Assembly (NCBI GenBank): GCA_019242395.1
Contig: JAFAVP010000280.1
Coordinates: forward strand, 1 to 43,828
DNA from: Alphaproteobacteria bacterium
GTDB lineage: Bacteria > Pseudomonadota > Alphaproteobacteria > Micropepsales > Micropepsaceae
Reading direction: 5' to 3'
Length of the DNA: 43,828 nucleotides
Below the pieces are notes generated by a model. It searched no databases. It saw only the letters and a list, made by a program, of their open reading frames with translations, and had not been told where the DNA came from. The number at the start of each line of letters is the position of its first letter. The first letter of the stretch is position 1. Positions 1-43,828 of this stretch are shown here, one piece after another. A program made the translations under genes and the position numbers.

Positions 1-859
1 CGCGCGCACCTTTGCCGTCGCGCTCCAGTGTTGGTACAAGATTGATAGCCAGTTTCTTCGTCAGCTTCAGAATGTGCTCCTGCACGGAAATCGGCTCCCC
101 CAGCACGGCTTGAGCGCGATAGGGCACATACGGCAGCAGCGGCGTGAAACTTTCGCCTGCGCGGCCCAGCGCCTGATCCAATCGATCGTTCAGCAGTTTC
201 CCGAAGCGTTGCGTCAGTGGCGCACGCGGCAGCGGCAGCAGATGACCGATAGTCTTCAACCCCAGATGTTTCAAAGTGGCGGCCGTCTTGTCCGGAATGC
301 GAAGCGCGGAAACGGGCAGCGGGGTGATAGCGTCGGCAATCTGACCATCCGCCACGATGATTTTGGATTGCTGTCCGAACTTCGCCAGTGCATGGGCCGC
401 GCCGATGCTGCTTGCGATGGCACCGCGCCCGGTGAAGGCACCCCGGGAGAGGCCCGCAATCATAGCGCGCAGCATCGCCGTTTCGCCGCCGAACAGGTGA
501 TCGCAGGCGGTGATATCGAGCGTGAGGCCGGAAGAACCCGCGCGTTCGTCTGCTTCCGGCCACGGCGCCACATAAGGCGAAAAGCGCGTGCACCAGTGTG
601 CGAGTTTTGCCAGCGCCGTGCGGTCCTTCTCCGGCTGCAAGGGGCGCGTCTGCAACAATGGCACACGCGCGCGCGCATCGGCCAGCAACTCGTCCGCATT
701 CAACCCCAGCGCAGCAGCGTGCGGATTCACCGCCGCCAGATGCCAGCCGCCGGTCCTCATCGTCACCAGCGCGAACGGCACGTTCGGATCAAGCGGCGGG
801 GTTTTCGCCTGCCGCTCGATCGCCCAGTTCGGAAGATAGACGCAAAGATATCGCGCCAT
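1..859 (-). CDS. imuB: ImuB, inactive Y-family polymerase-like protein (C-terminus beyond window)
   Basis: This is the N-terminal 286 residues of ImuB; the gene runs off the left edge. It begins MARYLCVYLPNWAIERQ, the usual ImuB opening. Active Y-family polymerases have an acidic V-D-M-D motif at this point; here it reads CVYLPNW, so the metal-binding aspartates are missing, as is known for ImuB. In the family ImuB is a non-catalytic adaptor that links the beta clamp with ImuA and the error-prone polymerase DnaE2 during SOS mutagenesis. A palm/finger-like region follows, including a helix-hairpin-helix-like stretch around residues 160-200 (LKHLGLKTIGHLLPLPRAPL). The gene overlaps the end of imuA by 71 nt in another frame, so the two should be co-transcribed and translationally coupled. 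dnaE2 would be expected just outside the window, which I cannot check. Confidence 0.93.
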   Translation of the reverse strand, partial: MARYLCVYLPNWAIERQAKTPPLDPNVPFALVTMRTGGWHLAAVNPHAAALGLNADELLADARARVPLLQTRPLQPEKDRTALAKLAHWCTRFSPYVAPWPEADERAGSSGLTLDITACDHLFGGETAMLRAMIAGLSRGAFTGRGAIASSIGAAHALAKFGQQSKIIVADGQIADAITPLPVSALRIPDKTAATLKHLGLKTIGHLLPLPRAPLTQRFGKLLNDRLDQALGRAGESFTPLLPYVPYRAQAVLGEPISVQEHILKLTKKLAINLVPTLERDGKGAR

Positions 860-1550
860 GATCCCATTCCATTTCCCATTCGCCCGTCTTTCCGCTGCGC
901 GCGTATTCCAGCGCGACGTGGAAGCGGGCGTTTTTGTAGAAACCGAATTCGTCGTGTGCGGATGGCGCCGGCGAAATGCGCCAGCGCGTGACGGCTGCGC
1001 TTGGGCTGCCGTCGTTGTAGCTACGCAGAAGAAGCACGGGCATATGCGCCTGCTCGGCTGCCAGATGCAACCGGCGGCTGGCGGTAAGATCCATTTTCTT
1101 TGCGCGCGTGCCAATCACGATGCCGATCCCGCCCAGTCGTAATCCTTCTTCCATAACCCACAGGCATTCGCGCGCATTGGTGCAGCGTACGAACACGATG
1201 CGCGCCGGATCGAGGCCGAAGAATTTCAGTCCTGGTGCATAGGGTACACCGAATGCGGACGCAGCTTTTGTGAAAGGCCAGAGGATAAATGATTTCAATG
1301 TGCCGGAGAGAAGAGTTATTAGAGCAAGCAAGAAGCCGATGGAGGCAGGTGTGCTGCGGTGATCTGCAGCCGCGACCTCGTGCAGTGCGCCAGTGGCAAC
1401 ACCGCCGTTCAGGCAAGCATCCACCCCCGCGATGCCGAGCGGCGCCACCTCTTCCCAGTGTGTTGTGAGGCTTGCAGCCTGGACAATCTGCCGCCGCAAT
1501 GCCCTCAGCCGAGCCTGACGGTCAGGTGAAACTTCAGTCAGTTTGTTCAT
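789..1550 (-). CDS. imuA: ImuA, SOS mutagenesis accessory protein
   Basis: This 253-residue RecA-like protein is the first gene of the imuA-imuB(-dnaE2) mutasome cassette, which copies past DNA lesions in many proteobacteria. Recognisable features are the N-terminal LRALRRQI helix, a Walker-A-like glycine stretch (NGGVATGALHEVAA, about residues 48-61) lacking the classical GKT, and the strand ARIVFVRC leading to the ECLWVMEEGLR helix, as in ImuA/SulA-like proteins. The C-terminus is read in a frame overlapping the first 71 nt of imuB. The chosen ATG at 1550 lies inside a LexA box and 7 nt after a good -10 element, so the message may be leaderless. A downstream start is the alternative. Confidence 0.9.
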   Translation of the reverse strand: MNKLTEVSPDRQARLRALRRQIVQAASLTTHWEEVAPLGIAGVDACLNGGVATGALHEVAAADHRSTPASIGFLLALITLLSGTLKSFILWPFTKAASAFGVPYAPGLKFFGLDPARIVFVRCTNARECLWVMEEGLRLGGIGIVIGTRAKKMDLTASRRLHLAAEQAHMPVLLLRSYNDGSPSAAVTRWRISPAPSAHDEFGFYKNARFHVALEYARSGKTGEWEMEWDHGAISLRLSSELGDRAAGENPAA

Positions 1551-1559
1551 CTTTTGTTC
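1545..1559 (-). promoter_or_regulatory. LexA box (GTTC-N7-GTTC) at imuA
   Basis: On the plus strand two GTTC half-sites lie at 1545-1548 and 1556-1559 with exactly 7 nt between them. On the imuA strand this reads GAAC-N7-GAAC. This direct repeat is the established LexA operator of alphaproteobacteria. It covers the region from the -10 element to the first codons of imuA, where repressor would block initiation. The outer half-site is also half of a perfect palindrome, GTTCTATAGAAC (1556-1567). Confidence 0.88.
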
Positions 1560-1587
1560 TATAGAACACGAGAATGGGGAGAGTCAA
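1558..1587 (-). promoter_or_regulatory. Predicted housekeeping sigma promoter of imuA
   Basis: On the minus strand TTGACT (1587-1582) and TATAGA (1563-1558) are separated by 18 nt, close to the sigma-70 consensus. Only 7 nt separate the -10 element from the imuA ATG, so transcription would begin at or next to the start codon. The -10 element lies inside the palindrome GTTCTATAGAAC and overlaps the LexA box. Confidence 0.65.
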
Positions 1588-1625
1588 TGTCCTTCATTCC
1601 GTCTGCTTTTGGCCAAGCAAGCCGG

Positions 1626-3116
1626 TTATTCCGCAGCAGCAAGCGGAATAAATTGTTCGAGCAGGCCGACAGGCAGGGCCAATAGAGCAACTTCGCCGTT
1701 TGCGCGTAAGGACGGCTCTGAAGCGAGCTGGCCGCTAGCATTACGCCGTGCTGGGATCGTCACGCCGGGCCGCCAGGTGCGCAGGCGTCCGTGGAGCATT
1801 CTGTCCAGGAAGCGCTCGCGAGTGTCCGGCTCATCGATCTCCTGCGCTACTTCCCTGCACAACTGCTCATAGGTTTGCGTGCGGTCGCCAGCACGCATTA
1901 CCGCCAACTTTGCGTAAGGCCCGATGATCAGCGACAGTTCGTCTGCCAGCCGCGTTATGGCGGCCGTGGGCCCGAGCCGTTGTACGGCCAATTCGCCCTG
2001 CGCACTCGCTACCTCTGGCGTGAGGTCGAATTCCGGCACCTCGTAGGCTTCGCCGCGCAATAGCAAATAGCGCCAACCATCGCTCCATTCCGGCATGATG
2101 AGCCGCTCGTCCGGTGCATACAGCAGCAGGCGCGATTCTTTCGCGATGCCTTCTGCCATCGCTGCCGAAACGCCCCCTGGCAGCATACAAGCGATCTCCG
2201 AACCCATTTGCTTTGGGTCCTGCAGCTTTTCATTAAGCCCGCTTTGCGTACTGGCCGACAAGGCACACGCGGTGGGATGCGGAAAGGCGATGCGATTGCG
2301 CTGAAACGAATACCAAATGCGCCTTACGATTTCGCCTTCGACCAGAACGCGGTCGAAATAGCTGCGCGTCCAGTAATGGACGCGGAAGCGGATCGATTCC
2401 TTATCCGGCTCGAAGCTGATGGGAGCCACGGTTACAGGTTTACTCTTCTCAACCAGCGCAAGATCGGAAACCAGCTCGCGCGCCAAATCGCAAATCTGTT
2501 GCGGTGGATGGTCGATGGGTCCGAGGAAACTGAACTCTGCCCGGTGCGCATCGTTGGTCTGCAGAACCTGGGTTGAAGCATCAGTGAGCTTTGCATTGGG
2601 AATCACCAGCAGCTGCCCATCGGGGCGGCGGCCGATCGCCGCGCGCCAATTCATGGATTCGATGCGCACCGTTTCGTTATCCAGCAGTACGCAATCACCC
2701 ACGCGCACCACACGGTCAGCATGGAGCGCCAACCCTGCGATCATGCTGGAGAGCGTGGGCTGCATGGCAAACCCCACGGCCGCCGTGACAATGGCCGATG
2801 TCGTGAGCACGGCTGTAAGATCGAAGCCGAAGTAGCGCAAGGTTGCGAAACTCGCCCCGAAAGTCAGCAATCCGTAGATGATGACGCGCTGAAACCCGGT
2901 GGGCTGCGCCCCGGTGAGGCTGGCGGCAAGGCTGAGAACCAGCTTGCCTGACAGTACCACCGCAAAAATGGCCGTAACCACAATGGCGGCCGCCTTCAGC
3001 ACCATGTGCGCGGTGCCCACGCCCAGCACGGGATCGCTCTCCGTAACTAAAGAGATCGCCCACAACAGCGTCGCCAGAACAAACGCAGGAATCAGTGTAG
3101 TGCGTGCGCGGTTCAC
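1626..3116 (-). CDS. MscS-family mechanosensitive channel with C-terminal regulatory extension
   Basis: This 496-residue inner-membrane protein has hydrophobic segments at about residues 8-25, 38-66 and 76-96. A pore helix and start of the MscS beta domain follow (AVGFAMQPTLSSMIAGLALHADR, then VGDCVLL, near residues 113-145), and an IPNAKL signature lies near 172-177. MscS channels open under membrane tension and release solutes during hypo-osmotic shock. After the MscS core (about residue 285) there is an extra 210-residue cytoplasmic part. Residues 328-362 (LLLYAPDERLIM...LLLRGEAYE) look like the start of a cyclic-nucleotide-binding fold. Residues 396-440 (LIIGPYAKLAVMRAG...ERFLDRM) resemble a helical module seen at the C-terminus of some bacterial kinases and cyclases. 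Its start overlaps the preceding haem-protein gene by 4 nt, so the two are likely co-translated. Channel call firm; C-terminal domains tentative. Confidence 0.85.
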   Translation of the reverse strand: MNRARTTLIPAFVLATLLWAISLVTESDPVLGVGTAHMVLKAAAIVVTAIFAVVLSGKLVLSLAASLTGAQPTGFQRVIIYGLLTFGASFATLRYFGFDLTAVLTTSAIVTAAVGFAMQPTLSSMIAGLALHADRVVRVGDCVLLDNETVRIESMNWRAAIGRRPDGQLLVIPNAKLTDASTQVLQTNDAHRAEFSFLGPIDHPPQQICDLARELVSDLALVEKSKPVTVAPISFEPDKESIRFRVHYWTRSYFDRVLVEGEIVRRIWYSFQRNRIAFPHPTACALSASTQSGLNEKLQDPKQMGSEIACMLPGGVSAAMAEGIAKESRLLLYAPDERLIMPEWSDGWRYLLLRGEAYEVPEFDLTPEVASAQGELAVQRLGPTAAITRLADELSLIIGPYAKLAVMRAGDRTQTYEQLCREVAQEIDEPDTRERFLDRMLHGRLRTWRPGVTIPARRNASGQLASEPSLRANGEVALLALPVGLLEQFIPLAAAE

Positions 3117-4000
3117 GGCTTTGTTCCAAGCTGCGCCAGCGCCTTGGCTAGACTGATCCGCAGCCGCTGGATCGCTTCAGCGAGTGTGCGAATTTCACGC
3201 GCGCCCGAGGCGGGCAGTTCCGGTGTTTTGGACGTCGAGCGACTGGCTTGTTCCGCAGCATGCGCCAGCTTGTCCAGCGGCCCTGCGACCGTCGCTTCCA
3301 TGGCTGCAGTGAGTGCGAAGTAGGCAATGGCGAAAATCAATGCAAGCCCACCGATTAGGATACTCACCAGTTCCAAGGTACTGCGGAATTGCTGCGTTAC
3401 CGGCACCGTCAACAATTGTACGGCTATAATATCGCCCATGTGCCAACCAAAGCCGTTGTTTGGGCCATATTTTGCCAGCATGGCTTTCGGCGCGCGTGCC
3501 GGCGTGTCATGGCAGATGAGGCACCTTTCGTCTTTGAGGCGCATCGGCCGCGCCAGATAGAACAGGCGCTGCCTGCCGGAATCGATCACGCCCCGCATCT
3601 CCGTCAAATTTGAGTCGCTGCGAAACTGGCGGATGAGATCGACTTCAAATGGTCCTGCGCGGTCGCTTGGCGCGGTCGGATTCAGCCCCGCCTCACGGTA
3701 GGTGTAGGCTGCGTCGCCGGAACTCACAGTGCGGAACACCGTCTGCGCGGCGAAAGCCGGAACGGTTTCTTCGTGGAAAACTGCATCGTTCAGCTTCTGG
3801 AAATTGGGCAGGATGTGCTTGGTCGTGTAGCCGCGCACCGCCATGGCGGATTGCAGCATCAGCTCCGCCTGCTGCCCGGCGTTGTCCATGGCCGCGTGTT
3901 CGAGCAGGAGATAGAACCCGCCGCCGCCGGCAAACAGCGCGATCAGGAACACGATCAGCAGATTGCGGCGAATCACGCCGCGAATGGTGGGTACGCTCAT
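3113..4000 (-). CDS. Membrane-anchored Tll0287/DUF3365-like haem sensor with HAMP segment
   Basis: This 295-residue protein has an N-terminal membrane anchor (about residues 12-34) and a periplasmic domain with a single c-type haem motif, C160-L-I-C163-H164. A second membrane helix (about 210-232) and a HAMP-like linker with a helical C-terminus (about 236-290, GPLDKLAHAAEQAS onward) follow. The periplasmic part, including the YLARPMRLKD segment just before CxxCH, fits the DUF3365 family (Tll0287-like), which often forms the sensing part of kinases, cyclases or chemoreceptors. Here the chain stops after HAMP with no kinase, cyclase or methyl-accepting domain. The gene is preceded by a plausible ribosome site (AAGGGG) and overlaps the downstream channel gene by 4 nt, so its partner may be that channel. 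Confidence 0.85.
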   Translation of the reverse strand: MSVPTIRGVIRRNLLIVFLIALFAGGGGFYLLLEHAAMDNAGQQAELMLQSAMAVRGYTTKHILPNFQKLNDAVFHEETVPAFAAQTVFRTVSSGDAAYTYREAGLNPTAPSDRAGPFEVDLIRQFRSDSNLTEMRGVIDSGRQRLFYLARPMRLKDERCLICHDTPARAPKAMLAKYGPNNGFGWHMGDIIAVQLLTVPVTQQFRSTLELVSILIGGLALIFAIAYFALTAAMEATVAGPLDKLAHAAEQASRSTSKTPELPASGAREIRTLAEAIQRLRISLAKALAQLGTKP

Positions 4001-4033
4001 GCCCGGCCCCTTACGGTGCTTTTGAAGCTTCGG

Positions 4034-5329
4034 CTACGACGTAGATACGCGCAAGGGCAGGGCTGGATTACCGTCGTAGGCCGAGTCCACGATGGCCGCA
4101 TACACTAAGGTGCGCAGGTCGCGGCGGAGCGCGAGGCGGGCCTCGGTGCCCATGACCTGGGTCATGAATACGACTGCAAGGTTTTCCCTGGGATCGATCC
4201 AGAAGGCTGTCGCGGCGGCCCCGCCCCAGAAATATTCACCGACGCTGCCGGGCACGTGCGTTTTGCTCAGATCGCACGTCACGCCGCAGCCGATGGAGAA
4301 ACCAACCCCCGCATAGCCCGCCTCGCTGAACATCCCTACGCCGGGTACCATGTCGGACATCATGCGGCCGCTAGGCAGCAGGTTAAGGCTGAACATCTCG
4401 ACCGTTTTGGGCGAGAGCAGGCGCACGCCATCCAATTCACCGCCGTTCAGCATCATGCGGCAGAAGCGCATGTAGTCTGCTGCTGTGGAGACGAGGCCGC
4501 CGCCGCCGGATTCCAGCTTGGGCGGCTCGGCATAGGCTGAGTTTGGCGCGCTATCCTGCAGCTCCAACCCGCCACCCTTTTTCGGCATGTAGCAGGAAGC
4601 GAAACGCTCAAGCTTGTTCGCGGGAACCGAGAATGCCGTGTCATGCATGCCCAACGGTTCGAAAATCCGGGTGCGGAGGAACTCACCAAAGGTTTGGCCG
4701 GACAGCTTCTGCACCAGATAACCAAGCACATCGATCGAGACCGAGTAGTTCCAGAAATCGCCCGGCGAGAAATCCAGCGGCAGATTCGCGAGTTGCTCGA
4801 CAAAAGCGTCCAGCCCACCGGGCGTCTGGAAATCGCCGACCTTGAACCGCCGGTATTCCGCGTCCACAACCGTGCGTGCCATGAAGCCGTAGGTGAGGCC
4901 GGAGGTGTGGGTGGTAAGATCGATCACCTTCATGCGCCGCTTCGGCAGCGCGGTAATGAACTGGCCCGTCGTATTCGTGGTTAGGCTCGGGATGCCGCTG
5001 ACATAAACACGTAGGTTCTTCCATGAGGGAATGAATGTGTGGACCTCGTCATCCAGCGCGATCTTGCCCTCTTCCACCAGCATCATCAGCGCCAACGCCG
5101 TAATCGGCTTGGTCATGGAATAGATGCGGAAGATCGCGTCTTCCTGCATTTTCCCACCGCGATCGAGGTCGATATGCCCGGCTATGCCGGTGTGCGCCAG
5201 CTCACCGCGCCGGAATACCTGTACGAGAAAACCGGGCAGCTGGCCGGTGGTGACGTATTTCTCCGTCATCACCCGATCGAGCCGCTTCAGCCGCTCGGTC
5301 GAGAGTCCCACGGATTCCGGCTTGCCCAT
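4034..5329 (-). CDS. Serine hydrolase, class C beta-lactamase/esterase family
   Basis: This 431-residue protein belongs to the beta-lactamase-fold serine hydrolases (EstB/DD-peptidase-like). The nucleophile motif is S71-M-T-K74 in IYSMTKPITALALM, and the second motif is Y195-S-V in FWNYSVSIDVLGYLV. A WGGAAATAFWIDP segment occupies the place of the KTG-type strand near residue 373. No signal peptide is seen, so it is probably cytoplasmic and more likely an esterase or transacylase than a resistance enzyme; the substrate cannot be told. The ATG is preceded by GGGAG with good spacing. It lies 33 nt upstream of the haem-protein gene on the same strand and could share its transcript. The 120-nt gap to the divergent acyl-CoA ligase must hold the promoter. 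Confidence 0.85.
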   Translation of the reverse strand: MGKPESVGLSTERLKRLDRVMTEKYVTTGQLPGFLVQVFRRGELAHTGIAGHIDLDRGGKMQEDAIFRIYSMTKPITALALMMLVEEGKIALDDEVHTFIPSWKNLRVYVSGIPSLTTNTTGQFITALPKRRMKVIDLTTHTSGLTYGFMARTVVDAEYRRFKVGDFQTPGGLDAFVEQLANLPLDFSPGDFWNYSVSIDVLGYLVQKLSGQTFGEFLRTRIFEPLGMHDTAFSVPANKLERFASCYMPKKGGGLELQDSAPNSAYAEPPKLESGGGGLVSTAADYMRFCRMMLNGGELDGVRLLSPKTVEMFSLNLLPSGRMMSDMVPGVGMFSEAGYAGVGFSIGCGVTCDLSKTHVPGSVGEYFWGGAAATAFWIDPRENLAVVFMTQVMGTEARLALRRDLRTLVYAAIVDSAYDGNPALPLRVSTS

Positions 5330-5449
5330 GCCACAGTCTCCCGAATTCTGCTGCGCGCCAGACTAGCGCAAAATCTTCCCGGGCCAACGGCATTGCCGCC
5401 AGCTGATTGCGGCGGCTAACGTAGCCAGAGAGAAATTCCTGAGCATGCG

Positions 5450-7198
5450 ATGTCCGAAGCCTCACCCTCGAAACCGCCTTGGCCGGCCATGTCGATTGCC
5501 AAGGCGCATGCGCTGCTCACGCAGCCCGGCTCGCCCCTTGAAATGGCAGAGGTAGAGATCCGCGGGATCAAGACACGCGTTTGGAGGAATGCGCCGCCCA
5601 CCCTGCGCGAGTTGCTTGCGCATGCCCGCACAACTTACGGAGCGCGGGAATTACTCATCTATGAGGACGAGCGTGTCAGCTGCGAGGCGTTCTATCGCGC
5701 CGCCGTCGCCGTGGCTCACGAGCTGCAGAAGCAGGGCGTTCAAACGGGTGATCGGGTGGCGCTCATCATGCGAAACCTGCCTGAATGGCCGGCGATCTTC
5801 TACGGCGCGGGGATCATTGGTGCGATCATCACGCCGCTGAACGCGTGGTGGACCGGGCCAGAATTGGAATATGGCCTGGCCGATTCCGGCGCCAAAATCG
5901 CCTTCGTCGATGCAGAACGGTTGGAGCGCATTGCAGAGCACTTAATCAATTGTCCGGGCCTCAAGCGCATATATGTCAGCCGATACAGCGATGAGCTGCC
6001 CAACCCGTTGGCGGTACGGCTGGAAGCTGTGATCGGGTCCGTTGCTGCATGGAGCAATTTGCCGGAGCGCCCGCTGCCCGATGTGGCGCTCGATACAGAT
6101 GACGATGCCACGATCCTCTACACCTCCGGCACGACGGGAAAGCCGAAGGGCGCGCTCGGCACCTACCGCAACATGCTGTCGAATATCATGGCGTCGGGAT
6201 GTTCGGCGGCGCGCAACTATCTACGCCGGGGCGAGATGCCGCCGATCCCGAGCCCGAATGACCCGCAGCGCTGCTCGCTGCTCTCCGTCCCGTTCTTCCA
6301 TGCCACGGGCTGCTTCGCGGTCCTAAATCCGTCCGTATTCAGCGGCGCCAAGCTGGTGCTGATGCGCAAATGGGATGTTGAACTCGCCATGCAGCTGATC
6401 GAGCGCGAGCGCATCAACATGGCGGGTGGCGTGCCCACCGTTGCGTGGCAATTGCTGGAGCATCCCAATCGCCACAAATACGATCTCTCGTCACTGGAGA
6501 GCGTCGCCTATGGCGGCGCGCCCTCGGCGCCGGAACTAGTGCGTAGGATCAAGGAGAATTTCCCGAAATCGCTGCCCGGCAATGGCTGGGGCATGACAGA
6601 GACCTCGGCCACCTGCACGACGCATTCGGCCGAAGATTACGAGCACCGGCCCGATTCCTGCGGGCCTGCGGTGCCGGTGTGCGATCTCAAGATCATGTCC
6701 TTGGATGGCGGGCGCGAATTGCCGGTTGGGGAAGTCGGCGAGTTATGGGCGCGCGGGCCCAATATCGTGAGGGGCTATTGGAACAAGCCGAAGGAAACGG
6801 CGGAGACGTTCATCGGTGGCTGGGTGAAGACGGGCGATCTCGCGCGGCTCGACGAGGAAGGCTTTTGCTTCATCATCGACCGTGCCAAGGACATGCTGAT
6901 CCGCGGCGGCGAGAACATCTACTGTGTGGAAGTCGAGAACGTGCTGTATGAGCACCCCGCAGTAATGGATGCCGCGCTGGTCCCGATCCCGCACCACACG
7001 CTTGGCGAGGAGCCCGGCGCTGTCGTGCACCTGAAGCCTGGCATGCACGCGACCGAAGAAGATATCCGCGCCTTCGTTGCCGGCAAGTTGGCCGCCTTCA
7101 AGGTTCCAGTGAAAGTTGTGTTCTGGCCGGAAACCCTCCCTCGCAACGCGAATGGAAAAATCCTCAAGCAGGAGCTTAGAAAGGTTTTCGCTACCTAG
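5450..7198 (+). CDS. Acyl-CoA ligase / AMP-dependent synthetase
   Basis: This 582-residue ANL-superfamily enzyme activates a carboxylic acid to acyl-AMP and then acyl-CoA. The ATP-binding P-loop is Y224-TSGTTGKPKG. The adenylate motif GWGMTETSATCT is near residue 380, the hinge/ATP motif KTGDLARLDEEGF near 464, and the catalytic lysine of the C-terminal domain is K570 in PRNANGKILKQ. Layout and length match fatty- or aryl-acid CoA ligases, but the substrate is not clear. The ATG at 5450 has no strong ribosome site. A start at 5489 would keep all motifs, though the first 13 residues do not look out of place. It is followed 144 nt later by the aldolase/dehydrogenase gene on the same strand. Confidence 0.88.
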   Translation: MSEASPSKPPWPAMSIAKAHALLTQPGSPLEMAEVEIRGIKTRVWRNAPPTLRELLAHARTTYGARELLIYEDERVSCEAFYRAAVAVAHELQKQGVQTGDRVALIMRNLPEWPAIFYGAGIIGAIITPLNAWWTGPELEYGLADSGAKIAFVDAERLERIAEHLINCPGLKRIYVSRYSDELPNPLAVRLEAVIGSVAAWSNLPERPLPDVALDTDDDATILYTSGTTGKPKGALGTYRNMLSNIMASGCSAARNYLRRGEMPPIPSPNDPQRCSLLSVPFFHATGCFAVLNPSVFSGAKLVLMRKWDVELAMQLIERERINMAGGVPTVAWQLLEHPNRHKYDLSSLESVAYGGAPSAPELVRRIKENFPKSLPGNGWGMTETSATCTTHSAEDYEHRPDSCGPAVPVCDLKIMSLDGGRELPVGEVGELWARGPNIVRGYWNKPKETAETFIGGWVKTGDLARLDEEGFCFIIDRAKDMLIRGGENIYCVEVENVLYEHPAVMDAALVPIPHHTLGEEPGAVVHLKPGMHATEEDIRAFVAGKLAAFKVPVKVVFWPETLPRNANGKILKQELRKVFAT

Positions 7199-7342
7199 GG
7201 CATTTTTTCGCGATGAAGAATTTTGGCACGGCACGGACACTCTACTCGGGACGAAAGGGCGGGTAAGTAAGCCCCTGTTCGCGAGCTTCCAAAACTGTGA
7301 GGTTTGCAGTTAGGTGCAACAGTTCAACGGAGAAGCGCGCGC

Positions 7343-9400
7343 ATGAAGTCCTTGTGGTCAGATAAAGAAGCGCAGCAGTTCATCGATCGTTATGCTGATG
7401 CAAATGTCAGTCCTCACCTGGCGCTACGCGTCTATACCACGCGCCTGCTCGGCAGCGATCCGAAACTAGTCTTACATGGCGGCGGCAACACTAGCGTGAA
7501 GACCCGCATGCGCGACCAGTTGGACGATGAAGTGGACGTGATCTGTATCAAGGGCTCGGGCTGGGACATGGCGAGCATAGAGCCGGCCGGACTTCCCGCC
7601 GTACGGCTTGAACCCCTGCGCAGATTGGGCGCCTTGAAGACACTTTCTGACGAGGAAATGGTGAACTTCCAGCGAATTAACCTGCTAAATTCTTCGTCAC
7701 CCAATCCCTCGGTCGAAACCCTGCTGCATGCCTTCTTGCGGCACAAGTTCATAGACCACACCCATTCCACAGCTATACTGGCGCTGACGGATCAGCCCGA
7801 TGGCGAGGCGCTGACGCGCGAGGTGTTCGGTAAACGTCTTGCCTATGTGCCTTATACCATTCCAGGCTTTGCGCTCGCGAAAAGCGTCGCAGCGGTGTTC
7901 GACAGCAATCCGCAGGCGGAAGGCGCGATCCTGCTGAAGCACGGCATTTTCACCTTCGCGGATGACGCGCGGGTATCCTACGAGAGCATGATCGAATTCG
8001 TCACAATGGCGGAAGAGAGACTGCAGCGCCGGCGAAAGACGTTTATGCAAGTTCGGCTCCCGGAGGAGCTCGCGCGCACGGCCGCGATCGCGCCGATCCT
8101 TCGTGGCGCCTGCGCAATCAGCCGCGACGAGCAGGCTGGCACGGTGAAGCGCCAGATCCTCTGCTTCCGCACCAGCCCTGCGATTCTCGATTACGTGAAC
8201 GGCGCGGAGCTATCGCGCTATTCGCAACAGGGTGTGGTGACGCCCGATCACACCATTCGCACCAAGAACTGGCCCCTCGCGGTCCCGGCACCGGAAGCTG
8301 GCAAGCTCGATGACTGGAAGCGCGCGGTGGAGAAGGCGGTCGGGGATTTCGTGGCGCGATACCACGACTATTTCGCCCGCAACAACGAGCATGCCCAACC
8401 GAAGAAGAAGGAACTTGATCCCGTCCCGCGCGTGATCCTCGTTCGCGGCAAGGGGCTGTTCGGCCTCGGCGCGACCGCAAAGGATGCCGCCATCGCCGCC
8501 GATATCGCGGAGAACACTGTCCAAGTCATCACCGATGCGGAGGCGGTCGGACGGTACGAACCGATACCGGAAGCCGATCAGTTCGATGTCGAATACTGGT
8601 CGCTGGAGCAGGCGAAGCTCGGTAAATCGGCCGAGAAGGTCCTGGCGCGGCAGATCTGCGTTGTCACCGGCGGCGGCTCGGGCATCGGCGCGGCGACGGT
8701 GCGCGCGATGGCGGCGGAAGGCGCCGAAGTGGCGGTGCTGGATCGCGACGGCGCCGCCGCCATCGAAGTGGCGCGAAAAATTTCCAAGACCGCGCTCGCC
8801 ATTGCCTGCGATGTCACCCAGCCGGACGAGGTAAAGCGCGCTTTCGATGAAGTGGCGAAGGCGTTCGGCGGGGTAGATATCGTGGTGTCGAATGCGGGCG
8901 CCGCGTGGCAGGGCCGTATTGGTGAGGTGGACGAGGAGACCCTGCGCAAGAGCTTCGAGTTGAACTTCTTCGCGCACCAGGCGGTGGCGCAAAACGCCGT
9001 GCGCGTCTTCCTCGCGCAGGGAACCGGCGGCTGCCTCCTTTTCAATACATCAAAGCAGGCTATCAATCCCGGTAGAGATTTCGGGCCGTATGGGTTACCG
9101 AAGGCCGCGACGCTTTTCCTGATGAAGCAGTATGCGCTTGACTACGGCAAGGACGGCATCCGAGCCAACGCGGTGAACGCCGATCGCATCCGCTCAGGAC
9201 TGCTGACAGACGAGATGGTGGCGGCACGTGCAGAGGCCCGAGGTATCTCGGAAGCGCAATACATGAGCGGTAACCTCCTAGGCCGAGAAGTCTACGCCAG
9301 CGAAGTGGCGGAAGCCTTCGTATACCTCGCGCACGCGGAGAAAACGACCGCGGCGGTGATAACCGTTGACGGGGGGAACATCGAAGCGAGTTTGCGTTAG
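7343..9400 (+). CDS. Bifunctional class II aldolase / short-chain dehydrogenase (RhaD-like)
   Basis: This 685-residue fusion has an N-terminal class II aldolase/adducin domain (about residues 1-300) and a C-terminal SDR domain (about 435-685). Aldolase features are HGGGNTSVKT and the metal-site segments FIDHTHSTAILAL and KHGIFTF. SDR features are the Rossmann motif TGGGSGIGAA (about 441-450), NAG, and the catalytic Y583-GLP-K587 with a serine in NTSKQ. The architecture is that of RhaD/YdjI-like bifunctional rhamnulose-1-phosphate aldolase/lactaldehyde dehydrogenases, though many members act on other sugars or phosphates. An upstream in-frame TTG at 7304 exists, but the ATG at 7343 has a GGAGA ribosome site 9 nt before it and begins MKSLWSDKEA, so it is preferred. 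The stop overlaps the convergent small gene by 4 nt. Confidence 0.88.
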   Translation: MKSLWSDKEAQQFIDRYADANVSPHLALRVYTTRLLGSDPKLVLHGGGNTSVKTRMRDQLDDEVDVICIKGSGWDMASIEPAGLPAVRLEPLRRLGALKTLSDEEMVNFQRINLLNSSSPNPSVETLLHAFLRHKFIDHTHSTAILALTDQPDGEALTREVFGKRLAYVPYTIPGFALAKSVAAVFDSNPQAEGAILLKHGIFTFADDARVSYESMIEFVTMAEERLQRRRKTFMQVRLPEELARTAAIAPILRGACAISRDEQAGTVKRQILCFRTSPAILDYVNGAELSRYSQQGVVTPDHTIRTKNWPLAVPAPEAGKLDDWKRAVEKAVGDFVARYHDYFARNNEHAQPKKKELDPVPRVILVRGKGLFGLGATAKDAAIAADIAENTVQVITDAEAVGRYEPIPEADQFDVEYWSLEQAKLGKSAEKVLARQICVVTGGGSGIGAATVRAMAAEGAEVAVLDRDGAAAIEVARKISKTALAIACDVTQPDEVKRAFDEVAKAFGGVDIVVSNAGAAWQGRIGEVDEETLRKSFELNFFAHQAVAQNAVRVFLAQGTGGCLLFNTSKQAINPGRDFGPYGLPKAATLFLMKQYALDYGKDGIRANAVNADRIRSGLLTDEMVAARAEARGISEAQYMSGNLLGREVYASEVAEAFVYLAHAEKTTAAVITVDGGNIEASLR

Positions 9401-9726
9401 CGCTTCCTGGTCGCAACTGCGGCAGTCCGCTTCCCGGCCTGGAAAACGGGTTTCTTCAGTTTGGTATTGAAACGCGTCAGGAGTGCTTGCTCGGCTTCAG
9501 CGTGCTCTTCAAATGGTCCGGTGGACCCGATAGGCCGGCGTACAACCACCCCCACTTTGCGCCTCGCGGCCTCCACGGCTTTGGGATCGTGAGTTTCCTT
9601 GGCATGGCCCTGGTGGAACAGATCGCGCGTCACGCCCCAATGCGCCAGCGCCATTTTTTGCGAGCGCGCGGCGACGGCGGTTTCGTAGAAGCCGAGATTG
9701 GCAGTGAACACCTTGATCTTGGGCAT
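9397..9726 (-). CDS. Small conserved alphaproteobacterial protein (often labelled TolA-like)
   Basis: This is a 109-residue basic protein beginning MPKIKVFTANLGFYETAVAARSQKMALAHWG. The opening, the central FHQGHAKETHDP and the VVVRRPIGSTGPF segment match a family I recall in alphaproteobacteria under the name 'cell envelope biogenesis protein TolA'. That name is a low-complexity artefact, and I see no Tol-system domain, signal peptide or membrane helix. The C-terminus is Lys/Arg-rich (KKPVFQAGKRTAAVATRKR). A longer reading frame starts at 9822, but the ATG at 9726 gives the recognisable N-terminus. It follows the lyase gene by 2 nt, so it is translated from the same message. Function unknown. 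Confidence 0.75.
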   Translation of the reverse strand: MPKIKVFTANLGFYETAVAARSQKMALAHWGVTRDLFHQGHAKETHDPKAVEAARRKVGVVVRRPIGSTGPFEEHAEAEQALLTRFNTKLKKPVFQAGKRTAAVATRKR

Positions 9727-9728
9727 GG

Positions 9729-10877
9729 TCAGTGCGCTTCGTCCAATGCTTGGCTGAGATCGGCAATCAGATCGTCCGTGTCCTCGATGCCGACGGAGAG
9801 ACGCAGCAGGTCCGGCGGGCACGGGGTGTCCGGCCCTTCGACAGAGGCGCGATGCTCCACCAGGCTTTCGACACCGCCGAGCGATGTGGCGCGCTTCCAG
9901 ATGCGAATCTCCGCCGCCGTCGTGATGGCCGCCCGCTCGCCGCCAGCTACAAGGAGTGACAGCATGCCGCCGAAGCCGCCCTTCATCTGCCGCGCAGCAA
10001 TTTCGTGACCGGGGAAGTCCGGCAGTCCCGGATAGAGAACTGCGCGCACATGCGGGTGCTTGGTCATCGCCGTCGCAATCTTTTGCGCGCTCGCGCAGGC
10101 GGTTTTCACGCGCGGAAACAGAGTCCGCATGCCGCGCAACAACAGCCAGGATTCGAAGGAGCCGAGGATTCCGCCAAGCTGAATGCGGTTATTCCTGATC
10201 TTCGCCCAGAACTCATCGTCTGCCCGCGTAACGAGCGCACCCGCGACGATATCCGAATGCCCGTTCAGGTATTTCGTCGCGGAATGCATCACGATGTCGG
10301 CACCCAGTTCCAGCGGCTGCGTGATGACTGGCGTCGCGACTGTGGAATCCACCGCGAGTTTGGCACCGGCGGCACGCGCAATCTGCGCAAGGGCGGCGAT
10401 GTCGGTGATGTTCCACATTGGATTGCCGGGCGTCTCCGCCCAAACCAGTTTGGTGCGCCCCGGCTGCATGGCGCTATGAACTGCATTGAGATCGCCCATG
10501 TCCGCGAAATCAACGGCGATGCCCCAGGTGTCCGCGAAACCGGCAATCCAGTTGCGTAGCGACCAGTACATCACCTTCGGCGCCACCACGTGATCGCCGG
10601 GCGCGAGTGCCTGAAATACCGCGGTTGCTGCCGCCATGCCTGACGCGAACAGCAGCGCGTCAGCCCCCTTTTCCAGCGCCGCCAGCAACACCTCCGGTTG
10701 GTCGAAGGCCGGGTTGTCCGCGCGTGCATAATTTCGCCCGGAGCGATACTGATTGTCTTCGTCGCGCAGGAAGGTGCTCGACAGATGCAGCGGCGGCGCC
10801 ACCGCCCGCGTCTTCTCGTCGACCCAGCCGAGGCCTTGTGCGGCAATCGTGGCGGGCTTCATGTCGTCCATTCGCAT
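9729..10877 (-). CDS. PLP-dependent cystathionine lyase family enzyme
   Basis: This 382-residue protein belongs to the Cys/Met-metabolism PLP family (cystathionine gamma-synthase, beta- and gamma-lyases). The PLP lysine is K202 in MHSATKYLNGHSDI. Other family segments are TFLRDEDNQY...Y-A-R, FASGMAAATAVF (phosphate-binding loop, about residues 77-88), WAETPGNPMWNITD and SLGGVESLVEHRAS near the C-terminus. These fit a beta-lyase/MetC-like enzyme or related C-S lyase acting on cystathionine or similar thioethers; substrate specificity cannot be set by eye. Internal starts (MDDMKP, MKPATIAAQG) are also possible. It is divergent from the polyketide synthase gene, with about 110 nt between starts, and 2 nt upstream of the small TolA-labelled gene. 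Confidence 0.87.
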   Translation of the reverse strand: MRMDDMKPATIAAQGLGWVDEKTRAVAPPLHLSSTFLRDEDNQYRSGRNYARADNPAFDQPEVLLAALEKGADALLFASGMAAATAVFQALAPGDHVVAPKVMYWSLRNWIAGFADTWGIAVDFADMGDLNAVHSAMQPGRTKLVWAETPGNPMWNITDIAALAQIARAAGAKLAVDSTVATPVITQPLELGADIVMHSATKYLNGHSDIVAGALVTRADDEFWAKIRNNRIQLGGILGSFESWLLLRGMRTLFPRVKTACASAQKIATAMTKHPHVRAVLYPGLPDFPGHEIAARQMKGGFGGMLSLLVAGGERAAITTAAEIRIWKRATSLGGVESLVEHRASVEGPDTPCPPDLLRLSVGIEDTDDLIADLSQALDEAH

Positions 10878-10978
10878 ATCACAACGCCGTATGAGATGTG
10901 TTCAGTCGAGGTTCACATTAGCCTTTCGAGAGTTGTCATGGAATAACAGGATACAGCGCCCGTCCGCCTACAGCGATG

Positions 10979-10983
10979 AAGGA
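10979..10983 (+). promoter_or_regulatory. Ribosome binding site deciding the polyketide synthase start
   Basis: AAGGA within GAAGGAGAGC sits 4-5 nt before the ATG at 10988. It lies inside the first codons of the alternative ATG at 10976, so 10988 is the likelier start. Confidence 0.65.
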
Positions 10984-10987
10984 GAGC

Positions 10988-12025
10988 ATGGCCGCCACAC
11001 CGAGGCTGATTGCGTTGAAAACAGCAGTGCCGCCCTATCGCATCGATCAGGCCGATGCGGGGCGGCGGGCGGCGCACCTGTTTGCCAACCATCCGGAGGT
11101 GCTGCGGCTGCTTTCCGTTTTCCAGAACACCGGCATCGAGACACGCTACTCCTGTGTTCCGATCGATTGGTATCTGGAGCCGCACGGGTGGAAGGAACGG
11201 ACCAATCTATATCTCCAGAACTCAGTCGATCTCCTGGAGAAGGTTGCGAACGATTGCCTGGCAGAGGCGGGACTCGGCAGCGAAGATATCGATGCGATTG
11301 TCGTCGCCTCCACGACCGGTATCGCGACACCCAGCCTGGACGCACTGGTGATCGAGCGGATGGGCTTGCGCCGCGAGATCGAGCGCCTGCCCATGTTCGG
11401 GTTCGGCTGCGCTGGAGGTGTTTCCGGTCTGGCACGCGCGGCAGACATTGCGCGGGCCCGTATGGGATCTCGGGTGCTGTTCCTGGTCGTCGAATTGTGC
11501 GCGCTCACCTTCCGCAAGGATGACGTCTCCAAGAGCAACATCGTGGCCGCGGCCTTGTTTGGCGACGGCGCCGCGGGCGCTATCATCAGCAGCGAGGGCG
11601 ACGGCCCCGTGGTTGCCGCCAGCGGCAGCTACACCTGGCCAAATTCTCTCGATGTCATGGGGTGGGAAGTCGAGGAGGATGGGCTGAAGGCGCGCTTTGC
11701 GCAAAGCATTCCATCGCTTGTCGCCAATGATTTCCGCAACATCGCGGCTGGGTTTCTCAGGAAGAACGATATCGCGCGCGGCAGCATTGAGGCCTTCGCG
11801 TGCCATCCCGGTGGCGCCAAGGTTCTGGATGCACTGGAGGATGCGCTTAATCTGCCACACGGCGCCTTGAAGGACAGCCGCAGCGTGTTGCGGGATTACG
11901 GGAACATGTCCGCGGCGACCGCACTGTTCGTGCTGCAACGCATGCGTGCGCGCGGAGAGGGGCGCCGCTGCCTGATGAGCGCGCTGGGCCCCGGGTTCTC
12001 GGCCGCGTTCCTGATGCTGGAATGA
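10988..12025 (+). CDS. Type III polyketide synthase (chalcone synthase-like)
   Basis: This 345-residue thiolase-fold enzyme extends an acyl-CoA starter with malonyl-CoA and cyclises the product to a pyrone or resorcinol. The catalytic triad is visible: C141 in FGFGCAGGVSG, H273 in FACHPGGAKV and N306 in DYGNMSAAT. The spacing between His and Asn (33 residues) equals that in plant chalcone synthase. Size and motifs fit bacterial alkylpyrone/alkylresorcinol synthases. Start chosen from the GGAG site just before 10988. It overlaps the methyltransferase-like gene by 4 nt (ATGA) and leads a four-gene plus-strand set with a hydroxylase and an efflux pump. Starter chain length and product cannot be told from sequence. 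Confidence 0.92.
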   Translation: MAATPRLIALKTAVPPYRIDQADAGRRAAHLFANHPEVLRLLSVFQNTGIETRYSCVPIDWYLEPHGWKERTNLYLQNSVDLLEKVANDCLAEAGLGSEDIDAIVVASTTGIATPSLDALVIERMGLRREIERLPMFGFGCAGGVSGLARAADIARARMGSRVLFLVVELCALTFRKDDVSKSNIVAAALFGDGAAGAIISSEGDGPVVAASGSYTWPNSLDVMGWEVEEDGLKARFAQSIPSLVANDFRNIAAGFLRKNDIARGSIEAFACHPGGAKVLDALEDALNLPHGALKDSRSVLRDYGNMSAATALFVLQRMRARGEGRRCLMSALGPGFSAAFLMLE

Positions 12026-12519
12026 TTCCGTATATCATACTGGCGCTGGTGATTGCGCAGCGGCTGGCCGAGCTTTGGTATGCTGAGCGCAATACGCGGG
12101 CCCTGCTAGCCCGTGGCGCCATAGAGATCGGCCGCGCCCATTATCCGCTGTTCATCATTCTGCATACTGCCTGGCTGGTCGCCATCGTTCTGGCGCTGCC
12201 GCGGCCCGCATCGGCGCATTGGCTGCCGTTTGCCGGTTATGTGCTGCTTCAGTTGCTGCGCGTGTGGACTGTCGCCGCGCTAGGACCCTATTGGACCACC
12301 CGCATCGTTACCCTCCCCAACGCGCCATTGGTGCGGCGCGGGCCCTACCGCTTTATGCGTCATCCGAACTATCTTATTGTGGTTGGCGAGATCGCGCTGC
12401 TGCCGCTGGTGTTCGGGGAGGTGCGGGTGGCCATCGCGTTCAGCTTCCTGAACGCGGCGCTGTTATTCTGGCGCATTCGCGAGGAAGAAACGGCGCTTGC
12501 GCCACGTCTCAAGCGGTAG
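12022..12519 (+). CDS. Isoprenylcysteine carboxyl methyltransferase-like membrane enzyme
   Basis: This 165-residue integral-membrane protein has several hydrophobic helices and the ICMT signature near its C-terminus: RRGPYRFMRHPNYLIVVGEIALLPL (about residues 110-134), followed by RIREEETAL. This family transfers methyl from S-adenosylmethionine. In Bacillus subtilis the ICMT-like BpsB, encoded beside the type III synthase BpsA, O-methylates alkylpyrones, and this gene is coupled by a 4-nt overlap to the type III synthase here. I infer the same job: O-methylation of the polyketide in the membrane. Confidence 0.88.
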   Translation: MIPYIILALVIAQRLAELWYAERNTRALLARGAIEIGRAHYPLFIILHTAWLVAIVLALPRPASAHWLPFAGYVLLQLLRVWTVAALGPYWTTRIVTLPNAPLVRRGPYRFMRHPNYLIVVGEIALLPLVFGEVRVAIAFSFLNAALLFWRIREEETALAPRLKR

Positions 12520-12536
12520 AAGCGTCCCCACATCGA

Positions 12537-13604
12537 ATGGCAAGCATGGGTGTGTTGCGATATTCAGGGCCGTTCTGGTTCCTCGCCTCCATTCCCCTGC
12601 TTCATGCGTGGTCGGATGGAGGGCCGCTCCTCACGCCGGCCACGCTGTTGTGCACACTGCTGGTCGCGGAATATATCCCTCACAATTCTGTTGCTGAGCC
12701 GCCCTCCAGTTCCTATCGTCTGCTGCCGATTTTCTACATTCCCTGCCAGCTTCTCGTGATCGCGTGGAGTATTTGGCAATCGCACACCGCGACGACGCTC
12801 GGCTTTACGAGCCTGGTCATCTCGACCGGTGTGTGCACAGGCGTGTTCGGGGTGCTGGCAGCTCATGAGATGGTGCATAGCCGCGTTCGCTGGCACCGCC
12901 GGCTTGGCGCGCTCATGCTGACCGGCATGAGCTACCGTCACTTCCGCATCGCCCACGTGCATGGACATCATCGCTATGCCGCCACAGATCGCGATGCTTC
13001 CACCGCGCGGCTTGGTGAAGGTTTCTACGCGTTTTTCCTGCGAACGCTTGGCACCCAGATCGTGCAGGCCTGGCACTTCGAGCGGCGGCGCTGCCGCGGC
13101 AGGTGTCATCCATTCCTCGGCAATCGGATGGCGCACGATGCCGTAATCATCGTGCTTCTGTACGCCGGACCGCTGATTGCTTTCGGCTGGCGTGCGGCGG
13201 CTTTCCTCGCGGCGGAGAGCGCCGTCGCCATCCTGGTGCTCGAACTGTTCAACTATATCGCGCATTACGGATTGCGGCGAGAGATGCGAGACGGCCGGGT
13301 CGAACCGGTTGCGGCGCATCACAGCTGGAACAGTTCCGGGGCAGCCAACTTGCTCATCTTCAACATGGGACGGCACAGCGACCATCATCGCTCGCCGTCG
13401 GCCACTTACGAGGAACTGAAACCTGTTCTATGGCAGCCAGAATTGCCATACGGTTATGCTGGATCGATCCTACTCGCCCTGGTGCCCCCGCTGTGGCGGG
13501 CTGTGATGGACCCGCACGTGGCATTCCTCCGCGCATCCTCGCCAGAAATGGGTTACGTTCGAATCGAAGCAGCTTCGCCCAATTTCCGTGAACGAGCCGC
13601 TTAG
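12537..13604 (+). CDS. AlkB-like di-iron membrane hydroxylase
   Basis: This 355-residue integral-membrane protein has the histidine clusters of alkane 1-monooxygenases: H110-EMV-H114, H140-VHGHH-145, NYIAHYGL (239-246) and RHSDHH (279-284). In AlkB these ligate two irons that hydroxylate the terminal carbon of alkyl chains, with electrons from a rubredoxin, none of which is encoded nearby. Flanking hydrophobic stretches supply the membrane helices. A longer open frame begins at 12219, but it overlaps the preceding gene. ATG 12537 is preceded by an AGAAG-like site, and ATG 12546 is an equal alternative. Its 3' end overlaps the transporter gene by 17 nt. Context suggests the substrate is the alkyl tail of the neighbouring polyketide rather than free alkane; that is inference. 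Confidence 0.88.
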   Translation: MASMGVLRYSGPFWFLASIPLLHAWSDGGPLLTPATLLCTLLVAEYIPHNSVAEPPSSSYRLLPIFYIPCQLLVIAWSIWQSHTATTLGFTSLVISTGVCTGVFGVLAAHEMVHSRVRWHRRLGALMLTGMSYRHFRIAHVHGHHRYAATDRDASTARLGEGFYAFFLRTLGTQIVQAWHFERRRCRGRCHPFLGNRMAHDAVIIVLLYAGPLIAFGWRAAAFLAAESAVAILVLELFNYIAHYGLRREMRDGRVEPVAAHHSWNSSGAANLLIFNMGRHSDHHRSPSATYEELKPVLWQPELPYGYAGSILLALVPPLWRAVMDPHVAFLRASSPEMGYVRIEAASPNFRERAA

Positions 13605-15150
13605 CGAACAGCCTGTTCCTCTTGCCGCCTGGATCGGCTTCAGCGCCATGTGCGTCGGCATGTTCATCGCCGTGCTCGACATCCAGGTGGTGGCCAGCTC
13701 GTTGCCGAATATCTCGGCCGCGCTTGGCATTCCGCAGGACCGGCTGAGCTGGATCCAGACCTGCTACCTTATCTCGGAAATCATCGCCATCCCGCTGACC
13801 GGCGTGCTCACGCACACGCTCACGGTGCGCTGGCTGTTCGCCGGCGCCACGATTGGCTTCACGTTAGCGAGCATCGGATGCGCGGCAAGCTCCGGCTTCG
13901 CCAGTCTGATTGCCTTTCGCACGGTGCAGGGATTTTTCGGGGGCGCCCTGATTCCCACCGTTTTCACTACGGTATTCGAATTATTTCCGCGGCGGCGGCA
14001 TCCGCTGGCGACGGTAATCGCCGGCACCTTTGCCATGATCGCGCCGACCGTCGGTCCGGCTCTCGGGGGATACCTGACTGAGCATTACAGCTGGCACGCC
14101 ATCTTCCTGGTGAACGTTCTGCCAGGCCTCATAGTGGGATCGCTGGTGGCGCTTTGCATCCGTCTCGGCGAACCCGATTTGCGCGCGCTGAAGCAGCTTG
14201 ACTACGTCACCGTCCTTCTTGCGGCGATTTTCCTCGCCAGCCTCGAATTGCTTCTGAAGCAGGCGCCGAAGCAGCACTGGCATGGATGGTACATCGACAG
14301 CTTGCTGGCAGTGTGCCTAATTTCCTTCGCCCTGGCCGTTCAGCAGTGCCTGGCGCGTCAGGCGCCGTTCGTGAATCTGCGGCGGTTCAAGGATCGTGGA
14401 TTCTCCGTCGCCTGCCTTCTCAGCTTTATCCTCGGCATGGGGCTGTATGCTTCGACCTACCTGCTGCCGCTGTTCCTGGGTTTCGTACGCAAGCACACCG
14501 CCTTCGAGATCGGGGAGATCATGATGGTGGCTGGTGCTGTGCAACTCGTTTCAGCGCCGGCTGCCGCTTGGCTTGAGCCGCGCGTCAGCGGCAAGCGTCT
14601 AGTGGCGGTCGGATATACGCTGTTCGCGGCAGGTTTGTTAGCCAACGCTTTTTGCACGATCCACACGGATTTCAATGATTTGATCCTGCCCCAGGCGCTG
14701 CGCGGCGCGGGCATCATGTTCTGTATCCTGCCTTCTACCCGGTTAGCTCTGGAAGGCTGGCCAGAACTCGAGATTCCAGACGCCAGCGCCCTCTTCAACC
14801 TGATGCGCAATCTCGGCGGGGCCATCGGCATCGCGCTGGTCGATACGGTGGCCGAGCAACGGACTTCCGCCCACGTCACCGACCTCGTCAGCCGTTTGCA
14901 GGCCGGTGATGCGACAACCGCGCAGTCGATTGGACTGCCGACCTCAATGTTTCACGGCCAGGTCATGGGACCGGTCAGCGATCTTCTGAAGCAGATGATC
15001 GCCCCGATGGTGAACCGCGCCGCGCTAACCGCCTCCTTCAACGAAGCGTGGCTGCTGCTTGGCGCGCTCTTCCTGCCGAGCCTCATCGCGATTGCACTCC
15101 TGTCGCGGCGCGCATTTTCCGCCGCCGCCTATTCAGCTCGCAACGAATAG
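13588..15150 (+). CDS. DHA2-family (EmrB/QacA) MFS efflux transporter
   Basis: This 520-residue multi-pass permease is of the 14-helix drug:H+ antiporter class. The N-terminal motif FIAVLDIQVVASSLPNISAALG (about residues 27-48) is the DHA2 signature, followed by WIQTCYLISEIIAIPLTGVL and the FRTVQGFFGGALIPTVFT segment (motif C-like ALGGYLTEHYSW near 158-169). It starts with GTG at 13588, inside the end of the hydroxylase gene, so it is translationally coupled. No membrane-fusion (EmrA-type) partner is encoded next to it. Its place at the end of the polyketide/methyltransferase/hydroxylase set suggests it exports the product or protects the cell from it. It converges on the antiporter gene with an 18-nt overlap. 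Confidence 0.9.
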   Translation: MNEPLSEQPVPLAAWIGFSAMCVGMFIAVLDIQVVASSLPNISAALGIPQDRLSWIQTCYLISEIIAIPLTGVLTHTLTVRWLFAGATIGFTLASIGCAASSGFASLIAFRTVQGFFGGALIPTVFTTVFELFPRRRHPLATVIAGTFAMIAPTVGPALGGYLTEHYSWHAIFLVNVLPGLIVGSLVALCIRLGEPDLRALKQLDYVTVLLAAIFLASLELLLKQAPKQHWHGWYIDSLLAVCLISFALAVQQCLARQAPFVNLRRFKDRGFSVACLLSFILGMGLYASTYLLPLFLGFVRKHTAFEIGEIMMVAGAVQLVSAPAAAWLEPRVSGKRLVAVGYTLFAAGLLANAFCTIHTDFNDLILPQALRGAGIMFCILPSTRLALEGWPELEIPDASALFNLMRNLGGAIGIALVDTVAEQRTSAHVTDLVSRLQAGDATTAQSIGLPTSMFHGQVMGPVSDLLKQMIAPMVNRAALTASFNEAWLLLGALFLPSLIAIALLSRRAFSAAAYSARNE

Positions 15151-17334
15151 GATCGCGCCGTTCCATCTCTGCATCAGGGCTGCGGCCGTGTTGCCGAAGA
15201 ACAGCACGTCACCCGGCCTGCGGTTGACGCCCATGACGATCAGGCCCTGGGTATCTGCGGCTTGCCGCAAAATTCGGGTTTCCGTGAGTTCGCTGCGGGC
15301 AATGCGTGTTTCCACATCCAAATCGTAACGCGAACCGAGCTGCGCGATGTCCCGCAGCACTGCTTCCTGGCTGCGCCGGGTCCGCTGGCCCGGTATTTCG
15401 CCGCGCGGTGCCACGTAGACCGCGTGCGCTCGCGCCTGCGCCGCGCGGGCGATCACAAAGCCGACCTCTGCGCCACGCCGCGAAACATCCGTGCCCGTGA
15501 TGGGAATGAAAATCTCCGTAAGACCGGCTTCGCCCTGCTCCGGTGCTACGAACACCGCAAATGGGCCTTCGAAGCCTTCCACTAGGTCGGTAATCTTTTT
15601 CGTGAAGCCGCCATCCGGCGTACGCGTCGCGTCGATGCCGACGAAGAAGAAGCCGTAGCCCTTGCGCGAGAGCTCTCCAACCAATTCCGGTGTTTTCACG
15701 GGTGGCGTTGCTTGTGTCGTGATGTCCACCGGCCGCGGCGCTTCCTGCTCGACCTGCTCGGCGGCGGCCGCGGCTTGCGTCGCGCTCTGTTTGGCTTCTT
15801 CCACATGGGCTTGAGGATTGGCTGCCGTGGCAGCCCGCCGCTGCTCCACCTGCATCACCGTGAGCGGCATCCCGCGAACACCCGCGAGGTATCCCGCCAG
15901 CCGAGCGGCGAATTTCCCAGTAGGGCTGTCGTCCACCGCCAGCAGAACGCGCTCGATCTTGGCGACGAACCCGCGGGCATCGATTTCCTCCCGTTCCAGC
16001 CGCGTCTGCTCTTCCTTGCTCATCGGCAAGCGAGCGAGCGCGTATCGCAGCATGGGCGGCATCGCCATCGTGGTCACCACGGCCATCGTGACGATCATCG
16101 TGAAGAGGTTCTGGGTGAGTGCGCCCATGGTCAGACCGATGGTGGCGACGATCACCTCGGTCGAACCGCGCGCATTCATGCCGCAGCCGAGTGCAAGGGA
16201 CTCGCGCAAGGACATGCCGCTCAGTTTGCCGCCCGCAAAGGCGCCGCTGAACTTTCCGATGCTGGCGATTGCCACGATGACGGCAGTGAGGCCGAGCAGT
16301 TGCGGCTGACCGAGAATGGAGAGGTCCGCGCTGATGCCCGCCTGACCGAAAAATACGGGCATGAAGAGGGCCGCCACTAGGCCGCGCAGTTGCTGCTGGA
16401 TGTGTTCCGTGAGGATGGGAGATTCACCGACCAATATGCCGGCCACAAAGGCGCCAAGCACGGTCTGCACACCCAACCCATAGGTGATGAGCGACATCAC
16501 GCCCATGATCACAAGAATTGCGGTGACCACCGCGAACTCGCTGCTGAACCTGTCATTGGCCCAGCGGATGATGCGGAAGACCGCGTACTGCCCGACCGTG
16601 AAGCTCGCCAGAAGGAAAAGTCCGACGCCGCCAACTGTCTTCAGCAATGACATGGCGTCGACGCCGCCGGTCCGGGCGATCCCGAAGGTGATGGCAATGA
16701 TCACCCAGCCGATCGAATCCTCGATGATTGCCGAGGCGACGATCACCTGCCCCAGGTTTCGTCGCATGAAGTTCATTTCGCGTATGACGCTGGCGACGAT
16801 TTTCACCGAGGAAATGGAAAGTGCCGTGCCGAGGAAGAGCGAACTCACCAGGCGATGGCCTCCAGGCAGGAGCGTGGCCGGCAGGAACTGCCCCAATGCA
16901 AACCCGCAGGCGAACGGCAGCGCGATTCCAGTCAGAGATACCGCCGTCGCCGTTGCGCGCGCGCGCCGCACCAGCCGCAGATCCGTTTCCATTCCCGTCA
17001 GCAGCAGAAGAAGCAGAACGCCGAATTGCGCGATGGCAGCGATCATAGCCTTCTGGGAAGGCTCGTGCGGGAAGATCAGGTCATGCGCATAAGGCCATAG
17101 CTTGCCGAAGACCGAGGGGCCAAGCAGCACGCCGGCAAGCAGTTGCCCCACAATGGTCGGCTGCCCGATCCGCAACATCAACTCGCCGAGGAGCCGGCCC
17201 ACCGTGACGAGCAGTACGATCTCGGCCACGAGCACGGCCTCATCCAGGCCCGGTGTCTTGCCGCCGGCTTTGGCCAATGCGAGTCCCGGCAGCAGCACAA
17301 GCGCGAGCGCCAACGGCCATAACCATCGTCTCAT
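15133..17334 (-). CDS. CPA2 cation:proton antiporter with C-terminal USP-like domains
   Basis: Starting at 17334, this 733-residue protein has a signal-like first helix (MRRWLWPLALALVLLPGLALA), a 12-13-helix CPA2 exchanger domain (about residues 30-430) and a cytoplasmic tail. Family segments are GQPTIVGQLLAGVLLGPSVFG, LLLLLTGMETDL, and GCGMNARGSTEVIVATIGL. The tail begins with a universal-stress-like strand (IERVLLAVDDSPTGKFAARLAGYL), then an Ala/Glu/Gln-rich linker, then a second USP-like region ending GVNRRPGDVLFFGNTAAALM. No TrkA-N domain is seen. Likely role: Na+ or K+/H+ exchange with nucleotide- or stress-sensing tail. An in-frame ATG at 17457 also has a GGTGGAG site, but it would add 41 charged residues ahead of the signal-like helix. 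Confidence 0.88.
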   Translation of the reverse strand: MRRWLWPLALALVLLPGLALAKAGGKTPGLDEAVLVAEIVLLVTVGRLLGELMLRIGQPTIVGQLLAGVLLGPSVFGKLWPYAHDLIFPHEPSQKAMIAAIAQFGVLLLLLLTGMETDLRLVRRARATATAVSLTGIALPFACGFALGQFLPATLLPGGHRLVSSLFLGTALSISSVKIVASVIREMNFMRRNLGQVIVASAIIEDSIGWVIIAITFGIARTGGVDAMSLLKTVGGVGLFLLASFTVGQYAVFRIIRWANDRFSSEFAVVTAILVIMGVMSLITYGLGVQTVLGAFVAGILVGESPILTEHIQQQLRGLVAALFMPVFFGQAGISADLSILGQPQLLGLTAVIVAIASIGKFSGAFAGGKLSGMSLRESLALGCGMNARGSTEVIVATIGLTMGALTQNLFTMIVTMAVVTTMAMPPMLRYALARLPMSKEEQTRLEREEIDARGFVAKIERVLLAVDDSPTGKFAARLAGYLAGVRGMPLTVMQVEQRRAATAANPQAHVEEAKQSATQAAAAAEQVEQEAPRPVDITTQATPPVKTPELVGELSRKGYGFFFVGIDATRTPDGGFTKKITDLVEGFEGPFAVFVAPEQGEAGLTEIFIPITGTDVSRRGAEVGFVIARAAQARAHAVYVAPRGEIPGQRTRRSQEAVLRDIAQLGSRYDLDVETRIARSELTETRILRQAADTQGLIVMGVNRRPGDVLFFGNTAAALMQRWNGAILFVAS

Positions 17335-18205
17335 GCGGAGCTCCACCCGGGTGGGCTCCCGTCCCGGCAGGTCCTGAATGCGCGCGTATTCTCCAGGCAG
17401 CGGCCGTGCTCTTTCACGATCTCGGGCTGTGCTGGAGGACAAGTTCTGGTGGATCATTTCAGCTGCTCCACCATAGCCTGGTGCGTTCCGCTTCCCCTTT
17501 GTGGGGGGAAGCTGTCAGCGGCCGCGCCAGCGTCGGACGACGGGAGAGGGAGGGATTTTCACGCGGACGCGCGGAGGCGCGGAGGGCAGTACTTGCTTTC
17601 ACCTGCCCCGGCGCGGGGAGACCGCTTCGTCTGAGCGAAGCAAAGATGAAGCGGGTGGGGGGCTTGCTCGAACTGAATTCCTCCCACCCCGAGCATTTCT
17701 CACGCTGTGCGAAATCCTCCGACCTCCCCGCATGGGCGGAGGTGAACGCTACATCTCGGCGGGCCTGCCCAAAAACCACATCATCTTGATCTTTGTTTTC
17801 ATGGAATCGCGCTGCCCCCTCCCCCCTGCCAACTAGAGTTCCCATTCGAACCTTCGGTGATCGAGGGGGGGCTCCACACCTTCCATCCTCGGCCGAGCGG
17901 CGCCGCAAAGGACGGTAGAACGGGTTCGGCAACCTAAAGCCGCGAGGGGACGGGAACCCAGGAGGCGGAGCTTGGGTGATCTTGAAAGGTAGGGACGCGG
18001 ATGCGCCCTCGCTCGGGCGCCCCGGAAAGCTGAACCACCTGAATCCCCTTCCTCCGAAGCGCGCGCGACCACGCGGTTCTCACCGGGGATGATCATCTGG
18101 CTATGAACCCGCACCCAAACCTCATCGCTGTAACCGTTGCATTTATACCACAGTGGCTCTGCAGAACGCAAGCTCCAAGGCCTCTACCCACCAAGGCCGT
18201 CTTGC
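17335..18205. other. Long intergenic stretch without a credible gene
   Basis: Beyond the possible 123-nt upstream extension of the antiporter gene, I see no gene here. Open frames at 17459-17932 and 17833-18171 (minus) are Arg/Pro-rich, lack ribosome sites and show no domain. The stretch holds dyads: GCTTCCCC/GGGGAAGC (17490-17512), ACCTCC/GGAGGT (17722-17743), GCGCCC/GGGCGC (18003-18020) and GATGATCATC (18088-18097). The 17690-17750 part resembles GC-rich interspersed repeats that give spurious proteins in alphaproteobacteria. A structured RNA around 17940-18100 cannot be excluded, but I recognise no family. Confidence 0.55.
17490..17512. repeat. Palindromic hairpin element
   Basis: An 8-bp perfect stem, GCTTCCCC and GGGGAAGC, encloses a 7-nt loop (17498-17504). 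It has no T-tract and lies upstream of the antiporter gene rather than at a gene end, so a repeat-type or 5'-leader element is likelier than a terminator. Copy number elsewhere is unknown. Confidence 0.5.
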
Positions 18206-18230
18206 GGAACGGCCATAGAAGGAAGTCGTT
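18206..18230 (+). promoter_or_regulatory. EcfG-type general-stress promoter of the DUF4142 gene
   Basis: GGAAC (18206-18210), 16 nt, then CGTT (18227-18230) is an exact match to the known alphaproteobacterial EcfG consensus GGAAC-N16/17-cGTT. Transcription would start about 18236-18238, giving a leader of roughly 20 nt that contains the GGAGG ribosome site at 18249-18253. Confidence 0.75.
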
Positions 18231-18258
18231 CATATTGGGCATTCCAGCGGAGGATCCC

Positions 18259-18786
18259 ATGCGCTCACCCCTACTTGCGGCCGCGTTGCTGGCCAGTGCC
18301 GTAGCCGCTCCCGCGCTTGCTCAAACGATGGCCTCAGGAACGGCCGCGGTGAGCGACGCCACCTTCGTGAAAAAAGCCGCCATCAGCGACATGTTCGAAA
18401 TTCAGGCGAGCCAGCTTGCACAAACGAAAGCGACCAGTGCCGACGTCAAGAATTTCGCGAGCAAGATGGTGACCGATCACACCAAGACCAGCGACCAGCT
18501 GAAATCGATCGTCTCCGCGAAATCCGGCATGAAGCCCCCCACCACGATGGACGCACAGCACAAGGCCCTGCTCGGCAAGTTGAAGGCGGCCAGCGGCGCG
18601 AACTTCGACACGCTGTATACCCAGCAGCAGGTTCAGGCACATCAGCAGGCGGTCATGTTGTTCACGAGCGAGTCGCAGACGGGCAAGGATACGGACTTGA
18701 AGAACTTCGCCAGCCAGAGCTTGCCAACCTTGCAGCAACATCTCTCGATGGCGCAGGGGCTGCAGAAGGGCGGCGGAACTCCTTAA
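18259..18786 (+). CDS. Secreted DUF4142-family protein
   Basis: This 175-residue protein has a clear signal peptide (MRSPLLAAALLASAVAAPALAQ, cleavage likely after ALA at about 21). A helical DUF4142 domain follows, recognisable from FVKKAAISDMFEIQASQLAQ, VKNFASKMVTDHTKTSDQLK and LYTQQQVQAHQQAVMLF. The family is periplasmic, ferritin-like in helix pattern, and of unproven function; in alphaproteobacteria such genes are often stress-induced. The ATG at 18259 has a strong GGAGG site 5 nt upstream and directly follows an EcfG-type promoter, which fits a stress role. An in-frame upstream start at 18103 would place the promoter inside the gene and bury the signal peptide, so it was rejected. Confidence 0.9.
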   Translation: MRSPLLAAALLASAVAAPALAQTMASGTAAVSDATFVKKAAISDMFEIQASQLAQTKATSADVKNFASKMVTDHTKTSDQLKSIVSAKSGMKPPTTMDAQHKALLGKLKAASGANFDTLYTQQQVQAHQQAVMLFTSESQTGKDTDLKNFASQSLPTLQQHLSMAQGLQKGGGTP

Positions 18787-18827
18787 CGCTGCGGCAGGTT
18801 GCCGGCGGTAGAGTGGTATGACTCGGG

Positions 18828-18853
18828 GGAACTTCCGCCCGATTTGCCGAGTT
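18828..18853 (+). promoter_or_regulatory. Candidate EcfG-type promoter of the glgE-treY operon
   Basis: GGAAC (18828-18832), 17 nt, then AGTT (18850-18853) fits the EcfG pattern with one substitution at the less conserved first base of the -10 element. It lies about 74 nt upstream of the preferred glgE start. The -35 part also falls in a short dyad (TCGGG...CCCGA). Confidence 0.55.
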
Positions 18854-18926
18854 AGAACCCCGGGTGCATTTCTGCGGGGCAGCCGCGCGTCCGCGCTTCT
18901 TTTCCGTCTTCGGGCTGAGGATAGGT

Positions 18927-21900
18927 ATGCCAGCGCCAAGAATTTGCCATATCGGCCGCGCGGAGAGGGCCGGAAGCGCGTGGCAGACTCTCGAGCGCGC
19001 TAAGGACCTTGGCTTCGACACGGTACTGACAGCGGCCGGCTCCGAGTCCGCAGGCGGCTACGCCGTGCTGGCACGGGCATGCGAAAGCCGCGGCCTGTCT
19101 CTCTTCATCGACCTCAACGTGCAGGAGCTCGACCTGCATCATCCGCTGGTCGAGCAGTATCCGGATGCCTTCGCGATCCGCCGCCACGGTGAGGCGGGCA
19201 GCGTGGTGGACCCACGCCATCCCTCACCGGGCCAAGGATGTGCCCTGCTGCGCGAGACGGCGGACCCAGCTCCTCTTGTGGAATGGTGGTCGGAGCAAAT
19301 TGCAGAATGGGTGAGAGCCGGAGCGCGCGGTTTTCGGATGCTGAGGCCGGCCACCACGCCGCGCCGCTTTCGCGAAGCTCTGATCGAGCGGGCGCTGGGC
19401 CAAGGCTCAAACCGCGTCACGTTCATCGCGGACACGACGGGCGAACCGCGCGACCGCGTCGCCCGCCTTGCAGGGTTCGATTACTGCCTGTCCTCCTTGC
19501 CGTGGTGGGATGGCCGGAGCAGGTGGTTGGTAGAGGAATATGAGGCCCTGTCGCATGTTGCCCCGCTGATCGCGCAGGTGGAATCGCCGGCCAAGCTGCC
19601 GCCCGCCTCCTCGCGCCAACGCTGCGGACGGCTGGCGATCGGCCTTGTGACCGGCACGGGGCTCATGGTGCCGCTCAGCTACACAGAACCGGCCGCGGAA
19701 GGCGAAGACGGCGTTGATCTTGGCGCCGCAATCCGAGGTGCCAATGAGTTCGTCGCCACCACGCAATGGGTCAACGGGCAGCTGAAAAGTCTGACCGGCG
19801 CCGGTGCACCGATCACCGTTCTGCTGCGGGCCGACGGCCGTGACGCGCGGCTAGCTAAGGACGCGCTGGTGGCGTTGATCAATCCCGACCCCACCGTGGC
19901 GGCTGAGCCCACAACAGAACTTCTCGGCAGCCTTGGCGCATTCGGCAAACTCGAGCCGGCCGGCAGTTTCTGCGGCGACGGCATCAAGCTGAAGCCGGGC
20001 GAAGCGCGTCTCTATCGCGCCAAGCGGGCGAAGCCCATTGTGATTTCCGGAAAGGCTGCGGAGCGCGATGTGAACACAGCGGTCGAATCGCCGCGGGTGA
20101 TCATCGCCAATGTGTCTCCCGCGGTGGATGACGGCGCCTTCGCCGTGAAAGCCATTGTCGGGCAGCGCCTCAGCATCGAGGCCGACATCTTGACGGACGG
20201 CCATCCCGTTCTCGCGGCAGAGTTGCAGTACAAGGCGGAGGGCGAACGCAACTGGCAGCTTGCGCGCATGCGTCCCCTTGCGAACGACCGCTGGCAGGCG
20301 GTGATGCCGCTCGATCGCATTGGCCGCCATGTCTTCGCCATTGAAGCCTGGATCGACGAATACGGCAGCTTCGTGCGCGATCTGCGCAGGAAGCGGGACG
20401 CCGGTCTCGATCTCTCGCTGGAGATTCAGGAAGGCCAACAACTGTTGGACGAGGCCAAACAGGGCGCGAACGGCGTCTGTGCCCAAGCCCTTGGTGCAAT
20501 TCTGCGCGGATTTGAGGGGCTCTCTACTTCTGATCGCGTCGCACTGCTGCTTGCGCCGGAAACCGTGGAGACGATGCACCGGGTAGATACGCATAGATTT
20601 CACGCGCGCACCGGCAGTTACCCTATCGACGCGGAGCGCAAAGAGGCAGCGTTTTCCAGCTGGTATGAGCTGTTTCCCCGCTCGGAGACAGAAGATGCCG
20701 CGCGACACGGTACCTTCCGCGATGTCATCGCGCGCCTGCCGGCCATTCGGGACATGGGTTTTGACGTCGTGTATTTCCCGCCGATTCACCCGGTGGGGAA
20801 AACCAATCGCAAGGGCCGCAATAACGCGCTGAGGGCCGAACCGAATGATGTCGGCAGTGTGTACGCGATTGGCTCCACCGACGGCGGGCACGATGCCATC
20901 CATCCGCAGCTTGGAACTTTGGATGATTTCCGCGCCCTGGTGGCATCCGCGCGAGAGAATGGGCTCGAACTCGCGCTGGACCTTGCCGTGCAGGCCTCGC
21001 CCGATCATCCGTGGCCGAGCGAGCATCCGGGCTGGTTCGATTGGCGGCCGGACGGCACGATCAAATACGCCGAGAACCCACCCAAGAAGTACGAAGACAT
21101 CGTCAACGTCGATTTCTATGCCAAGGATGCCGTGCCGGAGCTCTGGACCGCGCTGCGCGACGTGGTGCTGTTCTGGATCGAGCAGGACGTAAAGATTTTC
21201 CGGGTCGACAACCCGCACACCAAGCCCTTCCCGTTCTGGCAATGGCTGATCGCGGATGTGCGCGGCAGCCATCCCGATGTGATCTTCCTCTCGGAAGCAT
21301 TCACGCGGCCCAAGGTGATGTACCACCTCGCCAAGCTCGGCTTCTCGCAATCCTACACCTACTTCATTTGGCGCAACACGAAGCAGGAGCTGACGCAGTA
21401 TATGCGCGAGCTGGCCTCGCCGCCGGTCTCGGATTTCTTCCGTCCCCACTTCTTCGTCAACACGCCGGATATCAACCCGCACTTCCTGCAAGGTTCGGGA
21501 CGCGCCGGCTTTCTGATCCGCGCGGCACTTGCCACCACTCTTTCCGGATTGTGGGGGATGTATTCAGGCTACGAGCTCTGCGAATCCGCCGCTCTTCCGG
21601 GGCGGGAGGAGTACCTGGATTCCGAAAAATACGAGATTCGGCCGCGCGATTGGAATGCACCCGGCAACATCGTTCGCGAAATCACGCAGCTGAATCGTTT
21701 GCGCAAGGCCGAGCCGGCACTCCAGTCGCATCTGGGGCTGACCTTCTATAACGCATTCAACGACAACATTCTTTATTTCGGCAAGTCCGCGCCGGGCCAC
21801 GCCGATCGCATTCTTGTGGCCATCAGCCTCGATCCTCACGACGCGCAGGAAGCGGATTTCGAGATCCCGCTCTGGGAATGGGGCCGCGCCGATCATGAAG

Positions 21901-22025
21901 TCCTCGAATGCGAAGACCTGCTCAACGGCTCCGCTTGGATTTGGCGCGGCAAGATCCAGCACATGCGCCTGACACCTGAGACGCCATACGCCATCTGGCG
22001 CGTGCAGCCGGCGCGAGAGGTCTGA
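18927..22025 (+). CDS. glgE: GlgE, alpha-1,4-glucan:maltose-1-phosphate maltosyltransferase with N-terminal extension
   Basis: This 1032-residue GH13_3 enzyme adds maltosyl units from maltose-1-phosphate to the non-reducing end of linear alpha-glucan. The catalytic nucleophile is D761 in FRVDNPHTKPFPFW and the acid/base E790 in FLSEAFTRP. Their 29-residue spacing equals that in Streptomyces GlgE (D394/E423). Other family segments are YELFPRS, FPPIHPVGKTNRKGRNN and YKYAENPPKKYEDIVN-like sequence. The standard GlgE portion begins near residue 410. The first 365 residues form an additional degenerate GH13-like barrel that lacks catalytic acids. ATG 18927 has GAGGA 5 nt upstream; an ATG at 18864 would add 21 unlikely residues. 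The stop shares one base with the treS-mak start, so translation is coupled. Its substrate is made by the next gene. Confidence 0.93.
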   Translation: MPAPRICHIGRAERAGSAWQTLERAKDLGFDTVLTAAGSESAGGYAVLARACESRGLSLFIDLNVQELDLHHPLVEQYPDAFAIRRHGEAGSVVDPRHPSPGQGCALLRETADPAPLVEWWSEQIAEWVRAGARGFRMLRPATTPRRFREALIERALGQGSNRVTFIADTTGEPRDRVARLAGFDYCLSSLPWWDGRSRWLVEEYEALSHVAPLIAQVESPAKLPPASSRQRCGRLAIGLVTGTGLMVPLSYTEPAAEGEDGVDLGAAIRGANEFVATTQWVNGQLKSLTGAGAPITVLLRADGRDARLAKDALVALINPDPTVAAEPTTELLGSLGAFGKLEPAGSFCGDGIKLKPGEARLYRAKRAKPIVISGKAAERDVNTAVESPRVIIANVSPAVDDGAFAVKAIVGQRLSIEADILTDGHPVLAAELQYKAEGERNWQLARMRPLANDRWQAVMPLDRIGRHVFAIEAWIDEYGSFVRDLRRKRDAGLDLSLEIQEGQQLLDEAKQGANGVCAQALGAILRGFEGLSTSDRVALLLAPETVETMHRVDTHRFHARTGSYPIDAERKEAAFSSWYELFPRSETEDAARHGTFRDVIARLPAIRDMGFDVVYFPPIHPVGKTNRKGRNNALRAEPNDVGSVYAIGSTDGGHDAIHPQLGTLDDFRALVASARENGLELALDLAVQASPDHPWPSEHPGWFDWRPDGTIKYAENPPKKYEDIVNVDFYAKDAVPELWTALRDVVLFWIEQDVKIFRVDNPHTKPFPFWQWLIADVRGSHPDVIFLSEAFTRPKVMYHLAKLGFSQSYTYFIWRNTKQELTQYMRELASPPVSDFFRPHFFVNTPDINPHFLQGSGRAGFLIRAALATTLSGLWGMYSGYELCESAALPGREEYLDSEKYEIRPRDWNAPGNIVREITQLNRLRKAEPALQSHLGLTFYNAFNDNILYFGKSAPGHADRILVAISLDPHDAQEADFEIPLWEWGRADHEVLECEDLLNGSAWIWRGKIQHMRLTPETPYAIWRVQPAREV

Positions 22026-25000
22026 TGCCGCCACGTCGCGCGAAATCGGCGCTCAAGCCGAACCCGCTTTGGTACAAGGACGCGGTTATCTACCAGGTGC
22101 ACGTGAAGTCGTTTTACGATTCGAATGGCGACGGTGTCGGCGACTTCCCAGGGCTGATCGAGCGATTGGATTACATCGCCGAACTGGGCGTGAATGTCAT
22201 CTGGCTGCTGCCGTTTTATCCTTCTCCGCGCCGCGACGACGGGTACGATATCGCAGAGTACCGCGAGGTACATCCGGAATACGGCACGCTTGCCGATGTG
22301 CGGCGGCTCATCGAGGAAGCGCACGCGCGCGGCATCCGCATCATCACCGAGCTGGTGATCAACCATACCTCGGATCAGCACCCGTGGTTCCAGCGCGCCC
22401 GCCGCGCCAAGTCCGGTTCCAATTATCGTAACTACTACGTCTGGTCGGACGACGACAAAAAATATTCCGGCACGCGCATCATTTTCTGCGACACCGAGAA
22501 ATCCAATTGGACATGGGACGATGAAGCGAAGGCCTACTACTGGCATCGCTTCTATTCGCACCAGCCGGACCTGAATTTCGACAACCCGCAGGTGTTCCGC
22601 GCCGTGATGAGCGTCATGCGCTTCTGGCTCGACATGGGCGTGGACGGTCTGCGCCTTGATGCGGTGCCCTATCTGGTGGAGCGCGAAGGTACGAATAACG
22701 AAAACCTGCCGGAGACGCACGCCATCTTGAAGCGCATGCGCAAATTCATCGACGAGCATTACGAAGATCGCATGCTGCTCGCCGAAGCCAATCAATGGCC
22801 GGAGGACATCCAGGCCTACTTCGGCGCGGCCGAGGGCGACGAATGTCATATGGTGTTCCACTTCCCGCTGATGCCGCGGATGTACATGGCCGTGGCGCAG
22901 GAAGACCGCTTTCCGATTACCGACATCATCCGGCAGACGCCTGATCCGCCGCCCAAATGCCAGTGGGCCATCTTCCTGCGCAACCATGACGAGTTGACGC
23001 TCGAAATGGTGACGGATCGCGAGCGGGATTACCTGTGGAACGTCTATGCCGCGGACCGGCGTGCGCGGCTCAATCTCGGTATCCGCCGCCGTCTGTCACC
23101 GCTGCTGGAACGGGATCGCCGCCGCATCGAATTGATGAATTCGCTCCTGCTCACCATGCCCGGTACGCCCATAATTTATTACGGCGACGAGATCGGCATG
23201 GGCGACAACATCCATCTCGGCGATCGCGACGGCGTGCGCACGCCTATGCAGTGGTCATCGGATCGCAATGGCGGCTTCTCTCGCGCCGACCCTGCGGTGC
23301 TTGTGCTGCCGCCGATTATGGACCCGGTGTACGGCTACCAGGCGGTGAATGTGGAGGCGCAATGGCGCGATCCGCATTCGCTGCTCAACTGGCTCCGCCG
23401 CATGCTGGTGGTGCGTAACAAGCATCATGCGTTCGGCCGCGGCAGCATCCGTTTTCTCACGCCGCAGAACCGCAAGGTGCTCGCCTATTTGCGCGAGTTC
23501 GAAGGGAAATCGATCCTGTGCGTGGTGAATGTGTCCCGTGCCGCGCAAGCGGTGGAATTGGACCTTCACGAGTTCGCCGGCCGCACGCCCGTGGAATTGC
23601 TCGGCGGCGCCTCGTTCCCGCTCATCGGGCAGCTTACGTATCTCCTTACCCTGGCGCCATATGGCTTCTATTGGTTCGCGCTCAGCCAGGAAGCGCAGCC
23701 GCCACAATGGAGCACAGCAACCCTTGGACCCATGCTGATGGAACCTCGAACATTCGTTCTTCGCACCGCGCTTGCGCATGCGCTCGAAGGGCACAATCGC
23801 GAGATTCTCGAACGTGAAGTCCTACTATCGTACATCCCGCAGCGGCGCTGGTTTCAGGGCAAGAACGCTAGGATCGAGAGCGTGAGAGTGGCCGCCATGG
23901 CACCGCTACCGGGGCACGAACAGGACGCGGTGCTCGCCGATGTGGAAGTGGCCTCAGGCGAAACCACGAACCGCTACGCTCTACCGATGGCAATTGCCTG
24001 GGAGGACGAAGGCGCATGTCCATTCGAGGCGCCGCTTGCCTTTGCCCGGGCGCGCCGCGGGCGACGCGTGGGATTGCTGACCGACGGATTCGCCTCGGCA
24101 CGGTTTGCGCGCTCCATTCTTTCGAACCTCGCACGGAATGCATCCATTCCTTTCGGGGACGGAGAGATTCGCTTCCATGCAATGCCCAATACACGCCTCG
24201 ATGTGGCTCCTGATGCGGAGATCGAGTGGCCGCGCGCCGAGCAAAGCAACTCGACCTGCATCGTGGATCGCCGTGCGGTGATCAAGCTCCTGCGTCGCGT
24301 GACCGAAGGCATACATCCGGAAGCGGAGATGGGGCGGGTGCTGACGGAGCGCGGCTTCACCGGAATCGCGCCGATGTTCGGGGAAGTGGTCCGCACCAAT
24401 GCCGATGGCCCAAGCTCCGCCCTGGCCATTGTGCAAGGCTTCGTCGCAAATCAGGGCGACGGCAGCGCCTGGACGCGTGAGCTGCTTGCGCGCGTGATCG
24501 ACGAGCAGTCCGTCGCACCGGACGAGCGCAATCCTTTCGAAGCCTATGAAGAATTCGCGCGGGTGCTCGGACGCCGCACCGGCGAGATGCACGCCGTGCT
24601 GGAGCAGCCAACGGACGATCCCGACTTCGCACCGGAGGAGGCGAACGAACGAACTTTGCAGCATTGGAGCCAGCGCGCCGAGCGGCAGCTGGTAGATGCC
24701 TTTGCGGCGCTGGAACACTATTCCGGCAGCGAGCAATCACTGGTGGAGGATTTGGTGCGCCGCCACGATGAAATCGCGCACGGCGTTCGCACTCTTCTTT
24801 CCGAGGGCAGGGGCGCGCTCCGCACGCGCATTCACGGCGATCTTCATCTGGGCCAGGTTCTGGTGGCCGGCTCTGACGTGATCATTATCGATTTCGAAGG
24901 GGAACCGGTGAAGCCGCTGGCCGAGCGCCGCGCCAAGCTCTCGCCGATGCGCGACGTGGCCGGCATGATCCGCTCGTTCGATTACGCCGCCGGCATTGCG

Positions 25001-25291
25001 GAACGTGAAGGTCAGCTGTCGGCCGCCGGCCGCGCGCATGTGCGCGCGCACTCGTTGCTGAAGGAGTTCCGGCAAACAGCCAAGCGGACCTTCCTTGAAG
25101 GATACGCGGAAGGGCGCGGCAAACCACTGAGCGAAAAAGAACAACGGCTGCTCACCGCCTTCCGCATCGAAAAGGCGGCCTATGAAATTGTCTATGAGGC
25201 AGCCAATCGGCCGGACTGGATCGATATTCCGCTACGCGGTCTCAGCCGGCTGATCGCGCGTCTCACGCCTGAGCTTCAGCATGCTGAATAA
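22025..25291 (+). CDS. treS: Trehalose synthase-maltokinase fusion (TreS-Mak)
   Basis: This 1088-residue protein joins two steps. Residues 1-560 are trehalose synthase (GH13_16), which interconverts trehalose and maltose. It opens with [21 protein letters not shown]-type sequence; the catalytic residues are D212 ([10 protein letters not shown]), E254 (LLAEANQWP) and D322 (FLRNHDELT). Residues 570-1088 are maltokinase (Mak/Pep2), which makes maltose-1-phosphate from maltose and ATP. It has RRWFQGK near 613, and the kinase catalytic motif H937-GD939-LHLGQV followed by the metal site D956 in IIDFEGEP. Both halves look intact. The fusion delivers substrate directly to GlgE. It starts on the last base of glgE and overlaps glgB by 11 nt. 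Confidence 0.95.
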
Positions 25292-27488
25292 GACTCCGCC
25301 CGGCCACCACCATGACGAGGTCGATCCTGCGCTCGTCGAAGCGCTGCTTCATGGTCGCTTGGCCGATCCGTTTGCCCTTCTAGGGCCGCACAACACGCCG
25401 AGCGGGCGCATCGTGCGCACCTTCCAGGCGGGCGCGGAGGCGGTTGAGGTGCTTGCCCGCAACAGCCACGAGCCGCTGGGTCATCTGACGCCGGTAAAGG
25501 GTGGACTGTTCAGCGGATTTGTTTCTTCGGGCGAGTCTTATCTCCTGCGTATTCACTGGCCCGCGGCCGTCCAGGAAACCGAGGACCCATACTCCTTCGG
25601 CCCCATTCTGGGAGATATGGACCTTCATCTGTTTGCCGAAGGCACGCATTGGCATCTCCCGGAGCGCTTCGGCTCCGCCGTCACGGAGATCGAAGGCGTA
25701 CAGGGGGTTCGCTTTGCGGTGTGGGCGCCGAACGCGCAGCGTGTCTCTGTGATCGGCGATTTCAATAGCTGGGATGGGCGTCGCCATCCCATGCGTCTGC
25801 GACATTCCGCAGGCGTGTGGGAGTTGTTCGTGCCGCGGCTCGCTGCTGGTGAGCGCTACAAATATGAGATCATCGGTGCGCATGGCGACGTTCTGCAGAA
25901 AGCAGATCCATTGGCGCGGGCCACCGAACGGCCGCCAGCCACAGCTTCCGTTGTGCCGCAGCCGTTCGAATTCCGCTGGAGCGACGCCGATTGGATGGAA
26001 CAGCGGGCCACGCGGCAGAAGCCGGACGCGCCAATCACGATTTATGAGCTGCATGCTGCGTCCTGGCTGAGGCCCGAAAACGACAGCACAGGCACGCTCG
26101 ACTGGATCGCGCTTGCGGAAAAGCTTGTCCCGTATCTAACTGACCTCGGTTTCACCCATGTCGAACTGATGCCCATTATGGAGCATCCGTTCGGCGGCTC
26201 GTGGGGTTACCAGCCGCTATCGCAATTTGCACCCAGTGCGCGCTTCGGGGAGCCGCATGAGTTCGCCCATTTCGTTGATGCCTGCCACCGCGCCGGTATC
26301 GGTGTCATCCTCGATTGGGTACCGGCGCATTTCCCGACAGACGCGTACGGTCTGGCGCGCTTTGACGGCACCCCCCTCTATGAACACGCCGATCCCCGTG
26401 AGGGCTATCACCACGACTGGAACACCTACATCTATAATCTCGGGCGGCGCGAGGTGGCAGGCTTCCTTCTTGCCAGCGCACTCTACTGGCTGGACACCTT
26501 CCACATCGATGGTCTGCGAGTGGATGCCGTGGCTTCCATGCTGTACCGCGACTATTCCCGCGCATCGAACGAGTGGATTCCCAACAAATATGGTGGCCGG
26601 GAAAATCTGGAATCCATCGATTTCCTGCGCCGGTTGAACACGCTGGTGGCAGAGCGCGCGCCGGGCGCCATCACCATCGCAGAGGAATCCACGGCCTGGC
26701 CCGGTGTTTCCGCGCCGGTGTCGGACGGCGGGCTTGGCTTCAGCTACAAATGGAACATGGGTTGGATGCACGACACGCTGCATTATGTGCACCAAGACTC
26801 CATCCATCGGAAATGGCACCACAACGAGATGACGTTCGGCCTGATGTACGCGTTTGCCGAAAAATTCATTCTCCCGCTCAGTCACGACGAAGTGGTGCAC
26901 GGCAAGGGATCGCTCTACGGTAAAATGCCCGGCGATGAATGGCAGAAGCTCGCGACATTGCGCGCCTATTTCGCCTTTATGTGGACCCATCCGGGCAAGA
27001 AGCTGCTGTTCATGGGCGGGGAGATCGGACAGATCCGTGAATGGAATCACGATGCGGAGGTGGATTGGTCCCTGCTTCAAACCCCGGCCCATGCGGGGCT
27101 GCAGCGCGCAGTGGGCGATCTCAACCGGCTTTATGTGCGGGAGCGAGCGCTGCACGCGGAGGACACAGAACCATCCGGCTTCTCATGGATCATCGGCGAT
27201 GACGCGGAAAACAGTGTCTTTGCTTACCAGCGGCAGGCAGCGGGCGCCGCTCCGGTGCTCGTCATATTGAATATGACGCCGGTACCGCGATCCAGTTACC
27301 GAGTGGGCGTCTCGCCGCCGGGAGTCTGGCGCGAAGTCCTGAACACCGATGCGGCGCTTTATGGTGGCAGCAACATGGGGAACACAGGCGGCGCACGCAC
27401 GCGCGCAGTTCCCGCGCATAGCCACCCGCATTCTCTCGAGTTGGTGCTGCCGCCGCTCGCCGCCCTAATCCTCAAGCACGAAGGCTAG
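25281..27488 (+). CDS. glgB: GlgB, 1,4-alpha-glucan branching enzyme
   Basis: This 735-residue GH13_9 enzyme cuts alpha-1,4 chains and rejoins them as alpha-1,6 branches. Domains are an N-terminal extra beta module (about 10-115), a CBM48 domain (about 120-225, [24 protein letters not shown]), the catalytic barrel and a C-terminal all-beta domain. Catalytic residues are D415 in [13 protein letters not shown] and E468 in [11 protein letters not shown] (53 apart, as in E. coli D405/E458), plus the transition-state Asp in [14 protein letters not shown]. Length matches the usual 730. The ATG lies 11 nt inside treS-mak, and the gene ends 1 nt before glgX. Here it would branch the GlgE product. Confidence 0.96.
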
Positions 27489-27489
27489 C

Positions 27490-29604
27490 ATGCCGAGCCT
27501 GCCGGATCGGCTGGAGGCCGGTAATCCTTACCCTTTGGGCGCAACCTGGAACGGGCTGGGCGTAAACTTTGCGGTCTTTTCGCGCCACGCAACACAGATG
27601 CAGCTGTGCGTGTTCGATTCATCCGGACGGCGGGAGCTGCACCGTTACGAGATGCCGGAGCATACGGACGAGGTCTGGCACGGCTATCTGCCCGATGCGA
27701 TGCCAGGGCTGGTTTATGGCTTTCGCGCCTATGGCCCTTACGAGCCGCAGAATGGACACCGGTTCAATCCGCACAAACTGCTGCTCGATCCGTACGCCAA
27801 AGGCCTGCTTGGCACATTACGCTGGACGGACGCTGCATATGGCTATCGAGTAAATTCGCCGCGCGCCGACCTAAGCTTCGATCGCCGCGACAGCGCGCCG
27901 GCCATGGTGAAGGGCGTTGTGGCACATGATGCCTTCCTTTGGGACGATGATCGCCGGCCGAACACGCAATGGTCTGACACGGTTATTTACGAAGCGCATG
28001 TTCGAGGGCTGACAAGGCTGCTGCAAGACGTGCGTCCGCCAGAACGGGGCACGTTCGCAGCCCTCGGTCATCCCGTGACGATAGAGCACCTGAAGAGAAT
28101 TGGAATCACGGCCATTGAGCTCATGCCGGTCCAAGCTTTTCTGCAAGACCGCGAACTGCTGCAGAGGAATCTGGTGAACTACTGGGGTTACAATACCCTC
28201 AGCTTTTTCACAGTCGAGCCGGGATATCTTTCAGCTGGCGATGCCGACGAGGCGCGCATTGCCATCCGGCGCTTGCACGCTGCTGGGATCGAGGTACTCC
28301 TCGACGTCGTCTACAATCACACCTGCGAAGCCGATCGCATGGGACCAACGCTCTGTTGGCGCGGGCTGGATAACGCAAGCTACTATCGCTTGGTGGACGA
28401 GGAACGCCGGTCCTACGTTAACGACACTGGCACCGGCAACACCCTCAACCTCACCAATCCCCGCGTGCTTCAAATGGTGATGGATTCGCTCCGTTACTGG
28501 GCGCGCTCGTTTCGCATAGACGGATTCCGCTTCGATCTGGGCGTGACATTGGGACGGGAGGCACACGGGTTCGATCCAGGAGCGGGCTTCTTCGATGCAC
28601 TGCGGCAGGATCCGGAGCTATCGCAACTGAAATTGATTTCCGAACCATGGGATATGGGCCCGGGAGGTTACCAACTCGGCCGCCACCCTCCCGGATTTGC
28701 AGAATGGAACGACCGCTATCGTGATACGGTGCGGCGCTACTGGCGCGGCGATCCGGGAATGCGCCCTGAGCTGGCCAGACGGCTTTCCGGGTCCGCAGAT
28801 CTGTTCGGGCGGGACGGCACGCGGAAACCGTGGGCCTCCATCAATTTCGTAGCAAGCCATGATGGCATGACGCTGGAGGATATCGTCTCCTACACGCATA
28901 AGCACAACGAGGAGAACGGGGAAAATAATGCAGACGGAACCAATGAAAATCACTCGTGCAATTGGGGCGTAGATGGGCCCACCAGCAATCCCTCAATCAC
29001 CGCTCGGCGCGAGCGGGTGAAGCGCTCCATGCTCGCGACCCTTCTATTTTCGGTTGGTACTCCGATGGTGCTGGGCGGCGACGAATGCGGGCGGACGCAG
29101 CGGGGCAACAACAATCCTTATTGTCAAGATAGCGAAGTTTCCTGGCTGGACTGGCAGGAGGCGCGTCGGCCCGACCGCTTAGCTCTGACCGCCTTTGTGG
29201 GACGGCTACTCCGAATTCGGCAAGATCACCCTGTGCTGCGAGCGCACGATTTTCCTCACGGCCAAATACAAACCGTTCCGGGAATTTTGGATATCGATTG
29301 GACGGACGAGCGCGGCGAACGGCTGACCCCCGAGGACTGGAATAATGAGGAAGGACGAGCTCTTGTTATGGCAGTTTCGGGAAACGGCACCCTGCAGCGG
29401 GAACTCTTGGCTTTGTTGATGAATGCGTCCGGCACCGCGCTCGACTTCCATCTTGCTGCTGATTGTTGTTGGGAAGTTCTTATCGACAGTGCTCACCCCG
29501 AAAGGATGCCGCACCCCGTTGAAGGCAAATCGTACCGTCTGAAGGAGCATGCGGCGGCGATAATCATTACCACTCTTGGAGAGCTTCAGGACACGCGCAA
29601 CTAA
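27490..29604 (+). CDS. glgX: GlgX, glycogen debranching enzyme
   Basis: This 704-residue GH13_11 isoamylase-type enzyme hydrolyses alpha-1,6 branches of limit-dextrins. It opens with GNPYPLGATWNGLGVNFAVFSRHA (N-terminal CBM48-like domain). The barrel has VYNHTCEADRMGPT, nucleophile D349 in DGFRFDLGVTLGR, acid E385 in LISEPWDMGPGGYQLG and the third Asp in FVASHDGMTLEDIVSYTHKHN. The HNEENGENNADGTNENHSCN stretch is typical of GlgX. It produces the linear oligosaccharides used by TreY and MalQ further down the operon. Its stop overlaps the treZ start by 1 nt (TAATG). Confidence 0.96.
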   Translation: MPSLPDRLEAGNPYPLGATWNGLGVNFAVFSRHATQMQLCVFDSSGRRELHRYEMPEHTDEVWHGYLPDAMPGLVYGFRAYGPYEPQNGHRFNPHKLLLDPYAKGLLGTLRWTDAAYGYRVNSPRADLSFDRRDSAPAMVKGVVAHDAFLWDDDRRPNTQWSDTVIYEAHVRGLTRLLQDVRPPERGTFAALGHPVTIEHLKRIGITAIELMPVQAFLQDRELLQRNLVNYWGYNTLSFFTVEPGYLSAGDADEARIAIRRLHAAGIEVLLDVVYNHTCEADRMGPTLCWRGLDNASYYRLVDEERRSYVNDTGTGNTLNLTNPRVLQMVMDSLRYWARSFRIDGFRFDLGVTLGREAHGFDPGAGFFDALRQDPELSQLKLISEPWDMGPGGYQLGRHPPGFAEWNDRYRDTVRRYWRGDPGMRPELARRLSGSADLFGRDGTRKPWASINFVASHDGMTLEDIVSYTHKHNEENGENNADGTNENHSCNWGVDGPTSNPSITARRERVKRSMLATLLFSVGTPMVLGGDECGRTQRGNNNPYCQDSEVSWLDWQEARRPDRLALTAFVGRLLRIRQDHPVLRAHDFPHGQIQTVPGILDIDWTDERGERLTPEDWNNEEGRALVMAVSGNGTLQRELLALLMNASGTALDFHLAADCCWEVLIDSAHPERMPHPVEGKSYRLKEHAAAIIITTLGELQDTRN

Positions 29605-31328
29605 TGCTGGCCCCTTCACGCTATCGCTTCGGGCCGCTGCTCGAGGGCGACACCCGTACTCGCTTTCGCCTATGGGCTCCTGGCGCGGATCGTGTGCTCT
29701 TGTGCACCGAAGGTGCCCCGGACATTATGATGTCTCCCACCGAGCGCGGATGGTACGAGGCAGACGTCGAATGCGGCCCCGGGACGCGCTATAGGTTCCG
29801 AATTGGCGAGATTTCTGTACCCGACCCGGCATCTCGCGCGCAGGCGGCCGACGTCCACAGTGCAAGCATAGTGATGGACGATCGATACTCGTGGAAGCAC
29901 GAGGACTGGAGAGGACGTCCGTGGGAAGAGGTCGTGCTGTACGAGCTCCATGCCGGGATAATGGGCGGGTTCTCCGGCGTTCAACAGCACCTCACGCGAC
30001 TCGCAGATATCGGCATTACCGCAATTGAGTTGATGCCGATTGCCGATTTTCCAGGTGCTCGGAACTGGGGCTACGATGGCGTTCTGCCGTTCGCGCCTGA
30101 TCGCGCTTACGGAACGCCAGACGAGCTGAGGGCCTTGATCGATGCCGCGCACGAGCGCGGCCTCATGGTTTTTCTCGATGTGGTCTACAACCACTTCGGC
30201 CCTGACGGAAATTATCTGCCTACATATGCACCGCAGTTCTTCGACCAGACCAAACATACACCGTGGGGCGCCGCTATAAATTTTGCGCAGCCGGAGGTTC
30301 GCCGGTTCTTCATCGAGAACGCGCTTTATTGGCTCGCAGATTTCCGTTTTGACGGCCTTCGCTTTGACGCTGTTCACGCCATTTGCGACGAATCCTTTCT
30401 GCCGGAACTTGCGCGCGAAATCCGTGAGCGCGTTACAGGGCGCCATATCCACTTGGTCCTGGAGAACGATGACAACGATACGAAGCTCTTACACTCTGGA
30501 TTCGATGCGCAATGGGACGACGATCTACACCATGTCTTTCATGTTCTTCTGACTGGCGAAAGCAGGGGCTACTACGAAGATTATGCAAACGACTCTTCAG
30601 CCAAGCTCGTTCGGGGGTTGATGGAAGGGTTTGTCTATCAAGGCGAACCCGCGTCATCTCGCGGCGGAGCCAGCCGGGGTCATCCGGCCACCGGGCTGAC
30701 TGCCACCTCCTTTGTGTCATTCCTCCAGAACCACGATCAGATTGGAAATCGCGCCTTTGGGGAGCGGTTGACGGTGCTCACCGATCCTAAAAAGCTTGAG
30801 GCATTGACAGCGCTTCAGTTACTCGCGCCTCAAATCCCCCTGATCTTCATGGGGGAAGAGAGCGGCGCCGCGGAACCGTTTCTGTATTTCACCGACCACC
30901 AGGATGAACAACTCGCTGCCGCAGTCCGTGATGGTAGGCGCCGGGAATTCGCGAGATTTCCGGAGTTCTCGGATCAACAAAAAAGGGCGCAAATTCCTGA
31001 CCCTAACGATGAAGGCACGTTCCACCGCTCTCGACCGTCGTTCAACAGCAACGAACGCACCTTCCTTTATAGAAGGTTGTTAGAGCTGCGCCGGAAGTGG
31101 CTGGTGCCAAGGCTGAAAGGGATTAGAGCGCAGGGAGGAGAGGTCATTGGACCAAAGGCTGTCGTGGCCAAATGGCGCTTCCAGGATGGAGGCTTGCTCA
31201 CCATCGCCTCTAACCTGGGTGACGCTACGGCGCTTGCCGTTATGCCGGACACGCAGCCTATATGGGGCAGCAGGCTGGACAAAGAGTTGCCGCCAGCGGA
31301 GACAGCCGTCTGGATTGAAAATCCGTGA
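29604..31328 (+). CDS. treZ: TreZ, maltooligosyltrehalose trehalohydrolase
   Basis: This 574-residue GH13_10 enzyme releases trehalose from maltooligosyltrehalose made by TreY. An N-terminal CBM48-like domain (residues 1-95, TRFRLWAPGADRVLLC) precedes the barrel, which starts VVLYELHAGIMGGFSGV. Active-site motifs are D255 in DGLRFDAVHAI, E287 in IHLVLENDDN and FLQNHDQIGNRAFGERL. The D/E positions nearly match Sulfolobus TreZ. MGEESGAAEPFLYFTDH is a TreZ hallmark. The gene begins on the last base of glgX and overlaps malQ by 4 nt. treZ and treY are separated by malQ rather than adjacent. Confidence 0.95.
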   Translation: MLAPSRYRFGPLLEGDTRTRFRLWAPGADRVLLCTEGAPDIMMSPTERGWYEADVECGPGTRYRFRIGEISVPDPASRAQAADVHSASIVMDDRYSWKHEDWRGRPWEEVVLYELHAGIMGGFSGVQQHLTRLADIGITAIELMPIADFPGARNWGYDGVLPFAPDRAYGTPDELRALIDAAHERGLMVFLDVVYNHFGPDGNYLPTYAPQFFDQTKHTPWGAAINFAQPEVRRFFIENALYWLADFRFDGLRFDAVHAICDESFLPELAREIRERVTGRHIHLVLENDDNDTKLLHSGFDAQWDDDLHHVFHVLLTGESRGYYEDYANDSSAKLVRGLMEGFVYQGEPASSRGGASRGHPATGLTATSFVSFLQNHDQIGNRAFGERLTVLTDPKKLEALTALQLLAPQIPLIFMGEESGAAEPFLYFTDHQDEQLAAAVRDGRRREFARFPEFSDQQKRAQIPDPNDEGTFHRSRPSFNSNERTFLYRRLLELRRKWLVPRLKGIRAQGGEVIGPKAVVAKWRFQDGGLLTIASNLGDATALAVMPDTQPIWGSRLDKELPPAETAVWIENP

Positions 31329-33328
31329 GCGATTTTGCGATTAGACAATTGGCGCGTTCCGCGGGGCTTCACGTCGAGTGGACCGACGCGAACGGCCGCC
31401 CGCAGGAAGTAGGGCTTGATACACTGCGGACAGTGCTCAAAGCACTGGGCTTCGCTGCAGAAACCGCGCAGGACGCCGCTGAGAGCCACCGGCGGCTGGA
31501 TACAGAGGCGAAGGCGGTTCCAAAGTTGATCGCCACATGCGGCTTTCAAACCGTGCATGCCGGCAACGCCAGGCGCGCACGCATAAAGATTCAGAATAGC
31601 GAATGGCAGGACATCGCGCTGGAGCCATTAAAGGTCGGCGGCGTATGCTTTCGAGCTCCAGATATCATCGGCTATCACGAACTGCAGCTTGATGACGCGG
31701 TACACATTCTAGCTGTGGCCCCGGCGCGCTGCTTCGGAATCTCGGACCTCGTTGGCGCGCGAAAACTGTCTGGCCTTGCCGTCCAGTTGTATTCGCTACG
31801 AGGAGGGCACAGTGCGCAATTCGGCGACTTCGCCGCGCTTGGCGAATTCGCGGAAGGTGCAGGACACCAGGGCGCTGAGGCGCTTGCCGTGAGTCCGACG
31901 CACGCCGGCTTCGGTGCTGAACCTGACGGCATCGCTCCTTATTCACCGTCTTCACGGTTCTTCATGGATCCCCTCTACGCGGATCTATCCGTAGCCGGGG
32001 CGGAGATTCCCGATGAACCGGACCCAGGTGACGATCTGATCGAATGGAGGCGGGCGCGCGCGCACAAATATGCGCAGTTGCGGAATGCCTATGAGCGGAT
32101 CGCGAATCGTCTGAAGGGCGACGTTTGCTTTTCGGAATTCTGCACGGAGGGCGGAGAGCGTTTGCGAAATCACGCCATCTTCGAAGCACTGGATACGCAT
32201 TTTCGAAAGCAAGGAAAACACTCATGGCGAGATTGGCCGCGCGGCTTTGACGGCCCTTCTGGTTCGGAAGTGAGGGCATTTTCGGAGCGCGAAGAAAGAG
32301 AGATCGAATATCAGCTTTTTCTCCAATGGATTACAGCGCTCAGCGCAGGAGAGGCGCAAGCTCGTGCCAAGAAAAAGATGTCAATCGGCATCATAGCAGA
32401 CATGGCTGTAGGGCTCTCACCGACTGGGAGCCACGCCTGGAGCGCGCCCCATGAGTTACTCGGGACCTTAAGCATCGGAGCGCCACCCGACACATTCAAT
32501 CCAGCGGGACAGGATTGGGGCCTCACCAATTTCTCCCCTAACGCGCTCAGAAGCACAGGTTTCGATAGCTTCATCCAGACGGTTCGCGCGGCCATGAAAT
32601 ATGCCGGCGGTGTCCGCATAGACCACGCAATGGGCTTGAGACGACTGTGGGTCATCCCAAACGGCGGCTCTCCCACAGATGGTGTGTACATCACCTATCC
32701 CCTCCCCAATCTGCTAAGGCTCATCGCCCTGGAGTCTTCTCTTCACCGGGCCATCGTCATTGGAGAGGATCTGGGTACCGTTCCGGAAGGTTTTCGCGCC
32801 CAGCTCTCTTCGGCCGGTATTTTGGGCATGCGCGTCATGTGGTTTGAACGCAATAAACAGGGTCAGTTCATCTCGCCAAAGCGGTGGGATTCACAAGCGG
32901 TCGCCCTGACCACTACGCACGATCTCCCGACCGTCGCCGGCTGGTGGCGCGAAAATGATCTCGATTGGGCTGTAAAGCTCAAGCGCAAGCTGCGGCTGGG
33001 AACTGCTGCTGCAGAGCGGAGGGCGCGCAAGCAGGATCGCCGTACCCTGTGGAACTGCTTTGCTGAAGCGGGATGTACCCGCGCTCCAGAGCCTGCGCGC
33101 GATGATCCTGAACCGGCGGTGGACGCAGCGTTGTCGTACGTTAGCCGCGCCTCATGTGTACTTGCCCTTGCCTCGGTTGAGGACATTTTAGCGTTGTCCG
33201 AGCAGCCGAACCTGCCGGGCACGATAGACGAACATCCCAATTGGAGGCGCCGCCTACCAAACGCTGAGATCTGGGGGAGCCCTAAGCTGCGGGAGCGGGT
33301 GAAGAAACTCACCGCACCGCGCCGATGA
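31325..33328 (+). CDS. malQ: MalQ, 4-alpha-glucanotransferase
   Basis: This 667-residue GH77 amylomaltase transfers glucan segments between oligosaccharides, lengthening short products that TreY or GlgX cannot use. GH77 motifs are LYSLRGGHSAQFGDFAAL (about 158-175), the catalytic D433 in GGVRIDHAMGLRRLWVIP, E481 in VIGEDLGTVPEGFR and the third Asp in LTTTHDLPTVAGWW. An N-terminal extension of about 140 residues beginning FAIRQLARSAGLHVEWTDANG is of the kind seen in MalQ rather than plant DPE1. It uses a GTG start within the 4-nt GTGA junction with treZ and ends in an ATGA overlap with treY. Confidence 0.95.
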   Translation: MSDFAIRQLARSAGLHVEWTDANGRPQEVGLDTLRTVLKALGFAAETAQDAAESHRRLDTEAKAVPKLIATCGFQTVHAGNARRARIKIQNSEWQDIALEPLKVGGVCFRAPDIIGYHELQLDDAVHILAVAPARCFGISDLVGARKLSGLAVQLYSLRGGHSAQFGDFAALGEFAEGAGHQGAEALAVSPTHAGFGAEPDGIAPYSPSSRFFMDPLYADLSVAGAEIPDEPDPGDDLIEWRRARAHKYAQLRNAYERIANRLKGDVCFSEFCTEGGERLRNHAIFEALDTHFRKQGKHSWRDWPRGFDGPSGSEVRAFSEREEREIEYQLFLQWITALSAGEAQARAKKKMSIGIIADMAVGLSPTGSHAWSAPHELLGTLSIGAPPDTFNPAGQDWGLTNFSPNALRSTGFDSFIQTVRAAMKYAGGVRIDHAMGLRRLWVIPNGGSPTDGVYITYPLPNLLRLIALESSLHRAIVIGEDLGTVPEGFRAQLSSAGILGMRVMWFERNKQGQFISPKRWDSQAVALTTTHDLPTVAGWWRENDLDWAVKLKRKLRLGTAAAERRARKQDRRTLWNCFAEAGCTRAPEPARDDPEPAVDAALSYVSRASCVLALASVEDILALSEQPNLPGTIDEHPNWRRRLPNAEIWGSPKLRERVKKLTAPRR

Positions 33329-35856
33329 TCCCCCGAGGGACCTACCGGTTACAATTTCACAAAGGATTTCCATTCTCCGCCGCCCTTCCGCTGGCCCCAT
33401 ATTTCCAGCAATTTGGGATCAGCCACCTGTACTCGTCCCCGATTCTCACGGCGCGAACCGGATCGATGCACGGCTACGATGTGGTGGACCATTCCACGAT
33501 CAACGCCGAACTGGGTGGCGAAAAGGGTTTCCGGCAACTCGCATCCGAACTCCGATCGCACGGTATTGGCATTATCCTGGACATCGTTCCAAATCACATG
33601 GCGGTCGACCCGGCAAACCGCTGGTGGATGGACGTGCTCGAGCACGGCCGTCGAAGCGCATACGCAGAGCATTTCGACATCGACTGGGATGCTCTGAATG
33701 GGAAAGTGCTGCTTGCTCTGCTGGGAAAGCCTTACTGGCAGGCCGTGGAAGACGGCGAATTGCGGATCGCCCGAGACCATATATCCGGCAAATCGCACGT
33801 TGCGTATTTCGACAAGAGACTTCCCTTGCGGCCGGAAGACCAAGCCATCGATCCGGCCGACGCAGCGGCGCCCGCTGCGCTCCACACGCTCCTGGAGCAG
33901 CAACACTACCGGCTTGCGTGGTGGCGCACAGCGAACGACATCATCAATTGGCGCCGTTTCTTCGATGTCTCGGATTTGATCGCTTTGAAGCAGGATGCTG
34001 CAGGTGTGTTCGAGGCTAGCCACGCGAAGATATTCGAACTCTATCGGAGTGGGCTAATTGATGGCCTCCGGATCGATCACATCGACGGGCTGGCAGATCC
34101 CGAAGGTTATTGCCGGAGGCTGCGCAATGAGCTGGTCAGGCTGGCAGCGGAGCGGCCCCGGGCTGACCCCCACCCGTACATTGTTATCGAAAAGATCCTT
34201 GGCAGTGGCGAGACGCTGGCCGCGGATTGGGGCGTTGATGGCACCACCGGTTACGACTTTATGGACGAAGTATCCTCACTACAGCACGAGCCGGACGGCG
34301 CGGAGCCGCTTGCCAGGCTTTGGCACGAAGTCAGCGGCCGTCCGGCTGAGTTTGAGGGGGAGGAAATTGTTGCCCGCGCCGGGATCATCGAAGGTTCGTT
34401 CGAAAGCGCCCTGAGGCACACGGTAACGGCATTTCAGGACCTGGCAGCCTTGTCGAAGGACGGGCGGGACGTAACCGAAGCCTCCTTCCGCCGTAGTTTG
34501 ATTCTTCTCCTGCAATGCCTGCGGGTTTATCGAACGTATGCTGGAGCTGGAGCGTCTTCCCCAACACGCCAGCTGTTCGGCAGAGCTGTCCGTCACGCCT
34601 GCCGTCTGGCAGGGCCTGGGGATCAGGCAGCGATCGCTTTCATCGCAAGCACCCTAGATAGGGTTACTCCGGAAGGCGCAGAGGCCGTTCGCCGCTTTAA
34701 TCATCTCTCGGCGCCCGTAGCAGCGAAGGCCGTGGAGGACACCGCCTTCTATCGCTATGGGCGGCTCCTGTCCCGCAACGACGTCGGGTTCAGTCCAGGT
34801 ACTTTCTCGCGCAGCTTGGCTGGTTTCCATGAAGCGATGGCTGAGCGAGCCCGGCATTTCCCGCACGCGTTGCTCTCGACGGCAACGCACGATCACAAGC
34901 GGGGCGAGGACGTCCGGGCGCGGCTGGCGGTACTTAGCGAAATTCCCCACGAATGGGAGACTGCCACCACAACCTGGAAAGAAATGAACTACGGCCGCCG
35001 CCCCGAGCGACTAACGCCCGGGGACGAATATCAACTCTATCAGATGCTGGTGGGCGGCTGGCCCCTTGACCTAGAGGCGCGGAACGGGCCCTGCCTGTCT
35101 GCTTTCCGTGATCGGGTTCTCGGCTGGCAGGTCAAAGCACTGCGCGAAGCCAAGCTCTGCACGTCCTGGCTTGATCCCCACGAAGAATATGAAAACCAGG
35201 CGCAAGATTTTTTGCGATCGATTCTCGACCCAAGCATCTCGGCAGAGTTTCTCGACAGCCTGAGGACCTTCGTTCACCGGGTTTCAGCAGGCGGCGCCAT
35301 GAACGGCCTCGTCCAGGCGACGCTGCGTTGCACCGCGCCCGGCGTACCCGATTGTTACCAAGGAGCAGAGTTCTGGGATTTCTCGCTTGTCGATCCAGAT
35401 AATCGGCGGCCGGTGGACTATGGTACTCGAGCCGCGGCACTAAAGGCAGAATTTCCTCTGAAGCTTCTGTCGCACCATTGGCGCGACGGGCGGGTGAAAC
35501 AAGCGTTGCTAGCCGCGCTCCTCCGGCTTCGACGACAGTATCCCGGGTTGTTCGAGGAGGGCGGCTACCACCCAGTGAATGTGGTAGGTTCCCAAAGCGA
35601 TCACGTGCTGGCCTTCGAGCGGCGATCAGGGTCCAGATCTATGATCGTGGCTGTGGCGCTACGCTGTGCCTCCGCCTGCATAGACCTCCCCCGGCCGAAG
35701 GATGGGTTTTGGGAAAATACCGAAGTCGTCTTGCCCGCCTCGGTCGACGGTAGCTTGGAGGACATCCTTTGCCACTCCCGTCACACCGAGGAAGGCGGGC
35801 TTTCGTGTGGAAAGCTGTTCGCGTGGCTGCCGGCAGCGGTCCTCGTTTCGAGTTAG
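33325..35856 (+). CDS. treY: TreY, maltooligosyl trehalose synthase
   Basis: This 843-residue GH13_26 enzyme turns the reducing-end alpha-1,4 bond of maltodextrins into the alpha,alpha-1,1 bond of trehalose. It opens with IPRGTYRLQFHKGFPFSAAL and has LYSSPILTARTGSMHGYDV. The active site is D251 in DGLRIDHIDGLADP, E289 in YIVIEKILG and the third Asp in LSTATHDHKRGEDVRARL. VPDCYQGAEFWDFSLVDPDNRRPVD is the typical C-terminal signature. It is the last gene of the operon. Its stop overlaps the convergent Crp/Fnr gene by 4 nt, so no terminator fits between them. Confidence 0.95.
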   Translation: MIPRGTYRLQFHKGFPFSAALPLAPYFQQFGISHLYSSPILTARTGSMHGYDVVDHSTINAELGGEKGFRQLASELRSHGIGIILDIVPNHMAVDPANRWWMDVLEHGRRSAYAEHFDIDWDALNGKVLLALLGKPYWQAVEDGELRIARDHISGKSHVAYFDKRLPLRPEDQAIDPADAAAPAALHTLLEQQHYRLAWWRTANDIINWRRFFDVSDLIALKQDAAGVFEASHAKIFELYRSGLIDGLRIDHIDGLADPEGYCRRLRNELVRLAAERPRADPHPYIVIEKILGSGETLAADWGVDGTTGYDFMDEVSSLQHEPDGAEPLARLWHEVSGRPAEFEGEEIVARAGIIEGSFESALRHTVTAFQDLAALSKDGRDVTEASFRRSLILLLQCLRVYRTYAGAGASSPTRQLFGRAVRHACRLAGPGDQAAIAFIASTLDRVTPEGAEAVRRFNHLSAPVAAKAVEDTAFYRYGRLLSRNDVGFSPGTFSRSLAGFHEAMAERARHFPHALLSTATHDHKRGEDVRARLAVLSEIPHEWETATTTWKEMNYGRRPERLTPGDEYQLYQMLVGGWPLDLEARNGPCLSAFRDRVLGWQVKALREAKLCTSWLDPHEEYENQAQDFLRSILDPSISAEFLDSLRTFVHRVSAGGAMNGLVQATLRCTAPGVPDCYQGAEFWDFSLVDPDNRRPVDYGTRAAALKAEFPLKLLSHHWRDGRVKQALLAALLRLRRQYPGLFEEGGYHPVNVVGSQSDHVLAFERRSGSRSMIVAVALRCASACIDLPRPKDGFWENTEVVLPASVDGSLEDILCHSRHTEEGGLSCGKLFAWLPAAVLVSS

Positions 35857-36650
35857 GCGCTAGCCGCAAGGTGAATGCGCGCGCCGCCATTCTCCAACCG
35901 CCGAGCGGAGACGTGTGGGACGTGGAAGTCGGCGATGTTCCGCAACTGGCTGACATCCAACAGCCGCGCCGTCCCGCCTTTCACCTCCACAAGACCGTCT
36001 CTCCTCAGCTGCTGCAGGGTGCGGTTCAGATGGACGATGCTCAGCCCGAGTGCATCGGCGATGATTTCTTGGGTCAGCGGGAGGGGCAGCCAATTCTCAC
36101 TTGCGAGCCCCACGACCCTCAGCCTGTAGTGTATCTCCAGGATGAAGTGCGCCACGCGTTCGTAGGCCGTTTGCCGGCCAATACGAACCATCTGGTTTAG
36201 AAGGTACCCTTCGTCCGTGCTCGCGCTCATCAAAGTAGCGGTCGTCAAGCCGGGATACGAGTCAGGATGCGTTAGAACTGCCTCGCCAAGCGCCGCGGCG
36301 TTGGAAATGGTAGCGCGGGTCAGAGTGACTGCGGAGCAAAGTGCCACGGCCTGGGGACGCAGACAAAGGCCGTAGACGTCGCCAGGCAGAATAAAGTCAA
36401 AAATTTGGCGCCGCCCATCGGACAGGTAGCGCTGCCGGCACGCCCATCCGGCCAGCAGCAGCCGGGGATGCTCCAGCCTTTCACCTTGGCCAATCAATTC
36501 GGTCCCAGCGGCAAGCCTTTCCGGAGTCTCGGAAAGGTTCCGCAGCAGCTCTGTTTCGTCGGGCGCCAGATCGGCAAACTGAGAAAATCGCCGGACAATC
36601 AGTTCAGCTTGGTCAGGGTATTCGGGATCTATGGCAGGAAGGCGTGACAT
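35853..36650 (-). CDS. Crp/Fnr-family transcription regulator
   Basis: This 265-residue regulator has an N-terminal cyclic-nucleotide-type sensor domain (about 20-150, with LAAGTELIGQGERLEHPRLLLAGWACR and DFILPGDVYGL). A C-terminal winged helix-turn-helix follows (about 190-245, LTQEIIADALGLSIVHLNRTLQQLRRDGLV). It lacks an FNR-type N-terminal cysteine cluster, so it is unlikely to be an Fe-S oxygen sensor; the ligand is unknown. ATG 36650 is preceded by a weak GGAG at 12 nt. A longer frame from 36749 would translate through the upstream hairpin and looks unconserved. The gene converges on treY with a 4-nt overlap; control of the glucan operon is possible but unproven. Confidence 0.88.
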   Translation of the reverse strand: MSRLPAIDPEYPDQAELIVRRFSQFADLAPDETELLRNLSETPERLAAGTELIGQGERLEHPRLLLAGWACRQRYLSDGRRQIFDFILPGDVYGLCLRPQAVALCSAVTLTRATISNAAALGEAVLTHPDSYPGLTTATLMSASTDEGYLLNQMVRIGRQTAYERVAHFILEIHYRLRVVGLASENWLPLPLTQEIIADALGLSIVHLNRTLQQLRRDGLVEVKGGTARLLDVSQLRNIADFHVPHVSARRLENGGARIHLAASA

Positions 36651-36677
36651 GTCAGCCGATAACTCCAAGCAATCAAC

Positions 36678-36699
36678 AAGGGGCCCAATCGGGCCTTTT
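36678..36699 (+). terminator. Candidate intrinsic terminator on the plus strand
   Basis: A GGCCC/GGGCC stem (36682-36686 with 36691-36695) with an AATC loop is followed by TTTT (36696-36699); two G-U and two A-U pairs can extend it. It lies beyond the 5' end of the Crp/Fnr gene. It could end plus-strand read-through from treY, or act as a leader hairpin of the regulator mRNA on the other strand. Confidence 0.45.
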
Positions 36700-36720
36700 C
36701 CCCTGTCGAATGGCACCCGT

Positions 36721-36794
36721 TCCAATTTGGAAACGACGGTGCGCACCAATTGTTTCAGGTGGCGGGAAGGTTTCGTTCGCGACCAATCCGCGAA
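36721..36794. promoter_or_regulatory. Dyads upstream of the Crp/Fnr gene (possible operator region)
   Basis: Two inverted repeats lie in the gap between the regulator and the lipoprotein gene: the palindrome TCCAATTTGGA (36721-36731) and TTCGCG/CGCGAA with a 7-nt spacer (36776-36794). Neither matches the FNR or CRP consensus. The second could also be a weak 3' hairpin of the lipoprotein operon. Confidence 0.3.
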
Positions 36795-36806
36795 ACAAGG
36801 AAGATT

Positions 36807-37460
36807 TCAACCAGCCCCTCGAAGGCTGCCCCGCGGACCCTGCATCGTCCATGTGACGAGCGCTTCAGCCATGTCACCCGCGGCCTGACCGAAAGCTGCT
36901 GTTATGCTGGGCAGGTCGTTTGCAGAGGTTGGAACTTCGCGCTGGATTTCCGTGCCCCGAACAAGGTCGTGGGTGGGTGCGGCCACAAGCTTGGCGGCAA
37001 CGGCGACCTTTATCTTGGGGGGCGAATCAATAACTTCGTAGTAAGCGTGGAAGTTACGAATCTCCGTGGCAAGCACGTAGTCCGCCCGCAAACCTCCTCC
37101 CTCTCTTCCTACCGCTGAGACAGTCTGGCTCACCTCAAAGGCCTCTATCAGCAAGGATTGAAGCAGTAGCGGCAACCGGTCAGTCCATTGCGCATTTGCG
37201 AAGAAGTCCATCAGGTTGGGCGCGCGCTCTAAGGCAATACGCTGAGTATCCAAGACCTCTGGGGTCACTGGTTGCGCGACGACCAGCTGCCAAGGCAAAG
37301 GCGGCCCCTGCCGCATGGCAGAAAGGGCTGGGTGCAAAGCATAAATTTGCGGCGCCGGTGGAGGGCCGATCAAGTTCGTTCCGCAACCTGCTAGTACTAG
37401 AGCGGTGCCGCTCGTGAAGACAGCACGCCTGGTCAACTCCAAGGACGATCCAGCTTTCAT
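36807..37460 (-). CDS. PqiC-like ABC-transport auxiliary lipoprotein
   Basis: This 217-residue protein has a lipoprotein signal with lipobox LVLAGC (C26), preceded by a twin-arginine-like RRAVFTSG. The rest fits the ABC_trans_aux/PqiC family: an IYALHPA strand near the start, LVVAQPVTPEVLDTQRIAL and LLLQSLLIEAFEVSQTVSAV. Known members are outer-membrane lipoproteins that work with MCE-protein lipid transporters. It is the last gene of the mlaE-mlaF-mlaD run and overlaps mlaD by 4 nt, so it is probably the periplasmic or outer-membrane partner in place of MlaC/MlaA. Confidence 0.87.
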   Translation of the reverse strand: MKAGSSLELTRRAVFTSGTALVLAGCGTNLIGPPPAPQIYALHPALSAMRQGPPLPWQLVVAQPVTPEVLDTQRIALERAPNLMDFFANAQWTDRLPLLLQSLLIEAFEVSQTVSAVGREGGGLRADYVLATEIRNFHAYYEVIDSPPKIKVAVAAKLVAAPTHDLVRGTEIQREVPTSANDLPSITAAFGQAAGDMAEALVTWTMQGPRGSLRGAG

Positions 37461-38338
37461 TTCGGCGTGTACCCCTCCCTGCGATCGCCAAACAACAAGC
37501 GGGTTGGTTCGCGCTCCAATTGATTGGACAAATGATTCAGATTTCCAATCAGATTGCTGATGTCGGCGCTCAGTTGCCCGATCTGCGCACTCGCAATGGA
37601 GGCGTCCACATGCTCCGCCAATCGTCCGATGCCGAGGACAGCTGTGTTGATCGATCCGATGGCCTGATCAGCATGGCCAAGCGTCGTGTGGAGATCGGCA
37701 AGATCGGTTTTCAACCCTGCGGATGCGCCATTAAAATTGCGTAGGGTCGCATCGATGTCTGCAGACCGCGCGGCTAGCGTGCCGGTGGTGGTTCGAAGAT
37801 TGCCCAAGATATCTGCGATAGCAGAACGGTTGGTATCCTTGAGGACATCATTCAGCCGATCCGCGATCTTGTTCAGCTTCGCGACGAGCACAGGCGCAGA
37901 CTGCTCCAGTTGCTGCAGAGTAGAAGGTTTGGATTTGATGGTGGGATATTCGCCCCAAAATTGAGGCGTTAACACCGGCGCCTTTTTCGAGCCGCCATCA
38001 ATTTCGACGTAAGAGCCGCCCGTCAGCCCCTGACTCGCGATCGAAGCGACAGAGTCCGCATGAATCCTTAGTGTGGGATCTATCTGCATAAGCACCTGGA
38101 CACGCCGGGGATCGTTCGAGTCGAAATTCAGTTTGGCGACACGCCCGACCTCGATGCCATTGTACCGCACGCTCGTGCCCGGCCCCAGTCCCGAGACGGA
38201 TCCGGAGAAGAATGTCTGATAGTATGCATATTCCTGAGCATACTGAGCACCTGTCAGCCAGAGCAGCGCCACCACCAGCCCAAGCACCAGCGCCATGATG
38301 AAAACGCCGACGGCCACATAGTTGGCTTTGGTTTCCAT
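37457..38338 (-). CDS. mlaD: MlaD-like MCE-domain lipid transport protein
   Basis: This 293-residue protein has one N-terminal membrane helix (about 9-29, YVAVGVFIMALVLGLVVALLW). One MCE domain follows (about 38-118: FFSGSVSGLGPGTSVRYNGIEVGRV...GLTGGSYVEIDGG). A long helical C-terminal region (about 140-290) carries many small-residue heptads. MCE proteins bind the ABC permease and form a hexameric ring or tube that passes phospholipid across the periplasm. It begins 12 nt after mlaF and overlaps the lipoprotein gene by 4 nt. Its helical tail is longer than that of E. coli MlaD (183 residues in all). Confidence 0.93.
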   Translation of the reverse strand: METKANYVAVGVFIMALVLGLVVALLWLTGAQYAQEYAYYQTFFSGSVSGLGPGTSVRYNGIEVGRVAKLNFDSNDPRRVQVLMQIDPTLRIHADSVASIASQGLTGGSYVEIDGGSKKAPVLTPQFWGEYPTIKSKPSTLQQLEQSAPVLVAKLNKIADRLNDVLKDTNRSAIADILGNLRTTTGTLAARSADIDATLRNFNGASAGLKTDLADLHTTLGHADQAIGSINTAVLGIGRLAEHVDASIASAQIGQLSADISNLIGNLNHLSNQLEREPTRLLFGDRREGYTPK

Positions 38339-38350
38339 CGAGTTCTCCTG

Positions 38351-39133
38351 TTAAGCAACGGCCAGCGCCGCGCGGCCCCGGGCGCCGGAAAAATACTCGT
38401 GAATCCACGGGTCCGGATCGTGGAGCAGTGTCGGAATCGTTCCCACCTTAGTTTTCTTATTCACCAGCACCGCAATTCGGTCGGTGATGGCGCGTAGGCT
38501 GTCGATATCGTGGGTCACCATAAAGACGGTGAGTCCGAGGCTTTCCTGGAGGCTGCGCACCAATTCGTCGAACTGGTTGGCAGAAATCGGATCGAGGCCG
38601 GAGGTCGGTTCGTCCAGGAATAACAGTTCGGGGTCAAGCGCCAGTGCTCTCGCAAGTCCTGCACGTTTAACCATGCCACCCGACAGTTCCGATGGATATT
38701 TCTGCGCTGCATCCTGCGGAAGGCCAACAAGCGACAGCTTCATCGCCGCGATTTCGTCCATCAGTTCCTGGCTCATATGCGTGTAGCGGCGCAAAGGCAC
38801 TTGGATGTTTTCAGCCACTGTCTGAGAGCTGAAAAGAGCCCCGCCTTGGAAAAGTACGCCCCAGCGGACCTGCAGGCCTTTAAGATCTTCTGCATCGATG
38901 CCAGCCGTTTCGACTCCTAGCACTTCGACACTACCGGACACAGGACGGTTCAAGCCGATGATGGAACGCAGCAACACGGACTTACCGGTTCCGGAGCCAC
39001 CAACGACGCCCAGCACCTCACCACGCATGACATCCAGATCAAGATGATCATGGATGACCTTGCCATTGAACGCGTTCACCAGGCCGCGAACGCGGATCGC
39101 TACATCATCCTTGCCGTTGCCGCCGCTGGTCAT
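38351..39133 (-). CDS. mlaF: MlaF-like ABC transporter ATPase
   Basis: This 260-residue ATPase powers the MCE lipid transporter. The Walker A motif is GGSGTGKS (45-52), the signature LSGGMVKRAGLARAL is near 149-163, Walker B LLFLDEPTSGLDP near 170-182, and the H-loop VTHDID near 207. FQGGALFSSQTVAENIQVPL at the Q-loop is characteristic of MlaF/Ttg2A proteins. It overlaps mlaE by 4 nt and is followed by mlaD. Confidence 0.95.
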   Translation of the reverse strand: MTSGGNGKDDVAIRVRGLVNAFNGKVIHDHLDLDVMRGEVLGVVGGSGTGKSVLLRSIIGLNRPVSGSVEVLGVETAGIDAEDLKGLQVRWGVLFQGGALFSSQTVAENIQVPLRRYTHMSQELMDEIAAMKLSLVGLPQDAAQKYPSELSGGMVKRAGLARALALDPELLFLDEPTSGLDPISANQFDELVRSLQESLGLTVFMVTHDIDSLRAITDRIAVLVNKKTKVGTIPTLLHDPDPWIHEYFSGARGRAALAVA

Positions 39134-40290
39134 ATGCCAATGATCGAGAAAAGAATGGAGAATGCCGCGTCAAACGTAATGATAAGGAAAATCGATTCAA
39201 CCACGGAACGTGTTGTGAGTCTGCCCACGCTTTCTGCGTTCCGCTCGACCCGCAGGCCCTCGAAGCACCCGACGAGGCCAATAAGGAACGCAAAGACCGG
39301 CGCCTTGATCAACCCTACAAGTAGCGTCTTGTAGGTGATCGCCTGCTGTAGTTCCCGCATGAAAACCGGAACGGTGATGTGCAGGTCGAAATAACACATC
39401 ACCAGTCCGCCAATGAGACCAACCATGTCCGCATAGAAGGTGAGCAACGGCAGGGCGATGACAAGGCCAAGCACCCGGGGCAGTACCAGCACTTCCGCGA
39501 TGTTGAGGCCCATAGTCTCCATCGCATCGATTTCCTCGTTCACGCGCATCGTGCCGATATGCGCTGTGAAGGCAGAACCGGAGCGGCCCGCCACGATGAT
39601 GGCGGTAATGAGGCCCCCCAGTTCGCGCAGAAACCCGACACCCAGAAGGTCGACGGTGAAAATTTCAGCGCCGAAGCGGTGCAACTGATCGGCGCCCTGA
39701 TATGCGAGCACCACGCCTACCAAAAACGCGAGAAGTCCTACGATAGGCAGGGCGGTAAGGCCTGTCTCCTCGATCTGCCGCACGAACGCGGGTAGCGGCA
39801 GCTCGCGGCGCGGTGCCAGAAGGGCTTCGGTTGCTTCAACGGTCACCCGCCCGAGGAAGCCGAGCATCCCATAGCCCTGACCAAGCGCATGCATGGTCCC
39901 GCGGCCGAGGCTCTCCAGAAACGGCACAAAGCCGCGCGGCCGCGAAGCATGCCTGAGAGCTATGACCTTCTCACCTTCCATTTTTTGAAGAAGGGCTCCA
40001 TAACGATCAGGCAGGACGAAGCCACGCACGCGAACACCGGAGCTTTCCAGCTCGCGTTTTTCCCGAAGCAGCAACCAAGCCCCGGCACTGTCCAGTTCCG
40101 TGATCCCCCTGCCGTCGATCTCTGCTTCCCGCACGTTCTCAGGTCGCACGCCATGAAGTAGTTGGTCGAGACGGGAGGATTGCCCCACATTCCATTCGCC
40201 TGTGGGGAGCAAGCGGAGCACATTCTGGCGCCACTCGATGCGCAGATCGGCAAGCGATTCGTCGGGTTTGGCGAGCGGCCGATTCCTCAT
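39130..40290 (-). CDS. mlaE: STAS-MlaE fusion, MCE-system permease
   Basis: This 386-residue protein joins an N-terminal STAS-like domain (about 15-105, with IDGRGITELDSAGAWLL, the usual STAS serine loop) to the MlaE permease (about 120-386). MlaE segments are LGVGFLRELGGLITAIIVAGRSGSAFTAHIGTMRVNEEIDAMETMG, the family's most conserved block, and GLRVERNAESVGRLTTRSVV. In E. coli the STAS protein MlaB is separate and stabilises the ATPase; here it is fused. It starts 5 nt after hutF ends, so it probably shares that transcript. Confidence 0.93.
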   Translation of the reverse strand: MRNRPLAKPDESLADLRIEWRQNVLRLLPTGEWNVGQSSRLDQLLHGVRPENVREAEIDGRGITELDSAGAWLLLREKRELESSGVRVRGFVLPDRYGALLQKMEGEKVIALRHASRPRGFVPFLESLGRGTMHALGQGYGMLGFLGRVTVEATEALLAPRRELPLPAFVRQIEETGLTALPIVGLLAFLVGVVLAYQGADQLHRFGAEIFTVDLLGVGFLRELGGLITAIIVAGRSGSAFTAHIGTMRVNEEIDAMETMGLNIAEVLVLPRVLGLVIALPLLTFYADMVGLIGGLVMCYFDLHITVPVFMRELQQAITYKTLLVGLIKAPVFAFLIGLVGCFEGLRVERNAESVGRLTTRSVVESIFLIITFDAAFSILFSIIGI

Positions 40291-40295
40291 GACGG

Positions 40296-41645
40296 CTATT
40301 CGAGCACGGATTCGATGGCGCGGCGATAGCGGATGGCAATCTCGTCACGCGCCAAATGCTTCCCCTGCTGCACCAGCTTTCGGCCGCCACGCCAAACACA
40401 ATCGATCCTCGCGCCCGCGAAAATCCAGCTGTCCAAAATGGCGTCTCCGGCGCGGCCGAAGAGGGAGGGATGATGGGCATCCAGACTCACCAGATCGGCC
40501 GGGCCCCCTTCGCGGATGCCGCCCACGGGCTGTCCGAGGGCCTGCGCGCCGCCTGCGAGTGCAGCGTCAAACAAACGCCGGCCGGTCGATTCTCCCTCGC
40601 TGAGGGCCAGGACGTTGCGTGAGCGATTCTTCAAGCGCTGCCCATATTCGACACTGCGCAATTCTGCAGCCACATCGATGTAAACGTTGGAATCGGTGCC
40701 TACGCCGATACGGCCTTGCTGCTGCAAATACTCGGCAGCCGGGAAAATGCCGTCTCCAAGATTTGCTTCTGTCACGGGACACAATCCCGCAATCGCACGT
40801 GTCTTCGTCAGCGCCGCTGTTTCTGATGCCGTGAGATGGGTGGCGTGCACCAAACACCAGCGCTCGTCCACATCCGCGTGCGTGAGCAGCCATTCGACGG
40901 GACGCTGACCGGACCAGGCAGTGCAATCGTCGACTTCTCTGGTCTGCTCCGCAGCATGGATGTGGATGGGGCCGCCTCGCGCCATTGGGGTGATGGCCTT
41001 CAGTTCGCAAGGCGTCACCGCCCGAAGAGAATGCGGCGCTACCCCGAGGTTTGCGTCGACGAGCGCTAACACGGCTTTGCGACTGGCCTCCATCAACGCG
41101 ACAAACTGGTCCACGGTGTTCAGAAAACGCCGCTGTCCAGAGGTTGCCGCCGCCCCTCCGAAATTGGAATGCGCATAGAAGACAGGTAGCAACGTCAGTG
41201 CAATGCCGGTTCGCTCGGCAGCGGCAGCGATCCGTTCGGCGGTTTCGCCAAGGTTTGAATAGGGCTGTCCGGCTGCGTCGTGGTGCAGATAGTGAAATTC
41301 GCCAACGCGCGTGAATCCGGCCTCCAGCATCTCGACATAGGCTTGTGCCGTGATCGCCTCGATCTGCTCCGGCGTGAGCTTGTCGAGAAACCGGTACATC
41401 ACCTCGCGCCATGTCCAGAAATTATCGCCCTCCGGCCCACGGACTTCCGCCAGCCCCGCCATGCCCCGCTGGAACCCGTGGCTGTGGACATTACAAAGGC
41501 CGGGAATCGCGATCGCATGCCGCTCATCATCTGCGGCAGCGTCAACGCCCGTTTCGATCTTGACGATCCGCCGATGCGAGATCGACAGCCGCACGTTCCG
41601 CGTCCACCCCGACGGGAGAAGCGCTGTTTCGAACCACAGAGCCAT
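40296..41645 (-). CDS. hutF: HutF, N-formimino-L-glutamate deiminase
   Basis: This 449-residue amidohydrolase deaminates N-formimino-L-glutamate to N-formyl-L-glutamate and ammonia, the fourth step of the five-step histidine pathway. Metal and active-site motifs are H54-S-H56 in [34 protein letters not shown] and [29 protein letters not shown] is typical of HutF. ATG 41645 gives the family N-terminus [14 protein letters not shown]; ATGs at 41654 and upstream are possible but would run into hutI. No ribosome site is visible, so translation may be leaderless or poorly initiated. It is divergent from hutI and heads a run with the mla genes. Confidence 0.93.
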
Positions 41646-41648
41646 AGC

Positions 41649-41660
41649 GTACATATGCAC
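41649..41660. promoter_or_regulatory. Near-palindrome between hutF and hutI (candidate operator)
   Basis: GTACATATGCAC is a 12-bp inverted repeat with one mismatched pair, centred in the 16-nt gap between the two divergent start codons. A regulator bound here would cover both translation starts. It is not an exact match to any HutC site known to me. Confidence 0.35.
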
Positions 41661-41661
41661 C

Positions 41662-42819
41662 ATGCGCGTCTGGCACAATGCAAGGCTTCTCACGCCACAG
41701 CCCACCGATCGCGGCGTTGTCGCAGCGGAGCGCGAACGCATTGTCTATGCTGGACCGGCGGCCGACGCGCCGCAATTCTCCACGGCCGAGCGTATTGACT
41801 GCGGAGGCCGCTGGATCACACCCGGCCTGATCGATTGTCACACGCATCTGGTTTACGCCGGCAACCGGGCACACGAGTTTGAGCTCCGGCTGAACGGCGC
41901 GGGCTACGAGGAAATCGCGCGGTCCGGCGGCGGGATTCTATCCACCGTAAAGGCGACCCGTGCCGCATCGCTCGAAGAACTCGTCGACCAATCGCGACCG
42001 CGCCGAGATGCGCTCATCGCCGAGGGCGTGACGACGCTGGAGATAAAGTCCGGGTATGGACTGACACTTGAGGACGAAATCAAGATGCTGCGGGCAGCGC
42101 GCGCGCTAGGCGACAAGGTGAATGTCTCCACGACTTTTCTTGGCGCTCATACCTGCCCACCGGAAACGGATATCGAAGCCTACACGGATCATGTCTGCGA
42201 TATGATCTCGAGTATCGAACCGATGGCGGACGCGGTGGACGTGTTCTGCGAACGGATCGCTTTCACGCCGGAGCAAACCGCACGCATCTTCGTGGAGGCG
42301 CAACGACACGGGTTGAAGGTAAAGCTGCACGCCGACCAATTGAGCAACGGCGGCGGCGCGGCGCTGGCGGCCCGACATCGAGCGGTCTCCGCAGACCATC
42401 TGGAATATACCGATGAGGCGGGTGTAATGGCCATGGCGGACGCGGGGACGATCGGTGTTCTTCTTCCCGGCGCTTTCTACTTTCTGCGGGAGACAAAGCT
42501 CCCGCCTATCGATCTGCTGCGTAAGCACCGGGTGCCGATAGCCATCGCCACGGACTGCAATCCGGGCACATCGCCCCTGACCTCTATTCTGCTCTGCATG
42601 AACATGGCGGCGACTTGCTTCCGGCTGACAGTGGAAGAGTGCCTGCTGGGCGTGACGCGCAATGCCGCGCGTGCATTGGGACGCGACGACATTGGCGTGC
42701 TGGAAGCCGGCAAGCGCTGCGACCTCGCCATCTGGGACATCGAAGACCCAGCGGAACTGGTGTACCGCATCGGCTTCAATCCGTTGCGCCAGCGTGTGTT
42801 CGGAGGCATGGATGCCTGA
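41662..42819 (+). CDS. hutI: HutI, imidazolonepropionase
   Basis: This 385-residue amidohydrolase opens 4-imidazolone-5-propionate to N-formimino-L-glutamate, the third step of histidine degradation. Motifs are the metal pair H60-T-H62 in [61 protein letters not shown] and [10 protein letters not shown]. Length is slightly under the usual 400. The ATG at 41662 gives MRVWHNARL, the usual opening, but has no Shine-Dalgarno sequence. Its promoter must lie within hutF or the 16-nt gap. Its product feeds HutF, transcribed the other way. Confidence 0.95.
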
Positions 42820-43627
42820 CTGGTTGGAGATCGCGCGGGGCGACGGACCGCTGATCGTTTCCATGCCCCATACAGGCACAAGGATTCCACCGGATATCGA
42901 AGCGCGTTTGACCTCGCCATGGATGGCGCGCAAGGACGCCGACTGGCACGTCGAAAAGCTCTACGATTTCGCACCGATGCTGGGCGCCACAATTGTGCGT
43001 ACGACTGTGTCTCGCACCGTGGTCGACGTAAATCGTGATCCTTCTGGCGCGTCGCTCTATCCCGGCCAGGCGACGACCGAGTTGTGCCCCACCATCACGT
43101 TCGATGGGGAACCTTTGTACCGAAACGGCCTTGCTCCAGACGCGACGGAAATTGGGCGCCGGCGCGCAACATGGTTTGAACCCTATCACGCGGCCCTCGC
43201 TGGCGAAGTTTCGCGGTTGCGCGAACAACACTCCAAAATCGTGCTGTTCGAGGCGCATTCTATACGGTCGAACATCCCCCGGCTGTTCGAGTGCGAGTTG
43301 CCGAACTTCAACATCGGCACGAACAGCGGCGCATCCTGCGATCGCGCGTTGACGCAAGCCGTTGAGGCCGCTTGCGAGAACACAGCTTTTTCGCGCGTCA
43401 CAAACGGCCGGTTCAAAGGCGGCTGGACCACCAGGCACTGCGGAAGACCACAAGACGGTGTTCACGCCATTCAGCTGGAACTCGCCTGCCGTGGCTACAT
43501 GGGTGAGCCGCGCGAGATTTCGCCGGACAATTGGCCGGCGCCTTATAACGAACAACGGGCCGGCGACATGCGCGCCGCTCTCAAGAATATCCTTCAAGCC
43601 TGCCTCACTTTCGCGAGCACGCCATGA
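42812..43627 (+). CDS. hutG: HutG, N-formylglutamate deformylase
   Basis: This 271-residue enzyme hydrolyses N-formyl-L-glutamate to glutamate and formate, the last step when HutF is used. Family motifs are [14 protein letters not shown] (about 13-26), [40 protein letters not shown] and [14 protein letters not shown]. The start is set by GGAGG at 42802-42806, 5 nt before ATG 42812, inside the end of hutI (8-nt overlap). A longer frame from 42662 only overlaps hutI. It meets hutU in an ATGA overlap. Confidence 0.95.
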
Positions 43628-43828
43628 CCCGCCTTGACAACAGCCGCCACATCAGGAGCCCCCGCGGCCCCGAACTCAGCTGCAGATCCTGGTTGACCGA
43701 AGCGCCGATGCGCATGCTGATGAACAATCTGGATGCCGAGGTGGCGGAACGGCCGGAAGAACTGGTCGTTTATGGCGGCATTGGCCGCGCGGCGCGCGAC
43801 TGGGAATCCTTCGATCGCATCGTGGCCG
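43624..43828 (+). CDS. hutU: HutU, urocanate hydratase (N-terminal part)
   Basis: The first 68 residues are present before the window ends. The segments [22 protein letters not shown] and [19 protein letters not shown] are the highly conserved opening of urocanase, an NAD+-dependent enzyme that hydrates urocanate to imidazolonepropionate, HutI's substrate. It overlaps hutG by 4 nt (ATGA). hutH would be expected further right. Confidence 0.95.

Follow-up and report, generated by a model that had tools for sequence, protein, structure and literature searches.

A conserved type III polyketide synthase cassette in an alphaproteobacterial genus encodes an AlkB-like enzyme lacking two active-site glutamates

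Results

Four adjoining genes encode a synthase, a methyltransferase, a membrane diiron enzyme, and an exporter

Here, we analyzed a 43,828-nt stretch of alphaproteobacterial DNA (the window), in which four genes follow each other on the forward strand at positions 10988-15150. The first (10988..12025), which starts with ATG and is preceded by a Shine-Dalgarno-like AAGGAG at 10979-10984, encodes a type III polyketide synthase (PKS) of 345 aa (Pfam PF00195/PF02797, Chal_sti_synt_N/C). The second (12022..12519) encodes an ICMT-family membrane methyltransferase of 165 aa (PF04140, 97.5 bits vs. a cut-off of 24), and the third (12537..13604), with an ATG start at 12537 and an alternative ATG at 12546, encodes a membrane diiron enzyme of the AlkB fold (PF00487, FA_desaturase superfamily, 106 vs. 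30 bits). The fourth (13588..15150, GTG start) encodes a DHA2-family (EmrB-type) MFS exporter of 520 aa (TIGR00711, 352.8 vs. 230.2 bits; PF07690). The synthase and methyltransferase genes overlap by 4 nt (ATGA), 17 nt separate the stop codon of the methyltransferase gene from the start of the AlkB-like gene, and the AlkB-like and exporter genes overlap by 17 nt. Families were assigned using the curated cut-offs of Pfam and NCBIfam, all four of which are well exceeded. An earlier reading of this DNA, made from the sequence alone (the sequence-only reading), had described four intact adjoining genes with these spacings and had named the same four families; both descriptions are borne out.

A divergent gene for a Cys/Met-metabolism PLP enzyme (9732-10877, reverse strand) precedes the block, and a convergent gene of the Na+/H+ exchanger family (15136-17457, reverse strand) follows it. 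An AMP-binding acyl-CoA ligase-like gene (5450-7195, forward strand), a possible source of acyl-CoA, lies 3.8 kb upstream and outside the conserved block. Elsewhere in the window, a long run of same-strand genes of the alpha-glucan/trehalose type (18930-35853, forward strand) encodes GlgE domains, a long maltogenic-amylase/alpha-amylase protein, GlgB, and more alpha-amylase-family proteins, as identified in a domain scan without the gene at 31325-33325. By eye, the genes at 36810-40290 (reverse strand) resemble an Mla-type lipid-transport ABC system (MlaD-like protein, ATPase, permease, and lipoprotein).

The synthase and methyltransferase resemble enzymes that make methylated lipid polyketides

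The catalytic residues Cys140, His272, and Asn305 of the synthase (numbered from base 10991) are invariant in an alignment of relatives, and its closest solved relative in a PDB search is PKS11 of M. tuberculosis (4jao). The product of PKS11 is methylated alkylpyrones, and PKS11 as well as the alphaproteobacterial RpsA use methylmalonyl-CoA (PMC6274091). The methyltransferase retains the ICMT motifs RHPNY and REEE. In nearly all complete relatives, within as well as outside the genus, an ICMT gene lies directly 3′ of the PKS gene and, by this adjacency, the ICMT-family enzyme is presumed to be a putative O-methyltransferase of the polyketide. A precedent for a synthase paired with a methyltransferase is BpsA/BpsB, for which triketide pyrones have been described together with their methyl ethers (PMC4901931; PMC5686519).

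Trp281 of ArsB and Gly284 of ArsC act as a switch between pyrones and resorcinols and, when mapped by residue spacing, the corresponding residue of the window synthase is Trp225, i.e., resorcinol-like. However, PKS11, a pyrone maker, likewise has Trp at the position equivalent to ArsB Trp281; Trp225 therefore does not decide between a pyrone and a resorcinol. We also rejected the switch as a decisive test of product class on the grounds that the mapping was by spacing and that the AF2 model of the synthase (mean pLDDT 83.7) is unreliable at residues 225-233 (pLDDT <50). As judged from the genes that it contains, the cassette is most likely a pathway for a methylated alkylpyrone or alkylresorcinol with an optional oxidative tailoring step.

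The cassette is conserved in the genus and its oxygenase was probably lost repeatedly

In a survey of 69 genomes of the window's genus, an orthologous synthase is present in 25 (including a partial match in G426) and a gene of the AlkB-like clade in 15, all of which are among the 25 synthase carriers (Fisher 6e-9, ignoring phylogeny). Within one genus, such co-occurrence is partly shared ancestry. The sequence-only reading had proposed a neighborhood search for the four families together. In 13/69 genomes, the four genes recur with their order unchanged, and the AlkB-like gene of 13 of the 15 carriers lies between the methyltransferase and exporter genes. In one of these genomes (G435, L160:5035-5546), the AlkB-like gene is a pseudogene in which the first 164 residues are gone and residues 165-333 are left in two frames; thus, 12 copies inside the cassette are intact. 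In the two other carriers (G425 and G433), the AlkB-like gene is on another contig, and the PKS, ICMT, and MFS genes are still together.

On its left flank, the block adjoins four different sets of neighbors, and dN/dS is 0.09-0.39 over the four genes (four pairs tested) and 0.17-0.33 for the oxygenase alone, showing that the oxygenase and the cassette are under purifying selection. Because the same gene order recurs in 13/69 genomes and in four left-flank contexts, and dN/dS is low, a chance juxtaposition of the four genes was ruled out. The proposal in the sequence-only reading of a BpsA/BpsB-type synthase/methyltransferase pair to which an oxygenase and an exporter have been added is likewise supported, and the four genes are inherited together.

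Ten of the 25 synthase carriers are without any oxygenase and, with G435 added, 11/25 are without an intact copy. Because of these 11 genomes, the oxidation step looks optional at the level of gene content. Moreover, related PKS-ICMT-MFS cassettes without an oxygenase exist and, therefore, oxidation appears to be an add-on. In the PKS tree, the sister of G435 is G034, a genome without an oxygenase, and ∼67 oxygenase residues are left between the ICMT and exporter genes at L046:694-900; G034/G435 and L046 point to loss of the oxygenase. The PKS and oxygenase trees are largely congruent, consistent with an old acquisition of the oxygenase and several subsequent losses.

The AlkB-like enzyme retains nine histidines and has alanine in place of two glutamates

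The AlkB-like protein matches FtAlkB (8f6t) with a phmmer E value of 7e-50, and its AF2 model (mean pLDDT 77.8) aligns with 8f6t/8sbb at a Foldseek TM score of 0.75-0.77. All nine AlkB histidines are kept in alignments. However, the motif NYxEHYGL reads NYIAHYGL, which puts Ala at the position of the AlkB Fe2-ligand glutamate, and the motif EHxxxHH reads AHVHGHH, i.e., its first glutamate is also Ala. In FtAlkB, Glu271 is a ligand of Fe2 located 3.2 Å from the substrate methyl group, and chain termini reach the diiron site from a membrane tunnel (PMC10113152). In a second AlkB structure, the conserved E281, which is taken to be the equivalent of Glu271, lies near an iron and has a poorly resolved side chain (PMC10110569). 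The statement in the sequence-only reading that all catalytic residues are present, thus, stands for the Cys/His/Asn residues of the PKS, the two ICMT motifs, and the nine histidines, but fails for the two AlkB glutamates. These two changes rule out a canonical AlkB with a full active site.

All 18 members of the clade (tree support 100/99) share the Ala/Ala pair, except that the second motif of G096 begins with Ser (SHLQGHH). By contrast, Glu is present at both positions in 23/23 homologue loci examined from a phylum-wide sample. Both glutamates are also missing (Ala/Gln) in XylM and in a Rhodobacterales group. In pWW0 XylM, the motifs read AHVNTHH and NYFQHYGL, and a gene for a 2Fe-2S protein adjoins xylM. 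In the tree, in which the deep branches are weak, XylM groups with a pNL1 homologue and Hydrocarboniclastica, apart from the window clade. Plasmid-borne relatives are distant AlkB/XylM homologues only, all with <60% identity.

Outside the genus, three of the four genomes with an Ala-type clade enzyme (G096, G449, and G451) have a PKS-ICMT pair elsewhere, and the fourth, the Caulobacteraceae bin G450, is without such a pair. The background is not negligible, as such synthases are found in 7/24 class-level genomes at E <1e-60. A conserved third gene was not found by eye in the PKS-ICMT pairs outside the genus.

Several other loci came to our attention. The Rhodobacterales loci L042-L045 contain another Glu-less AlkB-like group (DYVQHYGL) with a conserved neighborhood in which, by eye, ftsY is one of the genes; this protein is possibly no alkane hydroxylase. 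L037 and L040 are stand-alone Ala-type AlkB-like genes; close to that of L040, a related DHA2 exporter is encoded on the other strand. On a Paraburkholderia fungorum plasmid (L075:2145-3822), a fatty acid desaturase gene adjoins a gene for an autoinducer-binding domain near VirB-type secretion genes.

Rubredoxin is undetected in most carriers

Using the Pfam model PF00301, which a highly divergent protein could evade, rubredoxin, the electron donor typical of AlkB, was not detected in the window genome (99.6% complete) and in 10 other carriers. These 11/15 carriers include the single-contig genomes G028 and G439; rubredoxin is present in the other 4/15. Rubredoxin is, thus, unlikely to be the general partner of the AlkB-like enzyme. 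The window genome encodes 2Fe-2S domains, one of which is in a ferredoxin-like ORF directly 3′ of a 402-aa ORF that, by sight, resembles an FAD-dependent reductase.

Discussion

Here, we describe a conserved block of four genes that probably forms a self-contained lipid-polyketide cassette for synthesis, O-methylation, optional C-H oxidation, and export. The gene content, co-inheritance, dispensability of the oxygenase, purifying selection, loss of both glutamates, and lack of a detectable rubredoxin in most carriers are evident from sequence comparison. We suggest that the PKS11-like synthase, based on homology, would load a long-chain acyl-CoA, extend it with (methyl)malonyl-CoA, and cyclize the chain to a head of the alkylpyrone or alkylresorcinol type. 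As suggested by BpsB, the ICMT-like enzyme would then O-methylate a ring hydroxyl in the membrane. The AlkB-fold diiron enzyme, supplied with electrons by a non-rubredoxin donor such as a 2Fe-2S ferredoxin, would oxidize one C-H bond of the membrane-embedded product, most likely in a methyl group or along the alkyl tail, and the DHA2 pump would export the product.

The sequence-only reading had deduced ω-hydroxylation from the AlkB type of the enzyme. This deduction is not supported as stated: because both glutamates are absent and rubredoxin is undetected in 11/15 carriers, hydroxylation of the chain end cannot be assumed merely by analogy with AlkB. We consider the window enzyme AlkB-like rather than a demonstrated AlkB, with ω-hydroxylation as one possible activity. 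Because two acidic active-site residues are gone and most carriers have no recognizable usual donor, the altered enzyme may carry out a chemistry different from that of the usual alkane hydroxylases. More tentatively, the Ala/Ala clade could represent an unrecognized subfamily of AlkB-fold membrane diiron enzymes that is dedicated to lipid-polyketide tailoring. Its members would have an altered Fe2 site, draw electrons from a non-rubredoxin donor, and catalyze a reaction different from the terminal hydroxylation of alkanes.

Which bond would be oxidized, and when, can be read in several ways. A canonical AlkB-like ω-hydroxylase that adds a hydroxyl to the end of the methylated polyketide's alkyl tail would agree with the AlkB fold (TM 0.77 to 8f6t), the retained histidines, and a tunnel that brings chain termini to the diiron site (PMC10113152). 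Moreover, alkylresorcinols with hydroxylated chains are known, i.e., the loseolamycins, in which the hydroxyl comes from a hydroxylated starter (PMC7587189). Nevertheless, we regard this activity as doubtful, given that the Glu271 equivalent and the Glu of EHxxxHH are both Ala in the clade and rubredoxin is undetected in most carriers. A serious rival, if a speculative one, is XylM-like oxidation near the ring with a 2Fe-2S donor, either at the benzylic/allylic C1′, at a ring methyl derived from methylmalonyl-CoA, or on the ring. The XylM of pWW0 is also without both glutamates and is encoded next to a 2Fe-2S protein, the use of methylmalonyl-CoA by PKS11 and RpsA (PMC6274091) could supply the ring methyl, and an FAD monooxygenase accompanies PKS and methyltransferase in Acetobacteraceae (PMC8776678). 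On the other hand, XylM is not the closest relative of the window enzyme, and its second position is occupied by Gln instead of Ala. We regard ω-hydroxylation and XylM-like oxidation as about equally likely.

The acyl lipids that are mostly the substrates of the FADS superfamily would fit an oxygenase acting ahead of the synthase, by hydroxylation or desaturation of the fatty acyl starter. Rv1371, a fatty acid desaturase by homology annotation, is co-transcribed with pks18 (PMC13141999), and loseolamycin chains derive from hydroxylated starters (PMC7587189). However, with 11 related cassettes retained despite a missing or broken oxygenase, the PKS is seemingly independent of a modified starter, making this order of events rather unlikely. 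It is more improbable still that the AlkB-like gene is a coincidental neighbor, i.e., an unrelated lipid enzyme inside the cassette. While the oxygenase is absent or broken in 11/25 PKS carriers and unlinked in two, and some divergent clade members stand alone, 13/15 copies are linked, always in the same slot and in four flank contexts, and within the genus the oxygenase never occurs without the PKS and the trees are mostly congruent.

AlkB-type enzymes have been studied as alkane degraders. A clade with nine histidines but without the carboxylate ligand near the substrate represents a natural test of the role of that glutamate. Similarly, sister cassettes in which the oxygenase is present, absent, or broken amount to gene removals made by nature and can be compared directly by LC-MS.

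The sequence-only reading knew of no characterization of the four-part combination, in agreement with our search of the open-licence literature, which leaves out most subscription papers and in which we found no publication on a type III PKS cluster with an alkane monooxygenase and no case of an AlkB-type enzyme inside a type III PKS pathway. The parts are known; for the four-gene combination and for the Ala/Ala clade, this literature yielded no description. In gene make-up and predicted product, the cassette resembles BpsA/BpsB of Bacillus subtilis, in which a type III PKS gene and an adjoining methyltransferase gene account for pyrones from long-chain acyl-CoA and their methyl ethers (PMC4901931, PMC5686519); BpsA/BpsB is described there as a two-gene operon, with no mention of an oxygenase or exporter. 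Synthase, methyltransferase, and oxidative tailoring are combined in the hidABC operons of Planctomycetota and in operons of Acetobacteraceae (PMC10896814, PMC8776678). In these operons, the tailoring enzyme is a flavoprotein (FAD oxidoreductase), whereas that of the window is a membrane diiron enzyme. The srsABC operon of Streptomyces is of the same type, with a type III PKS, a methyltransferase, and an FAD oxidoreductase. Compared by annotation, rv1371-pks18-rv1373 of M. tuberculosis also has a type III PKS gene co-transcribed with a desaturase-annotated gene (PMC13141999), but encodes a sulfotransferase where the window has the ICMT and exporter. The oxygenase itself shares the fold, the nine histidines, and ∼30% identity with the AlkB alkane monooxygenases (8f6t, 8sbb) and differs from them by Ala at both active-site glutamates and by the lack of a detectable rubredoxin in most carriers. 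With XylM of pWW0, it has in common the histidine motifs and the missing glutamates, and there a 2Fe-2S protein gene lies beside xylM; however, identity to XylM is only ∼26%, XylM has Gln instead of Ala in NYxxHYG, and its context is catabolic.
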